Positions 1-64,000 of a stretch of DNA of 64,000 nt are shown one piece after another (position 1 is the stretch's first letter; every line of letters begins with the position of its first letter). The notes under the pieces were generated by a model that did not search any database, had not been told where the DNA came from, and worked only from the letters and a program-made list of their open reading frames with translations. The position numbers and the translations under genes are program-made. The stretch comes from Methylorubrum aminovorans (GTDB lineage: Bacteria; Pseudomonadota; Alphaproteobacteria; Rhizobiales; Beijerinckiaceae): contig NZ_BPRC01000004.1 of the NCBI RefSeq assembly GCF_022179725.1, forward strand, positions 62,001 through 126,000, written 5' to 3'.

Positions 1-316
1 GAAGGGTTTCACAAGCATCTCCGTAAGTGTCGGGCGCATTTGCCGGGACTGATCCTGATCTCGGATCGATCTCTCTGCGACACTGCTGCCATCTAGTGCG
101 CCGACGCGCCGCCTCTATGACGGCCACATGACGCTGACATGACAGACCTCAACGAGGCGGATTTTCATCGAGGATGGCACCGCTTGGAGCGCTTCGGCGT
201 TATCCGTTCAGGTGCATGCGGGCGCCGCCTTGCGAGAACGATCCCGGCGGGATCGGTCCCCGTGAGAACCGGGACAGCGGCGGACCTGCACGAGAGAAAT
301 CGAGGAGACCGTCAGC
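1..316. other. no gene recognised at the left edge
   Basis: This stretch holds no coding region I can support. A plus-strand reading frame is open from base 1 to the TAG at 94-96 and could be the tail of a gene that starts outside the window, but its 31 residues show no recognisable motif. The SD-like GAGGAG at 302-307 belongs to the next gene. Confidence 0.4.
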
Positions 317-592
317 GTGACGGAGCCGCATTCAACGCGCGAGAAGGAAATCCTGCTCGATCCGGCCGATCCTCAGGAGGCGGCGTATCTGGCGCTCCAC
401 GCCGAGCGGGCGGCGCTCGAGGAAGAACTGACCCGTCAGCAACAGCTTCAGCGCTTCGGCAGCGACGAGCATGGCATCGCCTCGGCACGGGCGACGGAAT
501 CATCTCTTCTGAAGGATCTCGACCGTGTGCTCACTCTGATTCGCGCCGCCGAAATCCGACGCCAACAGCCGATCGCCCGACGCTGGCAATAA
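317..592 (+). CDS. small hypothetical protein, 91 aa, charged helical
   Basis: The start is GTG at 317, chosen because GAGGAG at 302-307 sits 9 nt upstream. The protein is hydrophilic, with no signal peptide or membrane segment. Residues about 20-80 are rich in Glu, Arg, Leu and Ala and should be helical, perhaps coiled coil (AERAALEEELTRQQQLQRFG). I do not recognise the family. It faces the convergent small gene at 638-844. Other small proteins of unknown function follow over the next 2 kb, suggesting a lineage-specific accessory stretch. The SD spacing and typical codon use favour a real gene. Confidence 0.55.
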   Translation: MTEPHSTREKEILLDPADPQEAAYLALHAERAALEEELTRQQQLQRFGSDEHGIASARATESSLLKDLDRVLTLIRAAEIRRQQPIARRWQ

Positions 593-637
593 TCCAGGCC
601 GAAAACAGGACTTTCCTCCGCCTTGAGCCGAGGACGG

Positions 638-844
638 TCAGGCGCTGCGGCGGCGATCGCGCTCCTTCTGGCGAAGCCGCAGCAACAGCTGGACCTGCGC
701 ATCCGTGATGGGCTGCGCGTCGCAGCGCTCGACATACACGTCGCGCAGTCCCTGCCCGATCCGGTCACGGCTCTCGCCGTTCAGCGCGGGCATGGCGGCG
801 TCGATGAGCGATCCAGCGGGGTAGTCCGTCACGAGTTGTGCCAT
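638..844 (-). CDS. small hypothetical protein, 68 aa
   Basis: The product begins MAQLVTDYPAGSLIDAAMPA, continues with an amphipathic middle section and ends in a very basic tail (RLRQKERDRRRSA). The ATG at 844 is preferred; a TTG at 889 would add 15 residues but has no SD sequence. The ATG itself also lacks a clear SD, so the start is uncertain. There is no signal peptide or TM segment and I do not recognise the family. It converges with the gene at 317-592, 45 nt away, with no obvious terminator between them. Confidence 0.45.
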   Translation of the reverse strand: MAQLVTDYPAGSLIDAAMPALNGESRDRIGQGLRDVYVERCDAQPITDAQVQLLLRLRQKERDRRRSA

Positions 845-1125
845 GAACCGACGAGGCCAAATCTGAAGGAACCGTATCGCAACTGGCAAGGAGGAGCGAT
901 GGTGGCTCAGATTGAAGGAGGATGGTTAACAAAGACTTAGCGCGAACGGATGACTTTGACGTTCGGTGATGGCCAGCTCGGCCGCCCGCGCAGGACCTTG
1001 GCAGGCGAATTCCTTCGCTCCTCGTCTCACCCGGACGCGTGCGCAAGACCGCGACAGCCGGGGCGGGCACGGCGCGGACCGCAGAAAAATTCTTCTGCCG
1101 AGCAGCCGCCGCAGAGATGTTCTTT

Positions 1126-1139
1126 GTGCGCTAGCGCAC
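1126..1139. promoter_or_regulatory. 14-bp perfect palindrome, possible operator
   Basis: GTGCGCTAGCGCAC is a perfect 14-bp palindrome in non-coding DNA. A second weaker inverted repeat, GCAGAA-N6-TTCTGC (1081-1098), lies about 30 bp to its left. The symmetry suits a dimeric regulator, but no gene start lies immediately next to it, so function is inferred only. Confidence 0.25.
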
Positions 1140-1323
1140 CTGAGCGACGCGGTATTCTTTCGCTGCGGATCCGTATCAAGCCGGAAGATCGAACCGCCGA
1201 AGGGTTTTAGCCACTTCAGCACGCCCGGATGAACGTCCCGGCACTCGGGATGAGCGCACCCGCCGACGCCGTTTGCTTCAATGTCGTTGGGCTGCCCGCC
1301 CCCAATGCGGTACGCAGGCGACA

Positions 1324-1358
1324 GACGGGCCGGCCTTTCTCAGGAAAGCCGGCCCGTC
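1324..1358. terminator. strong GC hairpin, probable terminator of the 57-aa gene
   Basis: GACGGGCCGGC (1324-1334) pairs with GCCGGCCCGTC (1348-1358), and inside it TTTC pairs with GAAA around a 4-nt loop with one bulged C. It lies 50 nt past the stop codon of the minus-strand gene at 1410-1583. There is no T tract on either strand, so Rho independence is uncertain. Confidence 0.5.
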
Positions 1359-1409
1359 ACGCGCCTTCCAACTCACGAACCCGCGCTCACGGCGGCGCTC
1401 GGCGGCGGA

Positions 1410-1583
1410 TCAGGGCTCCGGCTTGTCGCGTTCACCCTCAGCTTTGTCCCCCTGACCCTGTTTCGCGCCGCCGTTCGGATCGGTGCTGTCCTCGCCCGAA
1501 GCCGTGCCGCTGCTATGGCCCTGGGGCGTCAGGCGCGGTCGGTCCGGGGCTTCGACTTCGTCGGGCTTTCTCGTCTCGGCCAT
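1410..1583 (-). CDS. 57-aa very hydrophilic protein
   Basis: This short gene has an excellent start: ATG at 1583 preceded by GGAGGT with 6-nt spacing. The product starts MAETRKPDEVEAPDRPRLTP, has almost no hydrophobic residues, is rich in Asp, Glu, Gly, Pro and Lys, and ends GERDKPEP. It is probably an intrinsically disordered cytoplasmic protein. No family is recognised. It stands alone on the minus strand with a hairpin downstream. The imperfect sequence AACC-N17-GTTCG at 1604-1629, read on the minus strand, resembles an EcfG promoter with one mismatch in the -35 element, so stress induction is possible but weakly supported. Confidence 0.6.
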   Translation of the reverse strand: MAETRKPDEVEAPDRPRLTPQGHSSGTASGEDSTDPNGGAKQGQGDKAEGERDKPEP

Positions 1584-1684
1584 GAGGCACCTCCGGCCTG
1601 GTCAACCGGGCAGGGGCCGCGAGGGTTCGCAAGTGAACGCTCGTGAGCGCGGCTCGGCCGGCATCCGCTCGATCGGATAGCGAT

Positions 1685-1936
1685 CTAGCGAAAGCGCGCG
1701 CCGATCGTCTCGTCCGTCCGCCACAGGGTGCAGCATACCTTGAGGGGATCGAGAGGCGAGGAGGTCAGCATGAACACGTCGGGAATGAGCGAGGTGTCCG
1801 GAACGGTAATCTCGATATCCTGCGCCGAGATGCCGTGCACCCAGCAACCGATCGAGGTGTGTTCATCCACCGCGATCAAGCCGGCCCCACCGGCTATCTG
1901 TGCTTGGTCGAACCGGAATCCTGAATGATCGGACAT
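1685..1936 (-). CDS. PilZ-like small protein, 83 aa
   Basis: The ATG at 1936 is preferred to an upstream in-frame start because GAGGA lies 7 nt before it. The C-terminal half, about residues 40-83, reads like the final strands of a PilZ domain: a turn (VPDTSLIPDVFMLTSSP), a strand carrying KVCCTLWRTDETIGARFR, and the closing W-R-x5-IGxRF pattern common in short alphaproteobacterial PilZ proteins. The N-terminal c-di-GMP-binding RxxxR motif is not evident, so ligand binding may be lost and the assignment rests on the C-terminal pattern. It appears monocistronic. Confidence 0.55.
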   Translation of the reverse strand: MSDHSGFRFDQAQIAGGAGLIAVDEHTSIGCWVHGISAQDIEITVPDTSLIPDVFMLTSSPLDPLKVCCTLWRTDETIGARFR

Positions 1937-2101
1937 CGATGTCCTCGCGTGAGCACCGAAGCGTGGCCTGCACAGACGAAGATGCCGTTGAGCCGGCATT
2001 TAAATTTCGAACGATCGGCCAATGAAGTGTCAGCGGCCCGCGACGCGAACGGAATACGGACGTGTTTCCGGCCCGATCCGGCGGAGTGCGTCACGCCTTG
2101 C

Positions 2102-2464
2102 TCACCTCAGGAACCAGACGACAAACCCAACGGTCACGGCAGCGGCTGCGATCACTCCATAATAGGCGGGCATGACCCACCGATTGGCGCCGTGTCCCGT
2201 CTGCATCCTGGCGGCCCTCCGGCGACGCGGCCGGGTTTCTTCCTCTCGCGCCAGAGAAACACGGGACGCGTCCGAGGGCATGCCGGCCGCCTCGTCATCG
2301 GTGCCGAGCGGCGACAGGCCGGGATCCTGAGCGGGGATCTTGTCGCCGGTCCGGCCGGCATCGATCTCGGCCTTCAACTGCGCAGTCGTCGGCCGCCCGG
2401 AAGAGGGCGGTGCCTCCGGCACACGATCAGCGGGCGGGGGCGGTGTCTCGGAACGGAGTGCCAT
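2102..2464 (-). CDS. hypothetical protein with C-terminal membrane anchor, 120 aa
   Basis: The first 90 residues are Pro-rich and charged (SETPPPPADRVPEAPPSSGR, then an Arg cluster RPRRRRAAR). One hydrophobic segment at about residues 98-118 (YYGVIAAAAVTVGFVVWFL) lies at the extreme C terminus, so the protein should be tail-anchored in the inner membrane with a disordered cytoplasmic domain. The ATG at 2464 follows the previous reading frame closely, as in an operon with the secreted-protein gene upstream. The function is not recognised. Confidence 0.6.
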   Translation of the reverse strand: MALRSETPPPPADRVPEAPPSSGRPTTAQLKAEIDAGRTGDKIPAQDPGLSPLGTDDEAAGMPSDASRVSLAREEETRPRRRRAARMQTGHGANRWVMPAYYGVIAAAAVTVGFVVWFLR

Positions 2465-2537
2465 CGATCAGACGCCTCGCTTGCTCTCGACTTCGCAGCT
2501 CGCGCCGTCCGTCACGACGATGCGCGCGTTCGGGATC

Positions 2538-2828
2538 TCATTGAGCGCCGGCGCCGCCGCTTCCTCCGCCGCCGCTGCCCTGCGGGACCGCTCGCTCGGG
2601 TTGGTTCGCGTTGCCGCCGGCCGCGGAATTTCTGTTGATGCTGCTGGCCCCGGTCGCTCCACGCGAGATCGTTTGGCTGCGGCCGCGTCCGCCGGTCACG
2701 CTGCCGTCGTTCGTGACGATGCTGCGGCTCTTGTGACGCGAGCGGGCATCGGCGGGACTGGCCGTGAGGGGCACGAGGCACGCGGCGGCGAATCCGGCCG
2801 CGCTTGCGAACGTCAGAAAGGTCTTCAT
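2538..2828 (-). CDS. secreted Gly/Ser-rich small protein, possible frameshift at its 3' end
   Basis: The start is ATG at 2828 with GGGGTG upstream. Residues 1-33 form a signal peptide (MKTFLTFASAAGFAAACLVP, cleavage near SPADA-R). The mature part is basic, then Gly/Ser-rich, and ends GGGGSGGAGAQ. Beyond this stop another frame stays open to 2468 and reads ALNEIPNARIVVTDGASC, which looks like real protein, and its stop lies 3 nt before the ATG of the next gene. The intact gene may therefore span 2468-2828 and be frameshifted in the GC-rich run near 2540-2590. Function unknown. Confidence 0.55.
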   Translation of the reverse strand: MKTFLTFASAAGFAAACLVPLTASPADARSRHKSRSIVTNDGSVTGGRGRSQTISRGATGASSINRNSAAGGNANQPERAVPQGSGGGGSGGAGAQ

Positions 2829-3033
2829 AGGGCACCCCGAGGGTTGATCCACGGGGAAACCCGGCGCTGCGCTTTTGTATCCAATCGCCGGCCCTGCGTG
2901 CTCAATGTCACCGTGCATGCGTATCGGCCGGAGGAAACGGTTGTCCCGGTGTCGGATTTACGCTCCGGCGTCGCCCGAGATCGCGGTGGGCGCCGCGTCA
3001 TTCGACAGCCCCGACCGCGAACACGGCCGCGCA

Positions 3034-3912
3034 ATGACCGAGAACCGCCTGACGCTTGATCGCCTTCGGCAATCGCCTCTTCCGGTGCCGGAGGAGGGCA
3101 GCAAGGAGCAACGCGGCACCGTCCTTGTGGCCGGTGGGTCCGTCGAGGTCCCGGGCGCCGTTCTCCTGGCCGGCGTCGCCGCACTCCGTGCCGGAGCCGG
3201 ACGCCTGCGGATCGCGACGATCGCGAGCAGCGCGGCGATCATGGCCCTCGCCGTGCCCGAGGCACGGGTCATCGGGCTGGCTGAGACGGAGGAGGGCTCG
3301 ATCGATCCGGCGGGGGCGCAAACCCGACTGCCGGCCATGGCCGAACGCTGCCAGTCGGTGCTGGTCGGGCCGGGCCTGAGCGCCGGCAAGGCCGCGGAGG
3401 CTCTCTCCCATGCCTTTCTGGCAGCCGAGGCGAAAGCGGCGCTGGTGCTCGATGCAGGGGTGATCGCCGGTCTCGGCCGGCAGGCCGAGGCGGTTCGATC
3501 CTGCCGCGGTCGCGCGGTGCTCACACCGCATGCCGGCGAGATGGCCCAACTTCTCGATATGGAGCGCGGGGCCGTCGAGGCGGACCCTCTGGCAGCGGCT
3601 CGCCGCGCTGCCGACCTTCTCGGATGCGTCGTGATCATGAAGGGCGCAAAGAGCTGGATCGTCGATCCCGGCGGAGCGGCGTGGCTCTATGACGGCGGCG
3701 GCGTGGGGCTCGCCACCTCCGGCTCGGGCGATGTTCTATCCGGCATCATCGCCGGCCTTCTCGCACGGGGCGCCGAGGCGATGAGAGCGGCTCTCTGGGG
3801 CGTCTACCTGCATGGGCAGGCGGGGCGGCGGCTCGCCGAGCGGGTGGGGCCGGTCGGGTTCCTGGCGCGGGAGATCGCCGACGAGGTTCCTGCGATCCTG
3901 CGCGAGGTTTGA
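3034..3912 (+). CDS. nnrD: ADP-dependent NAD(P)H-hydrate dehydratase, stand-alone
   Basis: It repairs the hydrated cofactors NADHX and NADPHX by dehydrating the S form using ADP. The 292-residue product matches the C-terminal kinase-like domain of the YjeF family: GTVLVAGGSVEVPGAVLLAG near the N terminus, LTPHAGEMAQLL in the middle and the nucleotide-binding, catalytic TSGSGDVLSGIIAGLLARG near residue 230. The NnrE epimerase domain that is often fused in front is absent, so the epimerase must be encoded elsewhere. ATG at 3034 is chosen, but its SD is weak and GTG at 2986 is an alternative. Confidence 0.88.
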   Translation: MTENRLTLDRLRQSPLPVPEEGSKEQRGTVLVAGGSVEVPGAVLLAGVAALRAGAGRLRIATIASSAAIMALAVPEARVIGLAETEEGSIDPAGAQTRLPAMAERCQSVLVGPGLSAGKAAEALSHAFLAAEAKAALVLDAGVIAGLGRQAEAVRSCRGRAVLTPHAGEMAQLLDMERGAVEADPLAAARRAADLLGCVVIMKGAKSWIVDPGGAAWLYDGGGVGLATSGSGDVLSGIIAGLLARGAEAMRAALWGVYLHGQAGRRLAERVGPVGFLAREIADEVPAILREV

Positions 3913-3943
3913 GGCCGGCCCTCCTATAAGAGTTGCGAGGCCG

Positions 3944-3969
3944 GGAACAGGACCGTAAGCGCGAGGGTT
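3944..3969 (+). promoter_or_regulatory. candidate EcfG-type general-stress promoter
   Basis: GGAAC (3944-3948), 17 nt, then GGTT (3966-3969). Alphaproteobacterial EcfG promoters are GGAAC-N16/17-CGTT, so only the first base of the -10 differs. It lies 31 nt before the ATG of the zinc-ribbon gene at 4000. Confidence 0.35.
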
Positions 3970-3999
3970 CTGCCCTACCTCACATCCGGGAGGGCGATC

Positions 4000-4167
4000 A
4001 TGACGCAGGCGGAGCCAACGAAACCCGGCGACGATGCGCCGCCCGGCACGCCCGGCACAGGCGAGAACCTGTGCCCCCGGTGCGGGGGCAGCGGTCGCCT
4101 GGAAGCCGAAAGCTGCCCGGACTGCAAAGGCACCGGCAAGGTCGTCTCCGGAATCGGCGGCGGCTAA
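4000..4167 (+). CDS. 55-aa zinc-ribbon protein (DnaJ-type CxxCxGxG pair)
   Basis: The ATG at 4000 follows GGGAGGG at a good distance. After a disordered Pro/Gly/Asp-rich lead (about residues 1-23), the protein has CPRCGGSG and, 9 residues on, CPDCKGTGKV: two CxxCxGxG half-sites that together can bind one zinc ion, as in the DnaJ cysteine-rich domain. No J domain or other partner domain is present. It may be a mini-chaperone adaptor or a redox/metal-responsive protein; the role is unknown. The gene lies 87 nt after nnrD and has its own candidate stress promoter. Confidence 0.7.
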   Translation: MTQAEPTKPGDDAPPGTPGTGENLCPRCGGSGRLEAESCPDCKGTGKVVSGIGGG

Positions 4168-4543
4168 CGCTCCGCTGTCGAGGCCGGCCGACCACGTTAT
4201 CGAGTCCGTCGCCGCCTTCTGCAGAAGGTCGACCATCACGGTCGAGGACGGCGCGCCTCGAACCGCTTCGCGGTGGCTGCCTCCGCTCCTCATCAGCACG
4301 GTCGGACAACAGCCCGGACGCACCTCGCGTCAGCAGGGGCCGCGCCGAAGCGCGGTAAGGCAATTTTCGTCGAATCGTCGCCGCGAAATAGGCTCACTCC
4401 CCGCCCCGTTCTATGATAGAACGAAAATAGAACGAGCAGGCAGCCGTTCTCCGGCGAGCACGAGCGTGGCCACGGCGTTCCGTCCGAGCGCCCGTCGCAA
4501 GCGTGTATGACGGCCGACCCGGCCTTGGTGAGGGAGAACGCGG
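4168..4543. other. 376-nt gap holding an SOS box
   Basis: No gene is seen. The notable content is the short inverted repeat CGTTCTA-N3-TAGAACG (4407-4423) and the perfect LexA-type site overlapping it (4419-4433). The rest shows nothing recognisable. Confidence 0.5.
4419..4433. promoter_or_regulatory. SOS box (predicted LexA operator)
   Basis: GAACGAAAATAGAAC is a perfect GAAC-N7-GAAC (GTTC-N7-GTTC on the other strand), the LexA operator of alphaproteobacteria and the same form as the box in front of lexA in this window. It lies 111 nt before the GTG of the small gene at 4544. A third half-site in opposite orientation (CGTTCTA, 4407-4413) makes a 7-bp inverted repeat with it. Confidence 0.6.
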
Positions 4544-4798
4544 GTGACGATGCGAACGACCTATCTCGTGCAAACCTTCGTGCTGAAGCGCAAACGGCTG
4601 TGTCCGGGCGATCAGCAGGTGTCGCCGACAGTGAGCGGTGCACTGAAGCGGGCCGAGGCGATGGCGGCGCGGCTGCCGGGTACGGCCGCCATCCAGATCG
4701 TCGCCGACGACGAGACGGGCGAGTTGGAAAGCGCGACGATTCTCGGCCGGTTCGGCGACGTGCCCGATGATTTTGCCGAGACGCTGCAGGCCGCCTGA
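4544..4798 (+). CDS. 84-aa hypothetical protein, possibly SOS-controlled
   Basis: GTG at 4544 is chosen because GGAG lies 7 nt upstream; ATG at 4550 would be 13 nt away. The product is a compact alpha/beta protein without signal or TM segment: a first strand RTTYLVQTFVLKRKRL, a helix SGALKRAEAMAARLPG, then AIQIVADDETGELESATIL, ending acidic. I do not recognise the family. It leads a cluster of three small same-strand genes (gaps of 26 and 28 nt) and is the first gene downstream of the SOS box at 4419-4433, so induction by DNA damage is a testable inference. Confidence 0.7.
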   Translation: MTMRTTYLVQTFVLKRKRLCPGDQQVSPTVSGALKRAEAMAARLPGTAAIQIVADDETGELESATILGRFGDVPDDFAETLQAA

Positions 4799-4824
4799 CG
4801 AGAGGATTTAGGAAAGAGGATCAC

Positions 4825-5100
4825 ATGGCCTTCAAGCCGAAATCGGCCGCGGAGACGAAAGCCCGCGATCTGGGCCTGGCGCTGGCGCGCATCGCCGAGA
4901 GCGAAGGCATGCCGGCCCATGTCGGCGTGGATGCCCTGCGCCGAGCCAGCCCGCGCCTGACGCCGCTGGCCATTGGGCAGATGGTGCGAAAGCACCGCGA
5001 CATCATCGAAGAGACGCTGACCGAGCGCGGGCTGACGCTGATCGATTATGCCGATCAGGGGCCGGGACGCGGGATGGAATTCACGGTCGCCGACGCTTGA
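4825..5100 (+). CDS. 91-aa hypothetical protein
   Basis: The start is ATG at 4825 preceded by GAGGA at suitable spacing. The product is soluble and mostly helical: AETKARDLGLALARIAESEG, then VGVDALRRASPRLTPLAIGQ, HRDIIEETLTERGLTLIDYA and a short tail. The arrangement of short helices could suit a small DNA-binding or adaptor protein, but no HTH pattern is clear and I claim no function. It is the second gene of the cluster 4544-5371, with 26 nt between it and the gene before. Confidence 0.7.
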   Translation: MAFKPKSAAETKARDLGLALARIAESEGMPAHVGVDALRRASPRLTPLAIGQMVRKHRDIIEETLTERGLTLIDYADQGPGRGMEFTVADA

Positions 5101-5128
5101 GCGCGCGGCAGTTCCGGAAAAGCCCGCC

Positions 5129-5371
5129 ATGGAAGCCGTGCGCCGGGTCGGCGCCTACCTTCAGGTCCAGGACGGTGACGGCTGCCGCCATCTGCTACGC
5201 GTCTCCAGCGTGCAGGCGGTCAGCGACACCGATCTCATGCGGAACGAGACCTTCATCACCGCGGCCGGCCGGACGATCCGCGTACCGCAGCCGCTCGACG
5301 AGATCGTGCCGCTGATCTCACCGGGTGAACGGCTGCCGGTCGAGGCGGACGCGGAGCCTTGGCCGTTCTGA
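5129..5371 (+). CDS. 80-aa hypothetical protein, beta-rich
   Basis: ATG at 5129 has GGAAAA upstream. The protein alternates strands and turns (VGAYLQVQDGDGCRHLLRVS, then SSVQAVSDTDLMRNETFITA, GRTIRVPQPLDEIVPLI) and ends EPWPF, so a small barrel or sandwich is likely. It has no signal peptide. As third gene of the 4544-5371 cluster it is probably co-transcribed with the previous two. The family is not recognised; similar small beta proteins often bind peptide or nucleic acid, but nothing here proves that. Confidence 0.65.
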   Translation: MEAVRRVGAYLQVQDGDGCRHLLRVSSVQAVSDTDLMRNETFITAAGRTIRVPQPLDEIVPLISPGERLPVEADAEPWPF

Positions 5372-5522
5372 ACCCATCCGCGGCCTCGAACCTCGGCGAC
5401 GTCATTCGGCCCGCTCCCGTCCGTCCGGAAAGAGTCGGTTGCCGCAAAGGCGACGACCATCTCAGGAACGATCACCGCATGCGAATCTTGTCTCGGCACG
5501 TCGAGAGCCTGAGGAGAGCCGC

Positions 5523-5897
5523 GTGGACGATGATCGTGTCTGGTCGTTCGAGAAAAGCCTCTGGACCGGAGGGTCTGACCATTATCGGGAATTGGTCGAT
5601 GACGAGTGCCTGATGGCACTGCCGCAGCCGCCCTACGTTTTCAGCGGCACGCAAGCGATCGAAGCGGTCTCGGACACACCCCGCTGGTCGGATGTCGAGA
5701 TCGAGGACGGTCGGATCGCACGCCCTCAAGAGGGCCTCATCGTCATCGCCTACACGGTGAAGGCCAAACGCAGCGAGGAGACCTACGAGGCGCACTGCAC
5801 CTCGACCTATCGCCGGCTCTCACATGAGGAGTGGCGGGTGGTGCAACATCAGCAGACTCCGCGCATCCTCGCCCCTGTGGTCGATGAGGCGCACTGA
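5523..5897 (+). CDS. NTF2-like (DUF4440-type) protein, 124 aa
   Basis: GTG at 5523 is chosen because GAGGAGA lies 6-8 nt upstream. The sequence fits the cone-shaped NTF2/SnoaL-like fold: an N-terminal helix (FEKSLWTGGSDHYRELV), DDECLMALPQPPYVFSG, a second helix, and strands including EEGLIVIAYTVKA-type residues, YEAHCTSTYRRL and EEWRVVQHQQTP. DUF4440 members are often small enzymes or scaffold proteins with unknown ligands, so no reaction can be assigned. It is separate from the preceding cluster by 151 nt. Confidence 0.7.
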   Translation: MDDDRVWSFEKSLWTGGSDHYRELVDDECLMALPQPPYVFSGTQAIEAVSDTPRWSDVEIEDGRIARPQEGLIVIAYTVKAKRSEETYEAHCTSTYRRLSHEEWRVVQHQQTPRILAPVVDEAH

Positions 5898-6117
5898 CGG
5901 ACCTGTCGCGTGCAATGCGGCAACCATCGATGGCGGCCGGTATCCGCTCGGACGCCGGTCCGCCTCGGACTGCAGCCCATCAGAGAGCTGGCATCGCCAA
6001 CAGCACCGAATGCATGGATTTCGCGGAGAGAACCGAGCGACGCCCGACCGCGACAACGATCGGATCAACGTCAGACGAGGCGCGAAGATCGCTGCCATCT
6101 CAACGATTTAGGAGATT
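5898..6117. other. gap before tRNA-Asn, nothing recognised
   Basis: No gene or clear regulatory element is seen. Weak plus-strand frames entering the tRNA are translations of the antisense of tRNA-Asn and are spurious. Confidence 0.4.
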
Positions 6118-6193
6118 TGGCTCCCCGAGCAGGACTCGAACCTGCGACAAAGCGATTAACAGTCGCTTGCTCTACCAACTGAGCTATCGGGGA
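6118..6193 (-). tRNA. tRNA-Asn (GTT), CCA encoded
   Basis: Read on the minus strand the gene starts TCCCCGATAGCTCAG and ends with the matching acceptor arm TCGGGGA followed by G and an encoded CCA (76 nt). The anticodon loop is CTGTTAA with anticodon GTT, and the T arm contains GGTTCGAGTCC. All four arms pair without mismatch in the acceptor stem. Confidence 0.97.
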
Positions 6194-6438
6194 TCACCGG
6201 GCCGCCTTGGCGGCGCTGGCGGGTCATTAGCCTTGGTCGGAGGCGGGCGCAAGGGTCCTTTCGGCGCTTTTTGCGTCTTGTGAGCCGGCGAGGCGCTTTT
6301 TCCACCGTGTCGCGGTCGAAGGGCGGCCATTCGATCGATCACGCGATAAGACCGTTGCCGAGCGGGCCGAGCCTCTGCTAGAGACGCCTCGCTCCGGAGC
6401 GGCCGCTCGGCCCGGAGCGTCGCGCATCGACGCGGCGA

Positions 6439-6512
6439 GGCCTCGTGGCGGAGTGGTTACGCAGAGGACTGCAAATCCTTGCACCCCGGTTCGATTCCGG
6501 GCGAGGCCTCCA
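6439..6512 (+). tRNA. tRNA-Cys (GCA), CCA encoded
   Basis: GGCCTCG (6439-6445) pairs with CGAGGCC (6502-6508), followed by T and CCA. The anticodon loop CTGCAAA carries GCA, and the T arm contains GGTTCGATTCC. The gene is 74 nt and divergent from tRNA-Asn 245 nt away. Confidence 0.97.
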
Positions 6513-6696
6513 AAATTCTCAGTCGTCAAGAATTCTCGGTCGTCCTGACAATCGGCTCGTGCCCTGCGGTGCAGAGCGCCCGCGCAAGCCTTGCAATTCC
6601 AGGAACGATCCACGACAACCCGACCCGCTCGAACCGGCGCCGCTCGACGGGCGAGCAAGCGAAGCGTCCGACGCAGCGGCAGGGAATGGACGGCTC

Positions 6697-7347
6697 ATGC
6701 TCGATTATGCCCAGGCGCGGCGCCTCATGGTCGATTGTCAGCTCCGGACCTTCGACGTGAACGACGTCGCAGTGCTCGACGCCTTCGACTCCGTGCCCCG
6801 TGAGCGCTTCGTCCCGCCGGGCCGCGAGGATTTCGCCTATATCGACCAGACCCTCACCTTCGACGCGGGCGAGGACGGCGTCCGCAGCATGCCGGCCCCG
6901 ATGGTGCTGGCCCGCATGATCCAGGCTCTTAAGATCCGCCCCGGCACCCGCGCCCTCGATGTCGGCACCGGCTATGGCTACGGCGCGGCGATTCTCGCCC
7001 GCCTCGGCGCCGAAGTCGTCGCTCTCGAATCCGCCGCCGATCTCGCCGGCGCCGCCCGTGAGCGCCTCGGCGAGTGCGCCGATCTGGTCCAGGGTGCCCT
7101 GACCGCCCCGGTCAAGGGCGGGCCGTTCGATGCGATCCTGGTCGAGGGCCGCGTCGAGGTCCGGCCGCAGGCCCTGCTCGACCAACTGGCCGATGACGGC
7201 CGCCTCGTCTGCGTGCTCGGTCCTCACCGGAACGCCAAGGCGACCCTGTTCGTGCGGGCCGGTGACGCCTTCGGGTCGCGCGCGCTGTTCGACGCGTCGC
7301 TGCCCGCCCTCAAAAGCTTCGCGACCGAGCCCGGCTTCGCATTCTGA
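6697..7347 (+). CDS. protein-L-isoaspartate O-methyltransferase-like SAM methyltransferase
   Basis: This 216-residue protein has the PIMT layout: an N-terminal helical cap (MLDYAQARRLMVDCQLRTFD, PRERFVPPG), a substrate loop and a Rossmann methyltransferase fold with motif I at about residues 88-100 (ALDVGTGYGYGAAILARLG) followed by VVALE. In classical Pcm the loop before motif I reads GQTISQP; here it is RSMPAPMV, so isoaspartate repair activity is doubtful. Genes of this type sit directly upstream of tolC in many alphaproteobacteria, as here, and may modify another target. ATG at 6697 is supported by AGGGAA. Confidence 0.8.
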   Translation: MLDYAQARRLMVDCQLRTFDVNDVAVLDAFDSVPRERFVPPGREDFAYIDQTLTFDAGEDGVRSMPAPMVLARMIQALKIRPGTRALDVGTGYGYGAAILARLGAEVVALESAADLAGAARERLGECADLVQGALTAPVKGGPFDAILVEGRVEVRPQALLDQLADDGRLVCVLGPHRNAKATLFVRAGDAFGSRALFDASLPALKSFATEPGFAF

Positions 7348-7774
7348 GCCGGAGCGTCTCGCGCCTGCCGAGCCGCTGCAGATCGGGCGATTCGTACCCG
7401 AAACGCCCCTTACGCATGCCATCGCGAAACGCCCGGCCGCGCGCCGCGGCGAGGGGCCGGCTTGCGCCCCCGCGCATCTCTGTTGGCGATGAGGGATTAA
7501 GCCCGCGGAGGTGTCGCTTTTTTGAGGCACCCGACGCCAATCCGACGCCGCGCTGCGGGAATCTCTGTCGCTGACCGCTCAAGCTCGGCTACTCTGTCGC
7601 ACGAGGCGGGCTGACCCTTCCAACGCACGGGCGTGCATGCGGCACCCCTGTCGCGACCCTCACGGAAAGGGCTGCCCCGCAGATGTCCGGAAGGACAGAT
7701 GCGGCGGCGGCGGACCGGGCGGGCACGGCGGTGCGACGGTACGGTAAATCGAGAAACCGCAAGGGCTGATCGAC
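7348..7774. other. 427-nt gap before tolC
   Basis: Both strands contain only weak, compositionally biased frames. The region presumably carries the tolC promoter, but no confident element is visible. Confidence 0.4.
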
Positions 7775-9172
7775 GTGAAAGAACGCAACCCTGCGGCGCG
7801 GTCCGCGCTCCGGCTGGCTGGTGCCGTTGCATCGGTACTGGTCGTGGCCTGTCCGGCCGCCGCTGAGACCCTTGAGAGCGCGCTGTCGCGCGCCTACCAG
7901 GCGAACCCGGCGCTGAACGCGGCGCGGGCGAACCTGCGGGCGACCGATGAGGATGTGAACCGGTTCCAGGCCGGCTACCGGCCCAACGCGGCGATCTCCG
8001 CCGATATCGGCGTTCAGCAATTCCAGGGTTCGGTCTCCGGCGTGCAGATCAACGGCCGCCGCGGACTGACCGTGCCCGGCGGCGCCGGCCTGACGGTGAA
8101 CCAGAACCTGTTCGACGGCTTTCAGACGGACAACCGGGTCCGGGCGGCCGAATCGACCGTGCTCGGGACGCGCGAGGGCCTGCGCCAGACCGAGATGAAC
8201 ACGCTGTTCAACGCGGCCCAGGCCTACATGAACGTTCTGAGCGACACGGCGACGCTCGAACTGCAGCGCAACAACGTCGAGGTGCTCGAGGAGCAGCTCC
8301 GCCAGACCCGCGACCGCTTCAACGTCGGCGAGGTGACCCGCACCGACGTCGCCCAGGCCGAGGCGCGCCTCGCCGGCGCGCGCTCGCAGGTCAGCGCAGC
8401 GGAGGCGGCGCTCCGCGCCTCGATCGGCATCTTCCGTCAGATCATCGGCGTCGAGCCGCGCCAGCTCGCGCCCGGCCGACCGCTCGACCGCTACGTGCCC
8501 GGCTCGCTCGATCAGGCGATCCTGATCGGTCTGAAGGAGCACCCGCAGATCCTGTCCTCGCTGCACGCCGTCGACGTGGCAGAGCTGCAGGTGAAGGTGG
8601 CCGAGGGTGCCCTCTACCCGCAGGCACAGGTCACCGGCGCTGTGCAGCAGCGTTACGATCAGCAATTCCCCGGCGACAACGGCGTCACCGCCTCGATCGT
8701 CGGCCGGGTGAACATCCCGCTCTATCAGGGCGGCGGCGAGTACGCGGCGATCCGGCAGGCCAAGGAGAATGTCGGGCGCGCCCGTCTCATCGCCGATCAG
8801 GATCGCGACACCATCCGCGCCTCGATCGTGCGGACCTGGGGCAACCTCGAAGCCTCGAAGGCGCAGGTGATCGCCTCGCAGGCCCAGGTCCAGGCCAACG
8901 AGGTGGCGCTGAACGGCGTGCGCGAGGAGGCCCGCGTCGGCCAGCGCACCACCCTCGACGTGCTCAACGCGCAGCAGGAACTGCTCTCGGCCCGCGTCGC
9001 CCTGATCCGCGCGCAACGCGATCGCGTGGTCAATTCCTACGACGTGGTCCAGGCGGTCGGCCGTCTCACCGTGCGCTTCACCAGCCTGCCGGTCACCCCC
9101 TACAGCTCCCGCGAGCACCTCGATCAGGTTCGGGATCTCTGGTTCGGCGTGCGCACGCCCGACGGGCGCTGA
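7775..9172 (+). CDS. tolC: TolC-family outer-membrane efflux/secretion channel
   Basis: The 465-residue product carries a signal peptide (about residues 1-30, ending CPAAAE) and then the duplicated outer-membrane efflux protein repeats: ETLESALSRAYQANPALNAA, long coiled-coil helices with NVEVLEEQLRQTRDRFNVGE and, in the second half, EEARVGQRTTLDVLNAQQEL. The protein should trimerise into an outer-membrane beta barrel with a periplasmic tunnel and serve type I secretion and RND pumps made elsewhere. Length fits the family. The GTG at 7775 has a weak SD. popZ follows after 124 nt. Confidence 0.9.
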   Translation: MKERNPAARSALRLAGAVASVLVVACPAAAETLESALSRAYQANPALNAARANLRATDEDVNRFQAGYRPNAAISADIGVQQFQGSVSGVQINGRRGLTVPGGAGLTVNQNLFDGFQTDNRVRAAESTVLGTREGLRQTEMNTLFNAAQAYMNVLSDTATLELQRNNVEVLEEQLRQTRDRFNVGEVTRTDVAQAEARLAGARSQVSAAEAALRASIGIFRQIIGVEPRQLAPGRPLDRYVPGSLDQAILIGLKEHPQILSSLHAVDVAELQVKVAEGALYPQAQVTGAVQQRYDQQFPGDNGVTASIVGRVNIPLYQGGGEYAAIRQAKENVGRARLIADQDRDTIRASIVRTWGNLEASKAQVIASQAQVQANEVALNGVREEARVGQRTTLDVLNAQQELLSARVALIRAQRDRVVNSYDVVQAVGRLTVRFTSLPVTPYSSREHLDQVRDLWFGVRTPDGR

Positions 9173-9296
9173 CGGACGCGTGCGGGCGGCGTTTTCCTGT
9201 TGGCCGGCGGCGGACCAAGGTTGATGCCGGGTGAGGCGATGAAATAGTTCGTTAACCTCATCGTCGTCTTGTCAATCGTCACCGAGTATCGTCCCG

Positions 9297-9902
9297 ATGA
9301 GCGCAGCGAGCCCTAAGGTTCAGGACAAGACGCAGGAACCCTCCATGGAGGAGATCCTGGCTTCGATCCGCCGCATCATCGCCGACGATCAGGCCCCGAA
9401 GCCGGCCGAAGTCGAGCCGGCGCCGCCCCCGCGGGCTCCGCCGCCGCCGGAAGAGGACGATGTGCTCGACCTTGCCGAGGTCGCCGAGCCGCTGCGCAAG
9501 CCCGAGCCGAAGCCCGATCCCATGGGCTTCGATATCCCCGAGATCGATTTCCGGATGCCGGACTTCGGGCCGGAACCCGAGCCCGTTTTCGAGGCCTCCA
9601 AGCCGGATCCCTTCGACTTCGAGCCCGAGCCCGTCCCCGCTCCGAAAGTGAGCGAGCGGATCCGCGCGGCGGTCGAGGAGGAAGCGACGGAGCGGCTGGT
9701 CTCGTCGCGCACGGTCGAGAGCGTCGGACAGAACTTCCAGCTCCTGGCTCAGACGGTGCTGTCGCAGAACGCCCGCACGCTGGAGGATCTCGTGCAGGAG
9801 ATGCTGCGGCCGATGCTGAAGAGCTGGCTCGACGACAACCTTCCGCTGATGGTCGAGCGGCTGGTGCGCGTCGAGATCGAACGGGTCGCCCGCGGACGCT
9901 GA
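9297..9902 (+). CDS. popZ: polar organizing protein PopZ (DUF2497)
   Basis: PopZ self-assembles at cell poles and anchors the ParB-parS centromere complex. The 201-residue product has the diagnostic order: an N-terminal helix SMEEILASIRRIIADD (residues 16-31), a long acidic Pro-rich linker (PEPEPVFEASKPDPFDFEPE), and a C-terminal oligomerisation region with LEDLVQEMLRPMLKSWLDD and LMVERLVRVEIERVARG. The position just upstream of valS is conserved in Rhizobiales. The linker probably tunes condensate fluidity. ATG at 9297. Confidence 0.9.
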   Translation: MSAASPKVQDKTQEPSMEEILASIRRIIADDQAPKPAEVEPAPPPRAPPPPEEDDVLDLAEVAEPLRKPEPKPDPMGFDIPEIDFRMPDFGPEPEPVFEASKPDPFDFEPEPVPAPKVSERIRAAVEEEATERLVSSRTVESVGQNFQLLAQTVLSQNARTLEDLVQEMLRPMLKSWLDDNLPLMVERLVRVEIERVARGR

Positions 9903-10034
9903 CCTCTCCACGGCCGCTGGCGGAGCGGACGAACCCCGGCCGAAACGGGCCGACGGTTGACGGCGGCACCGTGGCGGGCCGATAGCGACGGCGACATTGT
10001 TTCCAGAACGCCGTCTCGAAAAGCCCGCCCGCCC

Positions 10035-12755
10035 ATGATGGACAAGACCTTCGACCCCGCCGCCGTCGAGGCGCGCGTCTCCACGGCCTGGGAAGAGGGC
10101 CAGGCCTTCCGCGCCGGCCGTCCCGAGCGGGCCGGCGCCGAGCCCTTCAGCATCGTGATCCCGCCGCCGAACGTGACGGGCTCGCTGCATATGGGCCACG
10201 CCCTCAACAACACGATCCAGGACATCGTCGTCCGCTTCGAGCGGATGCGGGGGCGCGACGTGCTGTGGCAGCCGGGCACGGATCACGCCGGCATCGCCAC
10301 GCAGATGGTGGTCGAGCGGCGGCTGGCAGAAACGCAGCAGCCCGGTCGACGCGAACTCGGCCGCGAAGAGTTCCTGCGCCGGGTCTGGGCCTGGAAGGAG
10401 GAGTCGGGCGGGACGATCATCGGCCAGCTCAAGCGGCTCGGCGCCTCCTGCGACTGGTCGCGCGAGCGCTTCACCATGGATGAGGGTTTGAGCCGCGCCG
10501 TGCTCAAGACCTTCGTCGACCTGCACGCGCAGGGGCTGATCTACCGCGACAAGCGCCTCGTGAACTGGGACCCGAAGTTCCAGACGGCGATCTCGGACCT
10601 CGAAGTCCAGCAGATCGAGGTGAAGGGCCATCTCTGGCACTTCGACTATCCGGTCGTGGACGAGGCTGGCGCCGAGACGGGCGCGGTCATCACGGTGGCC
10701 ACCACGCGCCCCGAGACGATGCTGGGCGACACGGCGGTCGCGGTCCATCCGGACGATGAGCGCTACCGTGACCTCGTGGGGAAACGCGTTCGGCTGCCGC
10801 TGGTCAATCGGCTGATCCCGATCGTCGCCGACGCGTATTCCGATCCGGAGAAGGGGACGGGTGCGGTCAAGATCACCCCGGCCCACGATTTCAACGACTT
10901 CGAGGTCGGGCGCCGCGCCGGGTGCCGGCCGATCAACGTGCTCGATGCCGAGGCGCGGATCCAGATCGCCGGCAATGCCGACTTCCTGGAAGGCGCCGCC
11001 CCGGAGGCTGCCGCGCTGGCGCTCGACGGCCTCGACCGGTTTGAGGCCCGCAAAACGGTCGTTGCCCTGATGGAGGAGCGCGGCCTGCTGCGTGCGGTCG
11101 AGCCGAACACCCACGCGGTGCCGCACGGCGACCGCTCGGGCGCGGTGATCGAGCCCTACCTGACTGATCAGTGGTACGTGAACGTCAAGCCGCTGGCCGA
11201 GCGCGCGCTCCAGGCGGTGCGCGACGGCAAGACCCGCTTCGTGCCGGACAACTACGAAAAGATCTTCTTCCAGTGGCTGGAGAACATCGAGCCGTGGTGC
11301 GTCTCGCGCCAGCTCTGGTGGGGCCACCAGATCCCGGTCTGGTACGATGCGGAGGGTGGCATCTTCGTCGCCGAAAGCGAGGCGGAGGCGCTCGCGCAGG
11401 CCAAGGCCAAGCACGGCCGTGAGGTCGCGCTGACCCGCGACCCCGACGTGCTCGACACGTGGTTCTCCTCCGCGCTCTGGCCGTTCTCGACGCTCGGCTG
11501 GCCGGACAAGACACCGGATCTGGCCCGCTTCTACCCCACCAACACCCTGGTGACGGGCAAGGACATCATCTTCTTCTGGGTTGCCCGGATGATGATGATG
11601 GGCCTGCACCTCACCGATCAGGCGCCGTTCGACACCGTCTACCTGCACACCCTCGTCCGCGACGAGAAGGGTGCGAAGATGTCGAAGTCGAAGGGCAACG
11701 TGGTCGATCCGGTCGATCTGATCGACCGTTTCGGCGCGGATGCCCTGCGCTTCACGCTCGCCGCGCTTGCCGCCCCCGGCCGCGACATCAAGCTCGGTCC
11801 CCAGCGGGTCGAGAGCTACCGCAACTTCGCGACCAAGCTCTGGAACGCGGCGCGCTTTGCTGAGATGAACGGCTGCGCGCTCAAGGCCGATTTCCGACCC
11901 GAAACGGTCAAGGAGACGCTCAACGCCTGGGCGCTCACCGAGGCCGCCAAGGCCGTGGCGGAGGTGGCGCAGGGCATCACGGTCTACCGCTTCAACGATG
12001 CGGCGGCCGCCGCCTACCGCTTCGTCTGGAACGTGTTCTGCGACTGGTATCTCGAACTCGCCAAGCCAGTGCTCCAGGGCGAGGGCGTCGATCCGGCGGC
12101 GCGGGCCGAGACGCAAGCCACGGTCGCCTTCCTGATCGACCAGATCGCCAAGCTGCTGCACCCGTTCATGCCCTTCCTCACGGAGGAGCTGTGGGCAATC
12201 AAGGGCGAGGCGCTGCCGACCCAGCGCGGCCTGCTCGCGCTCGAATCCTGGCCGGAGCTGTCGGCCTATCAGAACGCGCAGGCCGAGGCCGAGATCGGCT
12301 GGCTCGTCGATCTGATCTCCGAGATCCGCTCGGCCCGCTCCGAGACCAACGTGCCCGCCGGCGCCCAGATTCCGCTCGTGCTGGTCGGTGCCGACGAGAG
12401 CGTCCGCGCCCGGGTCGAGCGCTGGAGCGAGACCCTGACCCGGCTTGCCCGGCTCTCCGAGATCGGCTTCGCCGAGGCCGCACCGAAGAACGCGGTCCAG
12501 CTCCTCGTGCGCGGCAGCGTGGCGGCCCTTCCGTTGGAGGGCATCGTCGATCTCGCGGCCGAGGTCGCACGCCTGAAGAAGGAGGCGGGCAAGGCACGGA
12601 CGGAGATCGGCAAGATCGAGGGCAAGCTCGGCAATGCCGACTTCCTCGCCCGCGCCCCGGAAGAGGTGGTGGACGAGCAGCGCGAGCGCCGCGACGCGGA
12701 AGCCGCCCGGCTCGCCAAGATCGAGGAAGCCCTGGCCCGCCTCAGCGACGCATGA
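10035..12755 (+). CDS. valS: valyl-tRNA synthetase
   Basis: It charges tRNA-Val and edits mischarged threonine. The 906-residue class I enzyme shows the HIGH-type motif in PPPNVTGSLHMGHALNN (about residues 44-60), the CP1 editing domain with TVATTRPETMLGDTAVAVHP, KMSKSKGNVVDPVD near residue 548, the anticodon-binding helical domain and a C-terminal coiled-coil arm (EVARLKKEAGKARTEIGKIE). Length is normal for the short bacterial form. ATG at 10035 is chosen; a second ATG follows at once. Its stop overlaps the start of the next gene (ATGA). Confidence 0.95.
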   Translation: MMDKTFDPAAVEARVSTAWEEGQAFRAGRPERAGAEPFSIVIPPPNVTGSLHMGHALNNTIQDIVVRFERMRGRDVLWQPGTDHAGIATQMVVERRLAETQQPGRRELGREEFLRRVWAWKEESGGTIIGQLKRLGASCDWSRERFTMDEGLSRAVLKTFVDLHAQGLIYRDKRLVNWDPKFQTAISDLEVQQIEVKGHLWHFDYPVVDEAGAETGAVITVATTRPETMLGDTAVAVHPDDERYRDLVGKRVRLPLVNRLIPIVADAYSDPEKGTGAVKITPAHDFNDFEVGRRAGCRPINVLDAEARIQIAGNADFLEGAAPEAAALALDGLDRFEARKTVVALMEERGLLRAVEPNTHAVPHGDRSGAVIEPYLTDQWYVNVKPLAERALQAVRDGKTRFVPDNYEKIFFQWLENIEPWCVSRQLWWGHQIPVWYDAEGGIFVAESEAEALAQAKAKHGREVALTRDPDVLDTWFSSALWPFSTLGWPDKTPDLARFYPTNTLVTGKDIIFFWVARMMMMGLHLTDQAPFDTVYLHTLVRDEKGAKMSKSKGNVVDPVDLIDRFGADALRFTLAALAAPGRDIKLGPQRVESYRNFATKLWNAARFAEMNGCALKADFRPETVKETLNAWALTEAAKAVAEVAQGITVYRFNDAAAAAYRFVWNVFCDWYLELAKPVLQGEGVDPAARAETQATVAFLIDQIAKLLHPFMPFLTEELWAIKGEALPTQRGLLALESWPELSAYQNAQAEAEIGWLVDLISEIRSARSETNVPAGAQIPLVLVGADESVRARVERWSETLTRLARLSEIGFAEAAPKNAVQLLVRGSVAALPLEGIVDLAAEVARLKKEAGKARTEIGKIEGKLGNADFLARAPEEVVDEQRERRDAEAARLAKIEEALARLSDA

Positions 12756-13489
12756 AGGGGCTGCGGCGGCTCGCTCTGGCGCTTGCCGGGCTGGCTGCGG
12801 CCCTTCTCGCGCTCACGCTCTGGACGGCGCGACCGAGCGATCCGAGCCTCTACCCGTCGTCCGGCCCAAATACGGAAGCGGTCTTCCTTGTCAGCCACGG
12901 CTGGCATTCGGGCCTCGTCCTGCGCCGCGAGAGCCTGACGGGGGAGGGCGCGGGCGCGGCTCTGCGCAACATCGCCATCCGCTTTCGCGCCTACGATGCA
13001 GTCGAGTTCGGATGGGGCGAGGCGCGCTTCTACCAGGCAACGCCGACCCTCGCCGCCTTCGATTGGCGGCTCGCCCTCTCGGCCCTGTTCACGCCCGGCG
13101 GGAGCGACGGGGTGATTCAGGTTGTCGGGCTCGCGAGGCCCGTTCGCGCGAGTTTCCCGCAAGCCGACATCGTCCCGGTCTCGCTGTCGCAACAAGGATT
13201 CGCCCGGCTCCTCGCCCGCCTCGACGGCGGCTTTCGCTTGGCTGACGGCCAGCCTGCCGACCTCGGACCGGGGCTCTACGGCCCGAGCCTGTTCTACGCG
13301 GGGGAGGAGCGCTTTTCGTACAGCAATGTCTGCAATCACTGGGTGGCCGGTCTCTTGAACGCCGCGGGGTTGCCGATCACCCCGGTGCTCGACACGCACC
13401 CGGCCGGCCTGCTCTCAGACCTGCGCTGGCGGGCCGGCCTGAAGATCATGGAGCGTGCTCCCGCCGAGCCGGACCTGTCCAAACCGTAA
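12752..13489 (+). CDS. DUF2459 (TIGR02117-like) membrane-anchored protein
   Basis: The 245-residue protein begins with a hydrophobic signal-anchor (about residues 4-26, RRLALALAGLAAALLALTLW) and continues outside the cytoplasm. Conserved DUF2459 stretches are visible: VFLVSHGWHSGLVL, YDAVEFGWGEARFYQ and SNVCNHWVAGLL. The invariant His, Trp and Cys/Asn/His residues look catalytic, and the fold recalls NlpC/P60- or LRAT-like hydrolases, but no activity is established. Translation is coupled to valS by a 4-nt ATGA overlap, which is unlikely to reflect shared function. Confidence 0.75.
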   Translation: MKGLRRLALALAGLAAALLALTLWTARPSDPSLYPSSGPNTEAVFLVSHGWHSGLVLRRESLTGEGAGAALRNIAIRFRAYDAVEFGWGEARFYQATPTLAAFDWRLALSALFTPGGSDGVIQVVGLARPVRASFPQADIVPVSLSQQGFARLLARLDGGFRLADGQPADLGPGLYGPSLFYAGEERFSYSNVCNHWVAGLLNAAGLPITPVLDTHPAGLLSDLRWRAGLKIMERAPAEPDLSKP

Positions 13490-13605
13490 TCTTCACGCCA
13501 TCCGGCGGTCAGGCTGGCGTCTCTAGGACTCATCCCACGGATCGCTGCCCGATGCCTCGGCATCGAAGGGCAGACGACCCCAAGATTTGTCCGTCGGAGA
13601 AACTC

Positions 13606-15120
13606 ATGACCATGACCGTCCGTCGCCGCGCCTTCGCCTCGGTCGCCGCGGCCGCCCTCGTCGCGGGCGGCGCCGCCGGGTTCGGCCTGACCGAATCCGC
13701 CATGCCGGCCTATGCCCAGGCCCTGCCCAAGACCCCGATCGAAGCCCCCGAGCACCCGCCGGGCTCCTTCGCCAACGTCGTCGACAAGGTGAAGCCCGGC
13801 GTCGTCGCCGTGAAGGTGAAGCTCGACAACAGCCTCGACGATGACGACGACAGCGCGGGCGGCCCCAACATGCAGCAGGTGCCGCCGCAACTGCGCGAGT
13901 TCTTCAAGCGCTTCGGCCAGGGCGGCGGACAAGGTGGACCCGGCGGGCGCGGCATGCCGCAGCGCGGTGAGCGCGGCGCGGTCGGCTCCGGCTTCATCAT
14001 CTCGGCGGACGGCTACGTGGTCACCAACAACCACGTCGTCGACAAGGCCAAGACCGTGCAGGTCACCCTCGACGACAGCCGCACCCTCGACGCCAAGGTG
14101 ATCGGCAAGGACCCCAAGACCGACATCGCGCTCCTGAAGATCACCGAGAGCGGCAGCTACCCCTATGTCCAGTTCGGCAAAGCCGCTCCGCGGGTCGGCG
14201 ACTGGGTCGTGGCGATCGGCAATCCGTTCGGCCTCGGCGGCACCGTGACGGCGGGCATCGTCTCGGCCCGCGGCCGCGACATCGGCGCCGGTCCCTACGA
14301 CGACTTCCTGCAGATCGATGCGCCGATCAACAAGGGCAATTCCGGTGGACCGACCTTCAACGTCAATGGCGAGGTCGTGGGCGTGAACACGGCGATCGCC
14401 TCGCCGTCCGGCGGCTCGGTCGGCCTCGCCTTCGCGATCCCCGCCGAGACGGTGCAGACGGTGGTCGATCAGCTCCGCACCGACGGCAAGGTGGTGCGCG
14501 GCTATCTCGGCGTGCAGGTCCAGCCGGTGACCAAGGACATTGCTGAGGGGCTCGGCCTCGACAAGGCCAAGGGCGCACTGATCGATCACGCCGAGAGCGG
14601 CACGCCGGCCGCCAAGGCCGGGCTGAAGTCGGGCGACGTGATCGAGTCGGTCAACGGCGCGCCGGTCAACGATGCCCGCGACCTGTCGCGGCGCATCGCC
14701 GGCCTCAAGCCCGGCACCGAGGTGAAGCTCGCCTACCTGCGTGGGGGCAAGAGCGACACCGCAACGGTCGAACTCGGCACGCTGCCAAGCGACGGCAAGG
14801 TTGCGAGCCGCGGCGACAGCTCCTCCGGCGGCCAGACCCGGCTCGGCCTGAGCCTGGCGCCGGCCAGCGAAACGGGCCTCGGCGACGAGGGCGTGGCGGT
14901 GATGGATGTCGATCCCGACGGCCCGGCCGCGGCGAAGGGCATCGCGCAGGGCGACGTGATCCTGGATGTTGCCGGGACCAGCGTCTCGAAGCCCTCCGAC
15001 GTTCAGGCCCAGATCCGCGCCGCGGAGTCGAACGGCCGCAAGGCCGTGCTGATGCGCGTGAAGAGCGCCAAGGGCCAGACCCGCTTCGTCGCCGTGTCGC
15101 TCAATAAGAAGGAGGGCTGA
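13606..15120 (+). CDS. degP: periplasmic Do-like serine protease (DegP/HtrA family)
   Basis: It degrades or refolds damaged envelope proteins. The 504-residue product has a signal peptide (about residues 1-36, ending MPAYAQA), a trypsin-like domain with the triad His143 (TNNHVVD), Asp173 (PKTDIALLK) and Ser246 (NKGNSGGP), and two PDZ domains (GYLGVQVQPVTKDIAEGLGL, then the region from about residue 400). A Gly/Met-rich insertion (QGGGQGGPGGRGMPQRGERG) in the N-terminal part matches the LA-loop position. ATG at 13606 follows GGAGAA. A strong terminator follows. DegQ-type naming is equally possible. Confidence 0.9.
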   Translation: MTMTVRRRAFASVAAAALVAGGAAGFGLTESAMPAYAQALPKTPIEAPEHPPGSFANVVDKVKPGVVAVKVKLDNSLDDDDDSAGGPNMQQVPPQLREFFKRFGQGGGQGGPGGRGMPQRGERGAVGSGFIISADGYVVTNNHVVDKAKTVQVTLDDSRTLDAKVIGKDPKTDIALLKITESGSYPYVQFGKAAPRVGDWVVAIGNPFGLGGTVTAGIVSARGRDIGAGPYDDFLQIDAPINKGNSGGPTFNVNGEVVGVNTAIASPSGGSVGLAFAIPAETVQTVVDQLRTDGKVVRGYLGVQVQPVTKDIAEGLGLDKAKGALIDHAESGTPAAKAGLKSGDVIESVNGAPVNDARDLSRRIAGLKPGTEVKLAYLRGGKSDTATVELGTLPSDGKVASRGDSSSGGQTRLGLSLAPASETGLGDEGVAVMDVDPDGPAAAKGIAQGDVILDVAGTSVSKPSDVQAQIRAAESNGRKAVLMRVKSAKGQTRFVAVSLNKKEG

Positions 15121-15187
15121 CCTTTCGCTTGTTCCGGCGGAACCGTTTCGGCTCCGCCGCCTTTCCTCAGTCGATCCCCTCAACTTC

Positions 15188-15215
15188 GCGCCCGCTCCTT
15201 GAGCGGGCGCTTTTT
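15188..15215 (+). terminator. Rho-independent terminator of degP
   Basis: GCGCCCGCTC (15188-15197) pairs perfectly with GAGCGGGCGC (15201-15210) around a 3-nt loop, followed by TTTTT (15211-15215). Confidence 0.85.
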
Positions 15216-15514
15216 CGTTCTCGCCCGCGCCTCGCGTGTCACGGGCGACAGACCCTCGCCTCGAACGCGTTCGATGGCTCGAATGGGGTGGAGGCTAAGC
15301 TGACTTTCCGACCTGCACAGCGCAATCTATCGTCAGCGCAATTGAAAAATGCCGTTCGGGTCTCTGGCAATCTCTCAGGTTGCGCAGCCATCCTGAGGTA
15401 TTATCCGCATCTTTATCATGCGATTGCATCATTTTTCAGCCCTTATGGTCATATGTTAATCGGGCGGAAAGACGGAGATGGACACAATCCAATCAACCTC
15501 AATTGATTGGCGGC
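15216..15514. other. AT-rich leader region of the chemoreceptor gene
   Basis: About 300 nt without a gene, and unusually AT-rich for this window from roughly 15330 to 15510 (for example TTTATCATGCGATTGCATC and CATATGTTAATC). It presumably contains the chemoreceptor promoter. Confidence 0.45.
15489..15510. promoter_or_regulatory. 8-bp inverted repeat at the chemoreceptor start
   Basis: CCAATCAA (15489-15496) and TTGATTGG (15503-15510) are perfect inverted copies, 6 nt apart, ending 4 nt before the ATG at 15515. In RNA this hairpin would cover the ribosome-binding region; in DNA it could be an operator. Confidence 0.35.
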
Positions 15515-17518
15515 ATGATGATGAAGACAGGTATTCGCACGCGTTTGTACGGCGGATTCTCGTTTTTGGTTGCGATATCCTGCGGCATGGGTGTCTTCGC
15601 TTACACGCAACTCGATAGTCTCGACGAAATGTTCGAGAGCCGGGCCCAGCTCGAGTCGGCTGCCCGGAACCTCTACACCATCAACGGCCTATCGGACCGG
15701 CTGATCGGCCAAGCAGCCCAGTACAGACTCACTCAGGAGCCGGATTACACGACGGGGATGTTCGCATCGCTCGATGCGATCCGGCAGAACGCCGAGAAAC
15801 TGATCGCGACCACGCCGAGCCCTGAGCGCCGCGCGGCCTACGAGCGGCTTCGGGATCAATCCACCGACCTCCGCCAGACGCTGCCAAGATTGGTCGAGCT
15901 CGGGGCCCAGATCCGCGAGAACCGAGCCGGCGTCTACGTGAATGGGGATGAGCTGACCAAGGCCTCGGGCACGCTCGTGGCTCAGATGCGGGCCACCGGC
16001 CAGGATGCGGTGATCGCGCAGGCCGTGGAGGTCGAGCGCACGATCCTCCTCTTCCGCATCATGAACTGGCGCTTCCTCGCCACCAAAGACCCGAAGGGGC
16101 GCGGCCTTTCCGCCGGCGCCTTCGCCAACGCCGAGGCGGCCCTGGCGAAGCTGAGTGGGCTCAGCCTCACCGCCGCCGACCAGAAAACCTTGAAACTTGT
16201 CGGCGAGGCTTTGAACCGTCTCAATACGAGTTTCGCCGCCGCGTCCCGAGCCATCGTCGAGAGCGAGGCCTTCTTCGACGAGAAGCTGAAGCCGAAGGTG
16301 GACGGCATCAACGCCGTCGGCCTCTCCGTGCGTGGCAAGCTTGAAGCGGCCTTGACGGAGGGTGTCGAGCAGAGCAACGCCCTGATGCAGCGGGCCCAGA
16401 CCGTTCAGCTCGCCCTGCTCGGCCTGATCCTGGCCGCGGGCGCCACCCTGGCCTTCCTGATCGCGCGCAGCCTGATCCGCCCGATCGCCGGCATGACCGC
16501 CGCCATGAGCCGCCTCGCGGCGGGCGAGACCGCCGTCGCGGTGCCGTCTCAGGACGCGACGGACGAGATGGGCCGGATGGCCCAGGCCGTGGAGGTGTTC
16601 CGCCAGAACGCGGTGGCGCGCATCGCGCTCGAAGCGGAGCAGGCCTCGCAGGCCTCCGACCGCCAGCGCAGGGCCGATCGCGTCGATGGACTCGTGCGCG
16701 GATTCGAGCAGAGGATCGCAGCCTCCATCGCGATCGTGACGTCGGCCGTGACCGAACTGGACACGACCGCCCGCTCGATGACGCAGGTCGCCGAGAGCAC
16801 CAACGGGCGCGCTGTCTCCTCCAGCGCCGCGGCCGAGGAGGCCACCATGAACGTGCAGACGGTCGCCGCCGCGGCCGAGGAGATGGTCGCCTCGCTCACC
16901 GAGATCGAACGGCGTGTCCAGCAATCCAACGATGTCGCCAGCCATGCCAGCCACGAGGCCGGCGTGACCACCGTCTCGATGACCGATCTCAGCCGGGCGG
17001 CGGAGAAGATCGGCGAGGCGGTGACGATGATCTCGGGCCTTGCAAGCCAGACGAATCTGCTCGCCCTCAACGCCACCATCGAGGCGGCGCGGGCCGGGGA
17101 AGCCGGACGCGGCTTCGCGGTCGTCGCCACCGAGGTGAAAGAACTCGCTGCGCAGACCGCCCGCACCACGGAGGCGATCTCCGATCAGGTCGCCGCGATC
17201 CAGTCGGCCTCCGCGCAGGCTCTCGACGCGATCCAGCAAATCGGCCGGACCATCGTCTCGGTGAACGACATCACGGGGTCGATCGCGGCCACCGTCGTCC
17301 AGCAGACGGCCGCCACCAACGAGATCGCCCGCAATGCAGCCGAGGCGGCCCGCGGCACTCAGGACGTCTCGATGAGCGTGGCGCAGGTGCAGGCCCTGTC
17401 GAGCGAGACCGGATCGGCGGCCCAACAGGTGATGATGGCCTCGTCTGAACTGTCGGTTCAATCCGAGAACGTGCGGCGCGACGTCGAGGACTTCCTCGCC
17501 GCCATCCGGGCGGCCTGA
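15515..17518 (+). CDS. methyl-accepting chemotaxis protein
   Basis: The 667-residue receptor has a first TM helix at about residues 11-31 ([17 protein letters not shown]), a long helical periplasmic sensor (about 32-294), a second TM helix near 296-317 ([20 protein letters not shown]), a HAMP domain ([19 protein letters not shown]) and the signalling domain with its hairpin tip [19 protein letters not shown] and [15 protein letters not shown]. There is no C-terminal CheR/CheB pentapeptide. The ligand is unknown. Three ATGs in a row (15515, 15518, 15521) make the exact start uncertain. No che genes are nearby, so it is an orphan receptor. Confidence 0.9.
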
Positions 17519-17524
17519 GCGGCC

Positions 17525-17572
17525 GACTTCGCGGCGGGGTCGGGACCGACCACCCGGCGCCGCCGCGAAGTC
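17525..17572 (+). terminator. strong hairpin after the chemoreceptor gene
   Basis: GACTTCGCGGCGG (17525-17537) pairs perfectly with CCGCCGCGAAGTC (17560-17572), with a nested 6-bp stem inside (17538-17543 with 17546-17551). It lies 6 nt past the stop codon. There is no T tract, so termination may need Rho. Confidence 0.55.
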
Positions 17573-17698
17573 AATGAGGCTCGCCCCGCCTACGCCCCCG
17601 GCGCGGAGGGGGCAGGATTTCGGCGCGGTCTTCCGGCGGACCCTGCGGCAACCTTTTGGGTTCTCCCGCAACAGGGGCGCTTTGAAAGGTAGACAGGC

Positions 17699-18580
17699 AT
17701 GGCGAGCGTCGAGGCATCCGGCACCTTCGCAATCGGCGGGGATCTCATCGTTCACCGTCTCGGCTTCGGCGCGATGCGCGCCACGGGGGCGGGCATCTGG
17801 GGCGATCCGCCGGACCGCGAACGGGCGAAGGCGACCCTGCGGGCGGTACCGGGCCTCGGGATCGATCTCATCGACACGGCCGACAGCTACGGCCCCTTCG
17901 TCAGCGAAGACCTGATCCGCGAGACGCTTTACCCCTACGATGGACTCGTCGTCGCCACGAAAGGCGGCCTGACCCGGCATGGTCCCGATATCTGGCGGCC
18001 GGTCGGCAATCCCGACTACCTGCGCCAATGCGTGTTGATGAGCCTGCGACGCCTCGGGCTCGAGCGAATCGACCTGTGGCAGCTCCACCGGATCGGGCCG
18101 GACTGTCCCCGCGAAGTGCAGTTCGAGGCGATCGCCCGGATGCGGGAGGAGGGGCTGATCCGCCATGTCGGCCTCTCCGAGGTTTCGGTCGAGGACATCG
18201 AGGCGGCCAAAAAGTACTTTCCGGTCGCGACCGTGCAGAACCGCTACAACCTCGTCGATCGCACCAGCGAGGCGGTGCTGGCCCATTGCGAGCAGCACGG
18301 CATCGGCTTCATTCCCTGGGCGCCCCTCGACAAGGGATCGCTGACCGGTCCGGGTTCCGCCCTGGAAGCGATTGCCGGGCGCCTGGGCGCCAGCGGCGGC
18401 GCGGTGGCGCTGGCCTGGCTCCTGAAGCGCTCACCGGTCATGCTTCCGATCCCCGGCACCGGCGATCCCGGCCACCTCGCGCAGAACGCGGCCGGCGCCG
18501 ACCTGCGCCTGAGCGACGAGGATTTCGTCATCCTCGACCACGCGGGGCGCGAGGCGTGGCAGAGCACGAGCGCGGGATAG
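17699..18580 (+). CDS. aldo/keto reductase
   Basis: A 293-residue NADPH-dependent (beta/alpha)8 reductase. Visible family features are the N-terminal [10 protein letters not shown], catalytic Asp/Tyr in [12 protein letters not shown], Lys in LVVATKGGL, His in DLWQLHRIG, then [19 protein letters not shown] and the C-terminal cofactor-binding [13 protein letters not shown]. It resembles YghZ/oxidoreductase-type members that act on small aldehydes; the substrate cannot be read from sequence. ATG at 17699 has a weak GAAAGG upstream. It has its own region and is not clearly linked to the next gene. Confidence 0.9.
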
Positions 18581-18685
18581 GGCACGCGTGCTGCGGCACA
18601 CCTGCCGGTCGGCGTGAAGGAACTTGGTCTGGCGCGATTCTTTCATCTGCGGCGTGGCGCGGACCACCTGCAGGAGAGGATCGAC

Positions 18686-19135
18686 ATGCCGTCAGCCGGC
18701 CAGCTCACCCGTACTGGTTTCCTCGGCGGCCTCGCGCTCCTCGCCGCTTCCGCCGCTCCGGTCTCGGCACAGCCGCGTTGGGTCGCCGGTACCTACATCT
18801 ACGCCGACCTCTGCACGATACCGGAGGACGGCGCGCAAACCGGTCGGCGCATCACCCTCAAGCGCTGGCCCGGGAGCGACAACCTCGTCTACGAGGGCGC
18901 CGGCCTGCCCGCGCCGATCGAGACGGCGGTGACGGTCGATGACGGCACCAAGGCGGTGGCGTTCGAGATCGAAACGAGCGCCGGCCCGGTCAGCTTCCGC
19001 GGCACGGCCGGACCCGACGCGCTCGTCGGTACGCTGAACAGCGCCGGCGGCGCGCAGCCGCTGCGCCTGAAGCGGGTTCTGCGCACCGGCGCTCGGCAAG
19101 CCTGCCCCGGCGAGACGACCGGCTCGATCAACTGA
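18686..19135 (+). CDS. secreted hypothetical protein, 149 aa
   Basis: ATG at 18686 follows GGAGAGGAT. Residues 1-29 form a signal peptide (TRTGFLGGLALLAASAAPVS, cleaved near AQ). The mature part is beta-rich with a repeating strand-turn pattern (WVAGTYIYADLCTIPEDG, RRITLKRWPGSDNLVYEG, VAFEIETSAGPVSFRGTAGP) and two cysteines (one near the start, one near the end) that could form a disulfide. I do not recognise the family. Likely periplasmic. No operon partner is evident; the dehydrogenase gene starts 100 nt later. Confidence 0.7.
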   Translation: MPSAGQLTRTGFLGGLALLAASAAPVSAQPRWVAGTYIYADLCTIPEDGAQTGRRITLKRWPGSDNLVYEGAGLPAPIETAVTVDDGTKAVAFEIETSAGPVSFRGTAGPDALVGTLNSAGGAQPLRLKRVLRTGARQACPGETTGSIN

Positions 19136-19235
19136 TCCGTCGCCAGCCGATTGTCCCTTGCCGACCATCGCTTGCCATTGACGTCGCCGGCTCCCGGCGC
19201 GAGTGAGGCGCGGGGGCCGACACGAGGCAACGAGC

Positions 19236-20315
19236 ATGGGCGGGACGAAGCGCAGCTACCGGATCGCGGTGATTCCCGGCGACGGCATCGGCAAGGAAGT
19301 GGTGCCGGAGGGCGTGCGGGTGCTGGAGCGGGCCGCTGCCCGCCACGGCTTCGAGATCGTGCAGGACTGGTTCGATTTCGCGAGTTGCGACTACTATGAG
19401 GCGCACGGGCGGATGATGCCCGAAGACTGGAAGGCACAAATCGGCTCCCACGACGCGATCTTCTTCGGTGCTGTCGGCATGCCCGAGCGCGTTCCGGATC
19501 ACATCTCGCTGTGGGGATCGCTGATCCAGTTTCGGCGTGAGTTCGACCAGTACGTCAACCTGCGGCCGGTGCGGCTGATGCCGGGCGTCGCCAGCCCGCT
19601 CGCCGGCCGCAAGCCCGGCGATATCGACTTCTGGGTGGTCCGCGAGAACACCGAGGGCGAGTATTCGAACGCGGGCGGACGGATGTTTCCTGGCACCGAG
19701 CGCGAGTTCGCGGTGCAGGAATCGATCTTCACCCGCCACGGCGTCGATCGCGTGCTGAAATTCGCCTTCGCCCTGGCGCAGAGCCGGCCGAAGAAGCATT
19801 TGACCTCGGCGACCAAGTCGAACGGCATCTCGATCACCATGCCGTACTGGGACGAGCGCGTGCGGGCCGTTTCGGAAAGCTACCCCGACGTCCGATGGGA
19901 CCAGTACCACATCGACATCCTGACCGCGCATTTCGTGCTGAACCCCGACCGGTTCGACGTGGTGGTGGCCTCGAACCTGTTCGGTGACATCCTCTCCGAC
20001 CTCGGGCCGGCCTGTACCGGCACCATTGGCATCGCACCGTCGGGCAACATCAACCCGGACCGGCTCTTTCCCTCGGTGTTCGAGCCGGTGCACGGCTCGG
20101 CCCCGGATATTGCCGGGCAGGGGATCGCCAACCCGATCGGCCAGATCTGGTCGGGGGCGATGATGCTGGAGCATCTCGGCGAGCGCGAGGCGGCGGCCGA
20201 GATCGTCGCCGGCATCGAGCGGGTGCTCTCCGAGCAGACGCTGCGCACGCGCGACCTCGGCGGCCATGCCGACACGCAGACCTGCGGCCGCGCGGTCGAG
20301 CAGGCGCTGGGCTGA
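19236..20315 (+). CDS. tartrate/D-malate dehydrogenase-type decarboxylating dehydrogenase
   Basis: The 359-residue enzyme belongs to the isocitrate/isopropylmalate dehydrogenase family: IAVIPGDGIGKEVVPEG at the N terminus, VRENTEGEYSNAGG in the middle, the Lys/Asp catalytic region (TSATKSNGI; DILTAHFVLNPDRF; NLFGDILSDLGPA) and the NAD-binding segment VFEPVHGSAPDIAGQG. The motifs best fit the tartrate dehydrogenase group (TIGR02089), which oxidises tartrate, D-malate or related 2-hydroxyacids with NAD. ATG at 19236 has GAGG 8 nt upstream. The next gene starts 14 nt later, so the two form an operon. Confidence 0.85.
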   Translation: MGGTKRSYRIAVIPGDGIGKEVVPEGVRVLERAAARHGFEIVQDWFDFASCDYYEAHGRMMPEDWKAQIGSHDAIFFGAVGMPERVPDHISLWGSLIQFRREFDQYVNLRPVRLMPGVASPLAGRKPGDIDFWVVRENTEGEYSNAGGRMFPGTEREFAVQESIFTRHGVDRVLKFAFALAQSRPKKHLTSATKSNGISITMPYWDERVRAVSESYPDVRWDQYHIDILTAHFVLNPDRFDVVVASNLFGDILSDLGPACTGTIGIAPSGNINPDRLFPSVFEPVHGSAPDIAGQGIANPIGQIWSGAMMLEHLGEREAAAEIVAGIERVLSEQTLRTRDLGGHADTQTCGRAVEQALG

Positions 20316-20328
20316 CGGGGCGAGAGCG

Positions 20329-21153
20329 ATGAGACCCGTCGTCGTCACCGTGGCGATCACCGGCTCGGTCGCGCGCAAGGCCGACAACCCGACCGTGCCG
20401 ATCACCCCTGCCGAGCAGATCGAATCCACCCACGCCGCCTACGAGGCGGGCGCGGCGCTGGCCCACATCCACGTGCGCGACGACGACGAGAGCCCGTCGC
20501 TCGATGCCGAGCGCTTCCATGCCGTGCAGGCCGGCATCCGCCGGCACTGCCCGAACATGATCGTGCAGTTCTCGACGAGCGGGGCAGGCTCCGACCCTCT
20601 CGAGCGGGGCGCCTGCCTGATCCACCGGCCGGACATGGCCTCGCTCACCACGGGGTCGGTCAATTTCGGCGACGGGGTCTACGAGAACCCGGCCGCCTCC
20701 TTCACGGCGCTCGGGCGACGGATGCGGGAGGAGGGGGTCTCCCCGGAGATCGAGGTGTTCGACCTCACCCATCTCCACAACGCCCGCCGCCTCGTGGACG
20801 AGGGCGTGATCGGCCCCGAGCCCCACCTGCAGTTCGTGATGGGCATCCGCAACGCCCTGCCGCCCGATCCACACCTCCTCGACATCCTGCTGGCGGAGAC
20901 CCGGCGCCTGCTGCCGGGGGCGACCTGGGGCGCCTTCGGCATCGGCCGCTTCCAGAGCCGGGTGATGGGCTGGGCACTGGCGCGGGGCGCGCAGGGCGTT
21001 CGCACCGGCCTGGAGGACAACATCCGCCGCTCGAAGGAGCAACTCGCCGACGGCAATGCCGATCTCGTCCGTCTGGCCGCGGAGATCTGCGCCGAGCACG
21101 GAGCCCGTCCGGCGACGCCGGCCGAGGCGCGGGCGATGCTGCGCCTCGGTTGA
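20329..21153 (+). CDS. beta-keto acid cleavage enzyme (BKACE, DUF849)
   Basis: A 274-residue TIM-barrel enzyme. Characterised members, such as Kce of lysine fermentation, use a zinc ion to split a beta-keto acid with acetyl-CoA, giving acetoacetate and a new CoA ester. Visible signatures are VTVAITGSV at the N terminus, the zinc ligands in AALAHIHVRDDDESPS, FSTSGAG, LTTGSVNFGDGVYEN, EIEVFDLTHLHNA and the C-terminal GVRTGLEDNI with its conserved Glu. The substrate is undetermined. It is 14 nt behind the dehydrogenase gene, suggesting that enzyme feeds it or acts in the same pathway. Confidence 0.88.
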   Translation: MRPVVVTVAITGSVARKADNPTVPITPAEQIESTHAAYEAGAALAHIHVRDDDESPSLDAERFHAVQAGIRRHCPNMIVQFSTSGAGSDPLERGACLIHRPDMASLTTGSVNFGDGVYENPAASFTALGRRMREEGVSPEIEVFDLTHLHNARRLVDEGVIGPEPHLQFVMGIRNALPPDPHLLDILLAETRRLLPGATWGAFGIGRFQSRVMGWALARGAQGVRTGLEDNIRRSKEQLADGNADLVRLAAEICAEHGARPATPAEARAMLRLG

Positions 21154-21232
21154 GTGTCTCTCACAAAACTCCCGCCGCGCTGTCCTCGCCGGAGCGAGAA
21201 CGGTCGATGACCGGGAGTTTTGTGAGGCACTC
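21152..21232. terminator. long inverted repeat between convergent genes
   Basis: CTCACAAAACTCCCG (21160-21174) is matched perfectly by CGGGAGTTTTGTGAG (21212-21226), and flanking GAGTG/CACTC extends the pairing with one bulge. The 37-nt interior contains a smaller CTCGC/GCGAG stem. It lies between the BKACE gene and the convergent transporter gene and probably terminates both. Confidence 0.6.
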
Positions 21233-21247
21233 TCAGCGGCCCGTCCC

Positions 21248-22603
21248 TCAGGCCAAGGCGGGTCGCGTCTTGCGCCCCAGCGCTTCCTCGACGGTGCCGT
21301 CGCCGTCGAGATAGCCGTGGCGCTTGGGGTTCGGCATCAGCAGCGAGGCGACGAAGGCGACCGCCAGCATCACGGCGACGTACCAGAAGAAGCTGCTCTC
21401 CGCGCCCGCCCGCTTGAGCCAGAGCGCGACCGCCTCCGCCGTACCGCCGAACACCGAGTTGGCAACCGCGTAGGACAGGCCGACGCCGAGCGCGCGCACC
21501 TGCGTCGGGAACAGCTCGGCTTTCACGATCCCGCTGATGCCGGTGTAGAAGCTGATGACGACGAGCCCGACCATGATCAGCCCGAAGGACAGGACCGGGT
21601 CGGTGGTGGCGCCGATCGCCAGCATCAGCGGCACGATCATCACCATGCCGAGCCCGCTGAACAGGATCATGCTCGTCTTCCGGCCGATCCGGTCCGAGAG
21701 CCAGCCGAAAAAGGGCTGGATCACCATGTAGACGAACAGCGCTACCGTGGTGACCTGCGAGGCAACCACCTTGTCCATATGGGCGGTGTTAACGATGTAT
21801 TTCTGCATATAGGTCGTCAGCGTGTAGAACGCGAGCGAGCCGCCGGCCGTGAAGGCGAACACCACGGCGAAGGCGCGCCAGTGCTTGAACAGCCCGGCGA
21901 GGGTGCCCGAATCCTTCGAATCCTTGTTTTCCTCGCTCATCGTCTCGGTGAGCGAGCGGCGCAGGAACAGGGCGACCACCGCGGCCAGCGCCCCGATGAC
22001 GAAGGGGACGCGCCAGCCCCAGGCGGTGAGCTGCTCCGCCGTGAGCAGGCCCTGCAGAACGACGAGCACCAGCGAGGCGAGGAGTTGGCCGCCGATCAGC
22101 GTGACGTACTGGAACGAGGCGTAGAAACCGCGCTGCCCCTTGGCGGCGACCTCGCTCATATAGGTGGCACTGGTGCCGTACTCGCCACCGACGGAGAGTC
22201 CCTGCACCATGCGGGCGAGGACGAGCAGCACCGGCGCGAGCGTGCCGACGGCGGCGTAGGTCGGCAGCACGGCGATGGCGAGCGAGCCGCTGCACATCAT
22301 CAGCACCGAGATCATCAGTGAGGTCTTGCGCCCGAGCCGGTCGGCGATGCGCCCGAACAGCCAGCCGCCGATCGGTCGCATGAAGAAGCCCACTGCGAAC
22401 ACCGCCGCCGTATTGAGCAATTGGCTGGTGCTGTCGCCCGCGGGAAAGAAGACCGGGGCGAAATAGAGAGCGAAGAAGGCGTAGCAGTAGAAGTCGTACC
22501 ACTCGACGAGATTGCCCGACGAGGAACCGACGATCGCCATGATACGCCGGCGGCGGTCGGCGGCATCGTCCCCTGTCGCCGCCGTCGCGGTGATGTCCGA
22601 CAT
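21248..22603 (-). CDS. MFS transporter of the metabolite:H+ symporter (MHS) family
   Basis: A 451-residue, 12-TM inner-membrane symporter resembling KgtP/ProP/citrate carriers. Family marks are [20 protein letters not shown] at TM1, the loop 2-3 motif [33 protein letters not shown] in TM4-5, a central charged loop ([19 protein letters not shown]) and [13 protein letters not shown] in the second half. Likely substrates are dicarboxylates, ketoacids or betaines. It converges on the dehydrogenase-BKACE operon, so it may import that pathway's substrate, though it is not co-transcribed with it. ATG at 22603 follows AGGGGAA. Confidence 0.88.
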
Positions 22604-22948
22604 GCGTTTCCCCTGTCGCTTCAGCTCTCGGGCGGCGATGAGGGTTGTGAAGCTAAGCGCCGCATCGGGAGCGGCTAGCCGCCAGCGCGGCACAGGTCCT
22701 CGCAGATGTCAGTCGGCGAGACACCAGACCGTGCCGATGAAATGGACGCCTCAGGGGAGGGTGAGGGGATGCCGCGCCCAAGGCGCCGTAGGGTATCCGT
22801 CCGGGCGGCGGCTCGACCCCCGGCAACGGCGCAGCCGCGCAAATAAAAATCTCGATCTACATTCTTAACTGCAAACACACATCACATCGATCTGAAGCAA
22901 CTTGGCAGCGATGCAGGGCAACCCTCGCGCATTCGCGGCGCTCTGCCC

Positions 22949-22960
22949 GAACAATTGTTC
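22949..22960. promoter_or_regulatory. 12-bp palindrome upstream of the DUF1236 gene
   Basis: GAACAATTGTTC is a perfect palindrome, 15 nt before the GGAAC of the candidate stress promoter. The position suits an activator or repressor site. Confidence 0.3.
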
Positions 22961-22975
22961 CTCACGCGTCCTTCG

Positions 22976-23001
22976 GGAACGGTTTTCGCGACATCGCCGT
23001 T
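22976..23001 (+). promoter_or_regulatory. EcfG-type general-stress promoter (GGAAC-N17-CGTT)
   Basis: GGAAC at 22976-22980 and CGTT at 22998-23001 with a 17-nt spacer match the consensus for the PhyR/EcfG general stress sigma factor of alphaproteobacteria exactly. It lies 53 nt before the ATG of the DUF1236 gene. Confidence 0.6.
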
Positions 23002-23054
23002 GCGAACCGGGCGTCGGCGTCACGTCGCCGGCCGGCAGAAGACAGGGACGGAAC

Positions 23055-23882
23055 ATGACCAAGTTCTTTCGCAGTACGGCGACGGCCGCAATCCTCGTGC
23101 TCGGCGCAGCGACCGCCTTGGCCCAGGGCGGCGGCGCTGGTGGTGCCGGAGGAGGCGCGGGCGGCGGCAGTGGCGCGGGCGGTGGCGCCGGAATGGGAGC
23201 CGGCGGCGCGGGCGGTGCTGGCGGAGGTGCCGGTGGAGGTGCTGGAAGCGGCGTAGGCGGCGCGGGCGGCGGCGCGGGCGGCGGAGCGGCGAGCGGCCCC
23301 CGCGGCGGTGCCGGTGACGCAGGTGGTGCCGGAGGGGTCCGCAGCGGCGGCGAGGTCGGCGGCACCCGCGGAGGTGAGACCGGCGGCGCGGCAGGCGCCC
23401 CGGGACGCGGCGGTGAGCCGGGAGGGGCCGGCACGCGCGGCGGTCGAGACGGCGACCCGGGCCGCGCCGGAGAGCCGGGCGAGCGCGGCAATCGTGAAAC
23501 GGGCCGCGACGGCAGCGGCGAGCGCGACGGCCGGGGTGGCCGTGATGCGGCCGGAGAGCGCGGTGCCCGCGAAGGAGCCGGCGAGCGGGGCGGCCGCGGG
23601 GCTGCCACGGAAGCCCGCGGCGCCTCCAAAAGCCTGAGTTCGACCCAGCGCACCGAATTCCGCCAATCGATCACCCGCTCCAATGTCCGGGCGGTCACGA
23701 ATGTGAACTTCGCGGTTCGCGTCGGCACGGCAATCCCGCGCTCGGTTTCGCTGAACCCGCTGCCGCCGGCGATCCTCTCGCTCGTACCGGCCTATCGCGG
23801 CCTCCAATTCATCCTGGTCGGGGACGATATCGTCATCATCGATCCCGATACCTACGAGATCGTGGACGTCATCCCGGCCTGA
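23055..23882 (+). CDS. secreted Gly-rich protein with C-terminal DUF1236-like domain
   Basis: The 275-residue product has a signal peptide (about 1-23, ending ALAQ), then roughly 165 residues of low complexity. First comes GGAGGGAGGG-type sequence of nearly pure Gly/Ala, then an Arg/Glu/Asp/Gly-rich part (GEPGERGNRETGRDGSGERD), and finally a folded domain of about 75 residues: RTEFRQSITRSNVRAVTNVN, FAVRVGTAIPRSVSLNPLP, and the end DDIVIIDPDTYEIVDVIPA typical of DUF1236. Periplasmic or surface location is likely. The promoter upstream suggests control by the general stress response. ATG at 23055. Confidence 0.8.
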   Translation: MTKFFRSTATAAILVLGAATALAQGGGAGGAGGGAGGGSGAGGGAGMGAGGAGGAGGGAGGGAGSGVGGAGGGAGGGAASGPRGGAGDAGGAGGVRSGGEVGGTRGGETGGAAGAPGRGGEPGGAGTRGGRDGDPGRAGEPGERGNRETGRDGSGERDGRGGRDAAGERGAREGAGERGGRGAATEARGASKSLSSTQRTEFRQSITRSNVRAVTNVNFAVRVGTAIPRSVSLNPLPPAILSLVPAYRGLQFILVGDDIVIIDPDTYEIVDVIPA

Positions 23883-23970
23883 TCCGAATCCCTCATGGGG
23901 CGACGAGGGGCGACGAGGGGCGGCGGCGCGAAGGTGCCGCCGCCCTTCGTGTGTTTGCGGTCGTCTTGCG

Positions 23971-24009
23971 GAACAGGAGAGGAACGTCTAGGCTGTTCGT
24001 GCTTTGTTT
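23971..24009. promoter_or_regulatory. lexA promoter region with SOS boxes
   Basis: GAACAGGAGAGGAAC (23971-23985) is a perfect GAAC-N7-GAAC box. A second, degenerate site GTTC-N7-GTTT lies at 23995-24009. The pair starts 86 nt before the lexA ATG and implies autoregulation. Confidence 0.8.
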
Positions 24010-24056
24010 TCAATGATTCTGCGGCGCCCCCGGCCGCGGTCGACAGCAGGTGCCGC

Positions 24057-24782
24057 ATGCTGACCCGCAAGCAACTCGAACTGCTCCAGTTCATCCAGCA
24101 GAGGATGCAGGAGAGCGGCGTGCCGCCGTCCTTCGACGAAATGAAGGACGCGCTCGATCTCAAATCCAAGTCCGGCATTCACCGCCTGATCATGGCGCTG
24201 GAGGAGCGCGGCTTCCTGCGTCGTCTGCCGAACCGGGCCCGGGCCATCGAGATCCTGCGCATGCCCGACATGCCGGCCGCCAAGCCGGCAACGGCCCCCG
24301 AGCCGCGCCGCTTCACCCCGAGCGTGGTCGAGGGTGGTTTGTCGGGCAAGCCGCCCGCACCGAAGCCGCCGATGCTGCAGGCCCATGACGGCAACGGCCA
24401 GTCGGTGATGGTGCCGGTGATGGGCCGGATCGCCGCCGGTACGCCGATCTCGGCGATCGAGAGCCAGAGCCACTCGATCTCGATGTCCCCCGATTTCCTC
24501 TCGGGCGGCGAGCACTACGCGCTGGAAGTGCGCGGTGATTCGATGATCGAGGCCGGCATCCTCGACGGTGATCTCGTGGTGATCCACAAGCAGGATACCG
24601 CCAATAACGGCGACATCATCGTGGCGCTGATCGACGACGAGGAGGCGACTCTCAAGCGCCTGCGCCGCCGCGGCTCCTCGATCGCGCTCGAAGCCGCCAA
24701 CCCGTCCTACGAAACCCGCGTGCTCGGGCCCGACCGGGTGCGCATCCAGGGCAAGCTCGTCAGCCTCGTACGCCGCTATTGA
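24057..24782 (+). CDS. lexA: LexA SOS repressor
   Basis: LexA represses DNA-damage genes and cleaves itself when RecA filaments form. The 241-residue product has the winged-HTH N terminus ([52 protein letters not shown]), a long linker, and the S24 peptidase fold: cleavage site Ala127-Gly128 in GRIAAGTP, catalytic Ser162 in [10 protein letters not shown] and Lys200 in ATLKRL. Its own SOS boxes lie upstream. The last 7 nt overlap the convergent comEC gene. ATG at 24057. Confidence 0.96.
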
Positions 24783-27034
24783 GGCGTTTCGCCGGGCGGC
24801 GGGTCCGACGGATCCGCCGCACCGGAATCACCGGATGATGGTGACAGCGACTGAGCCGCGGGTGTCGTCTCGCTGACAGGTTTGGGCTGCCAAGGCTTCG
24901 GCGGCCCGATCCCGCGCACAGTGACAACATCCAGCCCGGCCGCACCAAGGCGGATCGCGGTGGCTCCCCGCGCCGCTAGGAAGCTGCGGTCGGCGATGAG
25001 CGGCGCGGCGCAGCCCGCTGGGGCACGCATGCGGGTGATCAGGATGTCGGCCCGGGCGCAATCCTCGGCAAAGGCACGCTTGTCGGTGACGAGGGCGACG
25101 GTGCGCCCGTCGATGGCCGCGAGGGTACAGCCGAGACGGTCGCAGCGCGGCCCGGCAGCTCCGGTGACGGCGTCCAGACGCCGCCCGTCTCCATCGGCCT
25201 TCAGCCATTGTTCCAGCACGAAGCCGGGCGGGCGCCCGAGGACGACGAGGCGCCCGTCCTGGCCGCGGATTGCGGCGCCGGCCCCGTCGCGATCGATGTA
25301 GATGTCGTAGCGGGTCGGACTCGCGGCGATCGCAACGCCGAGCCCGGCCGGCACAAGGGCGAGCAGCCGCAGCCGCGACACCGGCAGGGTCGCGAGGAGG
25401 AGGGCGGCGGCGAGGAGCACCAGGGCGCCGGTCCCGAAGGCGGGCAACACCATGTTGGCCTGTCCGAATCCGGCGATCCAAGCCGAGATTTCGAGCATGC
25501 CCCGCACCGCGAGCCCCATCAGCCACCAGACAGGGCGATCGAGGGCGAAGGGATAGGCCAGCATCCCGAGTACCGCCGCGGGCATCACCGCGAGCGAGAC
25601 GAGCGGCAGGGTCAGCGCATTACCGACGAGGCCGAAGGGCTGCACGGTCTGGAAGTGGTAGGTCGCGAACGGGGCGGTGGCGATCTGCGCCACCAAAGTC
25701 GTCGCCAGCGTGCCGACCACCGCCGTCGCGACCCACGAGGCGGCCCGCGCGATGCGGGACGGGTTGTCGGTCCGGAAGACGCGCCCGTCGATGAGCGGAG
25801 CGCAGGCGATCAGACCGGCCACCGCCCCGAACGACATCTGGAAGCTCGGGCCAAGCAGCGCCTCCGGCTCGCGGGCGAGCGCCAGGATCGCGGCAAGCGC
25901 GAGATTGCGCATGCTGAGCGCTGGACGATCGACGAGGATCGCGCCGAGCATCACCAGCGTCATGATCAGCGCCCGCTCGGCGGCGACGTCCCAGCCCGAG
26001 AAGGCGCAGTAGGCGGTCACGCCCAGCATCGCCGCGCCAGCCGCGATCTTCTTGATCGGCCAGGAGAGTGCCAGCACCGGCACCAGGGCGAGCCCCGCCC
26101 GCACCAGCCAGAACACCACGCCGGCGGCGAGCACCATGTGGAGCCCCGAGATCGAGACGACGTGGTAGATGCCCGCCGCCCGCAAGATGTCGTTGGTCTC
26201 GTTCGTGATCAGCCCGCGCTTTCCCGTGACGAGAGCAGCCGCGACGGCGCCGGCCTGTCCGCCGATCGCATCGGTGATCCGCCGGGTGAAGGCGTTGCGG
26301 GCGGCATCGATGCTGGCCGCCACCTGCACGGGCCAGGGAAGCGGCTCGGCCGGGACCCCGACCTCGACCTTGCCCACCAGCGAGCCCACCGCTCCGATCC
26401 CGCGGAAATAGGCGTCCCGCGCGAAGTCGTAGCCGCCCGGCCGCACCGCTTCCGGCGGCGGCAGAAGGCGGGCGGTGGCGCGGATCGTGTCGCCCGGCCG
26501 CACCGCCTGCGCCGCGCGGTAGGAGACCCGCACCCGCCGCGGGCGGCTTTCCGCATCGAGGTCGCCGAAGCTCGCGACCCGCACGATCAGCCGCGCACCG
26601 CCCTCCCGCTCGTCGAGGCCCTCGACGAGGCCCGCGAGCGGCGCGATGGTGATGCGGCTCAACACCGGCCCCGCGACGGACGAAACGCGCCAGACGCCGG
26701 CGGCGAAGCCGAGGAAGAGGGCGGCGAGGGCGAGCATCAGCGCGAGCGCGATTGGACGCGCCCGCAGGGCGAAGGTGACCGCGAGGCAGAGTGGAGCGGC
26801 GGTCAGCGGAGCGGCGAGGGCGGGCGCCCCATCTGTCGCCGTGAAGAAGACGAGGATGCCGGCCCCGAAGGCGACAGCGAGCCAGGGGAACAGCCGGCGC
26901 TGCTCGGCCTCGCGGGCCAGGCACGCGCCCAATCCCTCGATCGTGCCCTGCCAGAGCTGGGAGGGAGCGGGAACGCGGCCGGCGAGGAGGGCCGGAACCG
27001 CCCCGCCCACCGCTCTGCCGCCGCCCTGCGCCAT
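24776..27034 (-). CDS. comEC: ComEC/Rec2-family DNA-uptake channel protein
   Basis: The 752-residue polytopic membrane protein has an N-terminal hydrophobic part with the DUF4131-like region ([20 protein letters not shown]), the competence domain with the signature [19 protein letters not shown] near residue 295 and [20 protein letters not shown], then many TM helices. The C-terminal soluble part ([20 protein letters not shown]) corresponds to the metallo-beta-lactamase-like domain, but no HxHxDH metal motif is visible, as in many alphaproteobacteria, so nuclease activity is doubtful. Natural competence is not shown. Its end overlaps lexA by 7 nt. Confidence 0.9.
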
Positions 27035-27191
27035 GCCCCGCCACGTCCCGAGACCTGCGATGCCCGCGTGACGGGCAATCGTGACGAATTCTTAACGCAT
27101 CCGCTCGCTCGTGCTACACGGCCGGCGAGACCGGCCGCAGCCGCCCTCCCGCCATCCCGCACTTTTTTCCGAAGAAGCCTCCCAGCCGCCG

Positions 27192-28616
27192 ATGTCGTCA
27201 CCGGTCGTCACGCGCTTTGCGCCCTCGCCCACGGGCTTCCTGCATATCGGGGGAGCGCGCACGGCCCTGTTCAATTGGCTCTATGCCCGCCGCTTCGGCG
27301 GTCGGATGTTGCTGCGCATCGAGGACACCGACCGGGAGCGCTCGACGCAAGCCGCGATCGACGCGATCCTCGACGGGATGCGCTGGCTCGGCCTCGATTG
27401 GGACGGCGAGGTGATCTACCAATTCGCCCGCGCCGAGCGGCACCGCGCGGTGGCCGAGAGCCTGCTCGCCTCGGGCAACGCCTACCACTGCTACGCCAGC
27501 GCCGAGGAGCTGGCGCAGATGCGCGAGACCGCCCGCGCCGAGGGCCGCGCCCCGCGCTACGACGGCCGCTGGCGCGATCGCGACCCGTCCGAGGCGCCGG
27601 CGGGCGTGAAGCCGGTGATCCGCCTGCGCGCACCGACCGAGGGTGAGACCGTGGTCGAGGACGCCGTGCAGGGCCGCGTGACCTGGGCCAACCGCGACCT
27701 CGACGACCTCGTGCTGCTGCGCTCCGACGGCACGCCGACCTACATGCTCGCCGTCGTGGTGGACGACCACGACATGGGCATCACGCAGGTGATCCGCGGC
27801 GACGATCATCTCACCAACGCCGCCCGCCAGAGCCAGATCTACCGCGCGCTCGGCTGGGACGTGCCGGCGATGGCGCATATTCCGCTGATCCACGGGGCGG
27901 ACGGCGCCAAGCTGTCCAAGCGCCACGGCGCGCTGGGCGTCGAGGAGTACCGCGACCGCGGCTACCTGCCGGCGGCCCTGCGCAACTATCTCGTCCGCCT
28001 CGGCTGGAGCCACGGCGACCAAGAGGTCTTCTCCACCGAAGAGATGATCGCCGCCTTCGATCTGAAGGCGATCGGCCGCTCGGCGGCGCGGTTCGACTTC
28101 ACCAAGCTGGAGAGCCTCAACGGGCTCTACATCCGCGGCAGCGACGACGCGGAGTTGGTCGATGCCATCGATGCGATCCTGCCGGCCCGCGGGCCCGAGC
28201 GCGGCCTGCCGACCAAGCTGACGCCGGATCTGCGCGAAAAACTCCTGTCGGCGATGCCCGGCCTGAAGGAGCGCGCCAAGACCCTCGTCGAACTCCTCGA
28301 CAGCGCCTACTACCTCTATGCCCCCCGCCCGCTCGCCCTCGACGCCAAGGCGGAGGGCCTGCTTGCCGGTGACGCGCCGGAGCGGCTGCGCGCCCTTCTT
28401 CCGGCGCTGGAGGCCCTTCCGGAATGGAGTGCCACCACGACGGAAGCCGCCGTGCGCGGCTTCGCCGAGAGCCAGGGCGTCAAGCTCGGTCAGGTCGCCC
28501 AGCCCCTGCGGGCAGCGCTCACGGGCCGTGCCACCTCGCCGCCAGTCTTCGACGTGATGGCCGTGCTCGGCCGCGACGAGGCACTCGCCCGCTTGGCGGA
28601 CCGCCTACCGACCTGA
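27192..28616 (+). CDS. gltX: glutamyl-tRNA synthetase
   Basis: A 474-residue class I synthetase that charges tRNA-Glu (and possibly tRNA-Gln in bacteria using the GatCAB route). Signatures: the HIGH motif in [20 protein letters not shown] (residues about 9-28), [30 protein letters not shown], the KMSKS-type [14 protein letters not shown] near residue 243, and the helical anticodon-binding C terminus. Length is normal. ATG at 27192. It lies between comEC (divergent) and gltA, an order conserved in Rhizobiales. Confidence 0.95.
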
Positions 28617-28633
28617 ATGCGATCCACGCGACG

Positions 28634-28667
28634 GATCAACGCATCCGGTATTTGAGGTGCGTTGATC
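28634..28667. terminator. 10-bp inverted repeat after gltX
   Basis: GATCAACGCA (28634-28643) and TGCGTTGATC (28658-28667) pair around a 14-nt loop, 18 nt past the gltX stop. No T tract follows; terminator role is tentative. Confidence 0.4.
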
Positions 28668-28920
28668 GGATCGATGTGCCAGGCCACGAGTTCGGCAGCG
28701 CGGACACGCGTAACAACCCGAATGACAATGCGAGGCAAATGACATCCGGAGCTTCCGGTCTCAGGCGCTGGTTTGATGAAAATCCGGAAGGTCTTGGTCC
28801 GAGGACGATTTCTCATCCACCTTTGCGCTGCCAAGAGGCTGAGACAGCTCGAAACTCGCGTCCAAGGTCCGGTCGCATCGCGTTTCATTCGGCTCGGAAA
28901 GTGACAGACTCGGCCTGTTT

Positions 28921-28934
28921 TTCGCATATGCGAA
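28921..28934. promoter_or_regulatory. 14-bp palindrome upstream of gltA
   Basis: TTCGCATATGCGAA is a perfect palindrome preceded by a run of T residues, 160 nt before the gltA ATG. Its form suits a dimeric HTH regulator; the regulator is unknown. Confidence 0.35.
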
Positions 28935-29093
28935 GACGCGGGGAACGGCCTGCCGTTGCTGGCCGCCGATCGATCCGCTAACCCGGTGCCTCAGTGAGTG
29001 GGCGCAGTGCTCTGCTGCGGCGCCACAACGGAGCGGAAGGCGACGACTTCCGCGCCAGTGCTGTTCCCGTCGCGAGAAAGGGTCCGCGATCCC

Positions 29094-30383
29094 ATGAGCG
29101 CTTCCGCCAGCACCATCATCGTGGGCGACAAGAACGTCGAATTGCCCATCAAGACCGGAACCATCGGCCCGGACGTGGTCGATATCGGCAAACTCTACGC
29201 CCAGACCGGCAAGTTCACCTTCGACCCGGGCTTCACCTCTACGGCCTCGTGCGAGTCGAAGATCACCTACATCGACGGCGACGAGGGCGTGCTGCTCTAT
29301 CGCGGCTACCCGATCGAACAGCTCGCCGAGCAAGGCGACTTTCTCGAGACCGCCTACCTGATGCTGTTCGGCGAATTGCCGTCCTCCGCTCAGAAGGCGG
29401 ATTTCGATTACCGGGTCACGCGCCACACCATGGTGCACGACCAGATGAACCGCTTCTTCCAGGGCTTCCGCCGCGACGCCCACCCGATGGCGGTGATGGT
29501 CGCCTGCGTCGGCGCGCTCTCGGCGTTCTACCACGACTCGACCGATATCTCGGACGAGTCGCAGCGGATGATCGCCTCCCTGCGCATGATCGCGAAGATG
29601 CCGACGCTGGCGGCGATGGCCTACAAGTACACGATCGGCCAGCCGTTCGTGTATCCGAAGAATGACCTCGATTATACGTCGAACTTCTTGCGGATGTGCT
29701 TCGCGGTGCCGTGCGAGGAATACGCGATCAATCCGATCTACGCCCGCGCCCTCGACAAGATCTTCATCCTGCACGCGGATCACGAGCAGAACGCCTCGAC
29801 CTCGACCGTGCGGCTCGCCGGTTCCTCGGGTGCCAATCCCTTCGCCTGCATCGCCGCCGGCATTGCCTGCCTGTGGGGGCCCGCGCATGGCGGCGCCAAC
29901 GAGGCGGCGCTGAAGATGCTGATGGAGATCGGCCACCCCGAGAACGTGCAGAAATACGTCGCCAAGGCGAAGGACAAGAACGATCCCTTCCGCCTGATGG
30001 GTTTCGGCCACCGGGTCTACAAGAATTACGACCCGCGCGCGCGCATCATGCAGAAGACCACCCACGAGGTGCTGAACGAACTCGGCCTCAAGGATGACCT
30101 GCTGGAGGTCGCGGTGCAGCTCGAACAGATCGCGCTGAAGGACGAGTATTTCATCGAGAAGAAGCTCTACCCGAACATCGACTTCTACTCGGGCATCACC
30201 CTGAAGGCGCTCGGCTTCCCGACCTCGATGTTCACGGTGCTGTTCGCGCTGGCCCGCACCGTCGGCTGGATCGCGCAATGGGCCGAGATGATCGAGGATC
30301 CGTCCCAGAAGATCGGCCGTCCGCGCCAGCTCTATATCGGCCCCGACCGGCGCGACTACGTTCCGATCGGCCAGCGGAGCTGA
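29094..30383 (+). CDS. gltA: citrate synthase
   Basis: It condenses acetyl-CoA and oxaloacetate at the entry of the TCA cycle. The 429-residue type II (NADH-sensitive Gram-negative) enzyme shows [20 protein letters not shown] near the N terminus, catalytic His in [34 protein letters not shown], and the second catalytic His/Asp region [14 protein letters not shown], followed by [21 protein letters not shown] at 29094 with AAGGG somewhat distant. It converges on the minus-strand UPF0178-lpxB operon across a hairpin terminator. Confidence 0.96.
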
Positions 30384-30392
30384 CTCAAGCAC

Positions 30393-30420
30393 CGCCTCCG
30401 GGCCTCGCCGCCCGGAGGCG
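30393..30420. terminator. bidirectional hairpin between gltA and UPF0178 gene
   Basis: CGCCTCCGGGC (30393-30403) pairs perfectly with GCCCGGAGGCG (30410-30420) around a 6-nt loop, filling the 45-nt gap between two convergent genes. Confidence 0.65.
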
Positions 30421-30428
30421 TGACGCCG

Positions 30429-30911
30429 TCAGATCTTGAGGTCGCGCTTCAGCCGTACGATCACCCGGTCCAGCGCGCCGAGGAAGGCCGAGCGGTCCTT
30501 CGGCGAGAATGGCTTCGGCCCGCCGGTGATGGCGCCGGCCTCCCGCAGATCCTGCATCAGATTGCGCGTGGCGAGTGCGAGGCCGACAGACGCGTCCGTG
30601 AAGGCCTTGCCGTTCGGCGCGAGCGCGACTGCGCCAGCCTTCACGCAGCGGCTCGCCAGCGGCACATCGGCCGTGATGACGATGGCGCCCGGACTCGCCC
30701 GTTCGGCAATCCAGTCGTCCGCCGCATCGAACTTGTCGTCGACGATGACGCGCTCGATCCAGGGCTCGCGCGGCAGGTTCAGAAAGCTGTTCGAGACGAC
30801 GAAGACGTGGAGGCCGTAGCGCCCGGCGACGCGGTACACCTCGTCCTTCACCGGGCAGGCGTCGGCATCGACGTAGATCCTGATCTTTGGCCTTGCCGTG
30901 TCGTCGCTCAT
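30429..30911 (-). CDS. UPF0178/YaiI family protein
   Basis: A 160-residue cytoplasmic protein of the YaiI/YqxD family (DUF188), which has a PIN-like nuclease fold. Conserved segments are [20 protein letters not shown] at the N terminus, [40 protein letters not shown] and [20 protein letters not shown]; the Asp residues could bind metal. Function is unproven in any organism I know. It is the last gene of the fabZ-lpxA-lpxI-lpxB operon, overlapping lpxB by 4 nt (ATGA), a linkage that looks like convenience. Confidence 0.88.
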
Positions 30912-32068
30912 GCCGCCCGCCGCGCCTCCAGCACGATCCGGGCCGCCGCCCGGCTCGGCTCCTCGTCGCCGGGCAGCCGCATCCGGCCGTCGATGCGGGC
31001 GAGCGCGTCGAGCTGGGTCCGCCGGGCGGGGCCGCCCGCGAGAAGCGGCGCCAGCGTCCCGGCCAATTGCCCCGGCGTGCAATCGCCTTGCACGAACTCC
31101 GGCATGGCGTTCTCGGACAGGATCAGGTTCGGCAGCACGATCGTCGGCACCTGGATCAGGCGCCGGGCGATCACCTCCTCGACCCGCGAGACCTTGTAGG
31201 CCACCACCATCGGCACGCCGGCGAGCGCGAGTTCGAGCGTCACGGTACCGGAGGCGGCGAGCGCCGCCCGCGCACGGCGGAAGGTGGCGTATTTGTCGGC
31301 CTCCCCGTGGACGATCCGTGGATGCCGTTCCCAGGCAGCGGCGAGGCGCTCGATCAGGGCGCGGTGGCGGCTCACGGCCGGCAGCTCGACCTCGAACGGA
31401 CCGACCCGCTGGCTGAGTTCGGCAATGGCGCGGCCGAAGACCGGCATCAGCCGCTCGATTTCGGAGCGGCGGGAGCCCGGCAGCACGGCGAGCACCGGAG
31501 GGCGCCCCTCGCGGATCGCGGCCTCCTCGAGGGAGGGGCGCAACTCGGCCAGACGCTCGATCAACGGGTGGCCGACATAGGAGCAGGGCGGTCCGCCGAG
31601 GCGGCGATGCGCCTCCGGTTCGAAGGGCAGGAGGGCGAGCACATGGTCGATGAAGGGCACCATGCCCTTGGCCCGCCACGGCCGCCACGCCCAGACGCTC
31701 GGCGAGACGTAGTCGACGATCGGCAAATCCGGCAGGCGCTTGCGTACGCGGGTGGCCACGGCGTGGGTAAAGCCGGGACTGTCGATGATGACGAGCACAT
31801 CGGGCCGAGCCGCCACGACATCGTCCACCGTCTCGCGGATGCGCCGCAACAGGGTGCGGGCGCGGGCGAGCACCGGCAGGTAGCCCATCACCGCCACGTC
31901 ATCGATGGGAAAGAGCGAGCGGAACCCCTCCGCTTCCATCGCCTCGCCGCCGACGCCGCCGAGCGTCAGGGAGGCCGGCGAGAGCGCCCGCAGCGCCCGG
32001 ATCAGCTTGGCGCCGAGCTGGTCGCCGGAATCCTCGCCCGCAACGAGCCAGATCCGCCGATGCGTCAT
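30908..32068 (-). CDS. lpxB: lipid-A-disaccharide synthase
   Basis: LpxB joins UDP-diacylglucosamine to lipid X in lipid A synthesis at the inner membrane. The 386-residue glycosyltransferase (family 19) shows [20 protein letters not shown] at the N terminus, [47 protein letters not shown] and, in the second half, [15 protein letters not shown] and [20 protein letters not shown]. Length is typical. It overlaps lpxI by 4 nt. Confidence 0.95.
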
Positions 32069-32913
32069 GGGGCGACCTCCACGCCGATCAGGAACAGACC
32101 CGCGGCATCCGCCGCTGCCACCGTGCGATCGGTGTCAATCACCAGGGTGTGGCCGGCGCCGATGGCGATGCCGGCACATCCCGCTTCCGCCGCCCGGTGC
32201 ACGGTGCGCGGGCCGATGGCCGGCAGGTCGATGCGTAGGTCCTGGCCGAGCTTCGGCAGCTTAACGAGCACGGTCCCCTTGGCGGGCGTGCCGCGGCCGA
32301 AGGGCTTGCGGTTAAGTCCGCGGGCGCGGCCGAGCATGCGATCCGTGCCCTCGGGTCCTTCGACGGCGATGACCCGTTCGCCCGCCACCACGGCCGCCTG
32401 TCCGACATCGAAGGGGCTCAAGGCCGCGAGCATCGCGCGTCCCGTGGCGATCGAGAGAGTCGCATCGGAATCCGGCTGGACACGGCCGAGGCGACCGAGC
32501 CGACCGAGCAGGTCGGGGGCGACCTCGTGGACGCCGAGCACCCGGTGCCCGTTCTCTTCCAGGAGCGAGAGCACGGCCCGCAGCAACCGGTCGTCGCCGC
32601 CCGCGAGGCTCTTCAGGATATCGCGGTTGCGCACCGCGTGCGCCGCGTTGAACAGAGCGGCCGGGCTCGGGCGGGTGACGCCGCCGGCCGGGACCACAGC
32701 GGCGGGTGCCCATTCCTTCAGGATGCGCAGAGTGCCGGGAATGTCGAGGAGATCGACCACCGCATCCGCGCGCCGTCGCATCGCCCGCTCGGTGAAGCCG
32801 CGGACAGCCAGGATCCGGAACGGCCGGCGCGCCCGGTCGAGGGAGGCCGCGACCAGTTCCGGCAGGTGGCCCGCACCGGCCACCAGGGCGAGGGGCCGGG
32901 CGGGATCGATCAC
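32065..32913 (-). CDS. lpxI: UDP-2,3-diacylglucosamine diphosphatase LpxI
   Basis: LpxI (DUF1009) replaces LpxH in most alphaproteobacteria and hydrolyses UDP-2,3-diacylglucosamine to lipid X. The 282-residue product has the N-terminal PLALVAGAGHLPELVAASLD, LKSLAGGDDRLLRAVLSLLE, and the C-terminal catalytic domain with DVGQAAVVAGERVIAVEGPE, GTDRMLGRA, IDLPAIGPRTVHRAAEAG and GHTLVIDTDRTVAAADAAG, which includes the conserved acidic metal ligands. The start is GTG at 32913. It is placed between lpxA and lpxB as expected. Confidence 0.94.
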   Translation of the reverse strand: MIDPARPLALVAGAGHLPELVAASLDRARRPFRILAVRGFTERAMRRRADAVVDLLDIPGTLRILKEWAPAAVVPAGGVTRPSPAALFNAAHAVRNRDILKSLAGGDDRLLRAVLSLLEENGHRVLGVHEVAPDLLGRLGRLGRVQPDSDATLSIATGRAMLAALSPFDVGQAAVVAGERVIAVEGPEGTDRMLGRARGLNRKPFGRGTPAKGTVLVKLPKLGQDLRIDLPAIGPRTVHRAAEAGCAGIAIGAGHTLVIDTDRTVAAADAAGLFLIGVEVAP

Positions 32914-32924
32914 GGCCCGTCGCC

Positions 32925-33740
32925 TCAGGCCGCCGCGGCGACGGCGCGGGGGGTGCAGATCGAGCGCTTGCCGCCCGCGCGGATGAAGGACAGGATTTCG
33001 TGGATCGCCGGATGGGTATCGAACTCGGCCGCCACATCCTCGACGCGCTCCATCAGCGTGCCCTCCTGCGCGAAGAGCAGCCGGTAGGCGCGGCGGAGCG
33101 CGTGGATGTCCTCGCGCGAGAAACCGCGGCGCTGGAGCCCGATGATGTTGAGCCCCGACAGGTAGGCGCGGTTGCCGAGCACCATGCCGTAGGGGATGCA
33201 GTCGTTCTCAAGCCCCGACAGGCCGCCGACGAAGGCGTGGTCACCGACGCGGGCGAACTGGATCACCGCCGCGCCGCCGCCGAGGATGGCGTAGTTGCCG
33301 ACCGTGCAATGACCGGCGAGCATCACGTTGTTGGAGAAAACGACGTGGTCGCCGACCCGGCAATCGTGGCCGACATGGCTGTTGGCGAGGAAGGCGCAGC
33401 CGTTGCCGACCACGGTCTCCAGGCCGCCGCCGGCGGTGCCTGGGTTCATCGTCACGCCTTCGCGGATCAGGCAATCGGAACCGACGGCCAGCGTCGAGGG
33501 CTCGCCGCGGAACTTCAGATCCTGCGGCGGGTGGCCGATCGAGGCGAAGGGATAGATCTTGGTCCGCGCGCCGACCGTGGTGCGGCCGGCGACGACGACG
33601 TGGCTGATCAGTTCGCAGCCGTCACCGAGCACGACCTCGGGCCCGACATGGCAGAACGGGCCGATCCGCACCCCGTCCCCGAGCCGGGCGCCATCCTCGA
33701 CGACGCTGCTCGGGTGAATGCCTTCCTGAACCACGCTCAC
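32925..33740 (-). CDS. lpxA: UDP-N-acetylglucosamine acyltransferase
   Basis: First enzyme of lipid A synthesis, transferring a hydroxyacyl chain from ACP to UDP-GlcNAc. The 271-residue protein is a left-handed beta helix built of hexapeptide repeats ([20 protein letters not shown] and so on), with the catalytic His in [13 protein letters not shown] and a helical C-terminal bundle starting [20 protein letters not shown]. The GTG start at 33740 overlaps fabZ by 4 nt (GTGA). Confidence 0.95.
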
Positions 33741-34198
33741 TCCGTCACCAGCATGGCACCAATCTCAGCCTCGGCCACGAGCGTGCCTTCGACGCGGGCC
33801 TCACCGCGGAACCACCACATGGTCTTGCGGTGGTTGATCTTCGTCATGTGGAAGCGCACCTGGTCACCGGGCACGACGGGCTTGCGGAACTTGCACTTGT
33901 CGATGGTCATGAAGAAGACCTGCTTAGTCTTCAGCTCATCGCTCATGATGTGCCGGCAGCAGATCGCACCCGCCGTCTGGGCCATGCCCTCGATCAGCAG
34001 CACGCCGGGGAAGACCGGCAGGCCGGGGAAGTGCCCGGTGAATTGCGGTTCGTTCGCCGTAACGTTCTTGATGCCGATGCAGCTCTCGTCGCGGTCGATC
34101 TCGATGATGCGGTCGATCATCAGGAAGGGATAGCGATGGGGCAGCAGTTCCAGCACCTTCTGGATATCGGCCGAACCCAGCTCCCGCGTCTCGCTCAT
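33737..34198 (-). CDS. fabZ: 3-hydroxyacyl-ACP dehydratase
   Basis: FabZ dehydrates hydroxyacyl-ACP in fatty acid elongation and competes with LpxA for the same substrate. The 153-residue hotdog-fold enzyme carries [20 protein letters not shown], the active-site His in [12 protein letters not shown] and Glu in [12 protein letters not shown] at 34198 is chosen; an upstream in-frame ATG adds 16 residues that do not look conserved. It heads the fabZ-lpxA-lpxI-lpxB operon; lpxD, which usually precedes fabZ, is not here. Confidence 0.95.
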
Positions 34199-34369
34199 CG
34201 GTCCCAACGCTCCCCGCCCATGCTTGCCCGGCGGCATATGCCGCACGTTCCCGTGCCCTTAGCCGGTGGCCTCTATCCGGTGAAGGCCGTCCTCTTCGTC
34301 AGAAAATCGGGCAGATGCAAGACTTTTGCACAATCCGGCACGGGCGGAAGCACGGGCAACGGAGCGACT
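34199..34369. other. fabZ promoter region; probable rearrangement junction
   Basis: It contains a palindrome (34231-34244) and the imperfect repeat TGCAA-N5-TTGCA around 34316-34330. In related genomes lpxD would be expected just here upstream of fabZ. Confidence 0.4.
34231..34244. promoter_or_regulatory. 14-bp palindrome upstream of fabZ
   Basis: GCGGCATATGCCGC is a perfect palindrome about 33 nt before the fabZ start. Its core GCATATGC is the same as that of the palindrome before gltA. Confidence 0.3.
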
Positions 34370-35592
34370 TCAGACAATCCGTCGGTCCAGCCGGATGATG
34401 CGGCACGGATCGCCCGCCCTGGCCGGGCTCGCGTGGGGAGAGCGAACCAGCAGGGCCTCGCTGGTGCCGAGAACCGAAAGCATCGAGGAATCCTGGCGCG
34501 TCTCGGGATGGACGACCGGCAGCTGGTCCGGCGCGGTGTCGAGGCGGGCGCGCAGGTAGTCCTGGCGGGCGTCGTTTTCTGGCATGTCGCGGCCGAGGAT
34601 CGCCGGCTCACTGCGGTCCGCGCCCGCGCGCGGATCGCCGAGGAGGGCGCGGACCGCCGGCACCACGAAGAGCAGGCCGCAGACGATCGAGGAGACGGGA
34701 TTGCCCGGCAGGCCGATCACCGTCATGGCGCCGAGCCGCCCGAACATCAGCGGCTTGCCGGGGCGCAAGGCCACCCGCCAGAAGCCGAGTTCCATCCCCT
34801 CGGCCCCGAGCGCCGCCTGGACGAGGTCGTGGTCGCCGACGGAGGCGCCGCCGAGTGTCACCAGCAGATCAGCCCCCGCCGCCCGCGCACGGCCGACCGC
34901 CTCGCGCAGGGCGCCGAGATCGTCGGTGACGATGCCGAGATCGACGACCTCGGCGCCCGCCTCCAGGCTCAGCGCGCCGAGCGCAAGGCCGTTCGAGGCG
35001 ACGATCTGGTCCCAGGCCGCCGGCTCACCCGGTCGCACGAGTTCGTCGCCGGTGGCGAGCACGGCCACGCGCGGCTTGCGCCGAACCGGCAGCAGGACGT
35101 GGCCGGCGCTGGCGGCCAGCGCGAGGCGGCGGGCGTCGAGGGTTTCGCCGGCCCGCACCAGCGTCTCGCCCTCACGGAAATCGAGACCGGCGCGACGCAG
35201 GAAGCGGCCTGCCGCCACCGGTTCGCGGGCGGTGACGGTGTCGCCGTCGGTCTCGGCGTTCTCCTGAATCAGGATCGCGTCGGCGCCCTCGGGCACCGGT
35301 GCGCCGGTAAAGATGCGCACCGCCTCGCCCGGCCCCAGCGTTCCGGCAAAGCCGTGCCCGGCCGCGCTGGTGCCGACTCGACGCAGCCGCGCCGGCACCG
35401 CCGCGACGTCGGCAGCGCGCACGGCGTAGCCGTCCATGGCGGAGGCGGGGAAGGGAGGCTGGGTACGCCGTGCCGTGAGGTCGGCAGCCAGCGTCCGGCC
35501 AGCGCCCTGAGCAATCAGGATCTCTTCCGCCGCCACCGGTTCGGGAATGGCAGCGAGGATCTTTTCGAGCGCCTCGGTGACCGACAGCAGGC

Positions 35593-35596
<4 letters not shown>
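34370..35596 (-). CDS. moeA: molybdopterin molybdenumtransferase MoeA
   Basis: MoeA inserts molybdate into adenylated molybdopterin. The 408-residue protein has the MoeA domains in order: [20 protein letters not shown] and [20 protein letters not shown] near the N terminus, [40 protein letters not shown], the MPT-binding [20 protein letters not shown], and [20 protein letters not shown] followed by a C-terminal beta domain. It overlaps moaC by 4 nt and is the last gene of the long ppiD-trp-moa run. Confidence 0.94.
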
Positions 35597-36074
<478 letters not shown>

Positions 36075-36078
<4 letters not shown>

Positions 36079-36932
36079 CGGCCGGAATCCCCGAACAGCA
36101 GCGCCCGCGTCGCGGCGGTGACGTCGGCCTGCCGCATCAGGCTCTCGCCGACGAGGATGGTGTCGAGACCGTGCTCTTTCAGCCGCAGCACGTCGGCGTG
36201 GGTGCCGATGCCGCTCTCGGCCACTGCGATCCGGTCGGCGGGAATGCCGGGCTTGAGAGTGATCGCCGTCTCGAACGAGACCTCGAAGGTCTTGAGGTTG
36301 CGGTTGTTGACGCCGACCATCCGGGTGCCGAGCGGCACGGCGCGTTCCAGTTCCTCGGCGTCGTGGACCTCGACCAGCACATCCATGCCGAGATCGTGCG
36401 CGGCTTCGGTGATGGCGGCGGCCTCGGCGTCGTCGAGGCAGGCCATGATGACGAGGACGCAATCGGCGCCCCAGGCGCGGGCCTCGTAGACCTGATACGG
36501 CTCGAACAGGAAATCCTTGCGCAGGACCGGCAGGTCGCAGGCCGCGCGAGCCTCTGTCAGGAAGTCCGGAGCGCCCTGAAAGGAGGGTGTGTCGGTCAGA
36601 ACCGAGAGGCAGGTGGCGCCGCCCGCAGCATAGGCTTTCGCCAGCGTCTTGGGGTTGAAATCGGCGCGGATCAGCCCCTTGGAGGGCGACGCCTTCTTGA
36701 TCTCGGCGATCAGCGCCGGACGCCCCTCGCCGATATGCCGGGCGATGGCATCGGCGAAGCCGCGGGGCGGTTCGGCCTTGGCGACTTGCTTCTCCAGCTT
36801 GGCCAGCGGCACGCGCAGCTTCGCCTCGGCGATCTCACGGCGCTTGTAGGCCTCGATCCGCGCCAGCACGCTCGCCCGCTGCGGGGCGGTGGCGGCAGGC
36901 CCGATGGTCACGTCGGCCACGATGTCGTCCAT
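36075..36932 (-). CDS. trpC: indole-3-glycerol phosphate synthase
   Basis: TrpC closes the indole ring in tryptophan synthesis. The 285-residue TIM barrel is monofunctional (no TrpF fusion) and shows [20 protein letters not shown] with the catalytic Lys, [50 protein letters not shown] and [17 protein letters not shown] at 36932 follows AAGGA. A 135-nt space holding an intergenic repeat separates it from trpD. Confidence 0.95.
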
Positions 36933-36943
36933 CGGCTTGTCCT

Positions 36944-37047
36944 TAGAGCGTCGTCCCGAAAGGTGGCCACCGGCTTTCGGAAAAAGACGATGCACATAAA
37001 AGAGGAGAGAGCATGGTCCTGGATCTGATATCCGGCACGATGCTCTA
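36944..37047. repeat. intergenic palindromic repeat element inside the trp operon
   Basis: A 104-nt structured element fills the trpD-trpC gap. Its ends are inverted copies, TAGAGC[G]TCGT (36944-36954) and the complement of TAGAGCATCGT (37037-37047). Inside are CCGAAAG and CTTTCGG arms (36956-36980), and an AGAGCAT/ATGCTCT pair. It resembles widespread Rhizobiales intergenic repeats built from a TAGAGC..CCGAAA..CGG core. Confidence 0.65.
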
Positions 37048-37067
37048 GAACCGTTCGAAGCCGTCTA

Positions 37068-38081
37068 TCACGCATTCGACACGGCGACGAGGCGCGCGAG
37101 CGCGCCCCGCGCCGCGCCGGAATCGATCGCGTCCTGTGCCCGCGCCACCCCCTCGGCAAGCGAGCCGGCAGCGCCGGCCACGACGAGGCCGGCGCCGGCA
37201 TTCAGCACGGCGATGTCGCGGTAGGCGTTGCGGGCGCCCTCCAGCACGGCGGCGAGCGCCGCGGCGTTGTGCTCGGGGTCGCCGCCGCGCAGGTCGTCGA
37301 GAGTCGCGAGCGGCAGGCCGACCGCGCGCGGATCGATGGTGAAGTGCGTCAGCGCGCCATCCTCCAGTGCGACCACGGCGGTCGGCCCGGTGGTGGTGAT
37401 CTCGTCGAGTCCGTCCGAGCCGTGCACGGTCCAGACCCGGCGGCTGCCCAGCGTCGCCAGCACGCGTGTCAGCGGCTCGGCCCATGCGGGCCGCGAGACG
37501 CCGAACACCTGCGCCGTTACGCCGGCCGGGTTCGAGAGCGGTCCGAGCATGTTGAAGATGGTGCGGAACGGCAGTTCGGTGCGCACCGGCGCGACGTGGC
37601 GCATGGCGCCGTGATGCGTCTGCGCGAACATGAAGCAGAGCCCCGCTTGGCCGAGGCAGCGCGCCAGGGCCTCGGGGGGCAGGCCGATCTTCACGCCGAG
37701 CGCGGCGAGCACGTCGGCGGCGCCGGAGCGCGAGGTGGCGGCACGGTTGCCGTGCTTGGCCACCGGCACGCCGCAGGCCGCGGTGAGGATCGCGGCCAGC
37801 GTCGAGACGTTGTAGCTGCCCGAATGATCCCCGCCGGTGCCGACGATGTCGATGGCTCCCTCGGGCGCCGCCACGGGCAGCATCCGCGCCCGCATCGCCG
37901 AGACCGCGCCGATGATCTCGTCCTCGCTCTCGCCGCGGACCGAGAGCGCCGTCAGGAAGGCACCGGCCTGGATCGGCGTGACCTCGCCCGAGAGCAGGTC
38001 GTCGAAGGCGGCGCGGGCCTGCTCGCGGCTCAGCGGGGCACCGGACGCGACGGTCGCGAGATGGGTCTTGAAGGCATCCAT
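37068..38081 (-). CDS. trpD: anthranilate phosphoribosyltransferase
   Basis: TrpD couples anthranilate and PRPP. The 337-residue product has the PRPP-binding [20 protein letters not shown] near residue 80, [56 protein letters not shown] and [16 protein letters not shown] toward the C terminus. Length is normal and all key motifs are present. It follows trpG after 97 nt, a gap that includes the short palindrome CCCTCGATCGAGGG (38113-38126). Confidence 0.95.
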
Positions 38082-38169
38082 CGGGGTCGTGGCTCTGTTC
38101 GAGCCCTCACTCCCTCGATCGAGGGGGGAGGGGGCGTGGCGCCGTCAATGCACGCCGGGGCCGGCCTTG

Positions 38170-38772
38170 TCACGCTGAGGCCGCGGACTCCCCGCGCCAT
38201 GCGGCGGCGATGTCGAGGAAGTTGCGCAGGATCTGCGTGCCGTGGTTCGAGAGGATGCTCTCGGGGTGGAACTGCACGCCGTGTACAGGCAGGGCGCGGT
38301 GCTGCAGCCCCATGATGAGCCCGTCGGCCTCGGCCGTCACCGCGAGATCGTCGGGGCAGCTCGCACGGTCAACCACCAGCGAGTGGTAGCGGGTGGCCGA
38401 AAAACCCTCGTTGATGCCGCGGAACACGCCCTTCGCCTCGTGGCGGATGGTCGAGACCTTGCCGTGCATGGGGGAGGGCGCACGCACCACGTCGCCGCCA
38501 TAGGCCTGCCCGATGGTCTGAAGCCCGAGACACACACCGAAGATCGGGATCTCGGCGCCCAGCTCCTTCACCGCCTCGAGGCAGATGCCGGCCTCGTTCG
38601 GGGTGCAGGGCCCCGGCGACAGTACGAGCGCATCCGGCGCCCGTTCGCGGATGCCGGCGACGTCGATCTGATCGTTGCGCACCACGTCGATCCGCTCGCA
38701 GAGCGGGCCGATCAGGTGGACGAGATTCCAGGTGAAGGAATCGTAGTTGTCGATGACGAGGACGTTGGACAT
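38170..38772 (-). CDS. trpG: anthranilate synthase glutamine amidotransferase subunit
   Basis: TrpG supplies ammonia to TrpE. The 200-residue class I amidotransferase has VLVIDNYDSFTWNLVHLIGP at the N terminus, LVLSPGPCTPNEAG, the nucleophile Cys in IFGVCLGLQTIGQAYGG, ATRYHSLVV and the His-Glu pair in VHGVQFHPESILSNHG. ATG at 38772 is chosen. It is separate from trpE (no TrpEG fusion, unlike some Rhizobiales), with 152 nt between them containing a perfect palindrome. Confidence 0.95.
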   Translation of the reverse strand: MSNVLVIDNYDSFTWNLVHLIGPLCERIDVVRNDQIDVAGIRERAPDALVLSPGPCTPNEAGICLEAVKELGAEIPIFGVCLGLQTIGQAYGGDVVRAPSPMHGKVSTIRHEAKGVFRGINEGFSATRYHSLVVDRASCPDDLAVTAEADGLIMGLQHRALPVHGVQFHPESILSNHGTQILRNFLDIAAAWRGESAASA

Positions 38773-38796
38773 CGAACTCAGCCGTAGCGCTTTGCG

Positions 38797-38862
38797 TCCC
38801 ATCCACCTCCTCATCCTGCGAGATCGCGTTCGCGATCTCGCAGGATGAGGAGGTGGATGGGA
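38797..38862. repeat. perfect 66-bp palindrome between trpE and trpG
   Basis: The arms 38797-38828 and 38831-38862 (32 bp each) are exact reverse complements with only TT between them. It starts TCCCATCCACCTCC and reaches its centre through GCGAGATCGCG. Single strands or RNA would form a very stable hairpin. It could be a terminator or attenuator, or a mobile palindromic unit. Confidence 0.85.
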
Positions 38863-38924
38863 TGAACCTTGCGGAAGGGGTGGCGACGGGGAGCCGGCAA
38901 GTCAAGGCGGCGTGCGCCCGCTGA

Positions 38925-40445
38925 CTATTGCCCCCGCTTCGCCCGGCTCGCGAACTGCACCGCATCCTCCGCAGCCCGGAACAAAGCCTTGGCCTTGTTC
39001 ACGCATTCCTGTTGCTCGGAGGCGGGATCGGAATCGTAGACGATGCCGGCACCCGCCTGCACGTGCATGCGGCCGTCCTTCACGATCGCCGTGCGCAGGA
39101 CGATGCAGGTGTCCATCTCGCCGCGCGCGCCGAAATAGCCGATGCAGCCGCCGTATGGTCCGCGCTTCTCGCGCTCCAATTCGTCGATGATCTCCATTGC
39201 CCGCACCTTCGGCGCGCCGGAGACGGTGCCGGCGGGAAAACCCGCGGCCAGCGCAGAGAGCGCATCGTGCTTCGGGTCGAGGTCGCCCTCGACGTTCGAG
39301 ACGATGTGCATGACCTGAGAATAGTACTCGAGGAAGAACGAGTCGGTGACGATGACGCTGCCGATCTTCGAGACGCGGCCGACATCGTTGCGGCCGAGGT
39401 CGAGCAGCATCAGGTGCTCGGAGCGCTCCTTCGGGTCGGCGAGCAGTTCCTCGGCCAGCGCCCGGTCCTCGGCCGGCGTGGCGCCGCGGCGGCGGGTGCC
39501 GGCGATCGGGCGGATCGTCACCTTCCCCTCGCGCACCCGCACGAGGATTTCAGGGCTTGAGCAGACGACCTGAAACGCCTCGAAATCGAGGTAGCACAGG
39601 AACGGCGCCGGGTTGGTGCGGCGAAGGCTGCGGTAGAGCGCGAAGGCCGGCAGGGTGAAGGGCGCCTCGAAGCGTTGCGACAGCACCACCTGGAAGATGT
39701 CGCCCGCGACGATGTACTCCTTGGCCTTCGCCACCATTCCCAGAAACTCATCCGGCTCGGTGTTCGAGACCGGGGCGGGCTGGGCGAGGCCCGCCGCATC
39801 CGCCCGCGCCTCGATCGGCAGCGGGCCTTCCAGCACCTCCGCCACCCGATCGAGCCGGGCCTGCGCCGCTTCGAGCGCGGCGCGCGCGTTGACACCCGCG
39901 GCCGGGCGCACCGGCGTGACGACGGTGAGCGCGTCGGCCACCGCGTCGAACACCACCATCACCCGCGGCCGCATCAGAATCGCGTCTGGTACGCCGAGCG
40001 GATCGGGGTTCGGCTCGGGCAGCCGCTCCATGGCGCGAACCATGTCGTAGCCGAGATAGCCGAACAGACCCGCCGCCATCGGCGGCAACGCGGCGCTCTC
40101 GGCATCGTCGCCCACCGCACTCTCGGCGATGAGCGCGCGCAAGGAGGCGAGCGGCGCCCGTTCATCCGGCACGAAGGCCGTGAGGCTGTCGTCGCGGGCG
40201 ATCTCCGGGCGCCCGTCGCGGCAGCGCCAGATCAGGTCGGGATCGAGCCCGATCATCGAGTAGCGCCCGCGCACCGCGCCGCCCTCGACCGATTCGAGCA
40301 GGAAGCCGGGGCCGGCATGCGTCGCCTTCAGCTTCAGGAAGGCGGCGACCGGCGTCTCCAGATCGGCCACCAGGGTCAGGCCGAGCAGACTTGCCCGACC
40401 GGCCTCGTAGGCGCGCGCCACCGCCTCGTGCGCAGGCTCGGTCAT
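38925..40445 (-). CDS. trpE: anthranilate synthase component I
   Basis: TrpE converts chorismate to anthranilate with ammonia from TrpG. The 506-residue product has the regulatory N-terminal half (including LLESVEGGAVRGRYSMIGLD, the likely tryptophan-feedback site with LLES and S residues), then the chorismate-binding domain: YIVAGDIFQVVLSQRFEAPF, IRPIAGTRRRGATPAEDRAL, LMLLDLGRNDVGRVSKIGSV, FPAGTVSGAPKVRAMEIIDE and GCIGYFGARGEMDTCIVLRT. It starts 8 nt after the ppiD stop, with no visible leader peptide. Confidence 0.95.
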   Translation of the reverse strand: MTEPAHEAVARAYEAGRASLLGLTLVADLETPVAAFLKLKATHAGPGFLLESVEGGAVRGRYSMIGLDPDLIWRCRDGRPEIARDDSLTAFVPDERAPLASLRALIAESAVGDDAESAALPPMAAGLFGYLGYDMVRAMERLPEPNPDPLGVPDAILMRPRVMVVFDAVADALTVVTPVRPAAGVNARAALEAAQARLDRVAEVLEGPLPIEARADAAGLAQPAPVSNTEPDEFLGMVAKAKEYIVAGDIFQVVLSQRFEAPFTLPAFALYRSLRRTNPAPFLCYLDFEAFQVVCSSPEILVRVREGKVTIRPIAGTRRRGATPAEDRALAEELLADPKERSEHLMLLDLGRNDVGRVSKIGSVIVTDSFFLEYYSQVMHIVSNVEGDLDPKHDALSALAAGFPAGTVSGAPKVRAMEIIDELEREKRGPYGGCIGYFGARGEMDTCIVLRTAIVKDGRMHVQAGAGIVYDSDPASEQQECVNKAKALFRAAEDAVQFASRAKRGQ

Positions 40446-40453
40446 CAGCGGCC

Positions 40454-42358
40454 TCAGTACTCGCCGCCGAACGCCCGGCGCAGGGCGGTCTGGTTCACGT
40501 TCACGCCCGCGCTCTTCTGCACCTCGGCGATGAACTCGCCGAGCATGTCGTCCGCGAGCGCCGTGCGCAGCGAATTGACGAGCTGACCGTCGCTCGGCGT
40601 ACCGGGGACGAAGGCCGGCACGGTGGCGGCGGTCACCTTGAACACCGCGCGGCCTTCGCCGGAGGGAGCAGAGGCGGCCTTGCCCACCGGCGTCGTGAAG
40701 ATGCGCTCGATGATGTCGGAGGAGAGGTCGTCCTTGTTCTGGTTGCGGGCGATGTCGGTGACGGTCTTCAGCGGAAGGCCCGCCTCCTGGGCCACGGTCT
40801 CGATCGCCTCGCCCTTGTCCAGGCGCTCGGTCAGTTCCTTGGACTTGGCCACGAGGCGCTTCTCGATCTCGGCCCGGGTCCAGCCCTTCACCGCCTCGTC
40901 ACGCACTTCCGCCAGCGGCTTCTCGTGCGACGGGTCGATCTTGACGACGTCGTACCAGATCGCGCCGCCGGTCTTGGTGCGCAGAACCTCGGTGTCGTTG
41001 CCGACATCGGCGCGGAAGGCGGCCGGCAGCGTGGTCTCCTTGTCGGGAATACCGGCGACCGGCTGGCCGGACGGGTCGTTGCCCTGTGCGTCCACCGCCG
41101 GGATGCTGAGCAGCGTCAGCCCCTGTTCCTTGGCGATCTCGGCCAGCGGCTTGGCGGCCGAACGGGCATCCTCGATCGCGTCCTGAACCTTGTCGAAGCC
41201 GCCCTCGCGCACTCGGCGCAGCGCGATCTCCCGGCGGATCTCGTCCTTCACCTCGTCGAACGGCTTGACCGTGCCGGGCTCGATCGCCGTGACGCGCAGG
41301 AGCACGGTGCCGAAGCGCCCCTTCACCGGCTCGCTCACCTTGCCTTGCTCCAGAGCGAAAGCGGCGTTGCCGATCGCCGGATCGAACAGCTCCGCCTTGG
41401 ACAGGGTGCCGAGATCGAGCTGCTTCGGGTCGAGCCCGCGCTCGGCGGCGACCGCCTCGAACGGCGTCTGCCCGCTCTCGATCTTGGCCCGCGCCTCGCT
41501 CGCGGCCGCCTCGTCGGGGAAGCTGATCTGCTGGATCGTGCGCCGCTCCGCCTTGCCGAAGCGGCTCTGGTTGGCGTCGTAGACCTTGCGTGCCTCCTCG
41601 TCCGAGACCTCGTCGGGCTTGGCGAGCGCGGCCGGTTCGAGCACCAGCAGGTTGAGGCTGCGATATTCGGGAGCGCGGAACGAGGCCTTGTTGTTGTCGT
41701 AGTAGGCCTTCAGCTCATCGTCGGTCGGGGCCGGGATCTCGCCGGCCGCGGACGGCGCCAGCGTCAGCACGGCGGCGTCGCGGCGCTCGAGGCTGTAGCG
41801 GTGCACCGCCTCGCGCATGGCCTGCGGCACCGGCGGATCGGCGACGATGGCGTCGGCCAATTGCAGGCGGGCGATGACGGAGCGCTGCTCGCGCACGAAC
41901 ATCGCCTCGTTCAGGCCCGCACGCTGGAGCGTCTGGAAGAACAGGGTCCGGTCGAAGCTGCCGTTTGCGTTCTTGAAGCTCGGCTCCTCCTGGATCGCAC
42001 GCAGCACGGCCGCGTCGGAGACGGCGAGCCCGAGATCCCGCGTCTTCTGGTCGAGCGCCGCCTCGGTGATGAGCTGGGCCAGCACCTGCCGCTCCAGGCC
42101 CATCGCCCGTGCCTGGTCCGGCGTCAGCGTCCGCTTGAGCTGAGCCTGATAGCGCTGAAGCTGGTTCTGGTAGGCGGTGCGCACCTCCTCGGCCGAGATC
42201 GGCGTCTTGCCGACCGTGGCGACGGTCGTGCTCGACCCGCCGCGGAAGAACTCCTCCACACCGAAGATCGCCACGCCAGCGATCAGGAAGGTGAAGATCA
42301 CCGACAGCACAACCTTGCCGAGCCAATGCTGGCTGGCACTGCGAATGGACTGGAGCAT
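40454..42358 (-). CDS. ppiD: PpiD/SurA-type peptidyl-prolyl isomerase, membrane-anchored
   Basis: A periplasmic folding factor held in the inner membrane. The 634-residue product starts with a short cytoplasmic tail and one TM helix (about residues 13-35, LGKVVLSVIFTFLIAGVAIF), followed by a SurA-like N-terminal helical domain (RTAYQNQLQRYQAQLKRTLT), a parvulin-like domain around residues 245-365 (QISFPDEAAASEARAKIESG, FEAVAAERGL, GRFGTVLLRVTAIEPG) and a long C-terminal region. Gene order ppiD-trpE/D is common in alphaproteobacteria. It diverges from tpiA. Confidence 0.9.
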   Translation of the reverse strand: MLQSIRSASQHWLGKVVLSVIFTFLIAGVAIFGVEEFFRGGSSTTVATVGKTPISAEEVRTAYQNQLQRYQAQLKRTLTPDQARAMGLERQVLAQLITEAALDQKTRDLGLAVSDAAVLRAIQEEPSFKNANGSFDRTLFFQTLQRAGLNEAMFVREQRSVIARLQLADAIVADPPVPQAMREAVHRYSLERRDAAVLTLAPSAAGEIPAPTDDELKAYYDNNKASFRAPEYRSLNLLVLEPAALAKPDEVSDEEARKVYDANQSRFGKAERRTIQQISFPDEAAASEARAKIESGQTPFEAVAAERGLDPKQLDLGTLSKAELFDPAIGNAAFALEQGKVSEPVKGRFGTVLLRVTAIEPGTVKPFDEVKDEIRREIALRRVREGGFDKVQDAIEDARSAAKPLAEIAKEQGLTLLSIPAVDAQGNDPSGQPVAGIPDKETTLPAAFRADVGNDTEVLRTKTGGAIWYDVVKIDPSHEKPLAEVRDEAVKGWTRAEIEKRLVAKSKELTERLDKGEAIETVAQEAGLPLKTVTDIARNQNKDDLSSDIIERIFTTPVGKAASAPSGEGRAVFKVTAATVPAFVPGTPSDGQLVNSLRTALADDMLGEFIAEVQKSAGVNVNQTALRRAFGGEY

Positions 42359-42596
42359 CGGACGCCCGGACCTAGATCTCGATCACGCCCGGCCTGCGAG
42401 GGCCGGGAACACATGCGAGCCACGCGATAGACGATCGGGGCGGCGGCGCAAAGGGCAGCGCCGCAAAGGGCATGTATCCCGCGTGCCCGATCCGGGGCGG
42501 AACGGCCGCAAAGGTCGTTTGCGCGCCTAAGCTTGCTCTGATAGGTCCGCCCACACGTTGAAACCCTTGGAACGAGACACGGAGAACCGGGACGCC

Positions 42597-43361
42597 ATGG
42601 CAAGCGAGGGACGCCGTCCGCTGGTTGCCGGCAACTGGAAGATGAACGGTCTGCGATCCTCGGTGCCGATCGTCGAGGCGATCCGCGACGGGCTTTCGCC
42701 CGCGCTCACGGATAATATCGACGTTCTGATCTGCCCGCCCGCGACGCTGATCTCCTCCTGCGTGGCCGCCGTCTACGGCTCGCCCGTCGCCATCGGCGGC
42801 CAGAACCTGCATGCCCGTCCGAGCGGTGCCTTCACCGGCTCGATCTCCGCGGAGATGTTCGCCGATCTCGGCGCCACCTACGTCATCGTCGGCCATTCCG
42901 AGCGGCGCGCCTACCATTACGAGACCGATGACGGCGTCCACGCCAAGGCGCTCGGCGCCCGCCGCGCGGGCCTGCGCGGCATCATCTGCGTCGGCGAGAC
43001 CATGGAGGAGCGCCAGCAGGGCCGCGCCCTCGACATCGTGCGCGCGCAGCTCGCCATCGGCCTGCCGAAGGGTGCCACCGGCGAGGACACGGTGATCGCC
43101 TACGAGCCGGTCTGGGCCATCGGCTCGGGCCGCACGCCGACGGCGACGGAGATCGCCGAGGTCCACGCCTCCTTGCGCGAGATGCTCGACAAGCTCGTCG
43201 GCGAGGAGGCGCACAAGATCCGCATCCTCTACGGCGGCTCGGTGAAGCCCGCCAACGCCCGTGAATTGATGGCGGTGGAGAATGTCGACGGCGCCCTGGT
43301 CGGCGGCGCCAGCCTCGTGGCGGAGGACTTTCTGGGGATCTGCCGCGCCTACGAAGGGTGA
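42597..43361 (+). CDS. tpiA: triosephosphate isomerase
   Basis: It interconverts DHAP and glyceraldehyde-3-phosphate. The 254-residue TIM barrel has all catalytic residues: Asn13/Lys15 in VAGNWKMNG, His100 in VIVGHSERR, Glu170 in IAYEPVWAIG, and the phosphate loop RILYGGSVKPANA. ATG at 42597 with GGAGAA upstream. Its stop overlaps the GTG of the next gene. ppiD is transcribed divergently 238 nt away. Confidence 0.96.
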   Translation: MASEGRRPLVAGNWKMNGLRSSVPIVEAIRDGLSPALTDNIDVLICPPATLISSCVAAVYGSPVAIGGQNLHARPSGAFTGSISAEMFADLGATYVIVGHSERRAYHYETDDGVHAKALGARRAGLRGIICVGETMEERQQGRALDIVRAQLAIGLPKGATGEDTVIAYEPVWAIGSGRTPTATEIAEVHASLREMLDKLVGEEAHKIRILYGGSVKPANARELMAVENVDGALVGGASLVAEDFLGICRAYEG

Positions 43362-43855
43362 TTGCCCCCGGACCGCTCCGCGTCCCGGGCCTCCTCAGGG
43401 CAATCCTGCTGGCGGCCGGCGCGATACCGGGCCTTCCGACCGCATGGGCGACGGACCAGGGCACGACGATGGAGAAGGGCGCGTGCCGGCTGACGCTGGA
43501 CGTTCCCGACGGGTTCGCAGCGCAGCCGCGCGGGAAGGGTGTCGTTCTGCGGCCCATAGGGCAGGCGGGCCGGCGCGCCGTCTTCGAGATCAGTTTGACG
43601 CCGGAATCCGGCGGCGACCCGGCCTCCCTGTCCGAAATCCGCACGCTCGGCGGGACCTACGTCCGCTACCGTGTGACGCGCCTGACGGAAGGGTCGGGCG
43701 GCGAGGAAACGACGCTCGTCGCCGAAAAGCCGGGGGCGGGTGGCGCCATCCGTCTCGAAGCCTGGACACAGCGGGACGACGGCGCCGAGCCGGATTTCGA
43801 ACCGGCCTGGCGGGCCCTCTCGGCAGCGCGCTGCGCAAGGGCCGACCCTCGTTGA
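43358..43855 (+). CDS. secreted hypothetical protein coupled to tpiA, 165 aa
   Basis: GTG at 43358 overlaps the tpiA stop by 4 nt (GTGA). Residues 1-31 form a signal peptide (LLRAILLAAGAIPGLPTAWA). The mature part holds two cysteines (GACRLTLDV and SAARCARADP), a pattern of beta strands (GKGVVLRPIGQAGRRAVFEI, GGTYVRYRVTRLTEG) and conserved Trp residues. The layout suggests a small periplasmic beta-sandwich with one disulfide. Family not recognised. A terminator follows. Confidence 0.65.
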   Translation: MIAPGPLRVPGLLRAILLAAGAIPGLPTAWATDQGTTMEKGACRLTLDVPDGFAAQPRGKGVVLRPIGQAGRRAVFEISLTPESGGDPASLSEIRTLGGTYVRYRVTRLTEGSGGEETTLVAEKPGAGGAIRLEAWTQRDDGAEPDFEPAWRALSAARCARADPR

Positions 43856-43872
43856 GCCGGCAGGACATCGCC

Positions 43873-43893
43873 GAGGCCCGAACGGGCCTCTTT
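43873..43893. terminator. terminator between convergent genes
   Basis: GAGGCCC (43873-43879) pairs with GGGCCTC (43884-43890) around GAAC, followed by TTT on the plus strand. It sits between the tpiA operon and the minus-strand hydrolase gene. Confidence 0.65.
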
Positions 43894-44399
43894 CACGCCG
43901 CGCCGTGCAGCGCCTCGGGATCGTCCAGGACGCTGCCGAAGTGATGCCGCCAGAGTTCGGCCCCGAGACCGCCCGAACGGTCGAGAGACGACCCGACGGT
44001 CAGCCATCGGAGCAGGGTGGGGCGCAGGCCGGCATCGAACAGCATGAAGCCGGCGGCGAGGCAGCAGGTCTCGGCCTGCACGCCGCAGACGAGGACGCGC
44101 TCGATCGCACGTTCTCGGAAGTGCTCGATCAGGGCCGGCGGCGGCAGGTAGCCGTTTTTCACGAAGACCTGGTCGGCCGGGACCAGCGGCGCCTCGTCGG
44201 CCGGCGGGGTCCAGCCGAGCTGTTGCGAGAACGGGGTGACCGCCTCGTCGTGCCGCTCGACGGTCACGACGATATGAAGCGTCCGGCTCAGGGCGGTGAT
44301 GCCGACGACGACCGCGTCCGGCACGCGGAAGCTCGCTTGCACGTCGACGACGAGGAGCGCGCGGCGTTCCGGCGCCATGAGCGTAGCCCGCTCCGCCAT
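43893..44399 (-). CDS. isochorismatase-family cysteine hydrolase
   Basis: A 168-residue alpha/beta hydrolase of the isochorismatase/nicotinamidase group. The triad is visible: Asp in LLVVDVQASF, Lys in VFVKNGYLPPP and Cys in CGVQAETCCLAAGFML. The usual cis-peptide region precedes the Cys. The substrate is unknown; the protein is short for the family and lacks the zinc-binding His/Asp cluster of nicotinamidases. It overlaps the preceding 93-aa gene by 1 nt (TGATG), so the two form an operon. Confidence 0.85.
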   Translation of the reverse strand: MAERATLMAPERRALLVVDVQASFRVPDAVVVGITALSRTLHIVVTVERHDEAVTPFSQQLGWTPPADEAPLVPADQVFVKNGYLPPPALIEHFRERAIERVLVCGVQAETCCLAAGFMLFDAGLRPTLLRWLTVGSSLDRSGGLGAELWRHHFGSVLDDPEALHGAA

Positions 44400-44680
44400 C
44401 AGTCCTGGCGAGCCGGCGCCTTGGACACGGCCTCCTTGGTCCGCTCGATCATCGCGAGCACGGCGACGTAGAAGGCCTGCTGCAGCGGGCTCATCCCGTC
44501 CGGGCGGATGCGGTCGGAGAGAGCGGCCTGCACTTCATCAAGGGCGCCCGCCCGCCCGGCCGGGTCGGGCCGTTCGAGGGCGATCCGCAGGAGCTCGGAC
44601 TGGACGGCCGCCATCTCCTCGCGGTCGGCGCGGTCGATGAAGGCGGCGAGCCGCCCGGCTTCGGTCTGGAAATCGGTCAT
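44399..44680 (-). CDS. 93-aa hypothetical helical protein
   Basis: ATG at 44680 follows AAGGAG with ideal spacing. The product is all-helical and soluble: TDFQTEAGRLAAFIDRADRE, EMAAVQSELLRIALERPDPA, GALDEVQAALSDRIRPDGMS and PLQQAFYVAVLAMIERTKEA. I do not recognise the family. It is translationally coupled to the cysteine hydrolase gene downstream and divergent from secG, so a shared role with the hydrolase is possible. Confidence 0.7.
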   Translation of the reverse strand: MTDFQTEAGRLAAFIDRADREEMAAVQSELLRIALERPDPAGRAGALDEVQAALSDRIRPDGMSPLQQAFYVAVLAMIERTKEAVSKAPARQD

Positions 44681-44917
44681 CTCCGACTCCTTGCACGGGC
44701 CGTACCCCCATGGCCATGCGCGCTCCGCGTTTTCCCAGGGCTCTCGGCCGCGCGCACGGGCTTTGTCCCGCTGCGAGGCACGAAGGCCGGTTGGCGCGGG
44801 TGGGCAAACGGTGTAGGAGCCCCCACTTCGTGCAGCGGATACGCGGGCGCGCCGCTTTGGCGCGCGCCCCTGTTCGGCACACCGACAGCGTCCGCGCGAG
44901 CGGGCACCGGAATCGCT

Positions 44918-45388
44918 ATGCAGACCGTCCTCATCGTCGTCCACCTCATCATCGTGCTGGCGCTCATCGCCGTGGTGCTGCTGCAGCGCTCGGAGGGCGG
45001 GCTCGGGCTCGGCGGCGGCGGAAGCGGCGGCGTCTCCGGCTTCATGACCGGCCGGGGTCAGGCCAACGCGCTCACCCGTGCCACCGCGATCCTCGCGGCC
45101 CTGTTCTTCACCACCAGCATCGCGCTGGCGATCATGGCGCATCGCAGCGCCGCGCCCCGCTCGATCCTCGACGAGGCCGGGACGCAGTCGGGCCAGACCC
45201 AGCCGGCCGACAAGCCGGTGAACGCGGACAACCTGCTCGACACGCTTCGCGGCGGCGCGGGCCAGGGCACCTCCGGCCAGCCGGCCTCGGTGCCGACCGA
45301 TGCACCCGCCAAGCCGGCAACGCCGGCTCCGGCTCCGAGCGCGCCGCCGGCTGCCCCGGCCACGCCGGAAGCTCCGCAGTCGCGCTGA
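44918..45388 (+). CDS. secG: preprotein translocase subunit SecG
   Basis: SecG is the third core subunit of the SecYEG channel. The 156-residue product has two TM helices (VLIVVHLIIVLALIAVVLLQ and TAILAALFFTTSIALAIMAH) around the conserved cytoplasmic loop RSEGGLGLGGGGSGGVSGFM, TGRGQANALTRAT. It has a long Pro/Ala-rich C-terminal extension (about residues 95-156) typical of alphaproteobacterial SecG and probably disordered. It is followed by pyrG, as in many Rhizobiales. Confidence 0.93.
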   Translation: MQTVLIVVHLIIVLALIAVVLLQRSEGGLGLGGGGSGGVSGFMTGRGQANALTRATAILAALFFTTSIALAIMAHRSAAPRSILDEAGTQSGQTQPADKPVNADNLLDTLRGGAGQGTSGQPASVPTDAPAKPATPAPAPSAPPAAPATPEAPQSR

Positions 45389-47203
<1,815 letters not shown>

Positions 47204-47354
47204 CAGGAAGCGGTGCGATCCTCGAAGAGCGATTGCATCGCTGTCCAGGCGCGAAGAGCGCCCGCGGAGCGGCCTCGGCTCAGCCGAGGCGTCGAGCGAA
47301 GCGTGAGCCAAGGCCGCGGATGCGGTCGCCGGCGCTTGAGGCTGGAGGGAGCCA

Positions 47355-47753
47355 TTGACGACGATCTCGGGCCTTCCGGCCTTTCTTGCCTACTTCGGCG
47401 TCTCCCTGGGACTGACCGCCCTCTACCTCGTGACCTACCTCACCGCGACGGCGCATCGGGAGATCGCCCTCGTGCGCGAGGGTAACCTCGCGGCCGCCCT
47501 GGCGCTGGGCGGGAGCCTGCTCGGCTACTCGATCCCGCTCTCGGCGGCGGTACGCTACGCCGGCTCGCTCCTCGACTGCATCGTCTGGGGCCTCGTCGCC
47601 CTCGTGGTGCAGGTCGCGATCTACTGGCTGATGCGGCCGCTGCTGCCGAACCTGTCGAAGCGGATCGACGAGGGTCAAACCGCGCCGGCCGTGCTGCTCG
47701 GCGCCGCCTCCCTGGCGGGCGGGCTCGTGAACGCCGCCTGCATGAGTTACTGA
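47355..47753 (+). CDS. DUF350 inner-membrane protein (YjfL-like)
   Basis: TTG at 47355 is accepted because GGAGGGAG lies 5 nt upstream. The 132-residue protein has four TM segments in two similar halves: FLAYFGVSLGLTALYLVTYL, AALALGGSLLGYSIPLSAAV, LDCIVWGLVALVVQVAIYWL and APAVLLGAASLAGGLVNAAC, with the DUF350-typical HREIALVREGNLAAALALGG loop. Function unknown. It leads a tight three-gene operon with DUF1190 and a GspS-type ligase, the same set as E. coli yjfL-yjfM-yjfC. Confidence 0.85.
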   Translation: MTTISGLPAFLAYFGVSLGLTALYLVTYLTATAHREIALVREGNLAAALALGGSLLGYSIPLSAAVRYAGSLLDCIVWGLVALVVQVAIYWLMRPLLPNLSKRIDEGQTAPAVLLGAASLAGGLVNAACMSY

Positions 47754-47757
47754 CGCC

Positions 47758-48390
47758 GTGGCGGACGACCGCGAGGCTCGGGAAAATTTCGGGCGGCGCA
47801 GGCCGGTCGAGCCGGCTCCGGCCGTGACGCCGCCCGACAGGGCCGCGAGCAAGCGCTCACAAACCGTTTCCACGGTGCTGGTGGCGAGTGCGGGTCTCGT
47901 CGCGCTCGGCCTCGGCAGTCTCGATCGGACCGGACCTTCGCGGGACGTCCTCGTCTACGTCGACGCGGAGGCCTGCGCCGCCGACGGCATCCGCCCGGCC
48001 GACGAGTGCCGCAGCGACTATATCACCGCCCGCGCCGCCTATCCCTCGACCGCGCCGCATTACGCCTCATCGACGGAATGCGAAGGGCACCATGGAACGT
48101 CCCACTGCCTGCCGGATCCGAATGCGCCGCCGCAATTCGTTCCCCGGATGGCCGGCTACCTGCTCGGTCGCCGCGCCTCCGATTGGGTGACGCCCGAGCC
48201 CGTTTACGAGCATCGGCAGGGTCACGGTGGTCATCACGGCGCTTACTGCACCGGATCGGGTGGCAAGGTCTCGACCGGGAGCGGGGGGCACGCCGCCTCG
48301 GCCACGCTCAAGTCGGCCGCCGCACAACCGACCAAGTTCGGCGGCTTCGGCGGCAGCGGCAAGAGCGTCTCCTCGTTCAGTGGCACCTGA
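47758..48390 (+). CDS. DUF1190 protein (YgiB/YjfM-like)
   Basis: The 210-residue product has a short basic N terminus, one hydrophobic anchor (about residues 37-55, TVSTVLVASAGLVALGLGSL) and an extracytoplasmic domain of DUF1190 type: VLVYVDAEACAADGIRPADE, CRSDYITARAAYPSTAPHYA, STECEGHHGTSHCLPD and FVPRMAGYLLGRRA, then a Gly/Ser/His-rich tail. Four Cys and several His could bind metal or form disulfides. GTG at 47758 follows the DUF350 stop by 4 nt, and its stop overlaps the next ATG (TGATG). Confidence 0.85.
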   Translation: MADDREARENFGRRRPVEPAPAVTPPDRAASKRSQTVSTVLVASAGLVALGLGSLDRTGPSRDVLVYVDAEACAADGIRPADECRSDYITARAAYPSTAPHYASSTECEGHHGTSHCLPDPNAPPQFVPRMAGYLLGRRASDWVTPEPVYEHRQGHGGHHGAYCTGSGGKVSTGSGGHAASATLKSAAAQPTKFGGFGGSGKSVSSFSGT

Positions 48391-49553
48391 TGCGCCGCAT
48401 CGCCTGCGGAGAGCGGCCCGGATGGCGGGAGATCGCGCGGGCGGCGGGCTTCGCCTTCCACACCATCGACGGCGCGCCCTACTGGGATGAGAGCCACGCC
48501 TACGCCTTCACGCTGACCGAGATCGAGGCGGCGATCGAGGCGCCGAGCGCCGAGCTGCACGCGCTCTGCCTCGCCTTCGCCGGGGACGCGGTGGAGGACG
48601 AGCGCATCCTCGCCTCGCTCGCCATTCCCGAGCCGGCCTGGGACACGGTGCGGGCGAGCTGGCACCGCGGCGATCCGAGCCTCTACGGGCGCCTCGATTT
48701 CTCCTACGGCGGGACCGGGCCGGCCAAGCTCCTCGAATACAACGCCGACACGCCGACCGCCCTCTACGAAACAGCGGTGTTCCAGTGGCTCTGGCTCGAA
48801 CAGGGCCTAAGGGAGGGACGCCTGCCACCGGGCAGCGACCAGTTCAACGCGGTCCACGAGCGGCTGATCGCGCGGCTCGCCGAGATCGCGCCGCCCGGCC
48901 TGTTCGCCTTCGCCGCCGACACGAGCGGCCCGGAGGATCTCGGCACCGCCGGCTATCTTCAGGATTGCGCCGTCCAGGCCGGCTGCGAGACGATCCTGCT
49001 CGACCTCGCCCAGATCGGCTTGCGCGCGGACGGTGCCTTCTGCGGGCCGGACGAGCGGGCGTTTGCCGCCCTGTTCAAGCTCTACCCCTGGGAGTGGGCG
49101 TTTCAGGACGCGTTCGGCGCGGCGGTCGCGGCCTCGCCGACGCGCTTCATCGAGCCGCCCTGGAAGATGGTTCTCTCGAACAAGGGCCTTCTCGCCCATC
49201 TCTGGGCCCGCGAGCCCGGCCATCCGAACCTGCTGCCGGCCTTTTTCGAGAGCGATCCCGCCTGCGCGAGTCTGGGGGCGTCCGTACGCAAGCCGCTGCT
49301 CTCGCGCGAGGGCGCCAATGTCGAGCTATTCTCGGCTCAGGGCACGCGCCTTGCCGGCGAGCCCGGCCCCTACGGTGCGGAGGGCTTCATTAGGCAGGGC
49401 TTGGCGGAACTGCCGTGCTTCGACGGCCGCCGCCCGCTCATCGGCGCCTGGATCGTCGGCGACGCGCCGGCCGGGCTGTGCATCCGCGAATCGGACGGTC
49501 CGATCACCGGCGACGGCGCGCTGTTCGTGCCGCACCTGATCGAGCCAGCGTGA
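48390..49553 (+). CDS. glutathionylspermidine synthase-family ATP-grasp ligase (YgiC/YjfC-like)
   Basis: A 387-residue ligase of the C-C-C ATP-grasp type related to the synthetase half of E. coli Gsp. Visible family marks are the substrate and ATP sites GRLDFSYGGTGPAKLLEYNA, DTPTALYETAVFQWLWLEQG, KLYPWEWAFQDAFGAA, EPPWKMVLSNKGLLAHLWAR, KPLLSREGANVELFSAQG and YGAEGFIRQGLAELPCFDGR. It lacks the amidase half. E. coli YgiC/YjfC have no confirmed substrate, so a peptide-amine bond product is only inferred. It overlaps DUF1190 by 1 nt. Confidence 0.88.
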   Translation: MRRIACGERPGWREIARAAGFAFHTIDGAPYWDESHAYAFTLTEIEAAIEAPSAELHALCLAFAGDAVEDERILASLAIPEPAWDTVRASWHRGDPSLYGRLDFSYGGTGPAKLLEYNADTPTALYETAVFQWLWLEQGLREGRLPPGSDQFNAVHERLIARLAEIAPPGLFAFAADTSGPEDLGTAGYLQDCAVQAGCETILLDLAQIGLRADGAFCGPDERAFAALFKLYPWEWAFQDAFGAAVAASPTRFIEPPWKMVLSNKGLLAHLWAREPGHPNLLPAFFESDPACASLGASVRKPLLSREGANVELFSAQGTRLAGEPGPYGAEGFIRQGLAELPCFDGRRPLIGAWIVGDAPAGLCIRESDGPITGDGALFVPHLIEPA

Positions 49554-49568
49554 TCTTTGTCGTGAAAA

Positions 49569-49595
49569 GAGGGGCCGGATAGGCTCCGACCCCTC
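49569..49595. terminator. hairpin terminator between convergent genes
   Basis: GAGGGGCCGGA (49569-49579) pairs with TCCGACCCCTC (49585-49595) with one G-T pair. On the minus strand it is followed by TCTTTTC, so it can terminate the small secreted-protein gene; it also ends the GspS operon. Confidence 0.6.
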
Positions 49596-49616
49596 CCATG
49601 ATAGCCAGTGTGCCGC

Positions 49617-49910
49617 TCAGCGGCCGGCGGCGCTGTTGCCGCCCCCGGCACTGCCCGCGCCGCCGCCCATGGTGCCGCCGGGCGCCTTGCCGGTGGTCGA
49701 GCCCGTCGTGGCACCGGGAGCCATGGTGCCGGTCGAGCCGGCGCCCGTGCCGGTGGTGGGCCGCATGCTGTCGCCGGTGTTGTTCCGCATTGGGCTCGCG
49801 CTGTCCGTGGTACCGCCGGTCCCGCCCTTGCCGGTGCTCGACTGGGCGAAGGCCCCGCCGGACACGGCGAAGGTCAGCGCGGCGGCCAGAGCGATGGTTT
49901 TGATCGGCAT
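49617..49910 (-). CDS. secreted Gly/Thr/Ser-rich small protein, 97 aa
   Basis: ATG at 49910 follows AAGGAA. Residues 1-23 form a signal peptide (MPIKTIALAAALTFAVSGGAFAQ). The mature 74 residues are low-complexity, dominated by Gly, Thr, Ser, Ala and Met (TGTMAPGATTGSTTGKAPGG) without Cys or Trp, so it is probably disordered in the periplasm. Similar short secreted proteins are frequent in this group and their role is unknown. Monocistronic, convergent with the GspS operon. Confidence 0.65.
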   Translation of the reverse strand: MPIKTIALAAALTFAVSGGAFAQSSTGKGGTGGTTDSASPMRNNTGDSMRPTTGTGAGSTGTMAPGATTGSTTGKAPGGTMGGGAGSAGGGNSAAGR

Positions 49911-50067
49911 GGCTCGTTCCTTCCGTGGTTTCGTTCGCCGAGAACGAACACGCTGCTCGGCGTATGGTTCAGAGCCGATCGATTTCCCCTGCGGCTTCGG
50001 GGGCGAGCGGCCGCGACGCTGCGTCCGCCCTCCCGAAGCGCCGCGCGACCCTATATGCAGCGATGCC

Positions 50068-50520
50068 GTGACTGAGATCCTGTTCTACCACCTCCAGCGC
50101 CAGCCCCTCGAGAAGGTGCTGCCGAGCCTCGTCGAGAAGTCGCTGGAGCGCGGCTGGCAGGCGGCCATCCAGGCGGTGAGCGAGGAGCGTCTCCAGGCCC
50201 TCGACGATGGCCTCTGGACCTACACCGACGAGAGCTTCCTGCCCCACGGCACGGACCGCGACACCGACGCGGCGACCCAGCCCGTGGTCCTGACCCTGCG
50301 GGAGACCAATCCCAACGCCGCCTCGATCCGCTTCCTCGTGGAGGGCGCCGGGCTGCCCGAGGATGCGGAGAGCTACCAGCGGATCTGCATCCTGTTCGAC
50401 GGCACCGATACCGACGCGCTGCTGCATGCCCGCGAGCAGTGGCGCGGCGCCAAGGCCGCCGGCCACACAGTCGCCTACTGGCAGCAGGACGAGAGCGGAC
50501 GCTGGACCAAGAAGGCATGA
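50068..50520 (+). CDS. holC: DNA polymerase III subunit chi
   Basis: Chi links the clamp loader to single-strand binding protein. The 150-residue product shows the family pattern: EILFYHLQRQPLEKVLPSLV at the N terminus, ALDDGLWTYTDESFLPHGTD, PVVLTLRETNPNAASIRFLV and RICILFDGTDTDALLHAREQ, W in HTVAYWQQDESGRWTKKA. GTG at 50068 is chosen because the first residues TEILFYH match the family start; its SD is weak. Length is normal. Confidence 0.9.
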   Translation: MTEILFYHLQRQPLEKVLPSLVEKSLERGWQAAIQAVSEERLQALDDGLWTYTDESFLPHGTDRDTDAATQPVVLTLRETNPNAASIRFLVEGAGLPEDAESYQRICILFDGTDTDALLHAREQWRGAKAAGHTVAYWQQDESGRWTKKA

Positions 50521-50605
50521 GATCGAGACGTGAGATCAACGCGTCGTCCTGCGGCGAGGCGCAAATAATCCGCACGACCAACCGGCCGAGGATCGTGAGA
50601 CACCG

Positions 50606-52249
50606 ATGATGCAAGCCTTCCCCTCTGCCCGGACCGGAACGGCCCGGCTCTGCCTCGCTGGCCTGCTGTCCCTGTCGGTCGGGCTGGGGCCGTTGCCCGC
50701 GCTCGCCCAGCACGGCCCGCCGGCGGATGGCCAGAGCCAAGCGAAGGGGCAGGCTCAGCCGCGCAAGGCGCCGGAAGGGCGCCGCCTGCCGCCGGATGCC
50801 ACCACCGAGCACAGCATCGACGGACCCAACGGGCAGCCGCTCAAATTTACCGCGACCGCCGGCAGCCTCGCCCTGGTGGACGAGGAGGGCAAGCTCCAGT
50901 CCGAGATCGCGTTCATCGCCTACGCCAAGGCGGGCAAGCCGGAGGAGGCCGCTGCGCGACCGATCACCTTCGGCGTCAATGGCGGGCCCGGCGCGGCCTC
51001 TGCCTACCTCAACATCGGCGCGATCGGCCCCTGGCGCCTGCCGACCGACGGCGCCTCGATCAGCCCGTCGCAGACGATCGCGCTCCAGCCGAACCCGGCG
51101 ACCTGGCTCGACTTCACCGATCTCGTCTTCATCGACCCCGTCGGCACCGGCTACAGCCGGGCGGCGGACGGCGACGGCAAGAAGTACTGGAGCGTCGATG
51201 CGGACATCTCGGTGCTGGCCGCCGCCATTGCCCGATACCTGCGCCAGAACGACCGGCTCGCCTCGCCGAAATTCTTCGTCGGCGAGAGCTACGGTGGGTT
51301 CCGCGGACCGCTGATCGCGCAGAAGCTCCAGCAGGATGTCGGCGTCGGCCTGTCGGGCCTCGTGCTGCTCTCCCCCGTGCTCGACTTCGGCTGGCTGCAG
51401 CAGCCCCGCACGACTCCCTGGGGCTTCGTGACCAGGCTTCCTTCCTTTGCCGCCGCGGCGCTGGAACGCGCGGGCACAACGCCGAGCCGCGAACTCGTGA
51501 AGGAGGCCGAGACCTACGCGTCGGGCGCCTACCTCACCGACCTCCTCAAGGGCCCGGCCGACGGTGAAGCCGTGGCGCGGCTCTCCGAGCGGGTCTCGGC
51601 GCTGACCGGGGTCGATCCGGAAACCGTGCGGCGTCAGGCCGGGCGGCTCACCACCCATAGCTATCAGCGCGAGATCGGCCGCGATGCCGGCCGCGTGCTC
51701 TCGGCCTACGATACCGGCGTGACCGGCTGGGACCCGGATCCGACCGCGCCGCAATCGGGCTTCGAGGATCCGGTGCTCGACGCGCTGCAGGCCCCGCTCA
51801 CCACCGCCATGGTGCATCTCTATCAGAGCCGCCTGAACTGGCGCGTCGAGAACATGCGCTACGAGTTGCTCAATAGCGCGGTCAACCGCGGCTGGACCTG
51901 GGGCTCGGGCCGTTCGCCCCCCGAAGCCATGGGCGCCCTGAAGGACGCTCTGGCGCTCGACGGGCGGATGCGGGTGCTCGTCGCCCACGGGTTCACCGAT
52001 CTGGTCACGCCGTACTTCACCTCGAAGATGCTTCTCGACCAGATGCCGGTCTACGGCTCGGCCGACCGGCTCAAGCTCTCGGTTTATCCCGGCGGCCACA
52101 TGTTCTACACGCGGCCGGACTCGCGCAACGCCTTCCACGCCGACGCCGCCGACCTGTTCGCCCGGGCGCTGGAGACGCGCTCCGACGGAAGCGCGAAGGG
52201 AGGAAGCGGATTGAGCGGGACCGTGCCGGAGAAGAGACCGACACCTTGA
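50606..52249 (+). CDS. secreted S10 serine carboxypeptidase-like protein
   Basis: The 547-residue protein has a signal peptide (about residues 1-36, LSVGLGPLPALA-Q) and a Gln/Pro-rich lead, then the alpha/beta hydrolase S10 fold. Visible are the oxyanion region ITFGVNGGPGAASAYLNIGA, FIDPVGTGYSRA, catalytic Ser in FFVGESYGGFRG, an Asp in the segment HGFTDLVTPYFTSK, and the catalytic His in VYPGGHMFYTRPDS. It should cleave C-terminal residues in the periplasm. ATG at 50606 (a second follows). Its stop overlaps the start of the lipoprotein gene. Confidence 0.88.
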   Translation: MMQAFPSARTGTARLCLAGLLSLSVGLGPLPALAQHGPPADGQSQAKGQAQPRKAPEGRRLPPDATTEHSIDGPNGQPLKFTATAGSLALVDEEGKLQSEIAFIAYAKAGKPEEAAARPITFGVNGGPGAASAYLNIGAIGPWRLPTDGASISPSQTIALQPNPATWLDFTDLVFIDPVGTGYSRAADGDGKKYWSVDADISVLAAAIARYLRQNDRLASPKFFVGESYGGFRGPLIAQKLQQDVGVGLSGLVLLSPVLDFGWLQQPRTTPWGFVTRLPSFAAAALERAGTTPSRELVKEAETYASGAYLTDLLKGPADGEAVARLSERVSALTGVDPETVRRQAGRLTTHSYQREIGRDAGRVLSAYDTGVTGWDPDPTAPQSGFEDPVLDALQAPLTTAMVHLYQSRLNWRVENMRYELLNSAVNRGWTWGSGRSPPEAMGALKDALALDGRMRVLVAHGFTDLVTPYFTSKMLLDQMPVYGSADRLKLSVYPGGHMFYTRPDSRNAFHADAADLFARALETRSDGSAKGGSGLSGTVPEKRPTP

Positions 52250-52617
52250 GAATCGTTCTGGGACTTCTGCCCGCCCTGTTGCTGGCGGGCTGCAACAGCG
52301 CCGAGCGCCGCGAACCGATCCAGGCCCCGCCTCCGCCGAGCGCGGTGCTGCCTGCGCCACCGCGGGCGCCGGCCGCCGCGCTCGGCCCCGTTCTCGATGG
52401 GAGCGGTGCCTGCACAGATCCGGTGCCGGGAACGGCCGCCGCCATCGAGACTGGCATCGGCGAGTGCGACCTCGTGCGGCTCAAGGGCCGTCCGCCGACC
52501 GACGTGCTGGTCGGAGAGGGCCGGTCCGGCCGCGAGGTGCAGGTGCTCTACACCGAGCCCGGCGCTAAGGAGCTGTATTTCTTCGTGAACAACCGCCTCG
52601 ATCGTATCGTTCGTTAA
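52246..52617 (+). CDS. small lipoprotein, 123 aa
   Basis: The TTG at 52246 overlaps the S10 peptidase stop (TTGA). The product has a lipoprotein signal MRIVLGLLPALLLAGCNSAE with lipobox LLAGC (Cys16), a Pro/Ala-rich spacer and a folded part with CTDPVPGTAAAIETGIGECD, LVRLKGRPPTDVLVGEGRSG, REVQVLYTEPGAKELYFF and NNRLDRIV. Two further Cys may pair. The later part resembles small outer-membrane SmpA/OmlA-like domains, though weakly. Likely membrane-anchored partner of unknown target. Confidence 0.75.
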   Translation: MRIVLGLLPALLLAGCNSAERREPIQAPPPPSAVLPAPPRAPAAALGPVLDGSGACTDPVPGTAAAIETGIGECDLVRLKGRPPTDVLVGEGRSGREVQVLYTEPGAKELYFFVNNRLDRIVR

Positions 52618-52685
52618 CGCGCGAACCGATTGGGCCCACGCTTGCTTCCATCCGGACCGGTCCGGCCGGGAAGGCGAGGCATACG

Positions 52686-53813
52686 ATGACACACGAATAC
52701 CGGTTCGGCATCGAGGAGGAGCTGTTCCTGGCGAGCAGCCGGACCCGGGCCGCGCCGCGCGAATCGGTCTCGGACTTCCACAGGGCAGCGCGAAGCCGGC
52801 TGGAGGGCGTCGAGCGCGAGATGCTGGAGAGCCAGACCGAGATCTGCTCCAAGCCCTCGGCGAGCTTTGACGAGACCCACGAGGCGCTGGCCAAGCTCCG
52901 CACCGGCCTGTGCGCCATCGGCCGCGAGCACGGCCTGAAGATCTTCGCCGCCGGCACCCACCCGACCGCGATCTGGACCGACCAGCGCGAGACCGCCAAG
53001 GTCCGCTACCGCAAGATGATCGAGACGCTGCAGATGGTGGGGCGGCGCTCCATCGTCAGCGGCCTGCACGTCCATGTCGAGGTGCCCGAACCAAGCGAGC
53101 GCATCGCCCTGATCAACCGGCTGATGCCGTTTCTGCCGGTGCTGCTCGCGCTCTCCACCTCCTCGCCCTTCTACGAGCGCCACCGGACCGGACTCGCCGG
53201 CTACCGCCTGCGCGCCTACGCCGAATTGCCGCGCACCGGCCTGCCCGAACTCTTCGACGGGGCCGGTGACTTCGAGCGCTACGTGCGGGTGATGACGCGG
53301 GCCGGGGCGATCGAGGATGCGACCTATCTCTGGTGGCACATCCGCCCATCGATCCGCTATCCGACCCTCGAATTGCGGGTCGCCGACAGTTGCACCCGGC
53401 TCAAGGACACGCTGGCCGTCGCAGCGCTCTATCGCTGCCTCGTGCGACTCTGCGTCCGCCGGCCCGATCTCAACGCCGGGCCGACGGGCGCCTCGCGCGG
53501 CTTCGTGATGGAGAACCTGTGGCGGGCGCAGCGCGATGGCGTCCACGCGGCCCTCATCGACGAGGCCGCGGAGGAGGCGGTGCCGGTCCGCCACCTTGTC
53601 GCGCGCCTGGTCGATCTCGTCGCGGAGGACGCCGCGGCCCTGGGCTGCGCCGCGCAAGTGGCCCACGCGCTCACCATCGCCGAGTGCGGCTCCAGCGCCG
53701 ACGGACAGATCCGCGCCTACGAGGCGTCACTCGCGGCCGGCGGCAGCGAGCGCAAGGCGCTCTCCTGCGTCATCGATTGGCTCGCCCGCGAGACCGCGAA
53801 CTGCGACGCGTGA
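52686..53813 (+). CDS. YbdK-type carboxylate-amine ligase (GCS2 family)
   Basis: A 375-residue member of glutamate-cysteine ligase family 2. Key patterns are YRFGIEEELFLASSRTRA at the N terminus, EREMLESQTEICSKPSASF, FAAGTHPTAIW, KVRYRKMIETLQMVGRRSIV, SGLHVHVEVPEPSERIALIN, RLMPFLPVLLALSTSSPFYE and WHIRPSIRYPTLELRVADSC. YbdK itself has only weak glutamate-cysteine ligase activity, so the true substrate pair is unknown. Its length is normal. ATG at 52686. It is separated by 68 nt from the lipoprotein gene. Confidence 0.9.
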   Translation: MTHEYRFGIEEELFLASSRTRAAPRESVSDFHRAARSRLEGVEREMLESQTEICSKPSASFDETHEALAKLRTGLCAIGREHGLKIFAAGTHPTAIWTDQRETAKVRYRKMIETLQMVGRRSIVSGLHVHVEVPEPSERIALINRLMPFLPVLLALSTSSPFYERHRTGLAGYRLRAYAELPRTGLPELFDGAGDFERYVRVMTRAGAIEDATYLWWHIRPSIRYPTLELRVADSCTRLKDTLAVAALYRCLVRLCVRRPDLNAGPTGASRGFVMENLWRAQRDGVHAALIDEAAEEAVPVRHLVARLVDLVAEDAAALGCAAQVAHALTIAECGSSADGQIRAYEASLAAGGSERKALSCVIDWLARETANCDA

Positions 53814-53834
53814 CGGCGCCGGCGGGCTCGACCA

Positions 53835-53859
53835 GGAACATCGCCCGCCCGCTCCGGTT
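53835..53859 (+). promoter_or_regulatory. candidate EcfG-type promoter upstream of DUF4142 gene
   Basis: GGAAC (53835-53839), 16 nt, GGTT (53856-53859), ending 36 nt before the ATG at 53896. The sequence just before GGTT (CCGCTCC) is shared with the promoter candidate at 59252. Confidence 0.4.
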
Positions 53860-53895
53860 GCTCCGACAGGTCCGATTCTGCCTTAGGAGACATCC

Positions 53896-54441
53896 ATGAG
53901 AATGCCCCTCACCGCTGCCGCCTGCCTGCTCCTGCTGGGCGCGGCGGGGATGCCGGCCCATGCCCAATCGGTCGGCGAGAAGACCGGCGTGAATTCGCTG
54001 ATCGGCGTCGCCCCGACGGCGCAGGACTTTGTCACGCAGGCCGTGATCAGCGACATGTTCGAGGACCAGACGAGCAAGCTCGCCCTGGAGAAGGCGGACG
54101 AGAAGACCAAGGCCTTCGCCAAGAAGATGATCGAGGACCACAAGAAGACCTCGGACGAGCTGAAATCCGTGGTCCAGACCGGTGACATGAAGCTCACGCT
54201 GCCCACCGCGCTCGATTCGAGCCACCAGAGCAAGCTCGACAAGCTCAAGAGCCTGAGCGGCGAGGACTTCACCAAGCAGTATCACGACGATCAGGTGACG
54301 GCGCACAAGAACGCCACCGATCTCTACAAGCGCTACGCCGAGGGCGGCGACAATGCGGCCTTGAAGGCCTTCGCCATCAAGACCAAGCCGCATCTCGACG
54401 AGCACCTGAAGATGGCGCAGGACCTCGCCAGCAAGAAGTAA
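53896..54441 (+). CDS. DUF4142 periplasmic protein
   Basis: The 181-residue product has a signal peptide (about 1-23, ending MPAHAQ) and a four-helix ferritin-like DUF4142 domain: APTAQDFVTQAVISDMFEDQ, TSKLALEKADEKTKAFAKKM, IEDHKKTSDELKSVV, the long helix KLDKLKSLSGEDFTKQYHDD and QVTAHKNATDLYKRYAEGGD, ending HLKMAQDLASKK. DUF4142 proteins are often stress-induced, and the EcfG-like site upstream fits this. No metal-binding EXXH pattern is complete. ATG at 53896 follows AGGAGA. Confidence 0.85.
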   Translation: MRMPLTAAACLLLLGAAGMPAHAQSVGEKTGVNSLIGVAPTAQDFVTQAVISDMFEDQTSKLALEKADEKTKAFAKKMIEDHKKTSDELKSVVQTGDMKLTLPTALDSSHQSKLDKLKSLSGEDFTKQYHDDQVTAHKNATDLYKRYAEGGDNAALKAFAIKTKPHLDEHLKMAQDLASKK

Positions 54442-54456
54442 GTTTTTGCGTTTTTG

Positions 54457-54482
54457 GGCGGCGTTCCTTGGCGAGCGCCGCC
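54457..54482 (+). terminator. hairpin after DUF4142 gene
   Basis: GGCGGCG (54457-54463) pairs with CGCCGCC (54476-54482) across a 12-nt loop, 16 nt past the stop, preceded by T-rich sequence on the plus strand. Confidence 0.5.
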
Positions 54483-54536
54483 TGTTTCACGATCAGTCCT
54501 GCAAGAGGCTGTCGGACGCGATTGTCCTGGCAACCT

Positions 54537-54559
54537 GAGCGCTCCTCATGCTGAGGTGC
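54537..54559. repeat. remnant of a CCTCATGCTGAGG-type repeat
   Basis: CTCCTCATGCTGAGGTGCC contains the small inverted repeat CCTCA-N3-TGAGG. Similar sequences recur in intergenic regions of Methylobacterium genomes as I recall; here only a short piece remains. Confidence 0.3.
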
Positions 54560-54611
54560 CGCCCAGTAACTGCGCGCAAACAGGCACTCGAGCGAAATCG
54601 AGGCAAATCCG

Positions 54612-55658
54612 TCATTCGGCCATCGCCGCGAACGCCGCGGCCTTCGCCCGGATCACCTCGGCCGCTCGGTCGATGCCGGCGCGGTCCACATCGAGATTGG
54701 CGGTGGCGCGGATCTGGTGCGTTCCGATCGCGCGCACGCGCACGCCTTCTTCAAGGCAGGCATTCGCGAAGGTCGAGGCGGTGATGCATAAGCCGTCCAC
54801 CGTGAAGCACAGGATGTTGGATTGCCCCGCCGTCGGGTCGAAGGCCAAGCCCGGCGCGTCAGCGATCAGCCGATGCAGCCGGCCGGCATTGGCGTTGTCC
54901 TCGGCGAGCTGCGTCATGTGGTGGTCCAGCGCGTAGAGGCCCGCCGCCGCCAGCACGCCCGACTGGCGCATGGCGCCGCCGAGCCGGTATTTCCACTGCC
55001 ACGCCTGTTCGATGAAATCCCGCGTGCCGCACAGAACCGCCCCGACCGGGCAGCCGAGCCCCTTGCTCAGGTCGATCCAGGCACTGTCGAAGCCGGCCGC
55101 GTACTCCGCCGCCGAGAGCCCCGTGGCCACCACCGCGTTGAGCAGCCGCGCCCCGTCGATATGGGCCTTGAGACCGCGCGCCTGGGCATAGTCCCGGATC
55201 AGGCGCATCTCGCCGATGTCCCAGACCGTCCCGCCGGAGAAGCTCGTCGTCTGCTCGATCGAGACCAGCCGTGAGCGCGGCGCCGTGCGCTGCGGGACCC
55301 GGATCGCCGCCTCAACCTGGGCGAGGGAGAACAGACCGACCCGCGTCGGCAACGCCTTCACCGATACGCCGCCGATCGCCGCCGCCCCCGCGGCTTCCGT
55401 GTTGTAGATGTGGGACTGGTCGTCGACGATGATCTCGTCGCCGGCCCGACAATGGACGAGGATCGAAGCGAGGTTGCACATCGTGCCCGACGGCATGAAG
55501 ACGGCCGCCTCCTGTCCCAGCATCGCGGCCACCCGCTCGCACAGGGCGTTGGTGGTCGGATCGGAGTTCGACTGCTCATCGCCGACCTGCGCTCGCGCCA
55601 TGGCCTCGCGCATGCTCGGCGTCGGCCGCGTCTGGGTGTCGCTGAACAGGTCGATCAT
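54612..55658 (-). CDS. ltaE: low-specificity threonine aldolase
   Basis: A PLP enzyme of fold type I splitting L-threonine or L-allo-threonine to glycine and acetaldehyde. The 348-residue protein has MIDLFSDTQTRPTPSMREAM, VFMPSGTMCNLASILVHCRA, DEIIVDDQSHIYNTEAAGAA, LVSIEQTTSFSGGTVW, GLKAHIDGARLLNAVVATGL (PLP Asp) and the Schiff-base Lys in IDLSKGLGCPVGAVLCG. Length fits. ATG at 55658 matches the family start; upstream starts add a non-conserved tail. It diverges from a GntR regulator that may control it. Confidence 0.92.
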   Translation of the reverse strand: MIDLFSDTQTRPTPSMREAMARAQVGDEQSNSDPTTNALCERVAAMLGQEAAVFMPSGTMCNLASILVHCRAGDEIIVDDQSHIYNTEAAGAAAIGGVSVKALPTRVGLFSLAQVEAAIRVPQRTAPRSRLVSIEQTTSFSGGTVWDIGEMRLIRDYAQARGLKAHIDGARLLNAVVATGLSAAEYAAGFDSAWIDLSKGLGCPVGAVLCGTRDFIEQAWQWKYRLGGAMRQSGVLAAAGLYALDHHMTQLAEDNANAGRLHRLIADAPGLAFDPTAGQSNILCFTVDGLCITASTFANACLEEGVRVRAIGTHQIRATANLDVDRAGIDRAAEVIRAKAAAFAAMAE

Positions 55659-55876
55659 GGCGCATCCATCCGGTGTCGGGTCCTGTCGCATCATCCTCGG
55701 AGCCCGGCCTTCTCGGCATCGCTCAATGCATGAAGAATACAATCGGCCGCAAGCAAGCCCGATCACGGCGCCTCCGACGCCCTCGCGGAAACACAGCACA
55801 TTCGACGTGGCTCACGAAGGTGGGAACGGTCACGTATCTCGACAGGCGGTAGCAGCAAGTCTAGGAATTACGACGC

Positions 55877-55897
55877 GAATTTTCGCATTTAAAATTC
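55877..55897. promoter_or_regulatory. GAATTTT-N7-AAAATTC inverted repeat, candidate GntR operator
   Basis: Perfect 7-bp arms (55877-55883 and 55891-55897) with a 7-nt spacer lie 12 nt before the gntR ATG in the divergent region shared with ltaE. FadR-type regulators bind similar short palindromes and often repress themselves. Confidence 0.4.
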
Positions 55898-55909
55898 TTT
55901 GAGAGCTCG

Positions 55910-56587
55910 ATGAATAGAATTGAGCCCAGTATCGGGATCAGCCGCCGCTACCTTCACGATGAGGTCGCGGACCGGATGCGTGAATTGATCAATGAGGGCG
56001 AGCTGGAGCCCCGTGCACGCGTCAACGAGAGCGAGTTGACCGAGCGGTTCGGGATTTCACGCACGCCGCTCCGCGAAGCGATCAAGATCCTGGCGACCGA
56101 AGGTCTCTTGGAGCTGCTTCCCAACCGCGGTGCCCGCGTTGCCAGCATCTCGCGCAACGAGCTCGAGGAGATGATCGAGATCATCGCCGGGCTGGAGGCG
56201 ACCGCCTGCGAACTCGCCTGCCGCTCGATTACCGAGGACGAGCTGGACACGATCGAGGCGATGCATCGGGACATGGTGGCGGCGTGGCAGTCCCGCGACG
56301 AGGCGAACTATTTCCGCCTCAACCGTGAGATCCACGAAGCCATCATGGTGGCGAGCCGCAATTCCAAGCTGCGCAGCCTCTATCTCGGCCTCACCGGCCG
56401 CATCCAGCGCTCCCGCTACAGCGCCCACCAGACCGAGGCGCAGTGGGCGCTGGCGGTCGAGGAGCACGAGAGCATGATCCCGCTGCTGCGTGCTCGCGAC
56501 GGTGACGGTCTGGCCACGCTGATGCGGCGGCACATCCGCGCCAAGAAGCCGGTGATCGCAGCGATGTACGGCGAGGAGGAGAGCTGA
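55910..56587 (+). CDS. GntR-family regulator (FadR/FCD subgroup)
   Basis: A 225-residue regulator with the winged HTH at about residues 12-78 (LHDEVADRMRELINEGELEP, RVNESELTERFGISRTPLRE, AIKILATEGLLELLPNRGAR) and a C-terminal helical FCD effector domain with metal-type residues (EIIAGLEATACELACR, ANYFRLNREIHEAIM, EEHESMIPLLRARDGDGL, LMRRHIRAKKPVI). FCD proteins sense small organic acids; the ligand is unknown. It is divergent from ltaE with a symmetrical site between, so ltaE and itself are the likely targets. Confidence 0.9.
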   Translation: MNRIEPSIGISRRYLHDEVADRMRELINEGELEPRARVNESELTERFGISRTPLREAIKILATEGLLELLPNRGARVASISRNELEEMIEIIAGLEATACELACRSITEDELDTIEAMHRDMVAAWQSRDEANYFRLNREIHEAIMVASRNSKLRSLYLGLTGRIQRSRYSAHQTEAQWALAVEEHESMIPLLRARDGDGLATLMRRHIRAKKPVIAAMYGEEES

Positions 56588-56924
56588 GACGGTCTCCGCT
56601 CGGATCCGAGCGGGGAGCGGATCAACCAGCCCGCGCGGCGCTTGAGCGACGGCCAGATCCGCCATCACGAAGGGATCAACCGGATCGGTATGATACGGGG
56701 TCCGCTTGATCGCTTCGGTGTCTCTTCGTCATTGCGAGGCGAAGCCGTGGCAATCCAGGGCTCCGCACTTTTCGGAGATGTCGCATTCTGGATTACTTCG
56801 GCTTCGCCTCGCGATGACGGCGTCGGGCAAAAACCCGAGCGATCAACCGGATTTGATATGAGGCGCAGCGTCGAACCCGCGGTCGTCGCGAGGCTCGGCG
56901 AAAGCGACGACGGGTAGGCGCCCG
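56588..56924. other. 337-nt gap with a palindromic repeat
   Basis: No gene. It contains the large imperfect inverted repeat at 56727-56819, flanked by two related direct copies beginning GATCAACCGGAT (about 56676 and 56840). Confidence 0.5.
56727..56819. repeat. imperfect inverted repeat of the CGTCATTGCGAGGCGAAGC type
   Basis: The arms 56727-56758 and 56788-56819 (32 nt each) are inverted copies with about five mismatches, starting CGTCATTGCGAGGCGAAGCC and ending CAATCCAG. A smaller CTCCG/CGGAG stem lies between. Repeats of this form are dispersed in intergenic DNA of Rhizobiales. Confidence 0.7.
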
Positions 56925-57749
56925 TCACCGCCCCTTGAAGTACGGCGGGCGCTTCCCGAGGAAGGCTTCCATGCCCTCGCGAAAATCCTCGCTCATGTAG
57001 GTCATCAGGATCAGGTCGTCGCCGGGCTGTTCGCCCTCCCCAGCCGCCGCCGCGCCTTCCTCGGCGATGCGGCGAAGCCCTTCCTTCGTCGCTTGCAGGG
57101 TGAGGGGTGCGTGGCTCGCGAGCAGGGCGGCGAGCGCGTCGGCCCGGGCGGCGACGGCGGCCGCATCCTCCACGACCTCGTTGACGAGGCTGATGGCGAG
57201 CGCCTCCTGCGCCTCGACGAGCCGGGCGGTGAACAGGATGTCCTTCACCCGCGGCGCACCGATCAGGTTCGCCAGCCGCCGCAGGGTGTTCTGCGACAGG
57301 CAGTTACCGAGGGTGCGGGCGATGGGGATGCCGAAGCGAGCGTCGCGGCTGGCGATGCGTAGGTCGCAGGCGGCGGCAATGGCCGCGCCGCCGCCGGTGC
57401 AGGCTCCGGCGATCGCCGCGATGGTCGGCACCCGCAAGCGCTCCAACCCGCCGAGCACCCGGTCCATGAAGCGCTCGTAGCCGATCGCGTCCTCGGGATT
57501 GCTGAAGCTGCGGAACTGGGCGATGTCGGTGCCTGCAGCAAACGCCTTGTCCCCGGCGCCGGTGATGATCACCGCCTTGATCGCGCGGTCCGCCTCGATC
57601 CGCTCGCAGAGCGTTACCAAGCCGCGATACATGGCGAAGGTGAGCGCGTTGCGCGCCTGCGGCCGGTTGAGGGTGATGCGGGCGATACCCGCCGCATCCA
57701 CCGCGAAGAGCAATTCGTCGGTCGCGGCGGTCTCGGCGTCAGCGTTCAT
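56925..57749 (-). CDS. enoyl-CoA hydratase/isomerase family protein
   Basis: A 274-residue crotonase-fold protein. Family marks are LNRPQARNALTFAMYRGLVT, the CoA-binding VIITGAGDKAFAAGTDIAQF, the oxyanion region VPTIAAIAGACTGGGAAIAA, CDLRIASRDARFGIPIARTL and GNCLSQNTLRRLANLIGAPR. The catalytic Glu of true hydratases is not obvious, so it may act on another CoA ester. It lies 23 nt downstream of the CoA-transferase gene on the same strand and probably works with it in one degradation route. ATG at 57749 follows GAGGGA. Confidence 0.88.
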   Translation of the reverse strand: MNADAETAATDELLFAVDAAGIARITLNRPQARNALTFAMYRGLVTLCERIEADRAIKAVIITGAGDKAFAAGTDIAQFRSFSNPEDAIGYERFMDRVLGGLERLRVPTIAAIAGACTGGGAAIAAACDLRIASRDARFGIPIARTLGNCLSQNTLRRLANLIGAPRVKDILFTARLVEAQEALAISLVNEVVEDAAAVAARADALAALLASHAPLTLQATKEGLRRIAEEGAAAAGEGEQPGDDLILMTYMSEDFREGMEAFLGKRPPYFKGR

Positions 57750-57772
57750 CGGGCATCCCTCTTCATCTCGTC

Positions 57773-58993
57773 TCAGGCCGCCGTCTCGCGCACGATATTC
57801 CGGGCGACAAGATCGTCGATCGCCGCCGCGTCATAGCCGGCTTCCGCCAGGATGGCGCGGCTATGCTCGCCGAGCAGCGGCGCCGGCCCGTGCACCCGTC
57901 CCGGCGTTGCCGAGAACTTGACCGGCAGGCCGAGCGTGCTCATTCGCCCGGCGCGGGTATGCTCGACCTCGACCACCATCTCGCGGGCCAGCGCCTGCGG
58001 ATCGGCCTGCATGGCGAGCACGTCGAGGACGGGCCCGGCCGGCACGCCGCCGGACTCCAGCCGCGCGAGCCAGTCGGCGGAGGATGCGTTTCGGAAATGC
58101 GGAGCGAGCGCCGCGGCGAGCGCCGCGCGGTTCTCCATCCGGTCGCGGTTGGCCGAGAAGCGCGGATCGGCGGCCAGATCCTCGGCGCCGAGAACCGCGA
58201 GGAGACGCAGCCAGTTGGTCTGGTTGGCCGCGCCGATCGTGATCCAGCCGTCGGCCGTCTCGAACGCCTCGTAGGGGGCGTTCAGCGGATGGGCCGAGCC
58301 CATGGGCCCCGGCGCGACGCCGGTCGCCATGGCGATGGCCGATTGCCAATAGGTGAGGGTGACGCCCGCCTCGAACAGCGAGGTATCGACCACCTGACCC
58401 TCGCCGGTCTTCAGCTTGTGGACGTGGGCGGCGAGCACGCCCATCGCCGCCAGAATGCCGGCGGTGATGTCGGTGACCGGCGGCCCGCACTTCATCGGCG
58501 GGCGGGCGGGCCCCTCGCCAGTGATGCTCATCAGCCCGCTCATGCCCTGCGCCACGAGATCGAAGCCCGCCCGCTCGGCGTAAGGACCCGATCGGCCGAA
58601 GCCCGAGAGCGAGCAGTAGACCAATCCCGGAAATTCCTGCCTCAGGACCTCGCAGCCGAGGCCGAGGCGCTCCATCGTGCCGGCGCGGTAGTTCTCGATG
58701 AGCACGTCCGCGTCCGTGAGCAGGCGGCGCAGGATCGTTTTGCCCTCCGCGCTCTTGAGGTCGAGAGCGATGCCGCGCTTGCCGCGGTTCATCATCATGT
58801 AGGCCGCGCTCTCGCCCTCAATGGCCGGCGGGACCGAGCGGCGGGTGTCGTCGCCGCCCTCAATCTTCTCGACCTTGATGACCTCGGCGCCCATGTCGCC
58901 GAGCATCAGCCCGCAGACCGGCCCGGCCATGATGTGGGCGAGCTCGACAACCTTCACCCCGGCCAGCGGACCGGACTTCCGAGCCTGCGTCAT
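57773..58993 (-). CDS. family III (CaiB/BaiF-type) CoA-transferase
   Basis: A 406-residue interlocked-dimer CoA-transferase. It shows GVKVVELAHIMAGPVCGLML, DMGAEVIKVEKIEGGDDTRR, NRGKRGIALDLKSAEGKTIL, LIENYRAGTMERLGLGCEVL, YCSLSGFGRSGPYAERAGFD (catalytic Asp of this family lies in the following FDLVAQGMSG) and DPRFSANRDRMENRAALAAA. It moves CoA from a donor such as succinyl-CoA to an unknown acid. It is paired with the crotonase-fold gene. ATG at 58993. Confidence 0.9.
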   Translation of the reverse strand: MTQARKSGPLAGVKVVELAHIMAGPVCGLMLGDMGAEVIKVEKIEGGDDTRRSVPPAIEGESAAYMMMNRGKRGIALDLKSAEGKTILRRLLTDADVLIENYRAGTMERLGLGCEVLRQEFPGLVYCSLSGFGRSGPYAERAGFDLVAQGMSGLMSITGEGPARPPMKCGPPVTDITAGILAAMGVLAAHVHKLKTGEGQVVDTSLFEAGVTLTYWQSAIAMATGVAPGPMGSAHPLNAPYEAFETADGWITIGAANQTNWLRLLAVLGAEDLAADPRFSANRDRMENRAALAAALAPHFRNASSADWLARLESGGVPAGPVLDVLAMQADPQALAREMVVEVEHTRAGRMSTLGLPVKFSATPGRVHGPAPLLGEHSRAILAEAGYDAAAIDDLVARNIVRETAA

Positions 58994-59340
58994 CGCGCTC
59001 AGCCGACCCGCGCATCAGGACTGCACGCAGGAAGCGAGTCGAACGGTCGATCGGATGCCTGCCACCGGCCCATTGGACGAATCTCCCTTGGATCGCGAGC
59101 GGCTCCGAGACGGCGCCGGCGAGCCGCCGAGCGCGTTCCGGCCCCTCGCATTTTGAATCGGTTTTATGAGCCCACAAGAAGGAATGGCAACCGCTTTTGC
59201 ATGCGATTTTCACGAGCGGGGAAGAAGTCGGGTTCATCCGAGCCGGCCGATGGAACGCCTTGGCCCGCTCCCGGTTGTCGCGAAAGCGTGGCCGTCGGGA
59301 TGGTACCCTTCCAGCCCGGCGCGGGCGAGCGGAGGGATCG
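58994..59340. other. 347-nt gap with an EcfG-like promoter
   Basis: No gene is supported. The candidate stress promoter at 59252-59276 is the only recognised element. Confidence 0.45.
59252..59276 (+). promoter_or_regulatory. candidate EcfG-type promoter
   Basis: GGAAC (59252-59256), 16 nt, GGTT (59273-59276), 64 nt before the ATG at 59341. The bases before the -10 element (CCGCTCCC) match those in the DUF4142 promoter. Confidence 0.4.
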
Positions 59341-59808
59341 ATGCGCGGGTTGAGCACGGCACTCGGAGTTGCGGCGGCGCTGGCCGTCACGGCGGCGGGG
59401 ATCGCACCCGCGGACGCGTCCTGCGCCCGTCGGATCATCAACAAGTCGGGCTACGTCGCCCTGGTCAGCCGCGACGGCGGCCCCTGGGTGGCGGTGCGGC
59501 CGGGCCGCTCGCAGACGATCAACTACTACCAGTCCGGCCGCATCGATGTGGCCCTGACCTGCGGCCCCGGCGCCCTGCCGGAGCAGGCCGCCTACCGGGC
59601 GAGCTACGACACGGTGGCGATCATCGACCGCTGCTACATCCGCTTCGGCGACGGCTTCTTCGAGGATCAGCTCGGCGGCGGTTTCCTCGGCCGGAAGGAG
59701 ACGGGGCCGCTCGCCCTCAACAACCCGCGCCAAGGCGACCTCGTCGTCGGCCCGCAGGCCGGCGCCTGCCCGGCGGCGGAGCGCGCGGCGCTGAGCGCCC
59801 GCTATTAG
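59341..59808 (+). CDS. secreted hypothetical protein, 155 aa
   Basis: ATG at 59341 follows GGAGGGATC. Residues 1-27 are a signal peptide (LSTALGVAAALAVTAAGIAP, cleaved near ADA-S). The mature domain has four Cys that may form two disulfides (SCARRIINKSGY, LTCGPGAL, DRCYIRFGDGFF, GACPAAERA) and beta-rich segments with NKSGYVALVSRDGGPWVAVR, resembling proteins that coat or bind surfaces, but I recognise no family. The EcfG-like promoter upstream suggests it is made in stress. Confidence 0.7.
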   Translation: MRGLSTALGVAAALAVTAAGIAPADASCARRIINKSGYVALVSRDGGPWVAVRPGRSQTINYYQSGRIDVALTCGPGALPEQAAYRASYDTVAIIDRCYIRFGDGFFEDQLGGGFLGRKETGPLALNNPRQGDLVVGPQAGACPAAERAALSARY

Positions 59809-59874
59809 CCATGCGGCCGGGTGCGTGCTAACCCGCGTGCCCCGTCGTCGCAGACGACGTGCCGAGACATCATC

Positions 59875-60297
59875 ATGCGCTCGTTTCTTCCCATTGCCGG
59901 AGCCATCGTCCTCGCCATGACCAGTGCCGCTTCCGCCGCCCAGCCCGTGACGCTGCCTTCGGGCCTCAGCTACACCGACGAGGTGGTCGGCACCGGCGCC
60001 GAGCCGAAGAGCGGCCAGCAGGTCACCGTCCACTACACCGGTTGGCTCGACGAGGGCGGCGGCAAGCGGGGCAAGAAGTTCGACTCCTCGCGCGACCGTG
60101 GCCAGCCCTTCTCCTTCACCATCGGCGCCGGCCAGGTGATCCGCGGCTGGGACGAGGGCGTCGCCACGATGAAGGCCGGCGGCCGCCGCATCCTGACGAT
60201 CCCGCCGGAGCTCGGCTACGGTGCCCGCGGCGCCGGCGGCGTGATCCCGCCGAACGCGACGCTGATCTTCGACGTCGAGCTGATCGGCTCGCGCTGA
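59875..60297 (+). CDS. periplasmic FKBP-type peptidyl-prolyl isomerase
   Basis: The 140-residue enzyme has a signal peptide (about 1-21, ending SAAQ) and a single FKBP domain: [80 protein letters not shown] and [13 protein letters not shown]. All active-site positions known for FKBP12 (Tyr, Asp, Phe, Val, Ile, Trp, Tyr) are present. It has no dimerisation or IF domain, so it is a minimal FKBP. ATG at 59875. A hairpin follows. Confidence 0.92.
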
Positions 60298-60310
60298 TCG
60301 CGATAGTTCC

Positions 60311-60334
60311 TCCGGCGCCCCTGCGGGCGCCGGA
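60311..60334. terminator. bidirectional hairpin between FKBP and kinase genes
   Basis: TCCGGCGCCC (60311-60320) pairs perfectly with GGGCGCCGGA (60325-60334) around CTGC, in the 54-nt gap between convergent genes. Confidence 0.65.
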
Positions 60335-60351
60335 TCTCGTCAGCGACGGCT

Positions 60352-61365
60352 TCAGATGAGCTTGTGCTCACGCGCCAGCGCCATAAGATCGCGCTGCGGC
60401 CGGGCGCCGATATGCTCGATCACCTCGGCCGCCGCCAGGGCGCCGAGACGGGCCGAGGTCGCGTAGTCGATGCCGCGGGTGTAGCCGGCCAGGAAGCCCG
60501 CCGCGAACAGGTCGCCCGCTCCCGTGGTGTCGATCACCTCGCGCGCAGGGAAGGCTTCCACTGCCCGCACCTCGCCGCCACGCACCACGAGCGCACCATC
60601 CGCCGAGCGGGTGACGAGGCCGAGCAGGTGGTGCCCCTGTCCGCCGCGCTCCTCGCGCAAAGCCGCGACCGCCGCTTCGGGATCGTCGGTCTGGTAGAGG
60701 CTCTGCAGCTCGCCGATATTGGCGAACAGGATGTCGATGCTGCCGTTGCGAATGAGTTCGAGGAATTCCTCGCGGTAGCGGCCGACGCAGAAGGCGTCCG
60801 ACAGGGTCAGCGCCACGGCATTGCCGGCCGAATGAGCCACCTTGACCGCCTTGCGGAACGCGTCCTTGGCGGCCGGCGGATCCCACAGATAGCCTTCGAG
60901 ATAGGTGACGCGGGCCGCGCGCACGGTCGCCTCGTCCACATCGTCCGGGGAGAGGCCCTGGCAGGCGCCGAGATAGGTGTTCATGGTGCGCTCGCCGTCG
61001 GGCGTCACCAGGATGAAGCAGCGGGCGGTGGCCGGTCCTTCCGTCGCCGGCGGCACGTCGAAGCGCACGCCGGTCGCCTTCAGGTCGTGGCTGAACAGCC
61101 GGCCGAGCTCGTCCTCGTGCACCTTGCCGACAAAGCCGGTCTTCGCGCCGAGCAGGGCCGCACCGACGGCGGTGTTGGCGCCCGAGCCGCCGGAGACGAC
61201 GGTGGCCGGGCCCATCACCTCGAAGAGGTTCTCGGCCCGCGGCTCGTCGATGAGCTGCATCGCGCCCTTCGCCACGCCCTGCTGGACGAGGAAGTCCTCG
61301 TCGGCATGGGCGATGACATCGACGATGGCGTTGCCGAGGACGAGAAGGTCGAGGGATTGGGACAT
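60352..61365 (-). CDS. PfkB-family sugar/nucleoside kinase (adenosine kinase-like)
   Basis: A 337-residue ribokinase-fold enzyme. Family marks are LDLLVLGNAIVDVIAHADED at the N terminus, VVSGGSGANTAVGAALLGAK, YLEGYLWDPPAAKDAFRKAV, ILFANIGELQSLYQTDDPEA and the catalytic DTTGAGDLFAAGFLAGYTRG with its anion hole and Asp. The N-terminal pattern and GGSGANT fit bacterial adenosine kinase-like members of Rhizobiales, but the substrate is not certain. ATG at 61365 is chosen. Confidence 0.88.
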   Translation of the reverse strand: MSQSLDLLVLGNAIVDVIAHADEDFLVQQGVAKGAMQLIDEPRAENLFEVMGPATVVSGGSGANTAVGAALLGAKTGFVGKVHEDELGRLFSHDLKATGVRFDVPPATEGPATARCFILVTPDGERTMNTYLGACQGLSPDDVDEATVRAARVTYLEGYLWDPPAAKDAFRKAVKVAHSAGNAVALTLSDAFCVGRYREEFLELIRNGSIDILFANIGELQSLYQTDDPEAAVAALREERGGQGHHLLGLVTRSADGALVVRGGEVRAVEAFPAREVIDTTGAGDLFAAGFLAGYTRGIDYATSARLGALAAAEVIEHIGARPQRDLMALAREHKLI

Positions 61366-61440
61366 CGGGCCGTCCGGTCTCGCATGAGGGATGGCCGGGC
61401 CTGTCGCACCCTGCTCGACAAGCGTCAAGCAAGGGCCGGC

Positions 61441-62010
61441 TCAGGGCGCCGCGAACAGGGCGGCGACGGGCAGCGTGAGGCCGGGCGGATCGAGGAAGAG
61501 GTCGCCGGACGAGATCAGGCGGGTCTCGATCAACTCGCCGTCACCGCGACGGTGGTGGATGACCGTGCGCCGCTCGGTGTCGAGGATGAGGTCGTGCCGC
61601 AGGCTCGGTAGGCGGAGAATAGTCGAGGAGCTTGGCGCCGGTATCGACGTGCTCGGTGCGAGGCGACAGAACTTCGACGATGATGACCGGCTCAGGGACT
61701 GCGGTTGCATCCGGGTCGAGGCGCCCCCCCCACAATAGACGAGAGCATCGGGCTCGAAGCTCGCGGAAGCATCGATTCGAACGGTGACGCCGTCCGGGAG
61801 GACGCGGCATGGAAGGCCAGTGGCGTGAATCGCCGCTCCAAGTGCTTGATAGGTCGCGAGCTCGGTTTCAGCGTGCCGGACGCCTTCCGGCGAGATGGCA
61901 AAGACCTCGCCATCGACGAGTTCGTACCGTCCCGGCCGGCCTTCGGCCCAGACCAGGAACTCGTCGAAATTCATGCGGGCTGACGGCCCGGCCTTGGGCG
62001 GCACGCTCAT
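61441..62010 (-). pseudogene. Uma2-family endonuclease (DUF820) with two compensating frameshifts
   Basis: The ends read as Uma2: MNFDEFLVWAEGRPGRYELV, DGEVFAISPEGVRHAETELA at the start and HDLILDTERRTVIHHRRGDG later. Between about 61620 and 61730 the frame is scrambled. The correct sequence lies in another frame (RLDPDATAVPEPVIIVEVLS, PRTEHVDTGAKLLDY) and includes the acidic and Lys positions of the PD-(D/E)xK core. A run of eight G (coding strand; 61724-61731) is the likely site of a one-base loss, and an extra base in the TATTCTCC stretch near 61620 restores frame. As it stands the catalytic core is lost. ATG at 62010. Confidence 0.7.
61724..61731. repeat. homopolymer of 8 C (G in coding strand) in the Uma2 gene
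   Basis: An uninterrupted 8-nt tract inside a coding region. Nine G would keep the Uma2 frame on this side; eight put it out of frame. Confidence 0.8.
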
Positions 62011-62055
62011 AGGCCTGAGCCTATTATCGTTGCGGGTGGCCACGAAGGCGGGAGC

Positions 62056-62376
62056 CTACTGCTGCAGCGCCTTCACCTCGCACTGCGCGTAATCCGAGCT
62101 CGCCTTGACGTAAGCGTTGAGCTTCTGGACGTAAGCCCCTGCGATCGATTGGAAAGCCTGGGCCTGCGCGTTGTAGGCCTTGATCGCGTCGTTGTAGCTG
62201 TAGGCCTCCCAGCCGGGGCAGCCGTCTTTCTTGTCGAGGCAGGCGGGCTTTTCCGGCAGCTTCGGCTTTTCCGGCCGCGCCTCGGCCGGTGGGGGCGTCG
62301 GCGGGGTGCAGGGGGCGGCGGCGACGGGTCCCGCGAGGCCGGCGAGCGCCAGTGCCGTGATGATGCGTCCTGCCAT
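62056..62376 (-). CDS. secreted hypothetical protein, 106 aa
   Basis: ATG at 62376 follows AGGGACGG. The signal peptide (ITALALAGLAGPVAA-A) is followed by a Pro/Lys/Glu-rich linker (PPPAEARPEKPKLPEKPACL) and a helical domain with CLDKKDGCPGWEAYSYNDAI, KAYNAQAQAFQSIAGAYVQK and LNAYVKASSDYAQCEVKAL. Four Cys can form disulfides, so the domain is probably a small periplasmic helical hairpin. I do not recognise the family. Confidence 0.7.
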   Translation of the reverse strand: MAGRIITALALAGLAGPVAAAPCTPPTPPPAEARPEKPKLPEKPACLDKKDGCPGWEAYSYNDAIKAYNAQAQAFQSIAGAYVQKLNAYVKASSDYAQCEVKALQQ

Positions 62377-62378
62377 GA

Positions 62379-64000
<1,622 letters not shown>

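Follow-up and report, generated by a model that had tools for sequence, protein, structure and literature searches.

Among the closest described counterparts of the locus considered here are small proteins encoded with umuD-type genes. In Acinetobacter, DdrR, a protein of 78-81 aa that is unique to this genus, is encoded divergently from umuDAb and is damage-induced (PMC7273328), and it is reported to help repress error-prone polymerase genes (PMC7273328; PMC11332147). ImpC is the product of a small extra gene of the plasmid umuDC-type operon impCAB, and is suggested to be an accessory protein (PMC7092418). Up-regulation of recA is recorded for M. extorquens under formaldehyde in passages that name none of the three proteins described below (PMC7916467), and the passages available from PMC3765255 do not mention Methylobacterium. 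A search of the open-licence PMC literature by title and start of abstract found no description of these three proteins or of a Methylobacterium LexA regulon.

The window, that is, the whole stretch of DNA analysed, comprises 64,000 nucleotides (C4:62001-126000) of the Methylobacterium/Methylorubrum genome G000, which totals 6.09 Mb in 120 contigs. Near its beginning lie three small genes, whose products are here called p84, p91, and p80 (Table 1). Because all three are on the plus strand and are separated by gaps of 26 bp (p84-p91) and 28 bp (p91-p80), they appear to be arranged as an operon. Two genes precede them in the same direction, one at 3034-3912, presumably of the NAD(P)HX dehydratase type, and one at 4000-4167, which encodes a 55-aa zinc-ribbon-like protein. 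The latter carries a CxxCxGxG motif and weakly matched the anti-TRAP protein RtpA (E 2.4e-6, 27.6 bits, cut-off 65) as well as the DnaJ zinc finger. A previous interpretation made from the letters of the window, hereafter the sequence-only reading, had described three unrecognised proteins behind a putative SOS box, and this description held: p84, p91, and p80 matched 0 families at E 1 in Pfam, NCBIfam, PHROGs, and PADLOC, libraries that do not cover all toxins. When all 89 p91 members of alignment A1 (89 of the 91 p91 rows, leaving out L125 and L009, which is identical to another row) were compared with Pfam, only weak scattered matches were obtained, the best at E 0.019; the full set of 26 p84 sequences in alignment A2, compared with NCBIfam, likewise gave only weak scattered matches, the best at E 0.034.

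Table 1. Positions of the operon, its predicted SOS box, and related features in the window.
Feature	Position	Strand	Remarks
Inverted repeat GTTCTATGATAGAAC overlapping the box	4408..4422	.	Not conserved
Predicted SOS (LexA) box, GAAC-N7-GAAC	4419..4433	+	GAACGAAAATAGAAC; kept in relatives
p84	4544..4798	+	84 aa; GTG start; no known family
p91	4825..5100	+	91 aa; nearly genus-confined; predicted winged helix
p80	5129..5371	+	80 aa; optional third gene; ATG at 5129 taken as start, mechanical ORF begins at 5048
p124	5523..5897	+	Follows the operon as a neighbour in the closest clade; found in 13/91 p91 loci
tRNA-Asn and tRNA-Cys	6118-6193 and 6439-6512		Close the conserved block
Box before lexA	23971..23985	+	GAAC-N7-GAAC; comparison copy
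lexA	24057..24782	+	LexA_DNA_bind 1.7e-16; Peptidase_S24 6.5e-33 (matches of 24057-24779)

A direct repeat of GAAC/GTTC with a spacing of N7 upstream of the first gene is the form that the LexA (SOS) box takes in Alphaproteobacteria. As the sequence-only reading had pointed out, the repeat before p84 has the same form as the one before lexA, a gene confirmed by both of its domains; both repeats are on the plus strand. By number, such repeats are unremarkable: the window holds 3 versus 1.64 expected, a count reached in 25 of 100 shuffles, and the third copy (43502-43516, minus strand), which lies within an ORF at 43358-43855, is probably there by chance. Because the genome contains 155 matches to the pattern versus 94 to a reversed control, little can be concluded from one perfect match by itself, and the counting of boxes in window or genome, uninformative alone, was set aside as an argument for a LexA site.

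It is conservation, not count, that makes the case for 4419-4433 as a candidate LexA site. The box is retained at all 11 of the closest p84 loci (window genome included), 89-139 bp 5' of p84. The genus has 111 p91 matches, of which 91 loci were read; a perfect box precedes p91 by no more than about 800 bp at 72 of these, and the reversed control pattern does so at 1. Relative to p91, boxes numbered 61 at -450 to -100 and 11 at -800 to -450 (90 loci), 0 in both bins between -1500 and -800 (88 loci), and 1 each at -100 to +280 and +280 to +700 (91 loci); the control gave 0 in every bin up to -100 and then 1 and 2, thus 3 overall. The 19 loci with no perfect box include L061, which has just 139 bp of upstream sequence. 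Across 73 aligned boxes, the preceding bases are TA (T in 88%, A in 93%) and the following base is A in 78%. The TA looks as if it could overlap a -10 element; a simple scan of 4200-6000 found no sigma-70-type promoter. The inverted repeat that overlaps the box occurs, among the 11 closest p84 loci, in L001 (the window genome) and L002 only and is probably incidental. A divergent gene as owner of the box was also considered and rejected: the minus-strand ORFs at 3998-4363 and 3736-4323, which run antisense to the gene of the 55-aa protein and to its predecessor, were taken as spurious. On this comparative evidence, the operon is very likely under LexA control.

Other genes of the SOS response carry the same motif in this genome. 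The sequence-only reading had reported imuAB and dnaE2 as absent, which is true of the window but not of the genome, since an imuA-imuB-dnaE2 cassette lies on the same contig about 140 kb from the operon (C4:206428), with its own box starting 55 bp before the imuA ORF. DnaE2 scored above its curated cut-off, ImuB did so via the IMS family, and ImuA was significant but below cut-off. The box also precedes ssb (C1:27268) and a umuD-umuC pair (C3:208799); at lexA, imuA, ssb, and umuD the motif may be read on either strand. Upstream of recA, at 77 bp, is a copy with one mismatch. An addB ORF is preceded by a box at about 53 bp, which marks addB as a possible boxed SOS gene. These genes were found by inspecting about 20 regions, selected for AT-rich boxes or for gene family, and other boxes in those regions adjoin genes with no SOS link known to us. 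A DUF6456 ORF (C3:96639, L256) and a DUF3072 ORF (C1:380001, L275) each have an AT-rich perfect box at the 5' end and are possibly further SOS genes. A second umuD-umuC pair, recognised by similarity, sits on a 5.8-kb contig (C66:1-5778, L270) in which no perfect box was found. In the window, positions 1-12000 contain no match to umuD or umuC.

Relatives of p84 are present in 106 of 111 genomes of the genus. We read 136 distinct loci, a part of the genus matches counted after one duplicate row was dropped, and these fell into 38 with p91, 43 with umuD and/or umuC and no p91 (some with only one of the two in the stretch read), and 55 with neither. L095, in which p91 lies 4.2 kb from p84, was counted with p91 in this tally and as solitary in the tree contrasts below. 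A box search upstream of orthologues of the 84-aa protein, proposed in the sequence-only reading, gave a divided picture: a box lies within 500 bp upstream of p84 at 35 of the 38 loci with p91, at 42 of the 43 linked to umu genes, and at 2 of the 55 others, with 0 control matches in all three groups. Accordingly, 77 of 81 loci that have p91 or umuD/umuC retain the box. The solitary copies are an internal control within the sequence comparison, belonging to the same family and having almost no boxes; even the two boxed exceptions hold other module parts nearby, namely a 76-aa umuD-side gene (L338) and p80 (L355). In a p84 tree, the well-supported branches provide 3 independent contrasts; almost every sampling gave the expected direction (on average for 2.9 of the 3), and the contrasts are too few for significance; all branches together provide 18 contrasts. 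The umu genes are transcribed away from p84, on the other strand, so that a single box region is common to the two. Identification of UmuD and UmuC was by Peptidase_S24 for one UmuD, by IMS for the UmuC of the window genome, and by tblastn similarity for the rest. In several umuDC loci (L023, L024, L030, L283, and others), a 76-aa protein, o76, with no Pfam match at E 0.01, is encoded between box and umuD. Among 397 genomes drawn from the order, p84 matches occur in 36, spread over 16 genera, and many are weak.

The second protein, p91, gave 111 matches, which come from 102 of the 111 genomes of the genus; 94 of those genomes have a single match, and the mean column identity is 79%. The gene before it is p84 at 36 of the 91 loci, a DUF6894 gene (PF21834) at 31, both at 6, and neither at 18. 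Box and partner go together: a box is present at 68 of 73 loci with p84 or DUF6894, including 30 of the 31 at which DUF6894 takes the place of p84, versus 4 of 18 partnerless loci, leaving 14 of the latter boxless (Fisher 2.6e-9, a value that counts related genomes with no correction for shared ancestry). We rejected the idea that p84 is a divergent DUF6894 protein, as the two have no profile similarity (hhalign probability 0.2%). At some p91 loci (e.g., L070, L119, L125, and L135) the p84 match is partial, perhaps representing decayed genes. Divergent umuDC occurs at 11 of the 91 p91 loci (L070, L087, L103, L107, L109, L120, L124, L125, L130, L135, and L140) and was not found at the other 80, the window's included, where the upstream stretch read was about 1.6 kb and at some loci shorter. 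Together with the many p84 relatives that are likewise divergent from umuDC, these 11 loci speak against the sequence-only view of the cluster as an orphan. p80 is present in 29 of 111 genus genomes.

On sequence searches, p91 is nearly confined to Methylobacterium/Methylorubrum. Of 397 genomes drawn from the order, with the first candidates per genome scored, 8 gave a match, 7 belonging to the genus and 1 being weak and stop-containing. When genome contigs were searched with two strict peptide patterns, 80 of 84 p91 loci were kept, all named Methylobacterium or Methylorubrum except two MAGs named Beijerinckiaceae; the 11 named loci with at least 84% identity comprise 8 Methylorubrum and 3 Methylobacterium sp. 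The box was present at 60 of these 80 loci versus 1 of 80 for the control, and 4 boxes occurred in 388,887 other bases; the 80 loci are mostly from the same species as the 91-locus set and are not an independent sample.

Structure prediction was applied to both proteins. The p91 model, built from 89 sequences, reached a pLDDT of 87.8 and a pTM of 0.77, and its elements (H8-27, E31-34, H35-41, H47-56, H58-67, E70-77, E84-90) follow the winged-helix order of helix-strand-helix-helix-strand-wing-strand. Foldseek returned no match at E 0.001, the best being E 0.065 (RepE, TFIID, and others). In the 50 VIA-align matches shown, Z ranged from 7.4 to 4.5, below the 8 that the tool calls safe, and may reflect just a common arrangement; at least 5 titles name a winged-helix domain. 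We take most of the other matches to be winged-helix domains too, many of them presumably from chromosome or replication complexes (MAGE/Nse3, kleisins, ScpA/ScpB, MCM, ORC, Wadjet), and a few, e.g., ALBA1, to be something else. On the model, p91 is likely a winged helix; its net charge is 0. For p84, modelled from 26 sequences, the best model had a pLDDT of 89.3 and the other four 74.1 to 54.7, and the predicted fold is beta-beta-alpha-beta-beta-alpha. A fold search with it found nothing at E 0.001 (best Z 5.1). Its first 43 residues are basic (+6) and the remainder is acidic (-8). A PDB sequence search with both profiles at E 1 gave one match for p91 (E 0.75) and none for p84.

Downstream of the operon, p124 is present as a neighbour at L001-L011, L061, and L131. 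In the window and in L359, the operon is followed by p124, by the two tRNA genes, and then by a gene presumably encoding an isoaspartate-methyltransferase-like protein. L356 and L357 have, after p124, a second unit of umuC-umuD, box, and p84, whose p84 lies 3.9 and 4.7 kb, respectively, from that of the operon; the unit in L357 also holds DUF6894. L358 has a umuDC-p84 unit about 14 kb downstream. Such units might perhaps be seated at the tRNA as an island site, but no tRNA was found in the stretches of L356-L358. A umuCD island of 8.2 kb, bordered on the right by a tRNA, is listed for M. extorquens DM4, and strains AM1 and DM4 are described as differing in their umuDC copies (PMC2680597); one might guess that this island occupies the same site as the L356 and L357 units. 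Plasmid records include 11 with p84-like and 2 with p91-like sequences. A phage origin of p84 or p91 was rejected, since neither matched any record of the phage collection at E 1e-5.

Taken together, the loci describe what appears, by gene order, to be an SOS module that recurs in Methylobacterium, umuC-umuD <- box -> [DUF6894 and/or p84] - p91 - (p80), with optional parts. Most genomes seem to keep only part of it at any one place, and the window has the p84-p91-p80 arm without umuDC. The segment 4419-5371 is probably a LexA-repressed operon, box-p84-p91-p80, forming one arm of a umuDC-linked SOS module that may act in translesion synthesis. The sequence-only suggestion of an unstudied LexA-controlled set survives in that relatives keeping the genes also keep the box (72 of 91 p91 loci), and it loses the orphan status and the genome-wide absence of imuAB and dnaE2. 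According to the proposed mechanism, LexA on 4419-4433 would block the promoter; DNA damage would activate RecA, LexA would cleave itself, repression would be lifted, and p84, p91, and p80 would be made together with SSB, ImuA/ImuB/DnaE2, and UmuDC. p84 or DUF6894 may be a small protein-binding partner, and p91 a winged helix binding DNA or a complex. Because p84 and DUF6894, accompanied by p91, repeatedly share a box with a neighbouring umuDC, the small proteins may influence translesion synthesis, either directly or through its regulation. This functional link is one of association, because 80 of 91 p91 loci show no umuDC, and the chances that the role of p84-p91-p80 is tied to translesion synthesis are about even. 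That the operon exerts negative regulation in the manner of DdrR or DinI is possible, if doubtful. A rather doubtful extension is an SOS layer of the genus' own, in which a complex of p91 with p84 or DUF6894 would tune the mutasome, acting on UmuD/UmuC or else on ImuB-DnaE2, as a modular counterpart of DinI, ImpC, and DdrR built from unrelated families. On the proposed reading, unannotated small proteins become candidates, open to experiment, for the SOS regulon of a bacterial genus with many species, and a recurring, exchangeable small-protein set beside umuDC gains a possible role in damage-induced mutagenesis.

Several other explanations were weighed against this module. The unremarkable count of the box would be compatible with a site for some other regulator, or with conservation by accident; this is highly improbable, as the same motif stands before lexA, imuA, ssb, and umuD and is strongly conserved in sequence and position. 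SOS regulons often hold small toxins and division inhibitors, e.g., SidA of Caulobacter, and the operon might likewise be an SOS-induced growth brake, either a toxin-antitoxin pair or a cell-division inhibitor. We consider this quite unlikely: p84 occurs with neither p91 nor umuDC at 55 of 136 loci, p91 occurs without p84 or DUF6894 at 18 of 91, and a DUF6894 protein of no detectable similarity can replace p84, unlike in a cognate pair, while the three proteins matched no family model, in libraries with incomplete toxin coverage. The genes could also be passengers that mobile umuDC islands carry along and that do nothing for the host by themselves, as might be read from the second umuDC-p84 unit that follows the operon in L356 and in L357, from the plasmid records (11 with p84-like and 2 with p91-like sequences), and from the tRNA-bordered umuCD island listed for M. 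extorquens DM4 (PMC2680597). However, p91 occurs in 102 of 111 genus genomes, once in 94 of them, and this spread and the 79% identity suggest selection for function; a mere passenger is very unlikely.

A further alternative is a secondary regulator. Here p91 would bind DNA, p84 or DUF6894 would resemble a corepressor, and the two would exert feedback on umuDC, imuABC, or their own promoter, as DdrR does with UmuDAb. The recurrence of small genes divergent from umuD and the predicted winged helix of p91 speak for it, as do the available accounts of the Acinetobacter-only DdrR (78-81 aa), encoded divergently from umuDAb (PMC7273328) and enhancing UmuDAb binding (PMC11332147). LexA, however, is present here, unlike in Acinetobacter, and p91 has a net charge of 0. 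Moreover, winged helices can also serve as protein-binding modules. We therefore regard a secondary regulator as unlikely and retain the LexA-repressed, umuDC-linked module as the preferred reading.

Compared with known systems, this module, judged by gene order and size only, resembles ddrR-umuDAb of Acinetobacter in having a small genus-restricted protein encoded divergently from a umuD-type gene. It differs in that Acinetobacter lacks LexA and uses UmuDAb whereas LexA is present here, in that two or three proteins are involved here, one of them a predicted winged helix, and in that umuDC stands beside p91 at just 11 of 91 loci. ImpC is likewise encoded by a small extra gene accompanying a umuDC-type operon (PMC7092418). 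By its description there, impC lies within the impCAB operon itself, whereas p84 is divergent from umuDC. ImpC is akin to DinI, for which the Pfam and NCBIfam libraries presumably hold a model; p84 matched 0 families of either at E 1. The imuA-imuB-dnaE2 cassette, present in the window genome with its own box, is similarly a mutagenesis operon under a LexA box; the window operon, in contrast, has no polymerase, and p84, p91, and p80 match none of the cassette's families. DUF6894 occupies p84's place between box and p91 but shares no profile similarity with it (hhalign 0.2%). Without proving kinship, the DdrR and ImpC parallels lend support, by analogy, to an accessory or regulatory role for these proteins.
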